Positions 1 to 64,000 of a stretch of 64,000 nucleotides of DNA are shown here, piece after piece. Position 1 is the first letter of the stretch; every line of letters starts with the position of its first letter. A model generated the notes under the pieces. The model made no database searches, was not told the DNA's origin, and saw only the letters and a program-made list of their open reading frames with translations. This DNA comes from Semisulcospira habei (lineage: Eukaryota > Mollusca > Gastropoda > Semisulcospiridae). The stretch is from positions 119,810,582 to 119,874,581 of the forward strand of contig BTPG01000002.1 in the NCBI GenBank assembly GCA_036245525.1. Direction: 5' to 3'. The position numbers were made by a program, and so were the translations under genes.

Positions 1-1213
1 TTGAGCATTCTGCTCCTCCATCATCTATTCAACAATATACAACAACAACAACAAAAACTGGCACCAAAGCGGCACATAGCCACTGACATTGACCTTGAGA
101 ATGATAGCGACTCTGATGGTGAGGAAGCGACACCTCAGGTGTCAACTGTCTGGCCTCGCTTTCTCATTATCCACAGCAAAGTTAAAGAGAAGCCTGTTTC
201 CAAGCTGCACCCTTTCCTGGTGGGGGAGACCCTCAGGAGCTGTGTTGGCAGGCCTGAGGCCCAGCGCCTCAGGTCTGGTGACTTGCTGGTAGAGTGCCGT
301 ACCCGGGCACACTCCAACAGGCTACTGAGGCTTTCCTCTATCGGAGACACTCCAGTGGAGGTCACACCCCACAAAACGATGAATTCTTCTAGAGGAGTGA
401 TTAAAGATCAAGCATTGGCAGAACTGTCTGAAAATGAACTTGTACGGAACCTTAAGTCACAGGGGGTGACCTACATCAGGCGCCAAACAAGGTGGTAGGG
501 AGATCCGTCACCGCTCCTACTACCATCTGGGGAGGTTACTACTCCCTGAAAAGTGAAAAAGTATGTCCCTCTCCCCCTCCGGTGCTTTAAGTGCCAAAAG
601 TATGGCCATGGGCAGAAGACATGCCGCCAGGCAGAGGCTCTATGCGCCCGTTGCACTAAGCCCGAACACTCTGCTGAGTCCTGCTCAGCCATCCCCCAGT
701 GTGTGAATTGCCAGGGGGCGCATATCGCATATGGCTTCGGACAAAAAGTGCCTTCATTGGATATCCGAGTGCAGGATTCAGCAGGTGCGTGTGGAGAAGG
801 GGCTGTCCTTTGCGGACGCCAAAAAACTGGTTGACGGCCCTGGTGCAGCTGAGGCTGCGCCAAACTCAAATAACACCTCTGTGTATACATTCAGTGCTGC
901 GGTGGCGGGCAAGCGCCCTACCAAAGATTTTTCTTGTCAAACCCCAACTTCTTGGTTGGGGGTGGAGCCTCGGATCCTCTCGCCCCTGGAGAGTAACCCT
1001 CCTCTGGTGGTGATGAGGAGCCAGGGAACGCAGAAGGCGGACGATACCGGTCCAGTGGCACCGCCTTCTGCTGCCCCAAAGCCTCGGCCCCCACCCAAGC
1101 CTGGCACTCTTACTACAAAGGCTTCTGGCTCTGGTCAGCCTTCTAAGGCCGCTAACTCTGGCAGCAGGAACGCAGCCCCGGCCCAGAAGTCTAAGAAATT
1201 TACGGGACACTGA
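1..1213 (+). pseudogene. LINE ORF1 protein (RNA-binding, CCHC zinc knuckles), broken
   Basis: The first frame (1-498) has a Q-rich stretch, an acidic patch and a WPRFLIIHS block followed by RSGDLLVECRTRAHS, a layout known from I/Nimb ORF1 proteins. It stops at about 498, and the product continues in other frames. From 583 the motif CFKCQKYGHGQKTC begins a run of closely spaced zinc knuckles (CARCTKPEHSAESC, CVNC). A further frame (731-1213) carries VRVEKGLSFADAKKLV and a Pro/Ser/Lys-rich tail. At least two frameshifts separate these parts. The likely role was binding LINE RNA into a ribonucleoprotein. The start is unknown because the element enters from outside the window. Confidence 0.75.
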
Positions 1214-1431
1214 TGTCCCCCTTCAAAATAAATAGGCTGCATTGGAGGAGCAGATGGAGGGAGTGGAAGTTGTCATAGCTGGTGCTGCGGCAGCTCCTCT
1301 CCCTTCATCTCCGAGGAACCAGAGGAGGCCCGGTAGTCGACCCCCCTCTGTTTCTTTGACTCCTTCCAAAGCACAGGGAAAGGGGGGGGGGGGGGGGGGA
1401 AGGAACTCTTCTCCTCCACATAAACCTAATC

Positions 1432-2127
1432 ATGTACTTTCTGCTTCAGTGGAATTGTCGTGGTTTTCACACCAACTTTGAAGAATTATGCCTTCTAGTC
1501 AAGTCCTATAACCCCTCGGTAATATCTCTTCAGGAGACTTACCTGAAGACTTCTGACCCTGTCTCCTTTAATGGTTTTAATGCTATCCATAAAAGCTCTG
1601 ATTTGGAGAGACGCTCAGGTGGAGTGGCTCCTCATTAGCAACCAGTTTTTATGTAGCCCCGTTAGTGTTGACACCTCTCTTCAGGGTGTCGCAGCTCAGG
1701 TTACCTTTAAGAAGACCATAACCATATGCAGTATTTACCTGCCACCATCCCTGCGGGTCTGTAGTAATGATATTTTTAACTTAGTAGATCAGCTGCCCCC
1801 TCTCTTTATTTTCATGGGAGATTTTAACGGTCACGCTCAACTGTGGGGTAGTGACCACTATGCTGGCAGAGGTCAAATGTTAGAAGATGTTTTTTCTCAA
1901 ATTAGTCTCTTTAATGATGGCTCACCTATCTACTCTATCCCAGGTTCAGGATCTAGTTCTGTTCTAGACCTCACTGTGTGTGATCCTTCTCTCATGCTGG
2001 ACTTTGACTGGAAGGTTCACGACAACCTGTGTGGTAGTAACCACTTCCCAATAGTCCTGTCATCGGTCAGCTGTGGGGAGGATCCACTGGTGGGGCGCTG
2101 GAATCTCAAGAAAGCTAACTGGCCTCT
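1432..2127 (+). pseudogene. LINE ORF2, APE-type endonuclease domain, broken
   Basis: The domain opens with LQWNCRGFHTNFEELCLLV and VISLQETYLK, the N-terminal strand and catalytic Glu region of exonuclease-endonuclease-phosphatase proteins. After a frameshift near 1600 it continues with FIFMGDFNGHAQLWGS (catalytic D and N) and ends with DNLCGSNHFPIVLS, the SDH-like motif with N in place of D. This domain nicks target DNA to prime reverse transcription. The sequence then meets the 334-bp foldback at 2128. A run of about 18 G residues at 1382-1399 separates it from the ORF1 region. Confidence 0.75.
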
Positions 2128-2461
2128 CAATCCAGACCAAAAAGGTGACTGCCAAGCGTGTGAAATGCAAAGAAGTACCCAACGGAGAAAGAAACACGCT
2201 TAGAAAAAACGGTACAACACAATTTATTAATATTTCGGGTAAATACCCTTTGTCAAAATAGACAAACAAACAGAGACATTATTTGCTACTTATCTTCAGA
2301 TGCAGAAGGAATGTGCAACATTCCTTCTGCATCTGAAGATAAGTAGCAAATAATGTCTCTGTTTGTTTGTCTATTTTGACAAAGGATATTTACCCGAAAT
2401 ATTAATAAATTGTGTTCTACCGTTTTTTCTAAGCGTGTTTCTTTCTCCGTTGGGTACTTCT
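2128..2461. mobile_element. 334-bp near-perfect foldback with 12-bp target duplication, possibly Penelope-like ends
   Basis: TAACTGGCCTCT occurs at 2116-2127 and again at 2462-2473, bracketing the insert. From about 2174 to 2460 the DNA is a near-perfect inverted repeat: GAAGTACCCAACGGAGAAAG reads inward from the left and returns inverted at the right edge, and the arms meet at about 2320. About 46 bp at the left lie outside the palindrome. Arms containing a CCCGAAATATTAATAAATTG-like block resemble the terminal part of Penelope-like retroelements, which often integrate as inverted pairs. A 12-bp duplication is long for a DNA-transposon MITE. The insertion is certain; the family is not. Confidence 0.75.
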
Positions 2462-2473
2462 TAACTGGCCTCT

Positions 2474-4414
2474 GTTCGCCTCCCTCTGACAGTCTCATAT
2501 TACAGAGGAGGTGGTCATGTCAGCTGAAGAACCTGTTTCTTGTTTTACTACTATTTTGTTGGACGTAGCGGGTGAAACCATCCCTAAAACGTCCACATCA
2601 GTCCCTCGGAAGCCGAGAATACCATGGTTTAATGAAAAGTTCCGCAAGGCCCCCCAAAACGCACAAATCTGCTCAGCGACGTGCTTTCCGTAATCCATCG
2701 CAAGTGAATATTTTAACCTTTAAGACAGAGGGCAAAAGCCCGTACATTTTTAAACATGAACGCCGTGCTTCCTGGAGACGCTTCATCTCATCTTTAACTT
2801 CTCGGACTCCATCCCAGAAAGTCTGGAAGGCTGTTCGAAGAATTAGGGGCAGAGGTGGCTCAGCTTCTGTCGGCCATCTTAGGGATGGTGCCAGCTTGGT
2901 CACAGATAAAAAAAGCTGTGGCCAATTTTCTTGCCTCCACCATTGCCCATAATTCTTCAACAGAGTATTATTCACCCTTCTTCCAGAGAGAGAAGGAGAA
3001 GCGAGAGTCTCGTATTTGTGATTTCAAGTCGGATAACTCAGAAGACTATAATGCCCCTTTCACATTATCAGAATTGCAGCAAGCCTTGCAGAAATGTAAT
3101 GAGTCTGCTGCTGGACTAGATACCATCCACTATCAATTCCTAAAGCATCTGCCTGAGACATCACTCCTTGTACTTTTCACAGCCTTAACCATATCTGGAT
3201 AACTGCCCATTTTCCGTCGTCTTGGCGCCAGGGTGTGGTTGTACTGATCCCCAAGCCGGGTAAGGATCCTTCCGACCAGGGCAACTACCGGCCTATCTCT
3301 TTGACATCATGTTTATGTAAAATTATGGAGCGCCTGGTCAACGCCCGCCTGGTGTGGCATCTTGAGTCACAGGGTCTCCTCACAGACCTCCAGTGCGGTT
3401 TCCGGTGCTTCCGTAGTACAACTGATCATTTAGTCCACTTTGAGTCATTTATTCAAGATGCTTTTGTCTATGCAATTTTCTTCGATCTTGAGAAGGCATA
3501 TGACACTACCTGGAAGTATGGAATAATGTCTGACTTGTTGGACATGGGTTTTAAAGGGCACCTGCCCGTTTTTATTCACAATTATTTTACTAACCGGTCG
3601 TTCCATGTCCGTGTGGGCTCCACCCTCTCCGACTCCTTTGAACAGGAGATGGGTGTCATGCAGGGCAGCATTCTGTCTCCTGTTTTATTTAGTATTAAAA
3701 TTAATAACATTGTAAAGGCGGTCCAGGATGATTCTGAATGCTCTTTGTTTGTTGACGACTTTGCTTTGTGTGCGCATGGTCGAAGACTTGCATCCCTTGA
3801 GAGGCACTTGCAGCTGTGCGTTGCTCGCATCCAGCGGTGGGTGTCTCTCAACTGATTCAGGTTCTCGCCCTCCAAGACAGTCTGTGTGCATTTTACTAAC
3901 CAGACGAAATTTTTTTCAGACCCTAGCCTGAGCATTGCTGGAGTGCCAATTAAGGTGGCAAAGTTTCTGGGGGTCAAAAGACTGACCTCCCACAACCATA
4001 TTAATTACCTCAGAACCTCTTGTCAGAAGGCTCTCGACGTTCTTCGTGTCGTTGGTCGTACTGACTGGGGTGCGGACCGTACTGTCTTACTTCGACTGTA
4101 CCAGGCACTTATTCGGTCTAAACTGGATTACAGCTCTGTGGTGTATGGCTTGGCTTCCAAGTCTGTGCTACAGCATCTGAATACAATTCACCATCAAGGT
4201 CTGTGGATATGTCTGGGGGCCTTCAGGACATCTCCAGTTCCTAGTCTGTATGCCGAGGCAGGGAAGCCTTCTCTCAAGCTCTGCCACATCCGCCTCATGC
4301 TCAGCTATGTTCTGAAACTGAAGGCCCATCCAGACAATCCTGCCTATGATTGTGTCTTTAAACCATCGTTTGCAGAGATTTACGATACCCATCCGGGAAC
4401 TGTCTGTCCACTTT
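2474..4414 (+). pseudogene. LINE ORF2, reverse transcriptase domain, broken
   Basis: Recognisable RT blocks run in order: LIPKPGKDPSDQGNYRPISL, FFDLEKAYDTTW (motif A aspartate), GVMQGSILSPVLF (motif B) and LFVDDFALC (motif C, FVDD). Then come the thumb and connection, with KFLGVK and DYSSVVYGLAS. A frameshift near 3180-3230 breaks the segment before motif 1, and a TGA at about 3853 interrupts the stretch after motif C while the same frame continues beyond it. Earlier parts (2511-2950) are in several frames. The segment ends at 4414, where the DIRS element begins. The order and spacing fit the I-clade LINE whose RNase H lies beyond that insertion. Confidence 0.8.
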
Positions 4415-4622
4415 GTTTTTTCAAAAACATTACCGATGACATGACTTTGTGGAAATGTCTACTACTAGCTCAATTTTAGCCTACTCACCCGTTGTGTGCC
4501 CACACAACCCGGGAGGCACTCGGGGACCCCCCCCCCCCCCCCCCAGAGGGGCCGAGAGTTGTCTCCCGTTCCTGCCCTACCGGATCCGGTCACGAGACCA
4601 GCCAGTCTTGCTACTTCGCTCG
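4415..4622 (+). repeat. DIRS copy 1 left inverted terminal repeat
   Basis: The segment starting GTTTTTTCAAAAACATTACC returns in reverse complement at the right end, through GACATGACTTTGTGGAAAT, a C-run that is a G-run on the right, and CCGGATCCGGTCACGAGACC. The match fades after about 4622. DIRS terminal repeats supply the templates for making a circular product, so both ends stay alike. Confidence 0.85.
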
Positions 4623-5265
4623 TGCAGAGAAGACGTGTCTGGCTTTGCTCCCGCTCTGCCTCGACCGGTCTTCGTCCTTGCCTACGCTCGTTGCCGACTT
4701 CTTCGTGTGCTCTGCCGCCTTCTAGCGCTGCCTGCCTTCTCGTTGCCTGCTTCTGCCTGCGCTGTTCTGGGGTTCCACTGCTCTCTGGGGTTCCACTGCT
4801 CTCCTCGGTACTGTGACGGGTGTTGGCTACCCTTCCCCCCGTTCCCGCTTCGTCTCGGAGGTAAGGTAGCGGTAGCTACCCACAGCCGGCCCTCGGGCCG
4901 AGAGCCGGCTGCCCCTTGGGCTTTCCTTTTCTTTGTGTTACAGCATTGGCACCAGCTGTTGAACTTAACTGCCGGCGCCTTGGTCGGCCTCTGTTGCGAG
5001 TCTCCTCGCGGGACGTCGCCTTCCATCTCCTTTTTTATGCCTCGTTAGCTTACGAGTAGTCTTGGCCTTTTACATGCTGGTTTTTCGTAGGGCCGTTTGG
5101 CACCCACGTTCCGTTCGTCTAGCTTAAAGGCCCTTTGGCCCTCAGAGAGTATAACCACTGTTTCACGCGAGGGCTTGCGCGGCGTCCGGAGTACCTTTGT
5201 TTGGGCTCGACGCCCTTGCTTGCATTCACGATCGTGCCATACCCTTTGTCTGTTGCAGAACCAGA

Positions 5266-6330
5266 ATGCTTACGTGCTCCCAATGCGGCGACTTCCAGTG
5301 GCCGACGGATGACCATGCGGTCTGCCTGCCCTGTGCTGGCTGCTCCTCGGACCACCTTTGTGATGTCTGTGCAACCTGGCCGGAGAAGCTTTGGTCAGAC
5401 CTCTGGAGCTTCTACTGGCGGGAGCGTCCTCCGCCTGTGACCTCGCGTCCGGCTCCAGTTGCCACTTCTGCCGCTGTTACATAACGACCGCCTCTTCCCG
5501 CCCTGGCCTCGTGGAACGGAATCCCCGTCAGGTGTCTGCCTTGTCCGCTGACCAGAGGACCGCCACTGCTGCCACGCCCGCTGACTCTTCCGGAGGGTCT
5601 GTTTGCCGGCAGAGCGCCCGCCTCACTGAGCCCGGCCTGCAGCAGTCTGCCCTGAGCCGTCCCACGTTGACCGACCTTCCTCGCCAGTCTCTCCCAGATA
5701 AGCCTGCTGATCCTTCCGGAGGATCTGAACGCCGACATAGCGCCCTGCTCACTGAGTCTGGCCAGGAGAGACGTCAGCCCCATCCTGCGCGACACAGTCG
5801 CGCCCCCGTCTCCTCCCGTTCCACCCTTAGTTCGAGACGCTCGCCGCTCGAGCGCCGTCGGAAGGATCGTTCGTCCCACCAGGATCGTCGCCACTCCTCC
5901 TCTTCGCATGCGCATTTGCGCTCGCCTTCACGCCGTTCGACACGTTCGCCTCGTCACCTCCTTCATCGGACCTCCTCTCCTCGTTGGCGCCCCTCTCCGG
6001 CTGGTCGCCGTCCGTGTTCCAGGCCTCGTTCTCACGCTCCGGTCAGGACCCCTCCTCGCGCCTTCTCGCGTTCGCCACGTCGTTCGCCGCAGCGGTCTTC
6101 GCTACCTGCTCGTCCCCGCGCTTCCCGCGATCTCCAAGACAGTTCCCGGCCCACTCGGCAGCCTCCGGCTTTCACGGTGTCTCGCCCGCCTTCTCGCCGC
6201 CCCCTGGAGGAAGAGACGCTTAGTTTGCTACCCGAGGATTCCGTCTCGGCCCTTTTGGACGAGGATGGTCGCTCCCTTTCGCCTGCTGACTGCGATGATG
6301 CTGCCCCCTCGGCTCTTCCGTCTTCTTCCC
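5266..6330 (+). pseudogene. DIRS copy 1 gag-like protein, N-terminal part, frameshifted and internally deleted
   Basis: The ATG at 5266 opens a cysteine-rich module (CSQCGDF, CLPCAGC, CDVC) followed by WSDLWSFYWRERPPP, the same block found in copy 2. The first frame stops at 5484. A second frame, open from about 5391, carries a long Arg/Ser/Pro-rich region (about residues 120-330) like the basic linker of DIRS gag proteins. That frame then passes directly into DNA that encodes RT in another frame. The conserved C-terminal gag block present in copy 2 (about 21450-22113) is missing, so an internal deletion of roughly 0.7 kb is inferred. The product would bind element RNA. Confidence 0.65.
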
Positions 6331-7950
6331 GTGCGGAGACCCTCCCTCCTGCGGAAAGCCGCCACGGAGGTGGTTCGAGTTCCCGACTCCCCAGCCTTCT
6401 ACAGCCGCTTGTTCGTCGTTCCGAAGCCTGGAGGGAGATGGCGACCGGTTATCGATCTCTCGGCCCTGAACAAGTTTATTACGGCCCCTTCCTTCCGGAT
6501 GGAGACTGCCCGAGCCCTGAAAGCCGCGGTCCAGCCTCTGGACTTCGCAGTCAGCTTGGACCTTTCCGATGCGTACCTGTATGTACCGATGCACCAGGCC
6601 TCCAGGAAGTTCCTCCGGTTTGCGATTGACGGCGTCGTCTACCAGTTTCGCGCGCTTCCGTTCGGACTCAACCTCAGCCCCTGGGTGTTCACCCGGCTGA
6701 TGGACGCCGTAGTCGCCAAGGCCCGACAGTCCTCCTCCAGTCCGACGTCGAATTACCTAGACGACCTCCTCCTCCGCAATCAGTCCGAGGCCACGCTCGC
6801 GACAGACAGGGATGCGCTGCTGCACCTCCTGACACACTTGGGCTTCCTAGTAAACGACGGCAAGTCGGATCTCACTCCTTCCCGCCGCTTTGTGCACCTG
6901 GGCATGGAATTTGCTACCGACCTCAACACGGTGCGTCTTCCGGCTCCCCAGATCCAGAAGATTGCGGATCTAGCCGGTCAGTTAGCTCGGGAGGACGCAG
7001 CCCCCGCCAGTGTCTGGCTTCAGCTTCTGGGCTTGTTGAACGCCGCAGCGGATCTTATCCCCCTGGGTCGTCTCTACTCCCGGCCGATTCAGCTGCATCT
7101 CCTACTCCATTGGCGCCCGTCATCCGGCGACTTAACGATGTTGGTTCCGGTGCCCCAGATGCTGCTTCCTCATATTCGTCGGTGGACCGACCCCTCTTGG
7201 CTAGCGTCGGGAGTTCCCCTGGCCTCTCCTCCTCCCCAGACCTCTCTTTGTGTCGACGCGAGCCTCACTGGGTGGGGCGCTCATCTCCTTCCTCGGTTCC
7301 TCTCGACATCGGGCCTCTGGCCCTCGGACTTAGCGCATACCCACATCAACTGGCTGGAGATGCAGGCCGTATGGCAAGCCCTTCAGTTCTGGGTGGATCT
7401 CCTCAGGCACCAGGAGCTGAGCTGCTCGTTCTCTCGGACAACACGACTGTGGTGGCTTACACCCAGAAACAAGGTGGCACACGCTCTCCCGACCTTTGTA
7501 TGCTCCTCTACCGGATGATGCGGTGGTGCGAGGACCGGGGCATTACCATTCGAGCTCGACACATTCCTGGACACCTGAATGTCTTGGCCGACTAGCTGTC
7601 TCGCCGCGGCCAGCTCTTACACACGGAATGGACTCTTCGGCAGGACATCTTTCAGATGATCTGCGCCCGGTGGGAGACTCCCCAGGTCGACCTGTTTGCC
7701 ACGAGGTGGAACCATCAGCTTCCTCTCTTCGTCTCCCCCGATTCCCGATCCCCTTGCCTGGGCTGTCGATGCGCTTGCCATTCCCTGGGACGGCCTCGTG
7801 GCCTACGCTTACCCCCCGACGGTCCTCGTACCCAAAGTCCTCCTCAAGTTTTGGGGCTGCTCGGCGGTCCTCCTGTTAGTCGCACCGTTCGCCTGGAATC
7901 GCTCCTGGACCACCGACCTCAGCCTCACCACGGACCCGCCCCTGCTGCTT
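6330..7950 (+). pseudogene. DIRS copy 1 reverse transcriptase-RNase H, mostly open, frameshifted at the end
   Basis: A single frame open from 5908 to 7518 contains RT motifs in order: DSPAFYSRLFVVPKPGGRWR, the catalytic block SLDLSDAYLYVPM, FRALPFGLNLSPWVFTRLM and NYLDDLLLRN with both aspartates present. The RNase H part follows with LCVDASLTGWGAHLL and HINWLEMQAVWQAL. Near 7420 the frame shifts; LVLSDNTTVVAYTQKQGG and ARHIPGHLNVLAD continue to a TAG at about 7593. After that stop, the conserved post-RNase H block (QVDLFATRWNHQLPLF, PDPLAWAVDALAI, AYAYPPTVLVPKVL) runs in two frames to about 7950. The core RT could have been active recently; the gene as a whole is not intact. Confidence 0.85.
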
Positions 7951-8024
7951 CCCACCCCACGCACCATGCTCAAGCAACCGCGCCAGCCGCTGTTCCACCA
8001 CTGCCCGGAGCGGCTCCTCCTTCA

Positions 8025-9106
8025 CGCCTGGAGGTTGTGCGGCAAGCCCTCGGAGCTAGAGGCTACTCGGGTGCAGCAGTGGAGGCGATCGCTGCGGCCC
8101 GCAGACCTTCGACCATTCGAGTCTACGAGGGAAAGTGGCGAGTCCTGTGTTCCTGGTGCTCCGAACACGGCCTGAACCTCACGGAACTGAACTGAATAAT
8201 CCTCAGCTGGCGGACTTCTTTCTCTGGCTCTTCCGAGACCTAGGCCTAGCCCCCATCACTGTGAGGGGATACCTGTCCATGATCGCGGACACGTATCGAC
8301 ACCTTGGTCACCCAGACCCGGGCGCCTGCAAAGACCTAGCCGACCTTATGGGACACTTCAGCATCCAGCGCCCAACCCACCGCTCACTCCTTCCCCGCTG
8401 GGACCTGCCCTGGGTGCTAACGTGGTTAAATTCTGCCAGATTCGAACCCCTACCTTTGGCCCGTTCCGCAGATGTAACACGAAAGACGTGCTTCCTGCTG
8501 GCCCTTGCTACCGCCTCACGGGTGAGTGAGCTACACGCACTTTCGGCGCGTCCTACCTGCCTACAGTTCCGAGCGGACGGGTCTGTTCAACTTCTCACTG
8601 ACCCTGTCTTCCTTGCCAAGAACAGGTCTCCTCTGACTGCGCCTCAGGTTATCACCTTACGGCCGTTAAGAACCAACCCTCTGTCCCAGGAGACCAGGCA
8701 ACAGGATCCCGTGCGCGCCCTTAGAGTGTATCTGCGACGATCTAAAGCCTTCCGCAGAGGGCGTTTGCGCCTCTTCCTACCTCTGAGACCCAGCAGGAAT
8801 GACATAACAGCCCAGACGATCTCTTCCTGGCTCCGCTGGGTCATACGCTCCGCCTATCAAGAGATCTCCCCGCAGGGAGTGAAGAGGCTACACATTCGCG
8901 CACACGAGGTACGAGCCATGGCCACGAGCGTCGCGTTTGATCGAAACTGCGCTGTCAAGGACATCGTGGCAGCTGTGGGCTGGAAGACTGAATCCGTATT
9001 TGCCCGCTTCTACCTCAGGGACCTGGCAGGCCAGCGAGACAATCTCGCACTGGTGGGGGACATCGCCGCAGCACAACACTCCCTCCCGGCGCCACCGGCG
9101 CCGTAG
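8025..9106 (+). pseudogene. DIRS copy 1 tyrosine recombinase, nearly intact
   Basis: The N-terminal part reads VVRQALGARGYSGAAVEAI and RRPSTIRVYEGKWRVLC (to about 8195). After a local frame change the core runs from 8135 to 9106, with ITVRGYLSMIADTYRHLG, the first catalytic region ATASRVSELHAL (Arg), HIRAHEVRAMATS (His-x-x-Arg) and FARFYLRDLAG (nucleophile Tyr). These are the R-H-R-Y residues of phage-integrase-type recombinases, which DIRS elements use to insert a circular DNA intermediate without target duplication. The end, PAPPAP then TAG, lies about 110 bp before the internal complementary region. Only the shift near 8195 spoils it. Confidence 0.85.
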
Positions 9107-9217
9107 GTATGCACTTCGCTAAAATTGTCGGAAGTTTGCGACCGGGAGGACGGCGCTGTTTTACCCTTAAGCACTTTACGCGGCACCCTCCTCCTCATCG
9201 CAATTCTTCCACAAAGT

Positions 9218-9302
9218 CATGTCATCGGTAATGTTTTTGAGGAAACAAATTCATTTTTCTCTAAAAGGTATTTTTTCGAAAAATACTTACCGATGACATG
9301 AC
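9218..9302. repeat. DIRS copy 1 internal complementary region
   Basis: GTCATGTCATCGGTAA and TTACCGATGACATGAC bracket a core that is complementary to the two outer tips of the element: TGTTTTTGAGGAAAC matches the left tip inverted, and the part around CATTTTTCTCTAAAAGG matches the right tip inverted. In DIRS elements this region is thought to template joining of the ends into a circle. Confidence 0.85.
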
Positions 9303-9335
9303 TCGGAGGACCCTCCCACCTGCCCCGCTTGCCGC

Positions 9336-9571
9336 TTTCGAGCGAAGTATCAGACTGGCTGGTCTCGTGACCGGATCCGGTAGGGCAGGAACGGGAGACA
9401 ACTCTCGGCCCCTCTGGGGGGGGGGGGGGGGGGGGGGTCCCCGAGTGCCTCCCGGGTTGTGTGGGCACACAACGGGTGAGTAGGCTAAAATTGAGCTAGT
9501 AGTAGATATTTCCACAAAGTCATGTCATCGGTAAGTATTTTTCGAAAAAATACTTTTTAGAGAAAAATGAA
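9336..9571 (-). repeat. DIRS copy 1 right inverted terminal repeat
   Basis: Reverse complement of 4415-4622, including the G-run at about 9416-9437 facing the C-run at 4528-4545. The outermost part (AAATACTTTTTAGAGAAAAATGAA) extends beyond what the left repeat has. This asymmetry is normal for DIRS, where the internal complementary region covers both tips. Confidence 0.85.
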
Positions 9572-9574
9572 TTT

Positions 9575-10052
9575 CTCTCCGTGTCCGACCTCATCTGCAG
9601 GCGACCGGATTCGACCTGGACATAATTTGGGAATCCCTGCAACACATCACTCCACCCTGGCTCTTACCAGTTCCTGACGTCTTGCTGGACTTGACCACCC
9701 ACAAGAAGGACTCTACTCCACCAGCCATATACCAACAGAGCTCAATGAACTCCTTTCAAGTTTTCCTGGCTATTGTCGTATCTATACGGATGGGTCAAAG
9801 TCTGAGGATGGGAGAGTGGCTGCGGTCGCAGTGTCCTCTCACCATCCAAGATGCCCATTTAAGCACCGCCTCCCAGACCACTCATCTGTATTTAGTGCAG
9901 AACTGTGCCTGCAGGCACTCAAGCATGCTTATCGATCTAGAGAAATGAAACTTCCTGATTCTGTCTGACACTCTTTCTGTCCTCCAGGCCATTCAGGGCT
10001 TGGGAAATGACCACCCACTGCTGGTTCAGATTAGAGAGCTCTACACAGACTT
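9575..10052 (+). pseudogene. LINE ORF2 continued: connection and first part of RNase H
   Basis: Immediately after the DIRS element the LINE frame resumes with VRPHLQATGFDLDIIW and WLLPVPDVLLDLTTHKKD. A frameshift follows and RIYTDGSKSEDGRVAAVAV appears, with the first RNase H aspartate in YTDGS. The sequence then reaches LYTDL, where the L2-like LINE cuts in. AGACTT at 10047-10052 is the left copy of its target duplication. RNase H after the RT is typical of I-clade LINEs and removes template RNA. Confidence 0.8.
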
Positions 10053-11518
10053 AATAATAATAATAATAATTACGGTATTTATAATGCGCTTATCTTATAA
10101 TAATTATAACTCTTAAGCGCGCACTCACAACTCGCGCACGCATGCGCACGCTTTAGACAATGACTTGCGTACCACAAACAGTGGAATACATTACGACGGT
10201 CAGCTTGGGGTGGGGAGTGTGGTGATATAGTGCTAAAACTGTTGAAAGAGGTGAGTTTTGAGGGCGGACTGGAAGGAGGGGAGAGAGTGTTTCTGACGGA
10301 GAGAGAGTGGGGGAGTGTTCCAGGTGGATGGACCGTAGACGGAGAAGGAGCGGGGGCCGAAAGTGTTAGTTTGGTGCGAGGGATGTGGAGGCGGAGAGGG
10401 TCAGAGGCAGAGCGGAGGGAGTGGGAAGGTGTGTAGGGGTGAAGTAAGTTGGAGAGATAGGCAGGAGCACAGTTGTTCAGGGATTTGTAGCAGAGAGACA
10501 GAATTTTGTATTGGATGCGTTGGGGGATGGGGAGCCAGTGAAGGAGTTTGAGCAGGGGTGTGACGTGGTCGGATTTTTTCTTTCTGAGGACGAGGCGGGC
10601 AGCATTGTTCTGAACACGTTGGAGAGTGAAAATGGTGGAGTGAGGGAGGCCGGAAAGGAGAGAGTTGCAGTAGTCGATGCGAGATAAGATGAGAGAGACA
10701 GCAAGTTTGGTGGCAGCTTCAGTAGTGAGGTATTTTCTGATCTGACTGATGCGGCGGAGGTGGAAATAACATGCCTGGGCCGTGGCGGAAACGAAGCTGG
10801 TCATGGACAGAGAGGAATCGAGGATAACGCCGAGGTTCTTGGCCGAGTCAGAGAGGGAGATGGGGGTGCTATCGAGTTGAAGGTGGAGAGAGGGAGGAAG
10901 CTGGGAGAGTTTCTGGCGAGTGCCTACCAGCATGGCTTCTGTTTTGTCATCGTTCAGTTTTAGCTTGTTTGCTGTCATCCAGTTTTTCACGTCTTCATAG
11001 CAGTCAGCCGTGCGAGTCAGTAGTGACTGAGTGTTGTCGAGTTTGTCTTTGTCTAGCAGTTGTGAGTCGTCAGCGTAGAGGTGGTGGTGTATGCGGTGAG
11101 ACTGGATGATGTTGGACAGAGGAGAGGTGTAGAGTGTGAAAAGGACCGGGCCCAGGACGGACCCCTGTGGGACTCCGCAGAGAGCGTGACTGGGTTGGAA
11201 GAGACGCCGTTGATGGTGACGGACTGCTGTCTGTCGGAGAGGTAGGAGAGAAACCAAGAGTGAGAAGAATCAGTGATGCCAAAGGAGTGGTGGAGTCGGT
11301 GGAGGAGGATAGAGTGGTCTATAGTGTCAAAGGCGGCAGAGAGATCGAGTAGTGTAAGAAGAGAGATGTTGCCCAAGTCGGTGGAGAGAAGCAGATCGTT
11401 TAAGATATGTAGAAGGGCTGTTTCAGTGCTGTGATGTTTGCGATAGGCAGACTGGAATGGACTGAGGAGGTTGTTGTCGGTGAGGTGGAGGTTGAGCTGG
11501 TTGAGAACAACCTTCTCA
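10053..11518 (-). mobile_element. L2/CR1-like LINE, 5'-truncated, inserted antisense in the I-type LINE
   Basis: Reading the minus strand, RT motifs run FQSAYRKHHSTETALLHIL, LLDLSAAFDTIDHSILLHRL (motif A), [20 protein letters not shown] (motif B) and [10 protein letters not shown] (motif C). Then come [25 protein letters not shown] and [15 protein letters not shown], a C-terminal signature of the L2/CR1/Rex group. One frameshift lies at about 11150-11260. The long frame runs 11257 to 10079. The 3' end on this strand finishes in a GCGCATTATAAATACCG-like block and (ATT)n, and the 5' end is cut before the endonuclease. AGACTT flanks both sides (10047-10052, 11519-11524), and the host LINE frame resumes exactly after it. 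Confidence 0.88.
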
Positions 11519-11524
11519 AGACTT

Positions 11525-11960
11525 GATGAAGGAATATTATGACATCATTTTTATTTGGGTCCCAGGGCATGTGGGCATCGAAGGCAACAGGATCGCAGAT
11601 TCTGCTGCCAACAATGCCCGCAATGACTCTGTCCCTGACACACAGACTGTTTATAGTGATTTTAGACATGTGGTTAGTGCGTACATAGCCCGTGAGTGGC
11701 TGTCCGAGTGGGACAAAGAGGAAGCTAACAAGCTGCATGAAGCCCTTCCTAAGTTGTCCGACGGTTTGCCTTATCGCTGCGGCAACCGCCGTGAGTAGAC
11801 TGTCCTTGCTCGGCTCCACATCGTGCACACGTATGTTACGCACTCTTATTTGCTGTCTTGTGCCGATCTAATCGACACAAGGTATAAACATTTCACAGCA
11901 GACTCCTTGAAGGTTTTGTTCCGGGATGAGCCCCCGGACAAGATCTTCAGTTTTCTGAGA
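11525..11960 (+). pseudogene. LINE ORF2 continued: second part of RNase H and C-terminus
   Basis: The frame that ended at LYTDL resumes as MKEYYDIIFIWVPGHVGIEG, followed by NRIADSAANNA, the last RNase H motif. WLSEWDKEEANKLHEALPKL and, after an in-frame TAG at about 11796, LARLHIVHTYVTHSYLLS and FSFLREC follow. The His/Cys-rich ending is the usual end of I/Nimb and Jockey ORF2 proteins. Confidence 0.8.
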
Positions 11961-12206
11961 GAGTGCCATATTTTTTATTAAGATCTGAGCATTTATAGAC
12001 TTTGGTGATTCTTTTCTTTTGGCCTTTTTGGGAGTCTGTTGACGTTTTTGTTAAAGACGTGCGACATTTTAGCATGAAATATTTTAAAATATTTACATCT
12101 TGTCTTAAGCCCTTTATTTTAGTCTGGCTGGCCAGAATTTTACCCATCCCGCCGTGAGATGGCCTTAGTTGCCTGCTTGGCATTAAACCCAAATAACTAA
12201 CTAACT
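11961..12206 (+). repeat. 3' untranslated tail of the I/Nimb-type LINE
   Basis: The block ends with GGCATTAAACCCAAATAACT and TAAC repeats, a common 3' end of I/Nimb LINEs in invertebrates. No poly(A) follows, as expected for this clade. Confidence 0.65.
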
Positions 12207-13649
12207 TGAGAATTCAAACAAGGATTTGGCAGTGAGAGTCATAGATACACATGTGACCCGCATGGCATAAAGGGCCCTAAGAATTTATGCACCTTTCAGA
12301 AGAGCATAAGTATCTGTGCCTCTTGCAATAGGGAGCAGTTTCCATTTTTCCATCAACACTGAAACTATGGCATGGATTCTCATAGGCTATGTAATTCATA
12401 TCTTCCTGATGCTGCAGGGCCCCATGATTATCTGTACCTCCTACAGACAGGACGGGTTTTGTGGTGAAAACATGTCAGACGTCAGGGCAACAGGGTGGGC
12501 AGTGGGGTGGGAAAAGGAGGAGCAAATGGTAAGGGTCTCGAGAGCGGCGGCAGAGGACATCTGCACCCTGCTGAAACGTGCTAGCTAGGGGTGGGGGGGG
12601 GGGGGTGGGGGCGGGGGGGGGGGGGGGGTGGTCAGAAGGAAGTAACAAAAGGGAGCCACAATTAACCTATGCCACATAGCGGGTGTGAGCCTATGTATCA
12701 TGGAAAGGGGTTGAAGAGGATTTCAAACTCACCCAGTCTAATTATTGGTCCTTTCTCTTTCGAGGTCAAACACATTTACAACAGTTTTCAAAACACTGCA
12801 CACTCATTCCAGCACATACATTGGTCATGACAGCTCAAGGGTAGCAGTGACTGATCAGCCTGGTAAAAAACTAATGGGCCACTACACATGAGCCAACATA
12901 AACGATCCTTTTACTGAAACTGGCACTGGACGTGAAATCCATCACCTGAGGCATTCCCCACACACCAGCGGTGCCCATGTCTTTGTGAGACAGATCTTCA
13001 AATGCCACTACAGGCATTGGGAACCAACAGAAATTGTGAGTCTTGTCACTCGTAAATCTACAGCAGTGTTTATGGCATGAAGAGGGTGATCAGGTGTTCA
13101 GTGATCAAACACTGAGCAGTCCTGGGAACTGCTGTCTATAGACTGTGACAGTGGCACAGCACATCGCTTCTGTTTAGCTGTGTTGTGTCACACACATATT
13201 GCCAACACCGCGCTTGACTGGCCATTGCTTGATGGGCATTTTGAACAGTGTGACCCGACATTCTGACACATTGGGAGGTAGCACCGTCACAAGAAAACAT
13301 TCATGACAACTTCTTCTTGCACCAACTTTATCTAAACACATGTTAATGTGTTTTGTTTGAAGTCACCACCAAGGCGAGTAATCAGATTAAGCTGACTGCC
13401 AGATGCCAGTGGAGTGCCTCACGGCCACCCTGCATCACAACAGTGAACAACTTCCACCTGAGACAAACCTAAACTTTCACTGGGACCTTCGTGCATGTGT
13501 GTTTTCATGTGGAGGAGGTCCTTGAGGGTTCAGTGTCAATCTAGTCCCTGATGCCAGGCTGAGCATCTTAACCGCTGGAGTGTGGCAACAGACGTTCATT
13601 ACATACCGATTCTGTGCTTACAGTCCTAATTACTTACATGTGTGGTCTT
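12207..13649. other. Gene-free intron-like stretch with a G-rich homopolymer
   Basis: No coding region or known repeat was recognised. The one clear feature is an almost pure G tract at 12588-12630, broken by a few T and C. A weak palindrome related to the family at 19195-19258 may lie at 12238-12342. By position this is probably a PRMT7 intron upstream of the first exon seen. Confidence 0.5.
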
Positions 13650-13659
13650 AAACTGGAGG

Positions 13660-13819
13660 AAGGGAGCGGGGTAGCTCAGTTGGTAGAGCGTTCGACTCTT
13701 GTCCGAAAGGTTGTGGGTTCAAACCCAGCTCGGGTCAAAATTTGTACAGACCTCTTCGGTGCCCCATCTTTAAAATCACCTTTTTGGTGGACAACAGACA
13801 TTTCAGGGTTTTTTTGGTA
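13660..13819 (+). mobile_element. tRNA-Lys-like SINE with 10-bp target duplication
   Basis: A tRNA-like head contains box A (TAGCTCAGTTGG) and box B (GGTTCAAACCC) with usual spacing. The anticodon loop CTCTTGT suggests CTT (Lys). The acceptor stem pairs poorly and no tRNA 3' end is present; an unrelated tail continues to about 13819. AAACTGGAGG lies at 13650-13659 and 13820-13829, a direct repeat exactly flanking the unit. This makes it a retroposed SINE rather than a working tRNA gene. Confidence 0.8.
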
Positions 13820-14096
13820 AAACTGGAGGTCATTCAGAGATTAGTATGTAGCAAGGTGTGCACGTGGTAAAGGGGAGATTTGTCAGGTGGGTGTTTGGGC
13901 TGGTGACAAAGATATATCGTGGTTCACTGGCATCTGTGGTCAGTCCGATTATTTGTTGTTGATCCAAGGTCCCTCCAGCAATATATCTGTGATCATGATA
14001 TAACGTGATATTTATATCAAGTCAGAGCTGTATTATTATTATTATTGGCAGCCTTTTTATTTGTAGCAAAATTTCAGGTAATTGTTCTGTCTGCAG

Positions 14097-14205
14097 GCTT
14101 TCCAGCCAATGGCGGAGTGTGCAGAACAAGTCATGGCGGCCAATGGCTTCACAGACGAAATCCAGCTTATTCCGAAACGATCCACAGAAATTACAGTGGG
14201 CCCAG
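14097..14205 (+). CDS. PRMT7: PRMT7 exon (AdoMet domain, region after the GxGxG motif)
   Basis: The exon is bounded by CTGCAG and the donor GTAATT. It starts in phase 0 and encodes [20 protein letters not shown] and [15 protein letters not shown], ending one base into the next codon. In PRMT7 this follows the methyltransferase GTGTGLLS motif, which must be in an earlier exon not seen here. PRMT7 is a mono-methylating (type III) arginine methyltransferase of histones and RNA-binding proteins with two tandem PRMT modules. Identification rests on this exon and the next three forming one frame. An upstream exon is missing from the window because large elements fill the preceding intron or because it lies outside. 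Confidence 0.85.
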
Positions 14206-14320
14206 GTAATTTCATCAGAGGCTGACACTTGACAGGACACTTGATACATGGATCCCTATGGTGGAAAGTCCAAAATTTGGAGTTGTCTTCTGATGCTCAG
14301 TATGGAAGAGTAGCCGTAAG

Positions 14321-14391
14321 AGTTCAAGGTTTGTGTCACAGTAGCCTGGCCCCTCCAGCCGTCAGGCTATTCTGGTACCACCCTTGAACTG
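14321..14391. repeat. Palindromic MITE core, copy 1
   Basis: AGTTCAAGG...GTAGCCTGGC pairs imperfectly with GTCAGGCTATTCTGG...CCTTGAACT around a short spacer. It is the same hairpin family as at 14866-14935, 15806-15901 and 18715-18781. It is the most decayed of the four. Confidence 0.65.
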
Positions 14392-14865
14392 TCATGGGTA
14401 CAGGGGTTGCTCAGATGTGTTGAGGGTCGCATGCATGTACACCCGGGGTTGCTAAAAATGCGTGTGACATGGAAAAATGTGTGACATACAATATACGGTT
14501 ATGTAAATGCTCCATAACACTACAGAGGATTTCTAGGGTGAAAATTTACTTGTATGACAAGATAGGTATTCCTGTCAGCACTTGCTACATTTTGTAAAAT
14601 GTTTTCTCTGTCCCACCACCTGGCCAAGTCACTGTGGTGACTGAGCAGTTCCTTAGTCATTCCATCCCTGACCCTGATGCAAAGAGGTGGTCGCTGTAAA
14701 GATGCATGCGTGTACACAGACACCTCCCAAAAATGTGTAAGGTCTCTCAGAAATGCATGATTTATGCCAAAAAAGAAAATGCAATAATCGTGAGCTCTTG
14801 TGCTATTGTCTTTCTTTCTGTTGGGGTTCTTCTCTGTTGTGTCACAGTCAGGAGTAAGTGGGGTA

Positions 14866-15028
14866 ACCCGTAGTGCCAGATTAGCTTGGCACCTTCAGGC
14901 GCCATGCTAATCTGGCACTACCCTTGAATTATCATGGTCCATCCATCTCCGGCAACTGGTACATAATCGTTAAGTGACACCTCCAAAATTTAGGATGGTA
15001 AGTGTGGCCTTGGGGCTAAATGGGTTAA
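14866..15028. repeat. Palindromic MITE, copy 2, right TTAA end visible
   Basis: GTAGTGCCAGATTAGCTTGGC at 14870 pairs with GCCATGCTAATCTGGCACTAC at 14901. About 100 bp further, GGGGCTAAATGGGTTAAG ends in TTAA at 15025-15028, like the ends of the copies at 15771 and 18638. The left TTAA boundary was not found. Confidence 0.65.
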
Positions 15029-15552
15029 GCTCAGCGATCTGTGTTTGCTGATCAATGCTGCCAGTCCCAGTGCCAGCTGTAGGACATGGATCAAAGCTGG
15101 TGTCTGATGACAAAGATGCTGCTAGAAATTTCACAGATGAAGTGAAATGTCCTGAAAAGTTGTTGAACCGACTTAAGGAAATTTTCAGCATCATCACGCT
15201 GTCTTCATCATCAACATGCTGTAGGTTGATCAGACAGCATGATGCTGTCAAAGATTTCAGAAGTAAGCATTTAACTTAGAAACTACTGGTCCTGTCTTTG
15301 CGTGAACATGATATTTGTCACCTTTGCAGAAATTTCAATAGGTCATTGCAGGGTAACGTTGTTTTACTCATTTAATCTTAGGGTAACAGAAAAAGTTGCA
15401 ATGGTCAATTTTTCTCAGTTCTCAGAGATTCAGAAGTTTTGAAGCATACACAAAGAGGACTGCTTGGCTACACATCTATACTGCTATGGCCAAAAATCTT
15501 GCTCCTCTGAATATAGAAATTTAGACATAATTTCTATTTTTGTGCTTTACAG

Positions 15553-15665
15553 ATGGTGACATGGCATGTAGAGCAAACCTGCTTGTGACAGAAGTGTTTG
15601 ACACCGAACTGATTGGGGAAGGAGCGATCAGCACTTACACTCACGCACATGAGCATCTTCTTGAT
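15553..15665 (+). CDS. PRMT7: PRMT7 exon (catalytic double-Glu loop)
   Basis: The acceptor TTTACAG and donor GTACGT bound 113 bases that, with one base carried from the previous exon, encode exactly 38 codons: [20 protein letters not shown] then [18 protein letters not shown]. The E-x(8)-E pattern in [12 protein letters not shown] is the PRMT double-Glu loop that orients the substrate arginine. [12 protein letters not shown] is the family form, so Val for Leu is a conservative change. The exon ends in phase 0. This is the strongest single piece of evidence for PRMT7. Confidence 0.92.
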
Positions 15666-15770
15666 GTACGTATTGGTTTTACTATCTCATGCCTGGTGAT
15701 GTTCTCTCCCTGAAGATGTGTTGCACCCCTTCACTGCCAGTCAACACAAATTTTGTCTCTGCAATCTTAG

Positions 15771-15981
15771 TTAACTCATTCAGTCCCAACCTACAGCAAG
15801 ACATGGATCGAGCATGATAGTTCAAGGGTGGTGCCAGAATAGCTTGGCGCCCATAGGCGCCAAGCTATTCTGGCACCACCCTTGAACTATCATGCTCGAT
15901 CTGTCTCTAGAATTGTAATACAGTCCTTCAGATGGCAACTTCAAAATTTTAGGATTTCGGTCCTGGTGTAGAATGTGTTAA
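15771..15981. mobile_element. TTAA-bounded palindromic MITE, copy 3 (best preserved)
   Basis: The 211-bp unit begins TTAACTCATTC and ends GAATGTGTTAA, so its ends are inverted copies anchored on TTAA. Its centre is a perfect 46-bp stem (15806-15851 with 15856-15901) around the loop CATA. TTAA boundaries suggest mobilisation by a piggyBac-like or Kolobok-like transposase; no coding capacity is present. It lies in the PRMT7 intron after the catalytic-loop exon. Confidence 0.75.
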
Positions 15982-16018
15982 TTCAACATCAGAACCAGGA
16001 TTCAAAGTGGAGTCGGCA

Positions 16019-16200
16019 AGAGGCGTAGATCATTATGAGCCCCCGCAACTGCAGGGGCTCTTAATAATAATAATAATAATGCATAGCATTTATATGGCGC
16101 ATTTCTCATATTTATAATATAACTCAATGCGCAGAATGTAGCCGCGAACTGAACCCAACAAGCACGCTCACGTGAATCACACGCATTCACTCACACACTG
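16019..16200 (-). mobile_element. 3'-end fragment of an L2-like LINE or partner SINE
   Basis: TTAATAATAATAATAATAAT is followed by GCATTTATATGGCGCATTTC and a CG-containing spacer, the same order as the 3' end of the LINE at 10053 read in plus orientation. Just upstream, AAGAGGCGTAGATCATTATG and GCAGGGGCTCTT resemble one half of the palindrome at 19195-19258, which the LINE fragment seems to have interrupted. Confidence 0.55.
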
Positions 16201-16918
16201 TACGTAAACACAGAACATTCACGTGGTGCTAAGGGCAAGCTCAAGCGAGCTACTGACGGTATTTGGAAATCGTTTTGTATTTGAAATTTTATTAAGTTGG
16301 CTGAAACTGATACCAAAGTGGGGATTTATGAGTCTTGCAGTTTGATTTAGTTTGATTTAGTTCACTTTATCTCGGCATTCAAGGTGTCAGTGTGTCAGCA
16401 AAACAGTCTCATTTCTCGATCCCTGAAAACATCACCTATGCATCACGGCGGTTTCTCTTTGCGGGATTTGGCCCACTTAGTTTTAGCGGCTAAGCGTGTG
16501 TGCTAGCTAACCTGCCACTTGCCCGCACGTGCAGAGAAATATTCACGCATGCGCAGAGGATAACCTACCTTCGATATCAGCGACAAGACGGCGGGCTCAG
16601 ACTAGCGATTAAAGACTAATTTTTCCTCTACTGAGAAGGCTACAGGAGGTTCATTATGGGTGAAAGAAGCAGTTTAGCCTCTTCATAGTTCTACCTTGGT
16701 TTAAGACTGAAAAAATACTATAATTTGGATTTTTGGATGGGAAAGAGGAGGTCTGATTGAAGTCTGTGTCACTCTCTAGGCCGGTATAACACTAGCATTC
16801 TCTCCCCACCAGTGCTCTGGTATACAAGTTCTGTCAACACTTTTAATGGGCAAATGTGATAGTAAAATGGTTCCCACGGATTTGACAGCTCAGTATTTAT
16901 CCTGCACGTTGTTAATTG

Positions 16919-16920
<2 letters not shown>

Positions 16921-17007
<87 letters not shown>

Positions 17008-17024
17008 CGCACACACACACACAG
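16921..17024. repeat. (CT)n microsatellite followed by (CA)n
   Basis: An unbroken TC repeat of 42 units (16921-17004) passes through GCACG into a short CA tract. The frames that stay open through it are repeat artefacts. Confidence 0.95.
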
Positions 17025-17184
17025 GCTGAGAAAAAGGAAAAAAGAGAGATTTCTGCGTTCCCAGATGAAACTTTTCTTGGATATTGTTAGACGTGTGTTC
17101 TTTCTGTGCTGTGAGTGTACCTGTTTTAACTGCAGATATTTCACTTTGACTTTGACATTTGTTTCTGTGGTGTTTACATTACAG

Positions 17185-17377
17185 TATGGCTGCCCATACA
17201 TATGAGTTTCATTTAAAATGCGTAAATAAACTATGCAGAATATGTGGCCGGCGGGCAGAACAGGGAGACAACAAACATTACATAAAGGCACACCCCTGCC
17301 AGCTGTTTCAGGTTGAGATCAAATACGTGTTTGGTATTGACATAGGTGAGGACAGTGAAGGTACACATTCCACGTGA
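17185..17377 (+). pseudogene. Fragment resembling the N-terminal non-core zinc region of RAG1
   Basis: The open stretch starts at an ATG just after TTTACATTACAG and encodes HLKCVNKLCRICGRRAEQG, then a spacer, then FQVEIKYVFGIDIGEDSEG and THST before TGA. LCRxCG followed some 30-40 residues later by IxxVFxIDxxxDxxxxHPTxFC is a pattern of the RAG1 non-core N-terminal part. The stop falls where the next Cys pair would be expected. The transposon at 24683-27688 encodes the same pattern (KCRICGG ... YGINIQEDKDLMHSKTLC). This could be a decayed copy of such an element or an exon with a donor at ATAG/GTGAGG. It is bounded by (CT)n tracts. Confidence 0.5.
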
Positions 17378-17523
17378 CTTCGCTATCTTTTAACAAAACA
17401 TTTCCTAAGTGTGTTTATGCCGCTGACAAAGTAAGAAAACGGATACTGGTGCTTGGATTACCTGACCATCACCAGGACAGGTAGTCTGTTCAGATTTTCA
17501 GCATGTAATAGAGTGGAATGCTA

Positions 17524-17674
<151 letters not shown>

Positions 17675-18360
17675 ATTGAGAGAAGATAGAGATTGGCGCA
17701 CCCTGCTCTGTACGAGACTACTAACTTAGCTTTTCTGGAGCTGTGGCAGAAATTGTTTGTAATAGCTAGGTTGCCATTTTCAGCAGTGTGCACACATGCT
17801 GAAATTGAGCCTCTTAGGGGAAAGGTTACAACACAAGTGCTGATATTACCAAGTGTTTTACTTGCTTCCTGTGTAAGTGCAGGAAATAAAATTATAACCT
17901 TGATAAAGGCAGACTTTTTGCCTTCAAGGTGAGAAAGATGTTTGTGCTGTAGAAACTTGAAAAACTGGCTAAATCTTTAGTTATTTGCAAGAGGTATCCG
18001 TTTTTGCTTCTTTGTTGCTACTGTGGCGATTGCAGCCAGCTGGAGTCTGGCTATGCCTGCATAGATGGATCAGGTTAACGCTGTTGGCAAACTAAGTGGG
18101 CTAGAGGAAACTGCCGTGGCATAACTTGCAACGCATTGGTATGACCACTTACTGCTTACATTGTAAGCAATGAGTGGTAAATGTTTGAACATAATTATAC
18201 CTATCTGTTTCTTTTCTAACAAGGTAGCTCCAGCTGTGAAATCTTGTTTGATATTAGTAGCTCAAGGGCAGTCACCAGTGCCTGAAAATCCTGATGCCTT
18301 GGAGTTGTAATGGTTCTATCTTGTCAAGAAGAGAAAGACTCAGAATCTTCCTGTTTACAG

Positions 18361-18593
18361 GAGGATTGCCTGGTGGTTCCACGAGCGGCCAATGTGTACA
18401 TTCAGCCCGTCACATCCAATTTCATCCGACGCTGGAATGACCCTCAGCCTGTAGAGGTCAAGCCTGGAGACAGTATCATGTTCCCAGCACAATATCGCAG
18501 CTGTGGTGGAGCTCCATCCTTGCATGACCTTCAGCTTGACCAAGTGGATGAGGCTTTCTTTACACCATTATGTCCCCCTGTTAAAGTTTTCAG
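18361..18593 (+). CDS. PRMT7: PRMT7 exon (beta-barrel of the first PRMT module)
   Basis: The acceptor CTGTTTACAG and donor GTAAAC bound 233 bases in phase 0, ending with two bases of a split codon. The product reads EDCLVVPRAANVYIQPV, then RSCGGAPSLHDLQLDQV and FFTPLCPPVKVF. In PRMT7 this follows the HAHxHL sequence of the preceding exon and forms the substrate-side beta-barrel, with CxGAPSxxDxQLxQV as a recognisable landmark. An ATG upstream at 18310 is in the intron side and is not the start. Confidence 0.88.
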
Positions 18594-18637
18594 GTAAACA
18601 GTCATAGGCAATATATATTGGAACTGTATTTCTGTAG

Positions 18638-18831
18638 TTAACTCATTAATCCTGAGGCTGATTCTTTTAAAATTTGCCTTTTGCCCTATGAAGACTACAT
18701 TACAGATCATTTCAGTTCACAGGTGGTGCCAGAATAGCTTGGTGCCTGAGGCACCAAGCTATTCTGGCACTACCTTTGAACTATTGTCAAATTTATTTCA
18801 AGCAATAGTGTATCAGGATGAAAAGGGTTAA
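18638..18831. mobile_element. TTAA-bounded palindromic MITE, copy 4
   Basis: Begins TTAACTCATTAATCCTGA and ends GGATGAAAAGGGTTAA, inverted to each other. The centre pairs GTTCACAGGTGGTGCCAGAA (from 18715) with the stretch ending TTTGAAC at 18781, with a few mismatches. Same family as 15771-15981. Confidence 0.75.
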
Positions 18832-19194
18832 ATGTCCTCCAGCTGACGTCCTGATTTGCCTGAGGACCTTTTGCTTAGTAAGAAGTTAATCTCTGTCTTC
18901 TTACTATAATTGCTGTAGATTTAAATAACTTCTCTAAAGAAAAATTCTTGATTTTTAAGCACTGGTTGTTGTATTAGAATTGTCAAAGCTTTTAATTTTA
19001 CTGTGAGTGTAGCCACAGTTGATTTACTTCAGTTCTCGGTCTGGTATTCATGGCCTCAAATTTTACTAGCCCGCAGTGTGGTCCCAACTTTAAACCCTTC
19101 TTTGCCATTGGATGCAGGGTGTTTGAAATCATTATAAAATTCATTATCAAAGATGGGGAGCCATCAAAAGAATATGCATTCAAAGTGATTTCAT

Positions 19195-19258
19195 CAAGAG
19201 GCATAGATCCTCATGAGCCTTGCAGGTGCAGGGGCTCATGAGGATCTATACCTCTTGC
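19195..19258. repeat. Second palindrome family
   Basis: CAAGAGGCATAGATCCTCAT... pairs with ...ATGAGGATCTATACCTCTTG around TTGCAGGTGCAGG. A half-copy occurs at 16019 and a weak one near 12240. It lies just outside the DIRS element that starts at 19278. Confidence 0.7.
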
Positions 19259-19277
19259 AGTTGGGTGATGTTCAGTT

Positions 19278-19490
19278 GTTTCCTCAAAAACATTACCGAT
19301 GCCATTACTACAAGGAAGGAACCATCCTATAGCTTACATAATTTTAGCCAAAAACTTACGATGTGTACCTATAGGACCAGGGGAGGTAACCTAGGGGTGC
19401 CATGACCCAGTACCCCGAATAGCTTCCTGTTCCACCCCTTACGGGTAACTGGCCTATGCAGACACGCCAGTTTATTCCTTTAGCTTACTT
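19278..19490 (+). repeat. DIRS copy 2 left inverted terminal repeat
   Basis: Matches 28533-28763 inverted, through CCATTACTACAAGGAAGGA, TAGCTTACATAATTTTAGCC and AACTGGC...ACACGCCAGTTTATTC. The match ends about 19490. Confidence 0.8.
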
Positions 19491-19968
19491 CCTTAGAGTT
19501 CAGACGTGTGTTAGCCTACTGCAGTGTGAAGCCTACGGCTGTGTAGGGTTCTGCACCGGTGGTACCTGCGACTTACTGACCGGAAGATTCCCAGGCTGTG
19601 TGTTCCTAGCCTTGCCTCGGAGCCCTTAGACTGTTGTCATTTGTGTGCTTTTTTTCGGGTGCTGCGCCGGTTGTTACCTTTGACTTCGAGACTTGTTCCC
19701 GGCTGTGTGCGTTGTGCTAGGCCTCGGGGCCCTTAGACTGTTTTCACTTTGGTGCCTTGCTTGCGGTGCTGCACCGGTGGTTGTCTTCGACTTGGACACT
19801 CAAGTTGTTACCGGCTGTGTGTTGTGCCGGGCCTTGGAGCCCTTGAACTGTTGTTTCCTGTGCCTCCTGCTTGGTGCCCTCGGAACAAGTTCGTGCGTGG
19901 CAGTCTTCTGGGCCATACGTCGCTGTCCCGGCGCCTTGCCCATCATGTGAGGAGTCCATCTGCCCGCG

Positions 19969-22113
19969 GTGGTGCCCCATCTTCTTCATGTCAGGTCTCC
20001 TTCCCCTCGCCCTCCTCGTGATGGCCAGGTAAGGTCTCGGTGTTTGCCAGCGTCCGACGCCTTTGGCACCAGGCAGCGGCATCACTCTTGGTTTTTGTTT
20101 TCGCTCGCGGTGTTTCGTGCTTGGTTGCACTCGTCACGTGGCCTATCAGCCACGACCAGTCGCCCCTTATTTTCGCCTATATGTTGCAGTTGTCAAGTCC
20201 GCACCTGCACCCATTGTGGCGATTTCCAGTGGCCAAGTGATACACATGCGGTTTGCCTCCACTGCTCCGGTTGTGCCTCCGGCCATACCTGTCAAGTCTG
20301 CGTGCCCTGGGTAGAAGAGCAGTGGTCCCAGCTCTGGAGCTTTTATTGGCATGAACGACCGCCGCCGTCCCGCAGCCTCACGCATGCCTTGGCCCCGGAC
20401 CGACCAAGACGCGCCCGCACTGCTGTTGGGGGACAGCATACGAAGAATCCCCCCTTGCGCACCTACTCACTCGAGTCTGGTCCACAGCGAGTCCTCCCGC
20501 CCCGCTTTGCGGAAAACAAACGGCTACCAAGCCCTGACATTTGGGGATGTATTCCCTCCTTGCGCACCAGCTCGCTCGAGCCTGGCCCGCAGCGAACTAG
20601 CTCGCCCCGTCTTGCGGAACCCAAGCCTCACACCACAAGAGAATGCAGCAAGCCACGCGCCATCCCAACGCCGGACCTTCGACATCGTCTTGCGGCCCAT
20701 GACAGGCGACCCCTGGAACGCGACAGACCAGACACAGCCACTGGACCCTTGGACGCCCGCTCGCGTGATTGGAGCCCTCGCCGACGCCTTCCTTCTCGGC
20801 CTTTGGACTCCTGCCAGCAGTCCCGCGGCCCCTCGTTCCCGGACCCCCAGCGTCTTCGCCTGCCCCGCTCTTTGGTCTCTTCTCGCTCTTCTCACAGTCT
20901 GCTTCGGTTTCCCAGTCTCCCCGCCCTCGTCATCGGACTCCCCCGCGGGCCTCGGAGGACTGTCCCTCCTCTCGTCGCGCTTCCTGTTCGGTGGCCTCTT
21001 CCATCATCCGTCCTGCCCCCTCTCCTGCTTCGCGGCCTGGATCTTCCCCTCTCCCTCCCTGGCAGCTCTCCCCCTGCCGCCCCCGCTCTCCCTCCCTGTC
21101 ACGCCGTTGACCACCCTCTCACCGCTCATCGCCATGTGGACACTCGCCCCTCCGGACTCGCTGCTCACACCACCGCAATCGCTCTCCTCAGACTTGCTCC
21201 TCGTTGCAGTGGCGCCTGCTGCTTTTGCCCCCTGTGCGTCGTCCTCCCGCGCCACTTTTGGATGATGACTCCCCCAGCATCTCCCTGGAGTATTCCGCCT
21301 CTGCGCTTCTTGACCGTTCCGCTTCCCCGCGCTTCCGCTCACCGAAGCCTCCTTCGTCCCCTATGCTTCTATGCGGAGTCCCTATGCCCCCTGGACGAGG
21401 CCGCGAGTCTGGTCGCCTCTTTTCTTCCTCCAGAAGCCTGCCTCCCCCCCCCCTCTCCGCCCCCCAAGAGGAAGCTCTCGGCCTTTGTTGATGCGGACTG
21501 CCTGATCAAGAAGTTCAAGTCCCTGCCGCAACCCCCTGGGTTCCTCGGGCTTTGCGACGCCTTCTCCACTCTCCTTCAGCAGGGCTCGGACCCTAACACG
21601 GTCTTCTTCTTTTCCGACACCCGTTGGCCGGCTGACCTTGATATCGCCTTTCAGCAGAGTTGGTATGCCGGACACTCGCAGAGCTTCGCTACCGCCCTCC
21701 CAGCGGTGGGTCCGCCGGCACAGCTACACGCAGGTGGACTTTGCGCTGCGTGCCGTTGCATCCCACCTGGTCTGGAGCGGACAGCGACCCTCATCCCCAA
21801 CGCCCTTGCCTGTGCTGGATTTCTCGACTTAGCCACGCATGCTGTCGTCTCTCGAGTGGAGGAGGCCTGGCATCCGTCGATCTCGCTGCTGTTAGGAGAC
21901 ATCCTCGCCTTGGCCGTGGCCGCCAACCAAGCGGCCTACCACGCTTCCGTCAACGCCATGGCCGTTGCCGCGAATTGCGACCTGCTCCGCCGGGATGCCG
22001 TCCTTTCCCCTCTGCCTCGACATTCTGCAGGATTTATGGAGACCACTGCGACAGGCTCCTATCGGCGCTCTGCTCTTCTTCAGTCCTACCTGGTAGGCGG
22101 TGAAGGACGCTAA
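19969..22113 (+). CDS. DIRS copy 2 gag-like protein, long open frame
   Basis: A frame open for 714 codons. From about residue 65 it has CTHCGDFQWPSD, CLHCSGC and CQVC, a cysteine-rich module shared with copy 1, then EQWSQLWSFYWHERPPPSR. A long basic, Arg/Ser/Pro-rich middle follows. The C-terminal ~220 residues (CPLDEAASLVASFLPPEA, KRKLSAFVDADCLIKKFKSL, DLDIAFQQSW...) are absent from copy 1. An out-of-frame segment may exist in the middle, because parts of the basic region also stay open in another frame. The true start is uncertain; a start near 20150, matching the copy 1 ATG position, is an alternative. Expected role: coating the retroelement RNA. Confidence 0.6.
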   Translation: MVPHLLHVRSPSPRPPRDGQVRSRCLPASDAFGTRQRHHSWFLFSLAVFRAWLHSSRGLSATTSRPLFSPICCSCQVRTCTHCGDFQWPSDTHAVCLHCSGCASGHTCQVCVPWVEEQWSQLWSFYWHERPPPSRSLTHALAPDRPRRARTAVGGQHTKNPPLRTYSLESGPQRVLPPRFAENKRLPSPDIWGCIPSLRTSSLEPGPQRTSSPRLAEPKPHTTRECSKPRAIPTPDLRHRLAAHDRRPLERDRPDTATGPLDARSRDWSPRRRLPSRPLDSCQQSRGPSFPDPQRLRLPRSLVSSRSSHSLLRFPSLPALVIGLPRGPRRTVPPLVALPVRWPLPSSVLPPLLLRGLDLPLSLPGSSPPAAPALPPCHAVDHPLTAHRHVDTRPSGLAAHTTAIALLRLAPRCSGACCFCPLCVVLPRHFWMMTPPASPWSIPPLRFLTVPLPRASAHRSLLRPLCFYAESLCPLDEAASLVASFLPPEACLPPPSPPPKRKLSAFVDADCLIKKFKSLPQPPGFLGLCDAFSTLLQQGSDPNTVFFFSDTRWPADLDIAFQQSWYAGHSQSFATALPAVGPPAQLHAGGLCAACRCIPPGLERTATLIPNALACAGFLDLATHAVVSRVEEAWHPSISLLLGDILALAVAANQAAYHASVNAMAVAANCDLLRRDAVLSPLPRHSAGFMETTATGSYRRSALLQSYLVGGEGR

Positions 22114-22329
22114 CAAGGCCCTCTGGCCTTCATGCACTGCCTCCACCTGGTTTCAAGTCGCCCGCAAGGCCGTGGGTCGCGCCCTGCGGACTGTTAGACA
22201 CTCCTCTTGCCCGCCCTCCTGGCGTGGCCACCTGCCCCCGCGAGCCCCTGCCACTGGTCATTCTCGCCCGCACCCCAACCCCGCCCCCGCCTGGCCCAAG
22301 CCCGCCTGTCACCTGGGGCGGGGTAGGGC

Positions 22330-24190
22330 CCGGTGACTTCCTTCCCTCTCTGCCCCCCGCCGACCTCTCCCGGGTCTCCTGTCGGTGGGAGGCTTTCTCT
22401 TCACAGCGACGTGTGTCGGTCGCTGCTTCCGGATGACCCGTGGATTCTCTCCACCATTTCCGAGGGCCTCCTGCTCTCCTTCTGGACGCCACCGACTCAA
22501 GGAAGCTGCGCTTCGTGGAGAGATCTCCGCCCTGTTGCTGAAGAACACCACAGAAGTAGTGACGTGTCCCGACTCTCCCGCCTTCTACAGTCGCCTCTTC
22601 TTGGTCCCCAAGCCTGGAGGCAAGTGGCGCCCAATCATCGACCTCTCGGCGCTAAACAAGTTCATCTCCACGCCATCCTTCCGCATGGAGACCGCCAGAG
22701 CTCTTCACGCCTCAGTGCAACCCATGGACTTCACTGTCAGCCTGGACCTTTCGGATGCTTACCTACACATCCCCGTTCACCCGGCCTCCAGACACTATCT
22801 GCGCTTCACCTTCGACGGCATAGTCTACCAGTTTTAGGCTCTCCCTTTCGGCCTCAACCTCAACCCCTGGGTTTTCACCCGCATTATGGACGGCATCATC
22901 GCCAAGGCCAAACGGACTGCCTCGAGCCCATCTTCGAATTACCTCGGTGATCTGCTCCCACGCAACCAGTCGGCGGCCACTTTGGAGACAGACCGGGACG
23001 CGTTGCTGGCTCTTCTCGACAAACTCGGCTTCATTGTCAACGTGAGCAAGTCGGACCTCACCCTGTCCCGCCGCTTCATTCACCTCGGCATGGAGTTCCT
23101 AAGCGACTGCAACCTGGTGAGACTTCCGGAACCGTGGATACAGAAGTTGGCGAACCTGGCTCGCCTAGTGTCTCAGGAGGAGGCAGTCTCCGCCAGAGTG
23201 TGGTTACAGCTCCTGGGCCTGATGAGTTCGGCTGTGGACCTCCTTCCCCTTGGCCGTCTGTACTCTCGTCCACTACAACTGCACCAGCTTCTTCATTGGC
23301 GACCCTCGATGGGCGACCTCGAGACTCCCGTCCCGGTAACTCCCCTTGCTCCTCCCGCACCTCCTCCGTTGGGCAGACCCCGTCTGGCTCGCTACTGGAG
23401 TCCCCCTCTACACCCCGCCCCCCCAGTTGTCCCTCTGTGTCGACGCCAGCCACGCCGGCTGGGGAGCGCACCTGCTGCCGACGTTCACCACAGCTTCCGG
23501 CAGCTGGCTCACGGACCTCGCAGACAAACATATGAACTGGTTGGAGCTACAGGCGGTTTGGCAAGCCCTCCTCGCGTGTGAAACGACTCTCGGTCGCCAG
23601 GAGCTGCTCGTCCTTTCCGACAACTCCACCGTCGTGTCCTACATTCAGAAGCAGGGTGGCACGCGCTCCCCTTCCCTCTGCATTCTTTTCTACCAGCTCC
23701 TCAGGTGGTCACGGCATCTCTCTCCGAGGGAGACATATCCCGGGCCACCTGAATGTCATCGCAGACTCCCTCTCGCGGCGCGGACAGCTTCTCCACACTG
23801 AGTGGGCCCTACGTCCGGACATCTTTCGGATGATATGTTCGACATGGGAAACCCCTCTGATCGACCTCTTCGCGACGAGGTGGAACCGTCAGCTACCCCT
23901 CTTTGTCTCGCCCATTCCAGACCCCCTAGCCTGGGCAGTCGATGCGCTCTCCATCTCCAGGAACGGCCTCATCGCGTGTGCCTATCCTCCCACGGTTCTG
24001 GTCCCCAAGGTCCTACTCAAGCTCAAGGGTTGCAACCCGATCCCTTTGCTAGTGGCCCCGTTCTGCTGGACCAAGTCTTGGACCACCGACCTTCTGAACC
24101 TCGCCACGGGCCCCCCTCTGCGGCTCCCCCCCCCCACCCCTCGCACGATGCTCAAGCAACCACGGCAGGCGCTTTACCATCCGTGCCCCG
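22330..24190 (+). pseudogene. DIRS copy 2 reverse transcriptase-RNase H, inactivated
   Basis: RT begins with TTEVVTCPDSPAFYSRLF and LVPKPGGKWRPIIDLSALNK. SLDLSDAYLHIPVHPASRHY carries the first catalytic aspartate. A TAG at 22835-22837 interrupts the frame just before ALPFGLNLNPWVFTRIM. The catalytic YLDD box of copy 1 is here NYLGDLLPRN, so one metal-binding aspartate is replaced by Gly. RNase H follows (LCVDASHAGWGAHLLPTF, HMNWLELQAVWQALLA, LVLSDNSTVVSYIQKQGG) with two or more frameshifts, then the post-RNase H block LFATRWNRQLPLFVSPIPDP. The gene is dead by both stop and active-site loss. Confidence 0.85.
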
Positions 24191-24194
24191 AGAG

Positions 24195-24682
24195 AATCCT
24201 ACTCCACGCCTGGAGATTGTGCGGCGTGCCCTCGCCGCTAGAGGCTTCTTGAGTGCAGCAGTGGAAGCTATCGCTGCAGCCCGCAGACCCTCGACCCTGC
24301 GAGTCTACGAAGGGAAATGGTGAGTACTAGGGTCTTGGTGCGACGATCGTCACCTCTCCCCTACCGATCTGACTTCCCCACAGCTGGCCGAGTTCTTCCT
24401 CTGGCTTTTCACCGAACAGCACTTGGCGCCAATCACCATCAGGGGCTACCTCGCCATGATTGCCAACACATACCGTCACTTGGGCCGAGCGGACCCCGGT
24501 AAGTGCAAAGACCTCGCTGACCTGATGGCCCACTTCGGAATACAGAGGCCTGCCCTCCGCTCCCTGATCCCACGCTGGGACCTACCCTGGGTACTCACCT
24601 GGCTGAACTCCAGGCGTTTCGAACCGCTTCCCCTAGCAAGCTTGGCCGACGGAACGTGAAAGACCTGCTTTCTTTTCTCCCT
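24195..24682 (+). pseudogene. DIRS copy 2 tyrosine recombinase, N-terminal part
   Basis: RLEIVRRALAARGFLSAAVE and RRPSTLRVYEGKW end at a TGA at 24321. The next recognisable stretch, in another frame, is PITIRGYLAMIANTYRHLG and PRWDLPWVLTWLNSRRFEPL, ending at a TGA at 24657-24659. It reaches the insertion point of the nested DNA transposon at 24682; CCCT at 24679-24682 is the left target copy. The C-terminal part continues at 27693. Confidence 0.8.
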
Positions 24683-25209
24683 CACGGCTTTACCAGCCAG
24701 TGCTTGCGCGTAGCACTTAGTTCGCTTCAGGCGGCCAGAGAGATAAGGCGCAGCGAGGTCAAATTACCCTCTCGCTCGCTCATTCTATTTATATCGCACT
24801 TGCAACTGAGCTGTATACAGCGTGTCCGGAGCTCTGCGCTATAACAACTACCTACACGTTTGTATTCATAACACATCTCAGCCTAAAGTGACTGTTGTGA
24901 AAGTAGCATCGTTCAAAAGTTGAAATTCTTACCTACATACCGATACCAAACATGACAACATTACGACTTACACTTGTGTAGCAGATTATGGTGAAAATAA
25001 AGAGAACGAGAATTTGTTGATGTATGATGTCGTTGTTTGTTGTGAAATTGACAAAGTTCCCACAGCCATAACACGAAGACGTAACTTTTCCCAACGAAAC
25101 ACACTTGCACGCATAAGGGTCAGCATGCCTACAGTAAGTATCACTTACCGGATTTTCGCTACGCGCTGGGGGACGGAAGCAGGAGGGTGGTTAATGAGGT
25201 CACTGACAG
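24683..25209 (+). repeat. Left long terminal inverted repeat of the RAG1-like transposon
   Basis: Matches 27176-27688 inverted over about 520 bp with scattered mismatches, for example CACTTAGTTCGCTTCAGGCG, ACGTTTGTATTCATAACACA and AGGGTGGTTAATGAGGTCAC. The outermost 35 bp carry indels between the two ends; the inner part is closely matched. Confidence 0.9.
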
Positions 25210-25359
25210 GTCGCGTTCTGGCATTTCTCGCCCGTAGTCCCGGTATTCCACAGACTGCTAATACCCTCCGTGTACTAAAATCCGATTAGTCCATCACAGG
25301 TCACAGTATTCAACAGTGTTTTTAAATATACCTTGCGGTTCAGCACATTTGCTGACACA

Positions 25360-26980
25360 CTAGACAAAAGCACCAAAGAGTTTGACGAGAAAATCGTAAT
25401 CGCCAAACAGAAATACACGTATCTGTTTTTCTTTCCATTTCATGGTTTGGAGAAGTGACACCTGCTCTTTAAACGGCTGCAAAATTGTTTGAAGATTTTC
25501 ATGACTGTCTTTACAGTTAGCCATACACACCAAAAACGTATTGTGTTTAGAGTTAGGGTTTTGGAGATTAGCAACTTGAAGCATTGTTTTATAACTGTTA
25601 CCGCCATGATCTCCTCCTAGTTTTATCCAAATTTCATCATTTGGTATTTGTTCATGCCATGCAAGAAGATTTGCAGCTTCAAACTTGTCAAGCAGTTCAG
25701 GAACAAAATGTGTGAGATCCTCTATGTAGGCGACAGGCGTTTTCTGGCTTTCTTTCTTGTTTGTTACTTTGTTTTCAAAAGTCAGATTCTTTTGTTCAAT
25801 GGTCACTGTGCCACAGAGCGCTTCTTTCTGGGTCTGTCTTTCCTTTCTTTCACTTTCAAGTTTGACACCAATACTTCTCATGAAGCGTTTGTATGTTCTG
25901 TACTTGGACCAGCTTAATCCTAGATTGGTTCTCAGAGCAATACCCTGTTTTCTACAGACATACACGGATCGCCTATGGCCTGCTCTGTCTAATATTGCAG
26001 TCATTTTTTCATTTCTTTCTCGTCTTAACTCGTCAGTTATTTGTTCAGCTTCATCCACTTCTGATCCGCCAGACATATTTGCTCTAGCATGGGCTAATAC
26101 CTTAGACCTTCTTCGTATTACGGCTGATGATGCCCCTGTTGTTGGTTTTCTTGGTTTTGGTATGTGCATAAAATACAAAGGCTGTCCTCCAGTCTTGCAA
26201 CGGATTGTGGCATCAGCTGATTCATTAAGCATTGTGCGGTTTAGTGCCGTCTGATATTTTTCTTCCTCCTTTGTCAATGGCATCTGCAGTTCCTGGACAG
26301 GTCGAAGGCTGGGTCGTTTGATATGTGGAGATGTGGCTATATCGACACCCGTTTTTTCAATGGGTGAAATGGCTATTTCATGCGTCCGCTTGGCTGGTGG
26401 AGATGGGGTCCACACTCTTTGTAACGGCGACGTTTGAGCATCGACTTTGCATGGCGTTTTACGGGGAGTAGACATCGCGGGAATGAAAACTTGTATACCA
26501 CTATCACCTTCATTAGTGCTGTTATTAGTGTCAGTGTTATGAGTGTCACTGTGACATTCCACAGATCGAAACGGTCGTTTCTTCCCATGTGCACCCTTCG
26601 CTGGTCGTCCTCCTTTACCTAGCTGCATGAAATGAACGCACGCGACACATTCTTCAACACTCGTATTTGGATCGAACATGGTCCAAATGTGTTGTGATGA
26701 GGCAATATCAGACGCCGCATTTCGCGTTGTCTCCGCAGACACACGTGTTTCAGAGTCTATCCGTTTCATCCGACTATAGCAACTACTACACAGTGTTTTG
26801 GAGTGCATCAGGTCTTTGTCTTCCTGGATATTAATTCCATAACACTTGTGGATTAAGTGTTCATATTTGATACAAAGATATGACTTTTTATCACTGTGTT
26901 TCTTTTGTGATCTCCCGCCACATATTCTGCACTTAGTCGCAGTGCATGGAACACACCTGTGTGTACACAGACTGTATGCG
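25360..26980 (-). pseudogene. RAG1/Chapaev-like transposase, truncated before the third catalytic residue
   Basis: On the minus strand a 482-codon frame runs from an ATG at 26808. The same frame is open upstream to about 26980 and there encodes CVPCTATKCRICGG; no ATG was found for it, so a frameshift or an intron is likely. The order is: CRICGG and YGINIQEDKDLMHSKTLC, SSCYSRMKR, then TMFDPNTSVEECVACVHFMQ and GKGGRPAKG, which parallels the zinc-binding non-core N-terminus of RAG1. A linker is followed by a core with WIKLGGDHGGNSYKTMLQVA and IRVFLFGDYDFLVKLFG, two Asp blocks in RAG1/Transib order. The frame stops soon after, so the region for the final Glu is absent. It looks unable to catalyse transposition alone. 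Confidence 0.7.
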
Positions 26981-27175
26981 TTTCATCAGACTCCATCATG
27001 ATCAAAAGTTAAATCAAAAGTACATGTACACGGTTCACTGTTAGTGTTACACTATTTCCCGAGAAAGAAACGTGACTATCTCCTCAATAGTATCCGTGTA
27101 ACTAAGCCCTCACTTTCCCCGATTCGGCCGGGAGTGTACTAAGGCAGGCGCCTGGTACTTGTCTGTCGACACTTG

Positions 27176-27688
27176 TCAGTGACCTCATTAACCACCCTCC
27201 TGCTTCCATCCCCCAGCGCGTAGCGAAAATCTGGTAAGTGATACTTACTGTAGGCATGCTGACCCTTATGCGTGCAAGTGTGTTTCATTGGGAAAAGTTA
27301 CGTCTTCCTGTTATAGCTGTGGGAACTTTGTCAATTTCACAACAAACACCGGCATCATACATCAACAGATTCTCGTTCTCTTTATTTTCACCATAATCTG
27401 CTACACAAGTGTAAGTCGTAATGTTGTCATGTTTGGTATCAGTGTGTAGGTGAAATCTTCATCTTTTGAACGATGTTGCTTTCACAACAGTCACTTTAGG
27501 CTGAGATGTGTTATGAATACAAACGTGTAGGTAGTTGTTATAGCGCAGAGCGCCGGACACGCTGTATACTGCTCAGTTGCAAGAGCGATATAAATAGAAT
27601 GAGCGAGCGACAGTGGAATGTGACCTCGCCGCGCCTTATCTCTCTGGCAGCCTGAAGCGAACTAAGTGTCAGCTGTGGTAAAGGCGTG
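27176..27688 (-). repeat. Right long terminal inverted repeat of the RAG1-like transposon
   Basis: Reverse complement of 24683-25209; its outer end is GGTAAAGGCGTG followed by the CCCT target copy. Confidence 0.9.
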
Positions 27689-27692
27689 CCCT

Positions 27693-28293
27693 TGCCACGG
27701 CCTCCAGAGTGAGTGAGCTGCATGTGCTCTCAGCGCGCCCCGCCTGCCTGCAGTTCAGGACGGACGGCTCTGTGCAGCTACTGACGGACCCCACCTTCCT
27801 TGCCAAGACACAGTCCCCGTTGACCACCCCCCAGGTGATCACCGTTCGGCCGCTGAAGATGATAAGCCTGAACAGGGAAGCCAGACAGCAGAACCCGGTG
27901 AGAGCCTTACGCGTGTACCTACGCCGAACCAAGCCGCTCCGCCGGGGACGCTCCCGCCTCTTTCTCCCTCTGTCCTCAGGTAGATCCGACATCTTCGCCG
28001 AGACGATTTCGTCCTGGCTCCTTTGGGTGATACGCTCCGCCTACCGGGACCTCTGCCCTGACGCTGCCAAGCGACTACACATCAGGGCGCACGAGGTCAG
28101 AGCCATGGCCGCAAGCGTCGCCTTCGACCGCAACTGTGCTGTCCAAGACATTGTGGCGGCCATGGGCTGGCGGACTGAGTCCACCTTCACACGATTCTAC
28201 CTCCGAAACCTGGCAGGCCAGCGAGACAACCTGGCCCTGGTGGGGGGCATCGTGGCGGCGCAACACTCCCTCCCGGCACCTCCGGTGCCGTAG
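27693..28293 (+). pseudogene. DIRS copy 2 tyrosine recombinase, C-terminal part with catalytic residues
   Basis: Beyond the nested transposon the recombinase continues as ATASRVSELHVLSARPACLQ with the first catalytic Arg (the codons before SELH carry the target copy). Then follow RLHIRAHEVRAMAASVAFD (His-x-x-Arg) and STFTRFYLRNLAG (Tyr), ending PAPPVP then TAG at 28291-28293. The whole 3' part is free of stops and very close in sequence to copy 1. Only the insertion and the stops in the N-terminal part disable it. Confidence 0.85.
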
Positions 28294-28404
28294 GTAACCT
28301 TTAGCTAAAATTATCGGGAGTTTGCTCCGGGGAGGGCGGGGCTAGCTAGCTTGTCGGGTTACTGGGTTACACGGCATCCGCCTCCTTTTCGCTATTCTTC
28401 CTTG

Positions 28405-28495
28405 TGGTAATGGCATCGGTAATATTTTTGAGGAAACAAATGAATTTTTCTCTAAAATGTATTTTTTCGAAAAATATTTACCTATGCCATTACTC
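28405..28495. repeat. DIRS copy 2 internal complementary region
   Basis: GTAATGGCATCGGTAA faces TTACCTATGCCATTAC around GAGGAAACAAATGAATTTTT, complementary to both outer tips of this copy. Layout is identical to copy 1. Confidence 0.85.
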
Positions 28496-28532
28496 GGACG
28501 GCCCTCCCACCTGCCCCGCTTGCCGCTAGTCA

Positions 28533-28763
28533 GCTAAGCGAATAAACTGGCATGTCTGCACAGGGCAGTTACCCGTATGGGGTGGGACGGGAGGCTACTC
28601 AGGGTACTGGGTCAAGGCACCCCAAGGTTGCCTCCCCTGGCCCTATAGGTACACATCGTAAGTTTTTGGCTAAAATTATGTAAGCTATAGGATGATTCCT
28701 TCCTTGTAGTAATGGCATCGGTAAGTATTTTTCGAAAAAATACATTTTAGAGAAAAATTCATT
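28533..28763 (-). repeat. DIRS copy 2 right inverted terminal repeat
   Basis: Inverted match to 19278-19490, ending ...CCTTGTAGTAATGGCATCGG then the outer tip TTTTAGAGAAAAATTCATTT. The PRMT7 acceptor and exon start only about 45 bp further. Confidence 0.85.
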
Positions 28764-28809
28764 TTTCTCATCGGTCAAGAGGTTAAAGCCATTATGTTTC
28801 TGTTTGTAG

Positions 28810-28993
28810 ATTTAACTTCAGTAAGCGAGGTGCACTGAAGAAGTGGGGCAGTTTTGATGCGGTGATCAACCCACATCAGGAAGGTGCTGTGGACGCTGTG
28901 TTCATGTGGTGGGACCTGGAGATGGACCCTGAAGGGGACGTGTACCTCAGTTGCGCTCCCAGCTGGGCACATCCTGATGGCAAAGACCTGCCC
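28810..28993 (+). CDS. PRMT7: PRMT7 exon (second module, WWDxEMDPEG region)
   Basis: The acceptor CTGTTTGTAG and donor GTAAGT bound 184 bases. With two bases carried from the exon at 18361 they give 62 whole codons: RFNFSKRGALKKWGSFDAVI, then GAVDAVFMWWDLEMDPEGDV and SCAPSWAHPDGKDLP. WWDxxMDPEG and APxWAHxD are typical of the PRMT7 region between its two methyltransferase modules. The intron before it holds the whole of DIRS copy 2, and the DIRS tip ends about 45 bp before the exon. The following exon (normally starting WRDHWMQ) was not found in the rest of the window. Confidence 0.9.
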
Positions 28994-29078
28994 GTAAGTC
29001 AACTTTATTTTCCCAACTGCAAGGTTAAAAATTAAAACTGTAAATTGATGTGGGCTTGGACAGGGCTGTTACCCCGTG

Positions 29079-29172
29079 CGCAAAAGGCCATCGGGCCGAT
29101 ATCATCCATCGTTGGCCCGTGCACAACTGTGCGCGGGCCAATGGCGGCCGACATCGGCCCAATGGCCTTTGC
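29079..29172. repeat. GGCC-rich palindrome
   Basis: AAAGGCCATCGGGCCGATAT and GTTGGCCCGTGCAC return inverted as GTGCGCGGGCCAATGG and ATCGGCCCAATGGCCTTT. It sits in the intron after the last PRMT7 exon seen. Probably a MITE core; no target duplication identified. Confidence 0.6.
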
Positions 29173-29357
29173 TCACTGGGTATTTGGTGGAGTGCTGGGG
29201 GCAATAAGGTGGTGCCATGGCCAGCGTTGAAGGTTTTCAGTAAAGTAACTGCCATCAGATGGTAAGGCAGATTTCACTGTTCCATCTGATGTGTACGGAG
29301 ACAAATGAACCTATCAAGAAGCATATAATCCACTGTTACCACTTACTATCATGAGGA

Positions 29358-29679
29358 TATGAATTTTTCTCTACAATGTATTTTTTCGAAAAATACTTAC
29401 CGATGGCATTACTATATGAAAGATACCCTTTAGACTACTGATTTCAGCCTAAGCATTTGTTGTGTCCCTTGCACAACTGGGGAGGAGACATCGGGGATCC
29501 ATGCCTAGGAGCCCCAGCTGGCCTCCCCTTCCCTCCCTATCCGGTCATGTGCTGGGTGGAAGCCCGCCAGTTTTACTCTTAGCCGACATGCGGCAAGCGG
29601 GGCAGGAGGGAGGGTCCTCTGAGTAATGCCATCGGTAAGTATTTGTTTCCTCAAAAAACATTACCGATGACATTACTGT
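29358..29679 (-). mobile_element. Detached DIRS right end (terminal repeat and part of the internal complementary region), inverted
   Basis: Read on the minus strand, this has the order seen at the right ends of copies 1-3: a GAGGAAAC core, a CCCTCC block, the terminal repeat and the tip TACATTGTAGAGAAAAATTC. The tip variant TTGTAG is shared with the inverted block at 34500 and differs from the TTTTAG of copies 2 and 3. Part of the internal complementary region is deleted. Confidence 0.7.
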
Positions 29680-29795
29680 TAGTTGTGTATACATATTGTA
29701 AAGCATTTAGAGCTGGGAAGTACGTTAAGCGCTGTATGATAATGATCGTTTTTTATTCTTATTAGTAGCTTCGGTGGACGACACAGGGTCCCCGC
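29680..29795 (+). repeat. Left arm of an outer inverted repeat around DIRS copy 3
   Basis: AGTTGTGTATACATATTGTA, GCGCTGTATGATAATGATCG and AGCTTCGGTGGACGACACAG reappear inverted at 34369-34485. The GCGCT...AATGATCG part resembles the 3' end of an L2-type LINE or SINE. Confidence 0.75.
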
Positions 29796-29989
29796 CAGGC
29801 CGCTCAGGGCTCTGGGATGAAATATCTCCGGTCCAAGGACATCGCGCGTCGGCCTGCGGAGACGGCGCTTGACTACGTATGCCTGAACCTCTACGGGACT
29901 TCGTTCCGTGCATCGAGGATCGGAGGCACCCTCCACCCGCCGCGGTTAATGAACTTCCCGGCTTGCCGGTCACCACCTACCACGCTGCA

Positions 29990-30577
29990 TACTACTCCGC
30001 GGTGGACGCCTTGCCTGCTGCCACTTCTTGTGAACTGGTGCTTCCGGATGCCTCCTGCGCTGCGGCCTCGACCTCCCGGCCATTTAGGAAGCGGCTACGA
30101 CAGACGACGCGCACACTCCGTGCTGTACAAGTTCATCGCCGCCCCATCCTTCCGCGTGGAGGCCGCCCGAGCCTTCGCGCCGCAGTTCATCCTATGGACT
30201 TGGCCGACAGCCTGGACCTGTCGGATGCGTTCTGCTCGTCCCCAGGCACCCCATCTCCAGCCGTTACCTCCGCTTCGCCTTCGGTGGCATGGTCCACCAG
30301 AGTCGCGCACTTCCCTTCAGTGTCAACCACAGCCACTGGGTGTTCACCCGCATCATGGACGCCATTGTAGACAAGGCCAGACAGACATCTTTGTGCTCTA
30401 CGTCGACATACCTAGACGATCTTCTCTTGCGGAACCGGTCTGAGGCCTCCTTGGAGAAGGACCTAGTTGCACTTCTAGATCTCCTCAACAGGCTCGGCTT
30501 CCTGGTCAACGTGGGCAAGTCTGACTTGCCGCTTGTCCACCTAGGGATGGAATTTCGCACTGACCTCACGAAGTGCG
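29990..30577 (+). pseudogene. DIRS copy 3 reverse transcriptase, first part
   Basis: VHPMDLADSLDLSDAF gives the motif A region with frame changes on both sides. From 30289, RALPFSVNHSHWVFTRIMD and TSTYLDDLLLRNRSEASLEK retain the YLDD box. [17 protein letters not shown] leads to the LINE insertion at 30578. TCACGAAGTGCG at 30566-30577 is the left target copy. Confidence 0.8.
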
Positions 30578-31619
30578 ACTCCTACGACACTACGGTGTAC
30601 CCACAAAGCTCATCCGCCTGATCAAGAGCAGCTACGATGGCATGACATGTCGCGTGATCCACGAAGGGCAGTTCACCAGGGAGCTCCAGGTCAGAACCGG
30701 TGTCAGGCAGGGGTGTTTGCTGTCTCCGTTCCTCTTCCTACTGGCCATAGACTTGGTCATTAAAAGGACCACAGAGCACAGACGAAGTGGAATACAGTGG
30801 ACACTGTGGACACAGCTTGACGACCTCGATTTTGCAGACGACTTGGCTTTACTGTCCCACACTCATCAAAAAATGCAGGACAAGACCACGAGGCTTGCTG
30901 ACATCTCGTCCCAAGGGGGCCTCACGATCCACAAACAGAAAACAAAGACAATGAGGCTGAACGCAACCAGGGAAGAACCAGTCTTGCTTGCTGGCACCCT
31001 GTTGGAGGAGGTGGAGTCCTTCACCTATCTCGTGAGCATCATAGACAAAAAAGGTGGCACTGATGCAGATGTCAGAGCACGAATCGGTAAAGCCAGAGCA
31101 GCCTTTCTCCAGTTGAAAAAAGTGTGGAGTTCCAAAGAGCTGTCACAACACACCAAAGTCCGGATTTTCAACTCCAACGTAAAAGCAGTTCTCCTATATG
31201 GAGCAGAGACTTGGAGATTGACAAAAACCACAGTCAACAGAGTACAGATCTTCATAAACAGTTGCCTTAGAAGAATTTTGAAAATCCACTGGCCAGAGAA
31301 GATCAGCAACGCCAGACTCTGGGAGAGAACAGAGCAGATAACAGCAGAGAATGAAATTGGGCGAAGAAGATGGGGATGGATTGGTCAGTCTGAGAAAGCC
31401 AGTTTCCAGTATCACTAGGCAGGCATTGTCAAGGAACCCCCAGGGAAAGAGGAAAAGAGGCAGGCCGAGAAACACCTGGCGTCGAGACCTCCAAGCAGAC
31501 ATCAAGAGACTGGGAACCACCTGGAGTAAAATCGAAGGAGAAGCACAGGACAGGAGTCGCTGGAGGTCTCTCGTCGACGGCCTATACCCGGGGAGGGGTG
31601 ACAGGCGTAAGTAAGTAAG
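30578..31619 (+). mobile_element. RTE-like LINE, 5'-truncated, 12-bp target duplication
   Basis: An open frame to 31418 starts inside the RT fingers ([19 protein letters not shown]) and has [20 protein letters not shown] (motif B) and [15 protein letters not shown] (FADD, motif C). Then follow [30 protein letters not shown] and [14 protein letters not shown]. After a frameshift near 31370 the C-terminus GRPRNTWRRDLQADIKRL follows, ending by 31614. The 3' end is GTAAGTAAGTAAG, a short tandem tail typical of RTE elements. TCACGAAGTGCG at 30566-30577 and 31620-31631 fixes both boundaries. The ORF is nearly intact, so this is younger than the DIRS copy it lies in. Confidence 0.85.
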
Positions 31620-31631
31620 TCACGAAGTGCG

Positions 31632-32690
31632 GCTTCCGGAGCAGCAAATTAAGCAGTTGGCGAACCCAGCGCGGCAGGTGTCTCATGAGGGGGCATTCCC
31701 CGGCAGACTGTGACTTCAGCTTCTAAGACTGGTGAGTACGGCAGCGGACCTACTTCCCCTAGGACGTCTCTACTGCCCCCCGCATCAGCTGCTCCAGCTT
31801 CTCCCCTGGCGACCCTCGACAGACGACCTCAGGTTCGGGTGCTGCCGATGCTCCGTCATCACCTTCTTCGCTGGGCGGATCCTGACTGGCTCGCGACAGG
31901 AGTTCCCCTCTACTCGCCTCCACCTCAGCTGTCCCTTGCGTCGACGCAAGTCTCTCCAACTGGGGCGTTCACCTGCTACCGATATTTTCCACAGCCTCTG
32001 GCATATGACCCCCGGACCTTGTAGCCCAGCACATCAACTGGTTAGAGCTGAAAGCGGTCTGGCAAGCCCCCTTTGCGTGGGAGTCACGTCTGCGTCACCA
32101 CCAGCTTCTCATCCTCTCAGACAGCGCCACAGTAGTCGCCTACATCCAGAGGCAGGGCGGGACGCGGTTCCCCTCCCTATCCTTCCTCCTCTACCAGGTG
32201 CTCCGATGGTGTGAAGATCGAGGCATCATTCTCCGAGCGAGAGACATCCCTGGACTTCTGCATGGCACTCCATCGCGTGACGCGGCCAGCTTCTATGCAC
32301 CGAGTGGGCGCTCCGTCCAGACATCTTTCGGATGATCTGCGCGGCTGAGAAACCCCCATGATCAACCTCGGCGCGCCGAGGTGGATCGCCAGCTTGCCCT
32401 CTCATCTCCCCCATTCCTGTCCCACTAGCCTGAGCGGTCGACGCTCTCTCCCTCTCATGGGACGGCCTCGTCGCTTACACCTACCCACCTATGGTGCTCG
32501 TTCCCAAGGTCCTGCTCAAGCTCAAGGTTGCAATGCGGTCCTGTTCCTGGTGGCTACATGCTGCTGGACATGCTCGTGGACCGCCGACCTCCTGAACCTC
32601 GCCGTAGGCCCCTCTGCGGCTCGCCACCACGCGCACGATGCTTAGCAGCCATGGCGGGCACGGCACCTTCCGTGCCCCGAGCAACTCCTC
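31632..32690 (+). pseudogene. DIRS copy 3 RNase H and post-RNase H block, decayed
   Basis: Fragments in several frames read LQLLRLVSTAADLLPLGRLY-like, SLCVDASLSNWGVHL-like, LVRAESGLASP and SDSATVVAYIQRQGG-like stretches matching copies 1 and 2 in the same order. It ends with VPKVLLKLKV around 32500 and a run toward the recombinase. No frame is open for long. Confidence 0.65.
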
Positions 32691-33800
32691 CACGCCTAGA
32701 GGTGGTGTGGCAAGCTCTCGCCGCTAGAGGTTTATCAAGTACAGCAGTGGGAGCTTTTGCTACAGTCTGCAGACATTCGACCAGGCGAGTTTACGAGAGA
32801 AAGTGGCGAGTCCTGTGCGACTGATGTGACGACGAGCGCCTCTCCCCCACGGACCTGACGGTTCCCCAGCGGACGGAGTTCTCCCTCTGGCTCTTCACCG
32901 ACCAGCTTGGCACCAATCACCATTAGGGGCTACCTGGCCATGATCACCGAAGCGTACCGCCGTTCGGGCCGACCGACCCTGGTGACTGCAAAGACCTCGC
33001 CGACCTAATTTGGCCCACTTCGGTCTACACGTCCTGCCCTTTGCTCACTGTTGCCGCGATGGGACCTACCCTGGGAGCTAACGTGGCTCGACTCGGACCG
33101 CTTCGAACCACTCCAGTTGGCGCAGACGGCCGCCGAAGTGATGCGGATGTCCTACTTCCGACTGACCTTCGCCACTGCGGCCATGGTCAGCGAACTGCGC
33201 GCTCTATCAGCACGCCCCTCAGGCTTACAGTTCCGGACGGATGGCTCTGTGCAACTGCTGACCGACCTGGCTTTCTAGCCAAGATCCGGTCTCCATGGGT
33301 CGCCCCACAGATGGTCACCATACGGCCCTTGGGGGATTCAGGCCCTGCCCGGGATACCAAACAGCAGGATCCGGTGAGAGCCTTTCACGTGTGGACTGGA
33401 CCAAGCCGATACGCAGGGCACGCACCCACATATTCCTCCTTCTGTCCCCAGGTAGAAATGACATCTCAGCCCAGACGGTATCCTCCTGGCTCCGATGGGT
33501 GATATGTGCCGCCTACCAGGATCTCTCCCCTGATGCAGCCAAAGGAATGAACATCAGGGCGCACGAGGTCAGGGCCATGGCCATGGCCACAAGCCTCGCA
33601 TTCGACCGCTCCTGTGCCATCAAAGACATTGTGGCGGCCATGAGCTGGCGAGCGGATTCGACTTTCACCCGATTCTAACTGAGGGACCTCTCCAGCCAGC
33701 GCGAGATCCTATCGGGTCCTCTCCGGCCAGCGAGAAAACATGGCGCTGGTGGGAGACATCCCCGCGGCGCAACACTCCCTCTCAGCACCCTCGGTGCCGT
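32691..33800 (+). pseudogene. DIRS copy 3 tyrosine recombinase, decayed
   Basis: EVVWQALAARGLSSTAVG and RVYERKWRVLCD (to 32822) open the N-terminal part. From 33051 RWDLPWELTWLDSDRFEPLQ and ATAAMVSELRALSARPS follow; the expected catalytic Arg of ASRVSEL is changed to Met. From 33295 the other frame gives MNIRAHEVRAMAMATSLAFD and RADSTFTRF, ending at a TAA where copies 1 and 2 have the nucleophile Tyr. A short local duplication around 33690-33730 repeats the LSSQRE block. Confidence 0.75.
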
Positions 33801-33920
33801 AGTCAACTCTTAGCTGAAATTATCGGGAGGTTGCTCCAGGGCGCGCGGGTCTGGTTGGCAGTTTTGGGGGGTTAGGGGCATTATAAGCAGCACCCACCTC
33901 CTCTTCGCAATTCTTCCTAA

Positions 33921-34010
33921 CAGTAATGTCATCAGTAATGTGTTTTGAGGAAACAAATGAATTTTTCTTTAAAATGTATTTTTTCGAAAAATACTTACCG
34001 ATTACATTAC
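33921..34010. repeat. DIRS copy 3 internal complementary region
   Basis: CAGTAATGTCATCAGTAATG through GAGGAAACAAATGAATTTTT to CTTACCGATTACATTACTCG, matching the layout of copies 1 and 2. Confidence 0.8.
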
Positions 34011-34019
34011 TCGAATGAC

Positions 34020-34275
34020 CCTCCCACCAGCCCCACTTGCCGCTGGTCAGCTAAGCAAACAGACTGGCGGGAATCCGGTGGGCATGTGCCCGGATGGGGA
34101 TTGACGGGAAGATGCTCGAGACACTGACTAGGTTATGACGCCTCTTGTTGCCTCCCCTGTCATATAGGTACACAACCAATTTTGGCTGAAATTAGGCTAG
34201 CTAAGACACTATTCCTAACAGTAATGTCATTGGTAAGTATTTTTCGAAAAAATACATTTTAGAGAAAAATTCATT
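34020..34275 (-). repeat. DIRS copy 3 right terminal repeat
   Basis: Contains CCCTCCCACCAGCCCCACTT, the AGACTGGCGGG block and the outer tip CATTTTAGAGAAAAATTCATTT. No matching left repeat is adjacent to this copy. Confidence 0.75.
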
Positions 34276-34368
34276 TCATGTTTTTGGATGGCTAGGGCTT
34301 TTTGGCATTAAATTTACAAAGATTTTAGAAATACAATCTGTGTCGTCCCAGTGCCCTGGGGGGCCCAG

Positions 34369-34485
34369 CTGGGACCCTGTGTCGTCCACCGAAGCTACTA
34401 ATAAGAATTAAAAAAACGATCATTATCATACAGCGCTTAACTTACCTCCCAGCTCTAAGCGCTTTACAGTATGTACACACAACTA
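34369..34485 (-). repeat. Right arm of the outer inverted repeat around DIRS copy 3
   Basis: Reverse complement of 29680-29795 with a few changes (CTGTGTCGTCCACCGAAGCT, CGATCATTATCATACAGCGC, TATGTACACACAACTAACTT). Confidence 0.75.
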
Positions 34486-34499
34486 ACTTATAACGCCCC

Positions 34500-34700
34500 T
34501 TCCTGACAGTAATATCATCGGTAAGTATTTTTCGAAAAAATACATTGTAGAGAAAAATTCATTTGTTTCCTCAAAACACATTACCGATGGTATTACTGAT
34601 AGGAAAGTTACCTAGCTAGCCCAATTTTAGCCAAAATTTGGTTGTGTCCGTATTAGTCCATAAGCTAGGAAGGTCTACCGTGCACCCCCCCCCCCCCCCC
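34500..34700 (+). mobile_element. DIRS tip-to-tip junction and left terminal repeat of another copy
   Basis: The right tip (AAATACATTGTAGAGAAAAATTCATTT) runs directly into a left tip (GTTTCCTCAAAACACATTACC) and continues into a left terminal repeat (TTACCTAGCTAGCCCAATTTTAGCC), reaching a C-run at 34687. This is the order expected at a circle junction, or the reverse of an internal complementary region. Nothing DIRS-like follows. Confidence 0.65.
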
Positions 34701-34971
34701 CAGTACTCAATAAGATGGGTTTCAAAGTGTTCCTTAGTATGTCCTGAGATGTTTAAGCCATGTTCCCCGAAAATCCTTAGGAACACACCAGAGATATAGC
34801 CGATGGCGCAAGGGTACCCCCATTCACGCTCTTTGCAGGTGCTAAAATGAAGTTGAGAAACATTTTCCTCTAAATAAATCAGAATTCATTCCAGAAGCCC
34901 AAATCAGGTAATATTATGTCAAGGCACACCTTCTGCATCCTCTGCAAAAAACAGAATGAAAAAATATTGAA

Positions 34972-35716
34972 TCTCTGGCTCACAGTGAAGGTATTTGTGC
35001 ACCCAGTAAACGACCATTTCCACGAAATCGCAAAAAAAGACAAAAATAATGTGTCAGATGCCTTCAGACATTTTCTATAGCACTGACAGTCCATTTGTAG
35101 GTTTACATCATTAAAACAGGATATCACAATTATTATAAACTTGACTAGGTGATGCTGTGATCACTGTGAGTGCCACAGTGGTTGATTTTGTATCCCTACC
35201 CCCAAGTTGTAAAAATACACAAAATTAATTAGAAAAAATTGCTCAAGTTATCCCATTTTATTTTGACCTCTCTTTACCTATTGAGTTTCAATAATGTGAG
35301 CATAAAGTGCAAGAAAATAAGGAAAGTCGGCATCCTTTACGGTATGTTCGTGGTGAATGATAGCTTTTTACCATTTAAAATTGCTGAATTGGGAAACATA
35401 CATTGTTTCTGATGCCCTCAGAAATTTTGTATACTACCAATAGGTCTATTTTAGGTTTTATTGTTTAGGATAGAGTACCACAGTTACTCCTAACCTGATT
35501 TTATGATGCTGTGATGCATTTAGGGGCCACAGTGGCTGAATCTGCTGCCCTACCCCTATTTTACCTGTATGCAAAGGAACAAAAAATGATCATAACAATT
35601 GCTCCTCTGATTAAATATTTTTGTTGCCAGTTTTCTTAACAAAATATGTATATTGAGCATAAACATTTGTGATCATTTCATTAATTTCAATGTGACCCAT
35701 CAATTTAATTGTAATT
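34972..35716 (+). repeat. Left arm of a ~740-bp inverted repeat
   Basis: Matches 38281-39014 inverted along its whole length with substitutions and small indels, from CTCTGGCTCACAGTGAAGG to ATCAATTTAATTGTAATTC. No coding capacity. Confidence 0.9.
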
Positions 35717-35739
35717 CTTTTTATTTAAGGCATGCTTAA

Positions 35740-37480
35740 CAGGGGCTGCCGCTGAAGCTTCTATCGTCTGCACATTCAGCACTCTTGTCAAACTCGGGGA
35801 AGGTGTACCTCAGGGAGATGTTGTGTCTGATGCTGTTTTTGGTCTACATTAATGACATCAGTACAACAGTACCAAGGTTCGTCTTGAACATCCTCCATGC
35901 AGATGACTTTGCAGTGTGGAGCGCAGCAGAACATAAAGAAATAGCATCCTCCAGAATCCAGGATGCTGCCAATAGTCAGCAGCTGGACTGAAAGAGGCCA
36001 CTCAAACTGAGCTAGACCATCTCTTTCAATCAGACGGAAGAGGTCACCTCAAAACTGGAGACCTTCCAGTACCAAAGAGACAGGCCAACTTTACTGGCAA
36101 CAAATAAATTACTGGACTCACGTGGAGGCATAAAGAAATAGCATCCTCCAGAACATAAAGAAATAGCATCCTCCAGAATCCAGGATGCTGACTATAGAGT
36201 CAGCAGCTGGACTGAAAGAGGCCACTCAAACTGAGCTAGACCATCTCTTTCAATCAGATGGAAGAGGTCACCTCAAAACTGGAGATCTTCCAGTACCAAA
36301 GACAGACAGGCCAACTTTACTGGCAACAAATAAATTACTGGATTCACGTGGAGGCCTCACATTGAAACCATGGAAGCTAGAGCTGCAAAAAAGAAAGAGA
36401 GTCTCTGATGAAGAACTGGTGGGGACCACATTGGCGCAAATTACAGCATCCTGGCACAAGCAAACACCTGCTCGGTCAGACCAGTTGTGTGGTACCAAGA
36501 TACATCGACAACATGAAACACTGCCTGAAACCCAAAAAGACAGGCTTGACAAGATGCAGAACATGGGTCATTCTCATGATGCAGTGACATTCTTAGAGCC
36601 ATCTGGAGCACCCCAATTTAGGAAATGGAGGACATTGGAGCCACTGGAATGCAGAACAGCACACACGATGAAGAGACTTACTAAACACCGACAGCATGGG
36701 AGACTACAGGAGCAGACCAAGAACCGTCAGAAATGCCCAATCTGAACTGCCAACTGAAGGTCCTGCAAAGGGCTAACACTGACGTCCTGGAACCAAGCCC
36801 AAAGATGTGTGAACAGCTCCCTTCAGATACCTGGACATCTCGAAAGAGCCTTCAAGACAACATAATGTTCCAGGACTCTTTGCCAAAGGTCGCGGCACTG
36901 CACAAAGCCATCTTGCTGGAGGTTGTGCACAAGCGCTACCCTCACAGCAGCTGTGATACCACACAAGATGCCGTGTTGAATGAAGGAAGTGGCGTGTACA
37001 TCTGTTGTGCAGACCGCACTACTACCTCCCTCTCCTTACCAGCTAGCGGCAGCAGCTCCAACTATCGTACAGATCTGCAGGTGCTCAACACAGCAGCAGA
37101 GCACTAGCTAGGGAAAGGCAGCAGCTTGATCCACTGATCTCACCAGGAAGCTTCAAGATAGACTGGATGCCCTGTCCACAAAATAGTGCTGCAGTGGATT
37201 CCAGTGCATTCTGGACTAGCTGGGAATGGAGACACTACAACAACAAAGTGATTGGCAAAAGCAGAATGGCGGCTGCAGCCCGTGGGCAGATGACATCAAC
37301 AAGCTGAACAGGGAGAGCCAGGCCACCATCTTTCATCTACACACTGATTACTCTGGACTGGGTCCATCCAGAAAAGCAGGAACATTTCACAAACCCAAAC
37401 TGAAGCCTGAAGCTTTACACACTTTAATCAGATCACTCTGTATCAGCAATTATTTGAAGCTTCCGTGCCTAATGCGTGAA
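35740..37480 (+). pseudogene. Wrecked LINE (RT and RNase H fragments) between the inverted repeat arms
   Basis: An RT scrap reads LGEGVPQGDVVSDAVF in one frame and FLVYINDISTTVPRFVLNIL, HADDFAVWSAAEHKEIASSR in another, a motif B-motif C block with HADD. Near 36900-37110 an RNase H part appears: AALHKAILLEVVHKRYPHSS, GSGVYICCADRTTTSLSLPA, SSNYRTDLQVLNTAAEH. Then LQWIPVHSGLAGNGDT follows near 37190. The order RT then RNase H and the HADD box suggest a Jockey-superfamily LINE that carries RNase H. It contains a local tandem duplication (35935-36360) and has no intact frame. Confidence 0.6.
35935..36360 (+). repeat. Local tandem duplication inside the LINE fragment
   Basis: CAAACTGAGCTAGACCATCT, AGAGGTCACCTCAAAACTGG and CAACTTTACTGGCAACAAAT occur near 36005-36110 and again near 36228-36345, about 220 bp apart. 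A short extra copy of AACATAAAGAAATAGCATCC lies between them. The copies differ at only a few sites. Confidence 0.85.
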
Positions 37481-37499
37481 GAGATACCAAAATAAAAGA

Positions 37500-38280
37500 A
37501 CGCTTAGTGAATGGCAGACTTCGGTAGAAGCGTAAACAACCAATCAGAATGTTCGCCATGCAGTCACTTTATGATCAGAGCTAAATATAGATCACTTGCA
37601 ACAAGCGTCAGCATGATCGTTTGCAATGGGAATAGTCACAAATTGAGGGAGAAAAAAAAAAGAAGTAGACAAAAGTTTGCCAGTACGTTGTCATTTTTTA
37701 CAAACTTTCACAGACTTTAAGGAAAAGGACTGAAATTTACAGACTTTCTAGCCCTCAAAAAGCCTTGCCATTTTTTTACAACTTTCACAAATGTTCACAG
37801 ACCGTAAGGACCCTGCTGAACTCACCTCGTGAGACTGGGTCATGTGGAAACAGCCCTATGCGAATTTGGCTTAGAAAATCAGTCTCCTTAGCACATTCTC
37901 CAAACATGTCCATACAGAGAAGCGGTCTGCTGACAGTTCTGACCAGAAGACACGCCCCTATACACCAAACTCTGAAAACATGCTGCCTAGCTCTTGACAG
38001 CTCACTTATTGGCAGCCAGAACAATATAAGATTTAAAGACGGCCATAAAAAAGATTGAACGTTGCAGAAGGTGGAAGTGGAAATCTCGTGGTCGACATGT
38101 GGAAACTTAAGTATTTTTGATAACATTGTTTTGGCTATTAGGAACCATGAAACTTTATTACGCATATTCATATTTACACATTTCTAGATAAAAATAAATG
38201 AAAAGAAAAGGGGAGACCTTACTAGACCCGCCTTATGCTAGGTAAAATATCACCTAAAAGACCAGCCAGTTAAAAATAGT
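37500..38280. other. Gene-free stretch inside the inverted repeat
   Basis: No coding region or family was recognised. The sequence is AT-rich with short A and T runs. A loose internal similarity (ACAGACTTTAAGGA and ACAGACCGTAAGGA, 37716 and 37797) is visible. Confidence 0.4.
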
Positions 38281-39014
38281 TACAATTAAATTGATGGGTT
38301 ACATTGAAATTAATGAAATGATCACAACTTTTTATGCTCAGTATGCATACTTTAAAAAAAAAAAAACTGGCAACAAAAAATATTTAAACAGAGGACTATT
38401 ACGTAAGCAATTTTTATGATTATTTTGCGTTACTTTGCGTACTGGTAAAATGGGGGTAGGGCAGCAGATTCAGCCACTGTAGCCCCTAAATGCATCATAG
38501 CATCACAAAATCAGGTTGGGAGTAACTGTGGTACTCTATCCTAACCAATAAAACCTAACAAAATTTCTGAGGGCACCGGAAACAACGTACGTTTCCCAAT
38601 TTGGCAATTTTAAAAGGGAAAAAGCTATCATTCACCACGAATGTACCGTAAAGGATGCCGACTTTCCTTATTTTCTTGCACTTTATGCTCACATTATTGA
38701 AACTTAATAGGTAAAGAAAGGTCAAAATGAAATGGAATAACTTTAGAATTTTTTTCTAATTAATTTTGTGTATTTTTACAACTTGGGGGTAGGGATACTA
38801 AATCAACCACTGTGGCACTCACAGTGATCACAGCATCACCTAGTCAAGTTTATAATAATTGTAACATCCTGTTTTAATAATGTAAGCCTGAAAATGGACT
38901 GCCAGCACTATAGAAAATGTCTGAAGGCATCTGACACATTATTTTTGTCTTTTTTTTTTGCGATTTCGCGGAAATGGTCATTTGCTGGGTCCACAAATAC
39001 CTTCACTGTGAGCC
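38281..39014 (-). repeat. Right arm of the ~740-bp inverted repeat
   Basis: Inverted copy of 34972-35716. It ends at CACTGTGAGCC and is followed directly by the short element at 39015. Confidence 0.9.
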
Positions 39015-39226
39015 AGAGAGAGACAATAAGAGAGTACTAAGAATCAAATTTCAATAAGGCCGCACCCATCATTAAATCTCGCCTTTATTGATAAGAAAAT
39101 ATATGACATCACATAACCTCTCTATTATCACATAATCACCCTTTTGTTTTTTGAAAAAGTGGCGACCATGATTAGTGCGGCCTTTTTGATTTTTGATACA
39201 TTAGTACTTTCTTATTGTCTCTCTCT
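39015..39226. mobile_element. 212-bp MITE with AGAGAGACAATAAG termini
   Basis: Begins AGAGAGAGACAATAAGAGAG and ends CTTTCTTATTGTCTCTCTCT, inverted; inside, AAGGCCGCACCCATCATTAA faces TGATTAGTGCGGCCTTTTTG. Its plan (AGAGA start, ACAAT early, an inner GCGG/CCGC block) resembles the outer 209 bp of the Polinton terminal repeats at 40296 and 58859. Target duplication not determined. Confidence 0.65.
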
Positions 39227-39654
39227 ATAACTATTGTCTCTGACAACACCTAAATCGCGACCATGGCCATGTTTATGAACATGATCCTTGCAGCTCTGAA
39301 CCCATAGCTACCGTAAACACTGAACCAGGAAGTATAATTCGATTACAGACTAAAACCCCCAATAGCTGCCTGCCTTGTACCGGGGTTTTTCATAGTCTAA
39401 GATTCTCACGAGCCTAGATTTTTATAAGTGGACACAGGTCAGATCCTCAAGAGTCTCGGACTCCAGGCCTAACCTTTGTTTACAAGTATTAGTCTACTTT
39501 TTTCTGTTAGCTCTCTCGTAGCGAGTATGCTGGCGGGTCTTGTTTAATATTATTTTACTGCAAGTACAATTTCTGAAAAGGTGACTGCCGTCTTATGTAT
39601 ATTTGTACAACACAGTCAGTACAAGGTCGTTACTCCACCGTTCTATTATAAGCA

Positions 39655-40007
39655 GTACTGACACACACGCACGCACACGCATACACACATAAATACACAT
39701 ACCAACACACACACGCAAACACACACGCACATGCACACGCATGTACGTACATACTAACATAAACACGCATACATTGACTTGAATAAATCAGTGCAAACAG
39801 GTACACGGCTCTTTGAATCAGCCCATGCGTGGACAAAAGCCTTTCAGTCTCGAGAATAATGGCTTGTTATGATAAAGCCATATTGACTGCGTTATTCACT
39901 TAAACAGGACTGTGAGTTAAATTTCTGAGCATTACACCACGTTGCATACACACACACTAACACGTACACGCACTGACACACACACACACACACACAGACA
40001 CATGAAT

Positions 40008-40042
<35 letters not shown>

Positions 40043-40125
40043 TACACACACACAAGACACATACACACACACAAGACACACATAACTACAGACAGACACG
40101 CATGCAAACACACACACACACCTCC
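39655..40125. repeat. Imperfect (CA)n arrays
   Basis: Two CA-rich stretches (39655-39770 and 39945-40125) interrupted by GC and TA steps. The open minus-strand frames rich in Cys and Val across them are repeat artefacts. Confidence 0.85.
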
Positions 40126-40295
40126 CTCCCCCCATAGACAAAACACCCAGTCAAACCAGTGCTGGTAACCCCGGAGCGATCACATACACAAACACCTCAT
40201 GTCTAAGCTTGACTGGTTCTGAAAGACCTCCAACTCAATTCAGGTATGTTATGAATAGACTTGTTCTGAAAAGAAAAAATTCAAAGGCCTACAAT

Positions 40296-40585
40296 AGAGA
40301 AGGAACAATGTATTTTCCAAAAGCACCAAATTCATTAACGCCGCATTAGTCACAAAAATTGCGTCATTTTGACAATGTCCCCTCCATTTACTACGCGACC
40401 GCCACCCCATCTTTAATTCACCCTAGTGATTTCAAATAAACGCAAGTTTGTCAATGCGGCGTAAATAAATTTGGTTCTTTTGGAAAATACATTGTTCCTT
40501 CTCTATAAGCATTGACCTCAGCACCCGAGCTAAACAGTATATCAACGATGTATGCGTGTTTATTCTGAAATGCGTAGTTTATTGA
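40296..40585 (+). repeat. Polinton A left terminal inverted repeat
   Basis: Pairs with 58778-59067. Its outer 209 bp (40296-40504) are themselves palindromic, starting AGAGAAGGAACAATGTATTT and ending AAATACATTGTTCCTTCTCT. The inner 80 bp (ATAAGCATTGACCTCAGCAC ... ATGCGTAGTTTATTGA) are not. Confidence 0.9.
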
Positions 40586-40625
40586 CTTTAATTAAAAGTA
40601 ATAAATTAATATTTTTTATTATAAA

Positions 40626-41165
40626 ATGAATCCGGACGAATTACTTCTTCTAAACGATATCAATGCTGTAGAAAACAAAGACTTAGACTCTAAAAAACAG
40701 CGTCTTTTGTCTGTGATTGTTTCAGGGAAGTCCAAAACTTATCTCGGAAAACAGTACATGACAGAAGATATAGAATCCCTCTCACCCGACGAATTAATTA
40801 AACTACATTCTAAATATGAAAACCACATCGCTTCACTAATGACTCGTGATTTGAGTCGATCTCTTGTATGCCTATACACAAAAGCAGTGAGTCACTTTCT
40901 ACCTGTGGATAGTGACAGCCTATCACACAACCTTGAAAGCAACCCCATTGTTTCAAGTTCAATAGGCAAATTAGCATGCGTCATGTTTTACAAGTTTGGA
41001 AATTACCTTGCACCTGTCGTAACCCTTCTTGTTACCGGGAGTCATATTGATTTTTCAAAAATAAATTTTCTAGAGAAAGAAAAAGAAGGATCAAATGGAC
41101 GAGAACAAGATGACTACACAACAGAACCCGGACCCTGTTTTGACACAGGTTCAAACTGTGACTAA
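40626..41165 (+). CDS. Polinton small protein with one membrane segment (179 aa)
   Basis: The ATG at 40626 follows an AT-rich leader 40 bp inside the terminal repeat. The product is hydrophilic with many Ser and Leu residues, then has one hydrophobic stretch (about residues 122-139, KFGNYLAPVVTLLVTGS). The last ~24 residues overlap the next gene by 71 bp in another frame, so either a natural overlap or a frameshift has extended it. I do not recognise a function. Position in a row of small membrane proteins before integrase suggests a virion or membrane role, which is inference. Confidence 0.6.
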   Translation: MNPDELLLLNDINAVENKDLDSKKQRLLSVIVSGKSKTYLGKQYMTEDIESLSPDELIKLHSKYENHIASLMTRDLSRSLVCLYTKAVSHFLPVDSDSLSHNLESNPIVSSSIGKLACVMFYKFGNYLAPVVTLLVTGSHIDFSKINFLEKEKEGSNGREQDDYTTEPGPCFDTGSNCD

Positions 41166-41553
41166 GACTAAAAGCCCAGGTCGAATAGAGGCAGGAAAAA
41201 AATTAGCCGAATGGAACAGGCAAAAAAAATTACAGCTTCAAGCGCAAACAGAAAAGGCTCATGTGACTGACCAGGCGTCAACAGCACCTGTGTCACTAGC
41301 GTCACTACCATCACACCCTCATCAAAGTGAGAGACAAACAACTAAGTCTGACCCTGACCCCGACCCTCAAACAACAAAATATATAGTTGCCGGATTTGTT
41401 GTCGGATTTGGTTACGTAGGTTATCAATTATACAAAAAATACAAACCACAGACTCGTACAGTGACCAAAAAATCAGACACTCCAAAAACAAAACCAGAAG
41501 TCGCCACATTACCAGTAACACCAAAAGTTGTCGACCCATTTTTCATGCAATAA
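41095..41553 (+). CDS. Polinton small membrane protein (152 aa)
   Basis: Starts MDENKMTTQQNPDP and has a basic GRIEAGKKLAEWNRQKKLQL segment near residues 30-50, Ser/Pro/Thr linkers, and one predicted membrane helix YIVAGFVVGFGYVGYQLYKK (about residues 96-115). A Thr/Lys/Pro-rich tail ends PFFMQ. A basic block resembling GRxxAGKKLAEWNR is known from uncharacterised Polinton proteins. It overlaps the preceding gene by 71 bp. Function unknown. Confidence 0.6.
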   Translation: MDENKMTTQQNPDPVLTQVQTVTKTKSPGRIEAGKKLAEWNRQKKLQLQAQTEKAHVTDQASTAPVSLASLPSHPHQSERQTTKSDPDPDPQTTKYIVAGFVVGFGYVGYQLYKKYKPQTRTVTKKSDTPKTKPEVATLPVTPKVVDPFFMQ

Positions 41554-41589
41554 ATAAATTTATTATTTTAATTTTTATTGCCTAAGAAA

Positions 41590-41820
41590 ATGAGCGAAAC
41601 AAAGAATATAATGAATCTTGTGTATCATTCTGCCGTAATCAGTGGACTAGCTGTTGCTTATTCTATGCTGGGAAAAAGTCTACTCAAAATGAAATCAGCA
41701 GACCTGAGTAGATTAGATTTCGAAGACAGTGCTAAGCTAATTGTAGTTGTTACAGCGTCAATTGCTACTAAAGACTTTCTTGTTAAGCAAGGAATTATTC
41801 CCGAAAATGTTTCTATGTAA
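41590..41820 (+). CDS. Polinton very small protein (76 aa), probably membrane-associated
   Basis: The ATG at 41590 follows an AT-only spacer; an upstream in-frame TTG is not needed. It has two moderately hydrophobic segments, VYHSAVISGLAVAYSML near residues 11-27 and AKLIVVVTASIATKDFLV near residues 47-64. It lies between two other small genes on the same strand and ends 8 bp before the next ATG. No function recognised. Confidence 0.55.
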   Translation: MSETKNIMNLVYHSAVISGLAVAYSMLGKSLLKMKSADLSRLDFEDSAKLIVVVTASIATKDFLVKQGIIPENVSM

Positions 41821-41828
41821 ATAAAAAT

Positions 41829-42251
41829 ATGGCAACGATAGCTATTATGATTGGAGGCGCGATGGTCAACGCCCTCGCTTTCAGTGGCTCTAATTATCTC
41901 TTTTCAAAAATGGGTAGAGAAGAATCTGCAGAAGAATTGAAGCGTCACAATGAAGCGTCAGAAAAATTAGCACAAGCGCAGCAGGATTATGAAAAGAATA
42001 GAATAGAGAAACTTGATTTCATCAATGAAAGATTGAGGCTTGAAGGTCACGCACAACATACGTTTTCAAATACAGACGAAGCAATCAGGGAATATTTTCT
42101 TGTCACAGGTGAAGACATGTCTATCCCAAAACCAAAACTCAGTGACTATTACAAACCGAGTGCACAACAAAGAAATGGGGAGATAATCTTTGTTCTAGTG
42201 GGAATGACATTTGTTTATTTTACTGGACTTTATATTGCTAGAAAAAAATGA
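41829..42251 (+). CDS. Polinton conserved two-membrane-helix, coiled-coil protein (140 aa)
   Basis: An N-terminal hydrophobic segment (IAIMIGGAMVNALAFSGSNY, residues 4-23) is followed by a charged heptad-like stretch (EESAEELKRHNEASEKLAQA, LDFINERLRLEGHAQ). REYFLVTGEDMS and LSDYYKPSAQQRNGE precede a C-terminal helix (IIFVLVGMTFVYFTGLYIA). The pattern GxMxNAxAFxGSNYLFSK...LSDxYxPS recurs in Polintons of several animals as an uncharacterised protein. Its stop overlaps the integrase ATG by 4 bp (ATGA), implying coupled expression. Confidence 0.75.
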   Translation: MATIAIMIGGAMVNALAFSGSNYLFSKMGREESAEELKRHNEASEKLAQAQQDYEKNRIEKLDFINERLRLEGHAQHTFSNTDEAIREYFLVTGEDMSIPKPKLSDYYKPSAQQRNGEIIFVLVGMTFVYFTGLYIARKK

Positions 42252-43210
42252 CAGCCGAAAATAAACTATCAAAAATATATTACTCACCATCAGGGTATTA
42301 TAAAGGAGCAACCGCTATTCAGAAATTACATGCCGCTGTGGGCGGAGATATAACACTCAATCAAGTCAAACAATGGTTGCAGAGACAGGCAATTTGGCAG
42401 ATATATCTCCCTGCTCCAAGAAAGATAACAAGACCTCATTTTGAAAACACTATACCAAATGACACCCATCAAATGGACCTCCTGTTCTTACCACATGACA
42501 CAATAAGAAAGAAACGATACAAGTACGCACTGACTGTTGTAGACATTGCTTCAAGATATAAAGACGCTGAACCCATATCTGACAAAACAGCCAACACTGT
42601 TGCTACTGCATTAACAAAAATATATGGTCGTGGCCCTTTAAGATACCCCAGACTTGAACAAGTTGATGATGGATCTGAATTTAAGGGCGCAGTTAATCAG
42701 TTATTTGCGAAGCATGGCGTACTGGTCAGACGAGGCATTCCAGGTGTGCACAGATCACAGGCAATTGTAGAGAACTTTAACAAACAGTTATCAGAAAGAC
42801 TTTTCAGCTACCAGTATTCTAAGGAACTCATGCATGACACCCGTAACACTGAGTGGGTTAAGAGATTACCACATGTGATAAAAGCAATGAATAATGAAGG
42901 ACACCCTAAGCCTGCTGATGCTATTAAATTGAAAACAATTACAGAACCAAAAACAGGATCAACCCCAGCACCAGACACAAGTTTATTTACAAAACAAGTA
43001 AGATATCTGTATCAACCTGGAGAGGCCGAGAATGACGTCAGGCGCAGGGCAACAGACCCCATCTGGTCTACATCTGTACACAATATAAAAAAAATAGTCC
43101 CCGGAAACCCATCAATATATTATCTGTACGAACCTGCACCACAGAGGGCATTTGTCAGAGAAGAATTACAGATTATCCCCCCAGACACTGTTACTCATTT
43201 CAGTAACTAA
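42248..43210 (+). CDS. Polinton integrase (retroviral-type DDE)
   Basis: A 320-residue protein. The catalytic triad reads D77 (HQMDLLFLP), D140 (QVDDGSEF) and E175 (AIVENFNKQ), the D-D-35-E spacing of retroviral-type integrases. The N-terminal part has KLHAAVGGDITLNQVKQWLQ, a helix-turn-helix-like helper region; no clear HHCC finger was seen. The C-terminal ~100 residues (RYLYQPGEAENDVRRRATDP, IYYLYEPAPQRAFVREELQ) form the usual Polinton integrase tail. The gene is fully open and is expected to cut and join the element's ends into host DNA. It converges with polymerase B, and the two 3' ends overlap by 45 bp (43166-43210). Confidence 0.92.
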   Translation: MTAENKLSKIYYSPSGYYKGATAIQKLHAAVGGDITLNQVKQWLQRQAIWQIYLPAPRKITRPHFENTIPNDTHQMDLLFLPHDTIRKKRYKYALTVVDIASRYKDAEPISDKTANTVATALTKIYGRGPLRYPRLEQVDDGSEFKGAVNQLFAKHGVLVRRGIPGVHRSQAIVENFNKQLSERLFSYQYSKELMHDTRNTEWVKRLPHVIKAMNNEGHPKPADAIKLKTITEPKTGSTPAPDTSLFTKQVRYLYQPGEAENDVRRRATDPIWSTSVHNIKKIVPGNPSIYYLYEPAPQRAFVREELQIIPPDTVTHFSN

Positions 43211-46200
43211 CTCGTCAATCAGTTCATCACAAATGTCTTCAGATAACTTAAGCCTGTAGTGCCCGGGTGCATAAGCTTTTTCCTTACTGTGAAACACACG
43301 CTTTGTGTCCCCTATTGCAAGTGACTTCTTATGTGTTTGGATCATTTCAAGATTTTGTTTGTTTGATCTCAGTGACTTGTTTGGATAATCAGGCATCAAT
43401 GCACCATCTAACACTTGCTTGTAATGATCATGACGAATGTCTTTATTTTTTATTGCTGTTTTTTTAATTCCTTTGGCTTTTGACTGACTTCCCTTTTGGT
43501 GCAGTATAGAATACATTTTTGATCTCAGTCCAACATACTCAACTATTGGCACACCATTCAGTTCATCCTTAAACTTTCCAGGCACTTTCTTATTTTGTGT
43601 GCTAAACAGTGGATGATCCTTAGGGTAGTCAGACGTGTCATACATGTGTAACTCTGTTTTCATGTCTTCATAAAAGTCTTCAGTACATACATCAATGATC
43701 ATAGAGTCAGTGTCAGTGTATAACAATCGACACTCAGGATACTTCGGTTTGAAGTAATCATAATAAAATTCAAGCATCAACAATTTTGATAACTCAAGAA
43801 TTGCCATACCAATGAATACTGGTTTGTCCAGTTTAACAATCTTTTTTTTGAGTGACACAGCATACAATGATGAATGAAACTCTTTATACCCTGTATACTG
43901 TGGCTTACCTGTGAGTTTAATTGCACCTGATTCAGTTGTTACTAATCTCACATCTTTGCGGTGATGAGGATTTTCCATTGTCTTGCCAAAACAGGCATTG
44001 TTCATAAGCTTAAAGAAGTCTTTGTCAAATGCAGTGTTGCCGTCTCTGGCACGCAATGTTGTGTTCTTCATTATGTAATTTTTCATGAAAGCACTCTGAT
44101 CAAATTGAATTCCTCTGTGAACTTTCTTTAGTACTAACCCATGTCTGATGTAAAACTGTAACAATCGATAGTGGCAAACATAATTGAATTTGTCATTCAA
44201 ATTCGGCACAAGTTTAGTGTCTTCTTTTTTACCTGTCATGCTCATTTTCTCAACAGCTAATGGATAATCATTATGATAATCATGTAGATGGTGTGGGTAC
44301 TCCAGGTCTACTTCAAAGATCCAACCCTTCGCGTCGTTTCGGTCATGACTCATAATATTGTTTGTTATGTCTGTTATGTCATACTGTGACAAATCATACA
44401 GACAAAAGTTTTTCAAGGGCAATAACTCACACATTGCGAACCCATAGAGGTTATTAGCGTCAAGGTACGTAATGAATGACCTTGACCTTGAGGGGTCAAA
44501 CCCCTGGTCAAGGTCATCCAGATATTTGTTGTTGGCCTTGGCATAATTGTTCGCTGCAATACTAATACCACCCCTCAATCCACGTTCCACCATTTCACCC
44601 ATCGTACGATCAGACAACAGGTCTATAAATATCTTGCTGGATTTCAAAAATGCATCCCATGACATGCCAGGACTAGTTATGTAACAAGCAGGGTCAAGCT
44701 TGTAGTGTAACAAACCCTTTTCACGGTAACTTTCAAATACGTCTGCTAGCAAACAAACGTCTGCCTTTAAGTACTGGTCATGATAGTCACCAATAGTCTG
44801 ACACCCTAATTTACCCCATGCATCAAGTGCGTGTTGATATTCAGAGTCAGAAATATCTTTACCATTAAGTGTAGAATAAAATTTCTCTTTTGGTGGCAGT
44901 CTTGTTTCCTCAAACACAACCCAGTGATCAATGTACTCATATGGATAAACACCTTTTTTGATCAAGTCTGGTTCAAAATATTTACTCGTTATCGGATACT
45001 CAGTCAGTCCTTCTGCCAAACTAGCAAGACCTAAAGACAAATGTTGCATGGAGTCATAAAAATGCTAATTTGTCTAACCTAAAAGTCAAGTACTTCTCAG
45101 TTGTCTGGGCAATGCAACTTATGTTTTTGTAAGATTCATCCACAGCCTGCATGATGATGTGTGAATCATACCCTTTGAGATTGTGAAAAAAGATTGGTAA
45201 CTTATATGTCTTGGGATCTATTTTTAATAATAAATTACACTTGGTATGTGCAGCATGTCTGTAGCGTCCAGTTATGTGATCATGGTCACGAACTTTGTCA
45301 CCCTGTAGGTGTTTTTCACAAATCCAACACGTCACGGCTGTATCAAAATTTACTTTATCTTCTTCTGTCATCATCACAGGCATCTGATTGTTTTCCAGAT
45401 AATGTACTACCTGACTGTACAGTTGTCTCATTTCTGTTAAAAACAGACATGCTGCATTTTCCCCTCTGTAGATAACAGGCTCGGTATGCTGACCGTCTGA
45501 CTTAACAAGAATATAACCAAAAGAACACACCACTTGGTCACTCAATTTTACTGTCTTTGGCAATGATTCTGGAACAGGACCATCATACGGAACAACCAGT
45601 GATTCAAAATCAGCATACACTACAAACGGTAGCTTTTGCTGATTCCTATAATTCTTGAAATATACTTGACTACCAGGATCTGGATACTTAAGTACTGTTT
45701 GTATATCATCAGCTGACCTGCAGTGTAAAACATGTTTGTGTGCCACTTCAATAGAGGAAAACCTTTGTAAACATCTCTTACACACTTCCTGTTTACTAAC
45801 ATATTTTGAAACAATACTGCGAATTAGACGTGACATACTTCTGATAATTGTGTAGTGAAAATTAACATTATCACCAATTAGTAACATGTCAACATGTTTG
45901 TCTTCTGACTGTCCGTAGGTTGGAGCAAGTGGCGATACTCTAATGGGTTGTAACTTGTTATCAGAGTCATTATCCCATACATACACATTCACAGATATGC
46001 CAGGATTTAATTGTTCAAACAAATCTATGTCCTCTACCTTAACAGGGAAATCTATGCCACTGAAATTAAGTTCATTTACAAATTTGGTGTAGTTAGATAC
46101 GCGATCAGGTCTTGTTTTTACATAATGTAGTTTAGCAAGCACACACCACATAAAACAGAAATTGTCATTGTTCTGTATATTGACCACAGCCTTTTTGTTT

Positions 46201-46610
46201 GCAACGTCTGTTGGCAGTGGTATCCATGATTTACCTAATATAGGATGATACCTTGACTGCTTTAGTTGTAGTTCATGTACATGTCCTTCGTGCCAACCAG
46301 ACCCCTTCATTTTTGCACTGTCAATTGCTTGGAGGAAGTCTGGTAACAGTCTGTCTCTAAACACGTTTTCCAATTCCCTTCTTGTGTTAACTGTGTGTTG
46401 TCTTGTTGATATATACGATACAATCACTTCACCGTCTACTCTAGTAAATTCTATTTTTGCAACAATCTGAATCTTTACACTGCCTGTAAGAAGATTATCT
46501 TGTATGGCAGAAAAAGACATTTCTATCGATTCATAAACATTGTTACTATTAGATATAGGCAAGTCTGTTGTGTGAAACACATTACGTAAGCCTTGAACAT
46601 TGTCCGTCAT
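43166..46610 (-). pseudogene. Polinton A protein-primed DNA polymerase B, frameshifted
   Basis: The ATG at 46610 opens MTDNVQGLRNVFHTTDLPIS. The N-terminal part has NIQNNDNFCFMWCVLAKLHY and CKRCLQRFS. Exonuclease I is VVYADFES. A zinc/HNH-like insert follows (CWICEKHLQGDKVRDHDHIT), then exonuclease II HNLKGYDSHI. Near 45050 the frame is lost in a T-run next to a 3-bp deletion relative to copy B; the second half is open from 45049 to 43166. It holds polymerase motifs DANNLYGFAM, NNACFGKTMEN and LLYTDTDSMIID, with the metal-binding aspartates kept. Such polymerases copy linear DNA using a protein primer. With one frameshift the gene is probably inactive, unless the shift is an assembly error. 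Confidence 0.9.
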
Positions 46611-46646
46611 TTTTATTTGTCGGACAAAATAATAATAATAGAAAAA

Positions 46647-46970
46647 TTACACTTTGTGTAATACCACTTTATTGACTGTAACACTGTTAATATAAACATT
46701 TAGTTTACGTAGTTGTTGAAATATTTGTTCACAAAGTATCTCAAACCATTTATTATTTTTAACTCTTAAGGTGGGTGTCCTAAAATCAACTGTCAAACAC
46801 TCCACATCTGGATGCTCATCAACATAATCTAAAGTCATATTATATGATAAATATATTGCTGTTGGTTTTAAGACATTTATGTCAGGCTGTTTTGGACATG
46901 TTCTTATCTGAGTAAAGTGTACAACATCTCTAAAACAGTGTGTGATGTCAATGGTTTGTCCGTCTGTCAT
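46647..46970 (-). CDS. Small conserved Polinton protein (107 aa)
   Basis: Starts MTDGQTIDITHCFRDVVHFT, has TLDYVDEHPDVECLTVDFRT near the middle and ends QLRKLNVYINSVTVNKVVLH. Copy B encodes a clear relative at 60053-60400. The start at 46970 is preferred to an upstream in-frame ATG because MTDGQ is conserved in copy B. It is placed between polymerase B and packaging ATPase on one strand with short AT-rich gaps. Function unknown; conservation between two copies that otherwise differ in insertions suggests it was useful to the element. Confidence 0.75.
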   Translation of the reverse strand: MTDGQTIDITHCFRDVVHFTQIRTCPKQPDINVLKPTAIYLSYNMTLDYVDEHPDVECLTVDFRTPTLRVKNNKWFEILCEQIFQQLRKLNVYINSVTVNKVVLHKV

Positions 46971-46997
46971 TTTTATTGGACAAAACAAAAGTATAAA

Positions 46998-47609
46998 TTA
47001 ATTTACTAACCCATAGCCTGTGGGCTGATCCGTCTTTAAAATAAGTTTTAGATGCTTAGTTGATTTCAGTTTATTTTTTACATCATCACGTTCCTGCTTA
47101 TTTGGTATGACATCATTTTCTCTGAGACAGTCTTCAAAGCTGTCACGGTCCTTACAGTAAAACAAACAGATAAACTTTAACTGTTCTCGAAAATCTTTCA
47201 GTACAGCATTATATTTTTGAGTGAGAATCCATACACTGATGTTTGCGTGTCTGCCACTAAATGCCAGTTCTGCCAGTGTGTTTCTTTTCTTAACAATGTC
47301 TTTCTCTGCAGAACAGTCATCAACAATAAACAATGTTGACTGTCCTTCAAATTGTTTGTAAAAATACAGTAGGTAGTCATTCAATTTTTTCTCAGGGTCA
47401 ACTAAATAGATATTACTGTCAGTCCAAATGAATAATCGGTTGTGATAAGCTTTGTTGTGTTTTATTGTTGGACAAAATATTACTATGTTTTCGAAATGGT
47501 ATATATATCTTGTTTGTAAGAGGTTAAGAACAAATTCAGTTTTCCCACACCCTGTCGCACCACAAAATAATCCACAGTGTGGGTTGAGGGTCATCAAGTT
47601 CCGGTTCAT
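46998..47609 (-). CDS. Polinton packaging ATPase (FtsK/A32-like)
   Basis: A 203-residue protein. Walker A is GATGCGKT (residues 17-24), Walker B is TLFIVDDCS (D97, D98) and a later polar residue sits in WILTQKYNA (residues 127-133). Length and motifs match the small genome-packaging ATPases of Polintons, adenovirus-like and giant viruses, which pump DNA into the capsid. The start at 47609 (MNRNLMTLNPHCG) is preferred; an in-frame ATG 12 codons upstream adds a poorly conserved KIIISIK tail. It lies 20 bp after the capsid stop on the same strand. The gene is fully open. Confidence 0.9.
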   Translation of the reverse strand: MNRNLMTLNPHCGLFCGATGCGKTEFVLNLLQTRYIYHFENIVIFCPTIKHNKAYHNRLFIWTDSNIYLVDPEKKLNDYLLYFYKQFEGQSTLFIVDDCSAEKDIVKKRNTLAELAFSGRHANISVWILTQKYNAVLKDFREQLKFICLFYCKDRDSFEDCLRENDVIPNKQERDDVKNKLKSTKHLKLILKTDQPTGYGLVN

Positions 47610-48077
47610 TTTAATACTAATTATAATTTTAATACAAGTGTCCACTTAGTCTGCTTTCTGCAATATTGAGTTGTGCATCATAAATCAGATACAAATATAT
47701 GTTTATTGCTCCTCCTGTTTCAGTCTTTTTTTGTATCTGAATTGTTATTCCGTCACTGCCGTTTTCAACAGTACGTCCTGACCCATGTAGGTAATTGTCA
47801 TCTGTACTACGCAGGTCTAGCCACAGTGCATATTTTTCTGTCAGGTATTGACTGATCCTTACGTCATACAGATGTAAATCTTTACACGCCATGTTTGCTG
47901 GTTTTTCTCTAAGTCTCCCGCCCGCCCACTTTATAATCTCGTCATAGTGTTGATAAGGCAGCATGCCCGATGCGTACACTTGATTAGGTCGACCTTCAAT
48001 CGTACAGGATAAATGTGTAATCTTTGGATTGTAGAATTTTTCTGACTCTCTTTTGAATGGATTTTTTGGTTCAATAA

Positions 48078-49038
48078 CCCATATCCATCGGTATACGCCC
48101 GCGTGCGTACACACCCATTTCCATCGGAATACTCCGCCGCGCGTAGGCCCCCCTTTCCGACGGTATACTCGCCGACGCGTAGTTTAGGTGGTTCCCCTGT
48201 GTCCCTCTGTGTACACGTAAACCCCTACTTCCCATGACATCACAGGTTAGTGCTCTAAACGTCATCGAAATATGTGCACTTTTCCCAGTTCCGACCGAGA
48301 ATTTGCCGGAAGTTGTAAACCTTTTTTACGCTAATTTTTGCCGCGTGTTAGAGTGAATACATCGAGCATGATGGCCGAGCCAGGTGAGAGAGAGGACGTG
48401 AGCGATACAAGCGGCGATTTTGAATTAGATCCTGACGACAACATATTAGGGGAAGATGAAGAGTGGAGATTCGAGATGTACAAGTTTACGATGAGTTGAG
48501 TGATTTAGTTCGTCAAATTTTCGGCGATAGTGTGGAAGACAACGATGATTTTCCTGGGTTTCAAGATGGCTGGCAACGTGACAATTTTATTCCTTGCGTC
48601 AATAGAAAATGTGTAGTTTTCAAACCACTTGATGGATTTCATTCATTCTTTTTTTATTAGGCAGAAAATAGAAGTGTGTATATTTTACAGGCATATATGC
48701 TGCAGTGATTTTGGATCCTTCTATTGAAATAATGTACTTGAACACAAGGTATGTGAACATTTTTGCAATAGACTCACTTTTACACTAAAATAATTTTTTT
48801 CTGTTTTCTTTTTCTCAGTTTATTTTTACATGGATAGCTAGTATATTCAATGCTGAATCTGCTGATATGCAACACTTAATGTTTTAGGGTGGGGTTGAGA
48901 CTGTTTTAAGCCTTTTATACAACTACCACTCGTGCACTAAAATTTCCTAAAAAACGGTCAGCTCTGAGCAGGCACTCTCTGTAAGGCCTCTTAGCTCACA
49001 GAGTGCCTGACTGGAAGTGTCTTCCAGATGGATATGGG
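48078..49038 (+). mobile_element. 961-bp TIR element with CCC ends in the capsid gene (piggyBac-like?)
   Basis: CCCATATCCATC at the left end (48078) faces GATGGATATGGG at the right end (49038). ATAA is repeated at 48074-48077 and 49039-49042. Capsid coding is continuous when the insert is set aside, which confirms the ends. Left-end sequence repeats an ACCCATTTCCATCGGAATAC unit. Inside, a plus-strand acidic stretch begins ATGGCCGAGCCAGGTGAGAG (48371) and a second frame reads DDFPGFQDGWQRDNFIPCVN, ending at 48660. CCC ends, a TTAA-like target and an acidic N-terminus recall piggyBac elements, but the target here is ATAA. Probably a non-autonomous copy holding only the start of a transposase. 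Confidence 0.7.
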
Positions 49039-49436
49039 ATAAACAACATCAGTATACCTTTCAGTGACCTGGCAGGTGTGTTAAGGTTTATGTTCCACAT
49101 TGTATCACCCTTGTCTTTGGGTATTGTACTGTGTCTTATCACGCGGTCATAATAAATTGGAAGTCTTGACTGATATTGATTTTGAATTAGTCTGGCAAGT
49201 TCAGTGTGTGTGACAATTTCGTATTCCAATGAAATGTTTGAGATCTTGTATGTTGCATCTGGGTCAGTTGTTTTGATAACTTTTGCACAGTCATTAAAAG
49301 TTAGTTCAAAACTTAGACGGTCATTTAGTGCTCCTTGGTAATAAGGTAAGTGTGTTGTGAGGATTTCAAATTCAAGTGGAATGTAAAATCTATTACCGTA
49401 TGTATCTGCTAATATAACGTCCTCAATTGCAGATGG

Positions 49437-49835
49437 CCCCACCCGGGTCTGCCCTGGGGGACTTGGGTGGGGTTAGGTACTTTTTAGTTCCCAGGGTCAC
49501 CCTGGTCAGCCCCACAGGGTGGGTTTCCTTTCTATTCTGGGGCATGTGTTTCTGTCTACCCTTGGTCCATTCACCTGTATTTGTCTTTTTAAAACTCTCC
49601 CAACTGTCTGCACTGCCTGTAGCTCTTGATATTGGATGTGTGTTGCTAAATGGTCTTAGCTTTATTTAGGCCCCATGTTGTAGGTTTATTTAACGTATTT
49701 GACCGGCTGGCGACATACATTCAATTTTCTGTTTAGTTTTTTTTTTCACAAGCAGTGCAGGCACGTCCTGAGAAAGCCTTGTTGCTGTCGGGACGTTAAG
49801 CAATGTACAATCAATCAATCAATTGCAGATGTTGA
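49437..49835 (+). mobile_element. LINE/SINE 3' fragment with (CAAT)n tail in the capsid gene
   Basis: TCAATTGCAGATG occurs at about 49424-49436 and again at about 49823-49835, a 13-bp target duplication. The insert begins GCCCCACCCGGGTCTGCCCT and ends GTCGGGACGTTAAGCAATGT then CAATCAATCAATCAAT, a 3' tail common in molluscan retroposons. No RNA-polymerase III boxes were recognised, so a 5'-truncated LINE end is as likely as a SINE. Confidence 0.75.
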
Positions 49836-50311
49836 TTTGTCTGCCGCATCTATTCTAAGTTTAGCAACATTAACAGACTGTATGCCTTGGTAAACACGGT
49901 CTTCTCGTTCTTCTCTTGTGAGCCACAAATCTTTGTAACAGTAAAACACATCAGCATCATCAAGACTAAACACTTCCTGTCCTTCAAGTTTTACTTTAAT
50001 AGTCTTAATAATTGCTCTGCCAAGATTGTCAACCAGTGTTCTGTTTGCATCTGATTCTGATGAAAGTTCAATATTAAATGCTAGGCGTGCAGTGCCAGGA
50101 ACAATAACATCATTGGGACCCAGGTTTGGAAACTTGACTGTAAGTGTTTGGTTTTGGTCTATAGTACTTGGATTGTTTGTAATGACGATTGATTGTCTAA
50201 TACCCTTAACACCAAGAGGTTCTCGTAGTTTTCTGTACGGGTCTAACTTTGATCCGTAGGACTGTGTCATTTTATTATGCAAAAATCAAAAATATTAAAT
50301 TAATAAAAACA

Positions 50312-53300
50312 ATGGCAGCAGGAGGATTTAATCATGATGATATTGAAATGGATGTCATGGATGACTATGATACCAGTATGACAGATATGACAGATATGAC
50401 TGGTACAGAGGTGCCTACCTTACGCGCTAGCTCGTAATTTTACGCATTTTCGGCTCAGATTACGCGAGTACGACCAGTTCCTCTAAAAATACGCAATTTA
50501 CGGGGGAGGGGGGGGGGGGGCTAATTGTGGACTGAAGATCGGCCGCTTTATAGGCTCCCAGCCTCTGGAACCAGAGACTATGTCACTGAGCTTTGCGCGT
50601 GTCCGCTACACACTGACTAGCCAAGGCAGCAAAAATACTCGCACACAGCGCGCCAAGCGTTCACTGAACACTGAACTCTGACTCACGGGTAGTAACTAGC
50701 GATAGCAGGGGGCTCCTCTGCTACAAATGCATGCAACGCCGGCCGTGCAGAAAGGACTGTTGTGTTCCTTACAGTGGTGCATACAAAAGTATGATATTCA
50801 AAGACATTTGGAGTCCGCTGGGGCCAAGGCATTAGTACATTCCAAAGCTGACATAAAGCACGTTTTCGTTAACCCTTTCGGCCCGGCAGACCGCTGTACT
50901 GGTTGGCGGTCTCGTATACCGTGCAGTCCGGCCGGAAAACCGCTAGAGCGGTGTCAGGTGTTTTATATCACGCTCCCAGTGATAAGCGAGCGTCGCCGTG
51001 CATGTGGTGACTTCGCACTGACAGTGCGTGCGTACTTTTGTACGTTGTATGCGGTCAGCTTTGCGGCGCTAGCATGCGTATTGCGGTCGAAATGGCGAGT
51101 GAATGTGTAGATATTCGAAGTGATAAAATTTTGTGTTTGGAGACATGGTTTCAAAAGCAGATAGCTTTGATGTATTGGGACACGTGTGCCCACCTACTGC
51201 GTGGCAGCATAACCACGTGTTGGCAGTGTCTGTCAGCTGGAGCGATCGACGGTTGAGGCACTGACAACGGCAATGACGTACAGCTTGATTCTGAAGCTGA
51301 ATTTGGCAATTCCGTAATTGATATTCCGTTCTTCTGATGCTACACCTTCGTGCACATGTAGGTGACTCTGTGGACACCGACACACATTGGTCACACGTGT
51401 AGTACGTGCATTGTCTTTACAACACTGATACTTCCATCCGATCGTGTATGAGACACAACATCGTTCAATGCCGCTTATTACATGTTGTCAAGACTGTGGA
51501 TATACCGTACAGTGGCAGGTGTAAACATTGCGGCTGGTGACAAAGTAGGAGCCTTACAGTGTATCGGCATAGTGGAAATGCATGGACACTAACGTGTCGC
51601 AGTAACAGATGCCCTTTTTAGTTACTGATGCATGTTAAGTAACAGCAATCTGTCATGCACGAAAGACATTTTTGGCTCACGTGCGAAGAAAAAGTGAGTC
51701 TGTTCCGAGCCAGCGGTCGTCCGTCCGCCGTCGTGCGTGGTAAACTTTAACGTTGGCATTTTCTCGGAGACTATTGAAGCTACAGTCTTCAAAATTGACC
51801 CAAGGATACTTTGTGGCAAGACCTTTCTAAACATGCCAATTTTAGTGACAGTTTCTCACAAAGGTCAAGATCACAGAGGATCAGGAAATAAATATATCAA
51901 AAATAGCCATTTGGGGACATAATTTCTTTTTCTCAAATCAAACTATTCACAACTTCAAACCCAAACTTGGTACAAAGATACCTGATGAAAAGACCTTTAT
52001 ATGCACACTAATTTCATTGATCCCTTGGGAAAAGTTAAGGGTCACAAGAACTCAAGAAAAATGTCCAAAATGACCATATTTTTACAAAAAAGAGTTGTTG
52101 TTTTTTCGCAAATACTATTCACAACTTCAAAACCAAACTTGCTACAGCGATACCTGATATTGTGTGAATAAAATAGCTAATAGTGTGGATAAATGTCTTT
52201 ATTTTTAATTTGTTTGCTGTGGTATATTTTTTTTCGTTGCGTGTTGCGCTGAAATGATTACACAAAATACACATTTTTAAGCAGCCCATTACACAAAATG
52301 GTCTAAGAGGGGTAGGCACCTCTGCTGGTACAAGAAATACTTACAGTTTACGTCATGAACTTTTAGAAAGCAAAGTAAACTCGTTTTATGAACATGTTGG
52401 TGATCGCCCAGACAACATAGATCCTAATCAGTTTGAACTTGATGGCAAGGGTCATTTGTATTTAAATACTGTTGACAGAGGTAAAGTACATTTAACACAT
52501 AAAAACAATCCTGCTAAGTTTAGAGCTTTAAGTACAATTAAAGGAGAAGTCGGTGGTGAGGCAGCACTGCAGCGTTACCTTGGTGTTGGTTCTAGTAAAA
52601 GGTTGACACCGAGACTTGTTACTGCACTCCATGACACGCAAACAAGATTGCCAACAGGACAAGAAATTGAAATGACTGAAGTAACAAGACTACCAGAAAT
52701 AGCAAACACAGTTATACAAGAAACTTCATTTACAGATGACGTAATGAAAACAATAGAAGACCCACCATTGTCAATGCGAGAGATAAAGGGTTTGGATAAA
52801 TCACTGCAGACAATAAGAGGTGAGATGGTAAATAATGTTGCCAAACTGGGTGAGCTTGATAATCAAATAGAAAGAGAAAAAAACAAACTGGCAACTGCTG
52901 ATGAAGAGAATCTTGACACAGAAATGAAACAAAGAATACAACACAGATTAAATGATTTGTATATAGAAAGATCAGCGAGGTTAGAAGCAATTAGTATTGC
53001 AAGACAAAAACTGAAAACACAGGTCAACAGGATTAGAGAAACTATTCAGAAAATACTTCACGAAGACACAACTTTGGCGGAGAGATTGAAAACACTTTTC
53101 AGAGAGCAGGGTATCACTATTGCAAGTTTAATTACTGCTCTTGGATTTATTATTAGTACTGTTGTGTTAGCTGTCTCCGGTGCTGGTGGTGGTGGTGGGG
53201 GCGGTCCAACACCTCCAGCACCACCAAGTGATCCAAAAGATTTACAGTCATGGGTAAAAAAAACAGTTGTCACACATATCAGACTTGCTTAAAAAATTGG

Positions 53301-53467
53301 CTGTGAAAGCAATGGACGCATTGCCAGGCATAATTGGTACAGTTGTCAGTTGGATGATCAATACTGCGGCAAAGGTAGTGGGGATTATGGCAGAGCATGT
53401 GTTGATATTTTTGGTGTCAGTAGGAGGGTTGATGGTGGGTTATTTAATGAAACGGATAAAGAAGTAA
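50312..53467 (+). pseudogene. Polinton coiled-coil and membrane protein, split by a 1.9-kb insertion and frameshifted
   Basis: The ATG at 50312 (MAAGGFNHDDIEMDVMDDYD) opens an acidic N-terminus. After the insertion at 50406-52324 the frame resumes with RNTYSLRHELLESKVNSFYE. A long charged helical part follows (ELDNQIEREKNKL, RLNDLYIERSARLEAISIAR), then a hydrophobic segment (ITIASLITALGFIISTVVLA), a GGGGGPTPPAPP linker and QSWVKK. There the frame slips in an A-run near 53260, and the remaining part (LLKKLAVKAMDALPGIIGTV, VLIFLVSVGGLMVGYLMK) is open in another frame to 53467. It is a commonly conserved, uncharacterised Polinton protein, possibly virion-associated. Its start is divergent from the capsid gene start, 41 bp apart. 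Confidence 0.75.
50406..52324. mobile_element. 1.9-kb hAT-like insertion with 6-bp target duplication
   Basis: The ends are CAGAGGTGCCTACC and, inverted, the same 14 bases at 52311-52324. CTGGTA at 50400-50405 is repeated at 52325-52330, and the Polinton frame is continuous when the insert is set aside. CAG-GGTGCC ends are hAT-like; hATs normally make 8-bp duplications, though 5- and 6-bp groups are named in repeat catalogues. No transposase was recognised inside. A G-run at about 50508-50520 and a TTAACCCTTTCGGCCCGG block near 50870 suggest further nested repeats. Confidence 0.7.
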
Positions 53468-54721
53468 TATACCTAGTCCTGTGAGGCCTATTACCAATGC
53501 AGTTCTCTCTGACTCATGTGTGTTTGATGACGGTGCTGGTGATGGTACTGGTGCTGGTGCCGGTACAGGTGATGGTGCCGGGGCTGGGACTGTTACTGAC
53601 ATTGCTGGCGTTACTGCCTGTATGGGTGGTGATGATACTGGCATTATTAATGACTGTAGGTGTGTGTTTACTGATTTATTGAGTCCTAATTTTTGATCAC
53701 GCCCAGCAACAATAATTTCATTATTATAATTTGTTATTGTCCCCATTTGGAGTTGAAGGTCAGACGGTAACATGTATAACCCGATGCCAACTACAAAGTC
53801 AACTTTTGATCTGGCATATCTGAGTACGTCTTGGTAGCGTTGTATGCTTGATGGTAGATCAACCACTGAATTAATTGAATCTTCAAGATTTGCAAGAAAC
53901 TGTTTTTGTGCCTCAAACTTTCCACTTCCATTCAAAATGTTTGATTTTGTTAGTGACTGTGCACCTAGTATACACCAGACATATGTTCTGATTGACTCAT
54001 TTACGCACTCGACTCCTGCTTGAGTAAACCCGTCACTCTTGTCTAAAATAAATGTGGTCCAGGCATTAGACTGTTTCTGTTCTATTGATCCTAACCAGAC
54101 TTGTGATTTTTGTGAGAATGACGTGTAACCAGGGTAATAGTCTTGTGGGTATTGTCTGTGACTCATAGCGTAATACAATGTACCCATACCGTTGTGATCA
54201 TCAAGTTTTTGTGTAAAGTCATACTTAGTGCTGATGTTAAATTCATTACAGATCCGTTCAAATGCTTTCATATCCATGGGGTTGTTAAACCTGTTGAAAC
54301 TGGATTCAGTGGGTAGTGGTGTATGAAGTTCTGACAGTATACGTCTTAATTGGTAATATGTGTGGAAACGGTAGACAGACCTAATCAGTTTGTTTGAGTG
54401 ATTCAAATGGTCTGTAAATGAAACACCACAGCCTGTAGTTGAACACAGAATAGCAAAGTTAAGTTGGTTTTGAAACATCTGTAGTGGTCTACGTCTTGAT
54501 GTCCACTTTCTTGCAGTAGTATCGTCTGTTATTGGAGGGTTTAGGTATTGATCAAACGGATTTGGTACTTTGACTTGGAATAGGTCTTGTTCTGTCACAG
54601 CAATATCAAGTTGATTTAGTTGAATTATTTTCTGTTCATAAGTAGGTGCGACATTGTACTTGGCATCTATATTAAATTGAAATGCGTTTGTAGTGGTAAT
54701 GGTTGGTGATTTAAATTCCAT
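53444..54721 (-). CDS. Polinton 425-aa protein with C-terminal membrane anchor
   Basis: Fully open from the ATG at 54721 (MEFKSPTITTTNAFQFNIDA). The body is mixed and Tyr/Asn/Gln-rich, with FILCSTTGCG-like and YPQDYYPGYTSFSQKSQVWL segments and a DLPSSIQRYQDVLRYARSK stretch. A Pro/Ala/Ser-rich linker (VPAPAPSPVPAPAP, about residues 375-400) precedes TALVIGLTGLGILLLYPF, a tail anchor. No catalytic motif was recognised; the layout (ectodomain, Pro-rich stalk, single helix) suggests a membrane-bound virion or assembly protein. It converges on the coiled-coil gene (24-bp overlap) and diverges from the minor capsid-like gene 25 bp upstream. Confidence 0.75.
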   Translation of the reverse strand: MEFKSPTITTTNAFQFNIDAKYNVAPTYEQKIIQLNQLDIAVTEQDLFQVKVPNPFDQYLNPPITDDTTARKWTSRRRPLQMFQNQLNFAILCSTTGCGVSFTDHLNHSNKLIRSVYRFHTYYQLRRILSELHTPLPTESSFNRFNNPMDMKAFERICNEFNISTKYDFTQKLDDHNGMGTLYYAMSHRQYPQDYYPGYTSFSQKSQVWLGSIEQKQSNAWTTFILDKSDGFTQAGVECVNESIRTYVWCILGAQSLTKSNILNGSGKFEAQKQFLANLEDSINSVVDLPSSIQRYQDVLRYARSKVDFVVGIGLYMLPSDLQLQMGTITNYNNEIIVAGRDQKLGLNKSVNTHLQSLIMPVSSPPIQAVTPAMSVTVPAPAPSPVPAPAPVPSPAPSSNTHESERTALVIGLTGLGILLLYPFH

Positions 54722-54746
54722 TCTTCTTTTTTATGAGATAATAAAA

Positions 54747-55451
54747 ATGTTTATAACCTTAACAAATCTTGACACAAGCAAACCAGTGTGGTTAACTAAT
54801 GGGATTGATAATCGTGATGGTAGCAAGGCTGTAGCTATCCATGAAATGTTCTATACAGTAAAGTGGTTTAATATAGAAGACAAAAATTATTATGTAAATC
54901 TTGATGGTGTGACTGAAGCTATACCACCTGGGTATTATGACTTTTGTACTATAGCTGAATGGTTTCAAAGTAAATTTAAAATTAAAGCAACTTTAAATCC
55001 AGCTAACCTACTTGTTACATTAGAATTTCCGACACAAAATTGGTTAAAAATCTCAGTCAGATTTGCATATTTACTTGGATTTTATATTGATGAAGATTGG
55101 TATAGAACAGATGATATGGATGAAGCTAATTTTGATATTATAACAATGAAGACAAAAAAACTTAAAATAACTGGAAAACGCCCTGTCAATTTGTCAGTAC
55201 ATACAGTACTAAATATTCTCTTAAAAGAACTAAACACAACTGAAAATATACACAATGGTAAGCCATCAACTTTGTTGAGATGCTTACCGACTGGAACTGC
55301 TCCCTATTGTGAAAGTGTGGTTGTTAGATTTCCTTTACAGTTTAAGAAATTGGGTTCCAGTTTCTTTGAGTCACTGAGTTTATCTGTAACTAATCAGGAT
55401 GGCAAACCAGTTCTTATGCATGATTTTAGTGTAGTGTTAGAAGTTAAATAA
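54747..55451 (+). CDS. Polinton minor capsid-like (penton) protein, 234 aa
   Basis: The ATG at 54747 (MFITLTNLDTSKPVWLTNGI) is preferred over upstream in-frame starts because those overlap the divergent neighbour's start. The protein is beta-rich, with YYVNLDGVTEAIPPGYYDFC and ISVRFAYLLGFYIDEDWY, and closes with LSLSVTNQDGKPVLMHDFSV then VLEVK. The ending IxxQDGxPxxxxxFxVxLxxK is the usual end of Polinton minor capsid (PX, single jelly-roll) proteins that cap the vertices. It is fully open and heads a run of three plus-strand genes with AT-rich, short gaps. Confidence 0.75.
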   Translation: MFITLTNLDTSKPVWLTNGIDNRDGSKAVAIHEMFYTVKWFNIEDKNYYVNLDGVTEAIPPGYYDFCTIAEWFQSKFKIKATLNPANLLVTLEFPTQNWLKISVRFAYLLGFYIDEDWYRTDDMDEANFDIITMKTKKLKITGKRPVNLSVHTVLNILLKELNTTENIHNGKPSTLLRCLPTGTAPYCESVVVRFPLQFKKLGSSFFESLSLSVTNQDGKPVLMHDFSVVLEVK

Positions 55452-55471
55452 TTTTATTTTTGTTTATAAAA

Positions 55472-56356
55472 ATGAGTGGTGGTCCAAAGCCGAGAATCAT
55501 ACCAGTTGCATGTCCGGTAACAGAGTTGAAAGATTTGGCTGATGTACAGGATTTTGAGAAGGAGGGGGATGTTGGAGAAATATATGGTTTTGAACTTGAT
55601 TTAAATGGCATGTACAAGAGGAAAGTAATTGTTGACATGAAAGACGGTGAAAGACAGATTCCTAAACTTGGTCAGCTGCGTGATGTTACTGTACCTACTC
55701 CACCTGTAAATAATGCGCCTTACAACTTAATACATGTGGGTAGTAAGTGGGTGGTTTCACCTGTGCCACCTGTACCTGTTCCACCTCCCACAATTGACTG
55801 GGACATAAAGTTGGAATTTATTAGTCCTTATGTATACACTGATGATGAAGGCGCCTTGGTGTTTAGGGAGGTTGTTAACTCTGGGCCGCTTATTGTAAGC
55901 CTTGTTCCAAGTTTTGCCCCAGACAACAATAGCAGAGAAAAACTGAAAGTTGAAAATTATGAGAGACGGCGGTATCTTCTTACAACTAGAAAGGGTAGAT
56001 CAGATACTTCTGTTGTGTTTATGCCAGCAAGCTTTGTCGTGGCTAGAGAAGCGACAATAGTATTTGAAATTATCATGAAATCTGTAGCTTCTGCAAAAGA
56101 GGCAAATATTGCACAGGGAATAAAACTTACATGGGATGAAACAGTATCAGAATCATCAAAGGTCTTTATTGCTATTACAAAAAATGTTGATGTTATTAAT
56201 GTTTCGAGCAGTATTCCCGCTGTCAAGGTGGTGGTTGACAAAACAACTTTTGTTCGTCTAAGTTACATAAACCTTGAACACATTGATCTTGTTTCATTTT
56301 ATTATGCCAGCAAATTATATACTTTTGAAGAGTTGCAAGATGTAATTGCTGATTAA
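55472..56356 (+). CDS. Conserved Polinton protein of unknown function (294 aa)
   Basis: The ATG at 55472 follows the previous stop by 20 bp. The product starts MSGGPKPRIIPVACPVTELK, has a Pro/Val stretch VPPVPVPPPTIDWDIKLEF near residues 105-125, RRRYLLTTRKGRSDTSVVF, and a beta-rich C-terminal half ending ASKLYTFEELQDVIAD. No membrane helix or catalytic motif was seen. It sits between the minor capsid-like gene and the last Polinton gene, so a structural role is possible but inferred only from position. Confidence 0.7.
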   Translation: MSGGPKPRIIPVACPVTELKDLADVQDFEKEGDVGEIYGFELDLNGMYKRKVIVDMKDGERQIPKLGQLRDVTVPTPPVNNAPYNLIHVGSKWVVSPVPPVPVPPPTIDWDIKLEFISPYVYTDDEGALVFREVVNSGPLIVSLVPSFAPDNNSREKLKVENYERRRYLLTTRKGRSDTSVVFMPASFVVAREATIVFEIIMKSVASAKEANIAQGIKLTWDETVSESSKVFIAITKNVDVINVSSSIPAVKVVVDKTTFVRLSYINLEHIDLVSFYYASKLYTFEELQDVIAD

Positions 56357-56382
56357 ATAAAAAATATTTGTCAATAAAAAAA

Positions 56383-57078
56383 ATGGTTAAATTCTATCCA
56401 GTACTACCGACGCTTGAGCCGACTGAAACAAATGTGACGACTAAAACAACGCTTGCGCCTGATCCGCATGCGACAGCTGTACCAATTGCATCAGATAAAA
56501 CATTACAGGCAGACGCATTTCGTTTAATGAATATTACAGAAGCAATTAAATATTTGGAAAGTGAAGAAGCGAAATATTCACGGTGCAAAAGACGGTATAA
56601 GACCGTTTTTAATTCTGTTCAAAACACTTCTATGGCTATTGGTGCAGTTTCAGCTGGATGTTCTGTAGGGGGTATTGTATTGATTTCAACTGGAATTGGA
56701 AGTTTAATTGGCGTTGGCCTTGAAGGAGCTAGCATTGCCACAGGTCTGGCATGCTTTGGTTTGGAAGGCATTAACAAGAGGTTTCACACAAAGTTAGAAA
56801 AACATGAAGCATTGAGTACGCTGGCGGGTGCAAAACTCAGTAGTTTAAAACTGATTATAAGTAAAGCGTTGCAGGACAATTATATTGATGACGATGAATT
56901 TAAGAGAGTGCAAGACGATTTAAATAATTACAAACAACTGAAATCTGAAATACAAAATAAGATGCGTAGTCAATCTCCCGTGAATGTTGAAGAACTAAAG
57001 GCCAGTTTTTTAGAGAGGGGAAAACAGATTGGAATTCAGGAAACCACGGAAAAATTACAAAATCTTTTAAACAAATAA
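56383..57078 (+). CDS. Conserved Polinton membrane protein (231 aa)
   Basis: The ATG at 56383 (MVKFYPVLPTLEPTETNVTT) is followed by a Thr/Ala/Pro-rich N-terminus and a paired hydrophobic region (MAIGAVSAGCSVGGIVLIST, VGLEGASIATGLACFGLEGI, residues about 82-130). A helical tail ends with YIDDDEFKRVQDDLNNYKQL and EELKASFLERGKQIG. Proteins with this hydrophobic hairpin plus an IDDxEFxxVxxDLxxYxxxK tail recur in Polintons as unknowns. It is the last gene before about 1.7 kb of non-coding DNA leading to the right terminal repeat. It is fully open. Confidence 0.75.
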   Translation: MVKFYPVLPTLEPTETNVTTKTTLAPDPHATAVPIASDKTLQADAFRLMNITEAIKYLESEEAKYSRCKRRYKTVFNSVQNTSMAIGAVSAGCSVGGIVLISTGIGSLIGVGLEGASIATGLACFGLEGINKRFHTKLEKHEALSTLAGAKLSSLKLIISKALQDNYIDDDEFKRVQDDLNNYKQLKSEIQNKMRSQSPVNVEELKASFLERGKQIGIQETTEKLQNLLNK

Positions 57079-58777
57079 AAATCAGATTTGGTAATCGTTT
57101 ATTATTTTTTCATTACACTTTGCAAAGAGATGACATGTTACTTGCGCCTAACTATTTAACCCCATCAGCTCCACCACCGCCAGACTATTACTAAAAAAAA
57201 GTTTTTTTGTTGTCCTTGTATCTTGTCAAATCTGCCCGAGTAAGTTGTGACTTAAGTCAGGAACTTACAATTTGTTATGTTTAAGTTCTTATAAGTTTTT
57301 GACTTAAGTCACTTATAACTAATTTATAGGAACTTAAAGAGTTACCTGTAAAGTTATTTGGTATTATTTGACAGTTATAACTGACTTTGGAAATTTCTTA
57401 TCAAGTATCTGTAGGTTATCAATTGTTATCAATTTTGTTTGGTTTGTTTGTGTGGTTATTATTTAAATAATTATGTTTTGGGGTATTGGCACATTTTGGC
57501 ACATAGACAATGGTAAAAATGTTCTTGGAATGTCTTCTTTTTCTATCTCTAACAGGCATACATACATACACGCACATACATACATACACATACACACATA
57601 CAGACACACATGCACAGACCCGCATTTCATGATCGCATGAGCTCCACATAGTTCACAGACTTGTAAACAAAATTACGGCATGCATGCACAGATTAAAGCT
57701 GATATATAAGATATCATGTTATTAAAATAAACTTTTTTAACAAAAGTCCCGTCTCTTTATCCAATCCCCAATGGGCCTTTTCAAGAGAGGGTCACACATG
57801 CCTCTCTTGAAGAGGCATTGGGGATTGGATTGGCGATCCGTCGCCCAGACGGGACAAGGGGTAAGGACGGACAGACACACACACACACACCCCACCCAAC
57901 CCCCCTTATCCCTCCCCCTTTCCCTTCCCCTTTCCCCCTTTTTCCCCCTTTTACCCCCCTTTTTACCCGTGTGCGCACAATTTATTTTATTTGCAGGCCT
58001 AGTAATTTGTTTACTATAGGTCCTACATCTAATTATTTATTTGTCCGGACTTATTTTTGGTCTAATTATTAGGGATTCGTCACTCCCCAGATGGGGCCTC
58101 AAAGACGAGTTTTTTACGAAACGAAAGAATTTGAGACCCCGAGGAGACTCGATCCCATATCACACACGTAAGAATAAATTGCCCCCAGATTTTCTCTTAG
58201 GTGTGTGACATGCGAGCGAAATCACCCCAGCCACCGGCGGTGGCCGCAAGAGGCAGTTATTTTGGGGCTTATAACTATAATCGATATTGTGCAATCGCCA
58301 CCGGAACTAGATGATCGATTTTTACAGGTATGTAGCGTGTTTGCCGGCCTAATAATACAGCTGATTGAGCCGGGCCAGGGCTAAAAACATTGTTATTAGA
58401 CAAATTAGTGTTGTTTTAGTGGGTTGATGCAGTGTTTTTAATTAGAAATGATAGTAATTTTGTATCTTTTCTCATTAATGAGCGACGAAAGCGGGAAAGC
58501 AGGCATAAATTATGTTTTCAAAGGGAAGTAACTGTGCTCCATGTTGTTTTGCGTACAGTCACTGTGTGTATAGTCACTGTGTGTGTATAAGGCTATTTAT
58601 TAAGCAGATTTGGTTGCCACCTTATTTTGATAGAGAAAATATACCTAGTCAGTGTGTATATCATTGATTTTTTACTGGCCTAAGCGCGCGCATGTGTATG
58701 TATGCGATCATCGCCGTTATCGGGAATTTCCACAACGCACGGCACATCAGGCTTAGGCTAGCGGCAAGCCGCCGTGA
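57079..58777. other. Non-coding right side of Polinton A
   Basis: Holds no recognised gene. It contains a repeated AGTTCTTATAAGTTTTTGACT-type stretch with TTATAACT motifs (57240-57400), a CATA/ACAC tract at 57550-57615, a palindrome at 57747-57857 and pyrimidine-rich runs of CCCCTTT (57895-57965). Whether an origin or packaging signal lies here cannot be judged from sequence alone. Confidence 0.5.
57747..57857. repeat. Nested palindrome (MITE-like)
   Basis: GTCCCGTCT faces AGACGGGAC at the outside; inside, ATCCAATCCCCAATG faces CATTGGGGATTGGAT, and TTCAAGAGAGG faces CCTCTCTTGAA. The loop is TCACACATG-like. Confidence 0.75.
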
Positions 58778-59067
58778 TCAATAAACTACGCATTTCAGAA
58801 TAAACACGCATACATCGTTGATATACTGTTTAGCTCGGGTGCTGAGGTCAATGCTTATAGAGAAGGAACAATGTATTTTCCAAAAGAACCAAATTTTTTT
58901 ACACCGCATTGACAAACTTGCGTTTATTTGAAATCACTGGGGTGAATTAAAGATGGGGTGGCGGTCGCGTAGTAAATGGAGGGGACATTGTCAAAATGAC
59001 GCGATTTTTGTGACTAATGCGGCGTTAATGAATTTGGTGCTTTTGGAAAATACATTGTTCCTTCTCT
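58778..59067 (-). repeat. Polinton A right terminal inverted repeat
   Basis: Inverted copy of 40296-40585. The outer palindromic unit is 58859-59067. A few substitutions separate the two ends. ACAAT follows directly. Confidence 0.9.
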
Positions 59068-60020
59068 ACAATTATTCACATTTTTCATTTCTGACTAGAT
59101 TGCCTTTTGAAACCGGGATCAAATTCTTTTCAATCAGATCGGTACGCACCACACCTGACACGATATTCATAAGAAATTTTTATCTGACATGATATTCAGG
59201 AAGGAATTTTTAATTTTTTTCAATTATGTGTACACCCTCCATTAAATGTAAATGGCTAACACCTGCACACACAGTCAATCCCCCCCATTAGCTATAAGAA
59301 ACATTGTTAGCGAGTGTGTGCATGCACTTGTAAAAACATTTAAGCAGGTGTTAAAGTGACAAAAGTAATTACAAAATAATGTATAATTTGGTCTTTTTTG
59401 AAAATAAATCACTCATTGTTTTAACAAAATCAAATAACAACATCTTTATTCTATTATCTATTGTAATTATTTGCTCATCTTGTTATTTACCTTTTGACAA
59501 AAAGTGTACTTTAGTCAAGAATTAAAGCATAATTTAATAAGAAAGGGAAGTAACTTTTTTGTCTTGCTGAAATTTTTACAAAATTACTTCCCTTGTATAA
59601 ACCTGTACTCAAACAAAGGAAAAAGTAATCTGAAAATTTTGTTATTGAACAGGGGTGATTCTTTTCTTTTTCTGGTGCTCAAGTCATGGGTAAAATTATC
59701 AAGTTACTGTCTATGTTACTGTCTAGATGTTTCATTTGGCTCTCACTTGGCCAGGGTGTGATTTATAATTTACTGCAAAGCCAATAATCGCCAATACTGT
59801 GTCAGGTATGTTTGCTTTAAAGGACAGGGTTATTGTACATGACACCACAATTGAAATCTGTGAAGCATGATATTAATAAGCCCACTGAGAGAGATAATAT
59901 AGTACAGGGCAAGTCTTGTCTGGGGTAAACTCAAAAACTATTGGCAATATTGCTGGAGTGGTGCAAACTTAAAAAGTTACTGTTCAGTGTAATTTCCTAG
60001 AAAAACATGATTTTGCTTGA
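59068..60020. other. Gene-free AT-rich spacer between the two Polintons
   Basis: No gene recognised. GGGAAGTAACTTTTTT (59546) faces AAATTACTTCCCTTG (59581), a small inverted repeat. The packaging ATPase that precedes the small conserved protein in copy A is not present here, so copy B starts abruptly near 60020. Confidence 0.5.
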
Positions 60021-60052
60021 TAACAATTTATTCTTTTGTTTGTCTAATAAAA

Positions 60053-60400
60053 ATGACAGATGGACAAATCATACAAGTGCTTGATATCTCACACTGCTTC
60101 AAAGATGTTATGCACTTTACTGACCTAATAACATCACCCAAACAGACTAACATAAGCCTTTCAGCACCATCAGAAATATATGCTACATATAGTGTGACTT
60201 TGGATTATGTCGATGAGCTTCCAGATGTGGAGTGCATGACAGTTGATTTAAAGACACCTACTTTTAAAGTTGATGATACCAACTATGGTTGGTTAGGGGA
60301 AGTTTGTTATAGCATATTTAAACAACTACGCAAACTAAATGTTTATATTGACAGTGTTACAGTTAATAAAGTGGTATTACACAAGGTGAGCCAGTGGTAA
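60053..60400 (+). CDS. Small conserved Polinton protein, copy B (115 aa)
   Basis: The ATG at 60053 gives MTDGQIIQVLDISHCFKDVM, then VTLDYVDELPDVECMTVDLK and QLRKLNVYIDSVTVNKVVLH, ending VSQW. It is about 8 residues longer than the copy A protein because of small insertions near residue 7 and in the middle. Strong match at both ends and looser centre indicate the gene was under constraint. Polymerase B follows after 36 bp. Function unknown. Confidence 0.75.
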   Translation: MTDGQIIQVLDISHCFKDVMHFTDLITSPKQTNISLSAPSEIYATYSVTLDYVDELPDVECMTVDLKTPTFKVDDTNYGWLGEVCYSIFKQLRKLNVYIDSVTVNKVVLHKVSQW

Positions 60401-60436
60401 TATTTTTTCATTTATTATTTTGTCGGACAAGTAAAA

Positions 60437-63400
60437 ATGACGGACAATGTTCAAAACCCTGGCTCATCAGGCTCATCAAGCTTAAGAAACGTGTTTCACA
60501 CAACAAACTTGCCTATATCTAATACTAACAATGTTTATGAATCAATAGAAAACTCTTTTTCTGTCATACAAGATAATCTTCTTACAGGCAGTGTGAAGAT
60601 TCAGATTGTTGCCAAAATAGAATTTACTAGAGTAGACGGTGAAATGATTGTATCGTACATATCAACAAGACAACACACAGTTAACACAAGAAGAGAATTA
60701 GAGAACGTGTTTAGAGACAGACTATTACCTGACTTCCTCCAAGCAATTGACAGTGCAAGAATGAAGGGGTCTGGTTGGCACGAAGGACATGTACATGAAC
60801 TACAATTAAAGCAGTCAAGGTATCATCCTATACTAGGCAAATCATGGATACCACTGCCAACAGAGGTTGCAAACAAAAAGGCTGTTGTTAATATTCAGAA
60901 CAATGACAACTATTGTTTCATGTGGTGTGTGCTTGCTAAACTACACTTTATAAAATCAAAACCTGAACGTGTATCTAACTACACTAAATTTGTAAATGAA
61001 CTCAACTTCAGTGGCATTGAGTTCCCTGTTGAAATAGAGGACATAGACTTGTTTGAAAAACTAAATCCTGGTATATCTGTAAATGTGTATGTGTGGGATA
61101 ATGAATCTGAGAACAAGTTACAACCAATTAGAGTATCACCACTGGCACCAACCTATGGGCAGTCAGAAGATAGACATGTTGATATGTTGCTAATAGGCCC
61201 TGCCGGTGATAACAATAACTTCCACTACACAATTATCAGAAATATGTCACGTCTAATTCATGGGCATACAACAAAACACAATGGCAAACAGGAAGTTTGT
61301 AAAAAATGTTTACAAAGATTCTCCTCTATTAAAATAGCACATAATCACATCCTACATTGTAGATCAGCTGATGACATACAAACTGTACTTAAGTATCCAG
61401 ATCCTGGTAGTCAAGTTTATTTTAAAAACTATGGGAATCAGCAAAAGCTGCTGTTTGTAGTGTATGCTGATTTTGAATCATTAGTAGTACCGTATGAAGG
61501 TCCTGTTCCAGAGTCATTACCAAAGACTATAAAGTTGAGTGACCAAGTGGTGTGTTCTTTTGGATACATTATTGTTAGGTCAGACGGTCTTCATTCAGAC
61601 CCTGTTATCTACAGAGGTGAATATGCAGCATGTCTGTTTTTAACAGAAATGAGACATCTGTATAGTCAGGTAGTACAATATCTCACAACATGTCAGATGC
61701 CTTTGGTGATGACAGAAGAAGACAAACTGAAATTTGATACAGCTGAGATGTGTTGGGTTTGTGAGCAACCCCTCCAGGGTGATAAAGTTCGTGACCATGA
61801 TCACATAACTGGACGTTACAGAGGTGCTGCACATAACAATTGTAACTTGTTATTAAAAACAGATCCTAAGACATATAAGTTACCAATCTTTTTCCACAAT
61901 CTCAAAGGGTATGATTCACACATTATCATGCAGGCTGTAGATGAGTCTTACAAAAAAATTAGTTGTATTACCCAGACAACTGAGAAGTACTTGACTTTTA
62001 GATTGGACAACAAATTAGCATTTTATGACTCCATGCAACATTTATCTTTAGGTCTTGCTAGTCTGGCAGAAGGACTGACTGAGTATCCAATAACGAGTAA
62101 ATATTTTGAACCAGACTTGATTAAAAAAGGTGTTTATCCGTACGAGTACATTGATCACTGGGTTGTGTTTGAGGAAACAAGACTGCCACCAAAAGATAAA
62201 TTTTATTCTACACTAACTGGAAAAGATATTTCTGACTCTGAATATCAACACGCTCTTGATGCGTGGGGGAAGTTAGGGTGTCAGACAATTGGTGACTATC
62301 ACGACCAGTACTTGAAAGCTGACGTTTGTTTGCTAGCAGACGTATTTGAAAGTTACCGTGAAAAGGGTTTGTTGCACTACAAGCTTGACCCTGCCTGTTA
62401 CATAACTAGTCCTGGCATGACATGGGATGCATTTTTGAAATCCAGTAAGATATCTATAGACCTGTTGTCTGATCGTACGATGGGTGAAATGGTGGAACGT
62501 GGATTGAGGGGAGGGATAAGTATTGCAGCAAACAATTATGCCAAGGCCAACAACAAATATCGGGACGGACATGGTGACCTTGGGTTTGACCCCTCAAGGT
62601 CAAGGTCATTCATTACCTATGTAGACGCTAACAATTTGTATGGCTGGGCGATGTGTGAATTATTGCCTTTGAAAAACTTTTGTCTGTATGATTTGTCACA
62701 GTATGATGTAACAGAGTCAGGGTTAACTAACAATATTATGAATCTTGACCAAAACGATCCGAAGGGTTGGATCTTTGAAGTAGACCTGGAGTACCCACAC
62801 CATCTACACGATTACCATAATGATTATCCGTTGGCAGTTGAGAAAATGAGTATGACAGGAAAAAAAGAAGACACTAAACTAGTGCCGAATTTGAATGACA
62901 AATTCAATTACGTTTGCCACTATCGCTTGTTACAGTTTTACATCAGACATGGGTTAGTACTAAAGAAAGTTCACAGAGGAATTCAATTTGATCAGAGTGC
63001 TTTCATGAAAGATTACATAATGAAGAACACAACATTGCGTGCCAGAGACGGCAACACTGCATTTGACAAAGACTTCTTTAAGCTTATGAACAATGCCTGT
63101 TTTGGCAAGACAATGGAAAATCCTCATCACCGCAAAGATGTGAGACTGGTCACAACTGAATCAGGTGCAATTAAACTTACAGGTAAGCCACAGTACACAG
63201 GGTACAAAGAGTTTTATTCATCATTGTATGCAGTGTCACTCAAAAAAAAGATTGTTAAACTGGACAAGCCAGTATTCATTGGTATGGCAATTCTTGAGTT
63301 GTCAAAACTGTTGATGCTTGAATTTTATTATGATTACTTCAAACCAAAGTATCCTGAGTGTCAATTGTTATACACTGACACTGACTCTATGATCATTGAT

Positions 63401-63936
63401 GTGTGTACTGAAGACTTTTATGAAGACATGAAAACAGAACTACACATGTATGACACGTCTGACTATCCTAAGGATCATCCACTGTTCAGCACACAAAACA
63501 AGAAAGTGCCTGGTAAGTTTAAGGATGAACTGAATGGTGTGCCAATAGTTGAGTACGTTGGACTGAGATCCAAAATGTATTCTATACTGCACCAAAAGGG
63601 AAGTCAGTCGAAAGCCAAAGGAATTTAAAAAAACAGCAATAAAAAATAAAGACATTCGTCATGAACATTACAAGCAAGTGTTAGATGGAGCATTAATGCC
63701 GGATTATCCAAACAAGTCACTGAGATCAAACAAACATAATCTTGAAATGATTCAAACACAAAAAGTCACTTGCAGTTGGGGACACGAAACGTGTGTTTCA
63801 TACTAAGGAAAAAGCTTATGCACCTGGTCATTACAGGCTCAAGTTATCTGAAGACATAGCTGATGAACTGGTTGATGAATTAATTAATGAGTTAGTTACT
63901 GAAATGAGTAACGGTGTCTGGGGGAATAATCTGTAA
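60437..63936 (+). pseudogene. Polinton B protein-primed DNA polymerase B, frameshifted near the C-terminus
   Basis: Open for 1063 codons from the ATG at 60437. Motifs in order: VVYADFES (exonuclease I, about residue 342), an HNH-like insert CWVCEQPLQGDKVRDHDHIT (about 440-460), HNLKGYDSHI (about 487), DANNLYGWAMC (polymerase A, about 729), NNACFGKTMEN (about 881) and YTDTDSM (about 979). All metal-binding aspartates are present. A slip at GGAATTTAAAAAAA (63622) ends the frame in KAKGI, and another lies near 63760. The final block ending at 63934-63936 matches copy A. The N-terminal half is clearly more diverged from copy A than the C-terminal half. Loss of the last ~100 residues makes activity doubtful. 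Confidence 0.9.
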
Positions 63937-64000
63937 TTCTTCTCTGACAAATGCCCTCTGGGGTGCAGGGTCATACAGATAATATATTGTTGCGTCAGCA
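63892..64000 (-). CDS. Polinton B integrase, C-terminal end only
   Basis: On the minus strand the last codons read TIYYLYDPAPQRAFVREELQ and end TVTHFSN before the stop at 63892-63894, matching the copy A integrase except for Asp in place of Glu in one position. It overlaps the polymerase B 3' end by 45 bp as in copy A. The remainder lies outside the window. Confidence 0.8.
   Translation of the reverse strand, partial: ADATIYYLYDPAPQRAFVREELQIIPPDTVTHFSN

Follow-up and report, generated by a model that had tools for sequence, protein, structure and literature searches.

A deletion derivative of a putative Chapaev-type transposon in Semisulcospira habei, and its intact relatives with a predicted RAG1-type core

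The 3,006-bp element at positions 24683 to 27688 of the window (the whole 64,000-nt stretch analyzed here, from the gastropod Semisulcospira habei; 1.98-Gb assembly GCA_036245525.1, contig BTPG01000002.1, positions 119,810,582 to 119,874,581, forward strand) is, with a probability that we put at about 0.92, a nonautonomous copy derived by deletion from a cut-and-paste DNA transposon of the Chapaev type (CMC group). Its limits are given by terminal inverted repeats, by a target site duplication (TSD), and by comparison with 29 other copies. The left terminal repeat (24683 to 25211, forward strand) begins with CACGGCTTTACCA, and the right one (27171 to 27688, reverse strand), which lies upstream of the transposase gene, ends with TGGTAAAGGCGTG, giving the termini CAC...GTG. 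The two arms, aligned from 24714 to 25211 and from 27171 to 27668, are 95% complementary over 498 nt; their outermost 13 bases match at 12 of 13 positions, and directly inside these the left end holds ~11 additional bases. The left end also contains two two-copy families of internal repeats (14 to 22 nt, 77 to 79% alike), which may be due to chance. The TSD, CCCT on the forward strand, was read directly at 24679 to 24682 and at 27689 to 27692 and is supported by empty paralogous sites.

The element interrupts a DIRS-type element, of which the window has two more copies (7419 to 9106 and 31905 to 33677, 73 to 74% identical); both are continuous across the insertion junction. The paralogous loci fetched from the genome, drawn from 40 scored matches among 6,780 first-look candidates, were likewise uninterrupted (14/14), with 85 to 93% identity over the joined 400 bp. 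DNA similarity was used for these empty sites because DIRS paralogs differ by point changes; when an empty DIRS site of identical sequence, allowing at most 30 extra bases, was sought by exact matching, none turned up, and none did in the control. The host gene, putatively a DIRS-type recombinase gene, is split into a left part (24324 to 24659, forward strand) and a right part (27682 to 28293, forward strand) whose frame opens inside the element end, both supported by open frames and paralog alignment. Pfam backs the recombinase label only weakly, with integrase matches below the cut-off in the intact paralog at 8060 to 9106 (E = 0.0048) and in the host left half (an integrase N-terminal match, E = 0.0053), and with no family found on the right half, while the neighboring paralog frame at 5671 to 7518 is clearly a reverse transcriptase (Pfam, E = 4.4e-21).

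Several other features were seen in the window. By eye, its DIRS-type copies extend over ~5.4 to 9.1 kb, ~19.9 to 28.3 kb, and ~29.8 to 33.8 kb; genomic paralogs of the host copy reach 90 to 93% identity to it, versus the 73 to 74% that the two other window copies show in the part compared. Reverse transcriptase frames, non-LTR by eye, lie at 3157 to 3855, 10079 to 11269, and 30564 to 31418 (RVT_1, E = 3.4e-26, 1.5e-14, and 3.3e-13), the last one within the third DIRS copy. From 42242 to 57078 and from 60401 to 63628, long frames have, by eye, the look of Polinton/Maverick genes, among them a protein-primed DNA polymerase; an integrase core frame is found at 42242 to 43210 (Pfam rve, E = 4.1e-9), and the polymerase-like frame at 43166 to 45064 has no Pfam match at E ≤ 0.1.

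The family is well represented in the genome. With the element's leftmost 521 bases as the query, all of the 40 matches scored, out of 1,749 first-look candidates, were full-length at 99 to 100% identity. The outermost 31 bp of the right end occur in 141 exact genomic copies, as opposed to none for the reversed control pattern, so these ends are not chance matches. From 41 stretches (the window and two sets of 20 loci), 30 distinct copies with both ends recognized were retained: L001 to L008, from the search with the left end, coincide in place with the window and with L029 to L035 and were not counted a second time, L013 (same place as L035) and L029 (contig edge) were dropped, and so were L010, L014, L018, L023, L024, L027, L038, L040, and L047, in which one or both ends went unrecognized in the stretch. 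Ends were placed by BLAST in 17 copies, the window copy and 16 others, all with CAC/GTG termini, and by a terminal pattern in 13 more, for which the CAC end follows by construction because the pattern already contains CACG. Identical 4-mers flank 28 of the 30 copies and identical 5-mers flank none (0/30); the two copies departing from a perfect duplication are L039 (TGCT/CTCC) and L041 (TGGA/CGGA). The TSD sequences are mixed and, by eye, speak for no strong target preference. The sequence-only reading of this DNA had described a DNA transposon with CAC ends at these very boundaries, a CCCT duplication, and a DIRS paralog serving as the empty site; direct reading, the comparison of copies, and the DIRS paralogs of the window and genome bear all of this out, and the proposed check on the ends and duplication lengths of other copies came out in its favor. 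It had also placed the insertion inside a DIRS recombinase gene, of which the DIRS-type element holds and the gene label is weakly backed by Pfam.

The intact relatives fall into two groups that differ by ~7%. Copies of group A typically measure 4,255 bp and encode a protein of 940 aa from the first Met, and those of group B measure 4,272 bp and encode 941 aa (942 in L015); two group A copies, L029 and L031, reach ~4.65 kb, ~400 bp above the rest. The undeleted core of group A is found at 93 exact genomic sites (reversed control, 0), and 12 of 20 loci in one retrieved set have an uninterrupted frame of 943 to 945 codons. The transposase gene is a single open frame starting ~690 bp from the right end, and six-frame reading of six intact copies gave one frame of 943 to 944 codons, the next longest being of 133 to 214 codons on the opposite strand. 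All seven intact genome frames examined encode the C(2)C, LH, and H(4)H motifs together with the DDE residues, the catalytic Glu being either one in GEQGGE. Divergence is low within group A (median, 0.43%; maximum, 1.36%; 21 copies) and within group B (median, 0.28%; maximum, 0.75%; 9 copies), and dN/dS between the groups is 0.22 to 0.24 in three comparisons; the transposase was therefore under constraint, and with the low divergence within groups, the family thus appears, as far as sequences tell, to have been mobile recently.

In the window copy, a member of a 3,013-bp derivative of group A, the transposase gene is reduced to a C-terminally truncated frame of 540 aa (25360 to 26982, reverse strand; Pfam DUF1280, E = 3.6e-20). 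This frame is a remnant because of two lesions. A deletion with a short filler at its junction (25366 to 25372) makes this copy shorter than the intact ones by a net 1,242 bp and takes the residues after ~545 of 940; lost with this last ~40% of the protein are the catalytic Glu and the motifs C(2)C, LH, and H(4)H. Its breakpoints, as aligned, show filler instead of microhomology. The other, a 7-bp deletion private to this copy (1/30) at 26932/26933, shifts the frame behind the start, leaving the first Met (ATG at 26997 to 26999) out of frame. The window copy is unable to make a complete transposase, and what it still encodes is the N-terminal ~58% of the protein. On the reverse strand, this part includes the N-terminal zinc region (Chapa domain, 26593 to 26931, located by motif positions and profile match) with CRICGG, LMHSKTLCSSC, CVACVHF, and GKGGRPAKG, and, of the DDE residues, the two Asp only, in the blocks GGDHGGNS (25594 to 25617; Asp invariant in 15 homologs) and FGDYDFL (25387 to 25407; Asp nearly invariant in homologs). 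The large deletion is shared: exact matches to its junction lie at 29 places in the genome (reversed control pattern, 0), and the junction and filler are identical in all of the 10 deletion copies sampled, one of which, L042, carries ~1 kb of extra DNA. A single origin of the deletion, followed by its spread, is therefore most likely, and such a spread would call for transposase supplied by other copies.

Sequence profiles show a kinship of the protein with RAG1 in the N-terminal zinc region: the order of zinc motifs is CxxC, HxxxxCxxC, CxxC, and an N-terminal profile of ten homologs matched the RAG1 N-terminal domain (PDB 21wb) with an E value of 7.9e-10, while the window frame alone retrieved no RAG1 chain. 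Single frames scored below the curated Pfam cut-off of 23.3 bits for RAG1_imp_bd (14.4 bits for the window frame, 19.0 and 8.0 bits for two intact frames), with matches at E ≤ 0.1 in only 3 of 15 homologs. The RAG1 core model matched none of these three frames, and a whole-genome search with PF12940 (RAG1 core) and PF12560 (RAG1_imp_bd) returned nothing here or in the control genomes, PF12560 having missed known copies, so that this silence carries no weight. For the core, similarity to RAG1 by sequence was not significant, in contrast to the N terminus, and the relationship is indicated by the predicted fold of relatives. A second search for homologs, run with their alignment and scoring the 7,987 candidates that share most words, gave three proteins, two of them new, and a scan of IMG/VR gave 51 pattern matches and no relatives. 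Two AlphaFold models of relatives score far higher against the cores of RAG1 and Transib than against other folds, with a predicted RAG1-type core from DDBD to CTD and 13 to 18% identity in the structural alignments with RAG1 and BbRAGL. For a possible nonamer-binding domain, the first model has helices of low confidence at residues 327 to 375, which only a poor alignment to 6oen covers (rmsd, 11.9 Å). CACTA and Chapaev entries are absent from the fold matches listed, so the predicted fold cannot separate Chapaev from other CMC groups. A ZAD-like nature of the N-terminal domain is a weak lead. Altogether, the RAG1-like protein announced by the sequence-only reading stands for the N terminus and, by predicted fold, for the core, with the reservations on core sequence and single frames given above; its zinc motifs and two Asp blocks do occur in the order described, in a frame that proved to be the defective one of a deletion derivative.

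Chapaev transposons reportedly go back to Kapitonov and Jurka (2007). As set out in sections of later papers, their hallmarks are CAC/GTG ends, a TSD of 3 to 4 bp, and a DDE transposase with C(2)C, LH, and H(4)H motifs (PMC4079192), and the Chapa zinc domain of Chapaev was equated in 2015 with part of the RAG1 N terminus (PMC4411706). Repbase, by one such account, has merged Chapaev into EnSpm (PMC4455052). The label Chapaev is given here on the strength of these published hallmarks. The sequence-only reading would have placed the family between Transib and Chapaev; we abandon this placement, since the intact copies have the Chapaev hallmarks and differ from Transib and RAG-like (RAGL) elements in the 4-bp TSD, in leaving no room for a RAG2-like gene, and in the bases that follow CAC at the ends.

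That the element is itself a Transib or a RAG-like (RAG1L/RAG2L) transposon would agree with its CAC ends, its RAG1 N-terminal zinc motifs, and a core predicted to fold most like RAG1 and BbRAGL, but we regard it as extremely improbable in view of the 5-bp duplications found in 0/30 copies, protostome RAGL TSDs being invariably of 5 bp in the relevant passage of PMC7204232. Moreover, the end CACGSCTTTACC departs beyond CAC from the RAGL consensus CACTWMCAAAC, the secondary frames of the six intact copies leave, by length only, no room for RAG2L, RING-type cysteine pairs are absent (in the L035 protein, residues 126 to 398 contain no CxxC pair), and the RAG1 core Pfam model misses the window frame and both intact frames. 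Membership in a non-Chapaev branch of CMC/CMCT (CACTA/EnSpm, Mirage, or a new lineage) is very unlikely: C(2)C and H(3-4)H are described, in the part of PMC12730594 concerned, as common to CACTA, Mirage, Chapaev, and Transib, and all these groups may have the RAG1-type fold as well, but the 4-bp TSD, the LH motif, and the Chapa domain point away from it, a passage of PMC4411706 assigning this domain to Chapaev, Chapaev3, and RAG1-type proteins and stating its absence from other known transposable elements. A Chapaev-type element remains our reading of the family.

Taken by itself, the window copy resembles N-RAG-TP, a transposon carrying only a RAG1 N-terminus-like gene that, according to secondary reports, Panchin and Moroz described in 2008 from Aplysia, which is also a mollusc. 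An identity with N-RAG-TP would fit the truncated coding capacity of this copy and the mollusc origin and RAG1 N-terminal likeness reported for that element; we hold it to be unlikely because the N-terminus-only state here is the product of a deletion in a complete transposase. N-RAG-TP may itself be a truncated Chapaev.

For the Chapaev-type family, its anatomy, kinship, and predicted fold make a cut-and-paste mechanism with DDE chemistry the most likely one. The single 940- to 942-aa transposase of the intact relatives, in which an N-terminal zinc (Chapa) domain precedes a RAG1/Transib-type DDE core, would bind and pair both inverted ends of ~0.5 kb and cut at the outer edge of CAC, possibly by nicking and then forming a hairpin on the flank, as the predicted RAG1-type fold suggests. 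The 3' ends would then be joined to target DNA with a 4-bp stagger, whose repair would yield the 4-bp duplication. As the deletion copies lack the catalytic part, they would be moved in trans.

Two origins of the RAG1 N terminus are put forward in the published excerpts concerned, a fusion of Transib with N-RAG-TP (PMC8355894) and common descent with Chapaev (PMC4411706). A relation between RAG1 and Chapaev was thus already proposed in 2015, and the predicted folds and the N-terminal profile support it. Tentatively, and with the odds somewhat against it, we suggest that Chapaev elements are complete RAG1-type recombinases (ZAD-like zinc domain for dimerization as the N terminus, RAG1-fold core, 4-bp instead of 5-bp stagger) and that RAG1 inherited both parts together. 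If true, no fusion between Transib and N-RAG-TP took place, and N-RAG-TP would, like the window copy, be a Chapaev cut short. The window copy shows how a truncated Chapaev can come to resemble a transposon with little beyond the RAG1 N terminus. What is new here is a family rich in near-identical, intact copies with a clean TSD size, evidence for a deletion derivative that spread, predicted structures that place the core with RAG1 and Transib, and the weak ZAD-like lead; open-access literature yielded no paper on Chapaev and the zinc-finger associated domain and, among the matches listed for RAG1 and ZAD, none whose title points to this link. What deserves attention is the structural link together with the intact copies: a family whose many near-identical genes are intact, whose ends are defined, and whose transposase has a predicted RAG1-type fold opens the common-descent view to tests by biochemistry and structure.

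Compared with known systems, the family shares with vertebrate RAG1 and BbRAGL the order of the N-terminal zinc motifs and the predicted core fold, and with RAG1 a spacing of 19 between Asp, which we take to be D708, and CxxC (C727/C730 from the alignment), whereas it has neither RING/ZDD nor a RAG2-like gene and a 4-bp instead of a 5-bp joining. It differs from HzTransib, as canonical Transib has, in the passage of PMC4411706 concerned, no domain beyond the core, and the Transib TSD is 5 bp. With Chapaev3 it shares the Chapaev motifs and ends, but Chapaev3 duplicates TWA between A and T (part of PMC4079192), which excludes this identity given the 4-bp duplications of mixed sequence found here. 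With Chapaev, compared by published hallmarks, it shares CAC/GTG ends, a TSD in the 3- to 4-bp range, DDE with C(2)C, LH, and H(4)H, and the Chapa domain, and no feature was seen that falls outside the group.
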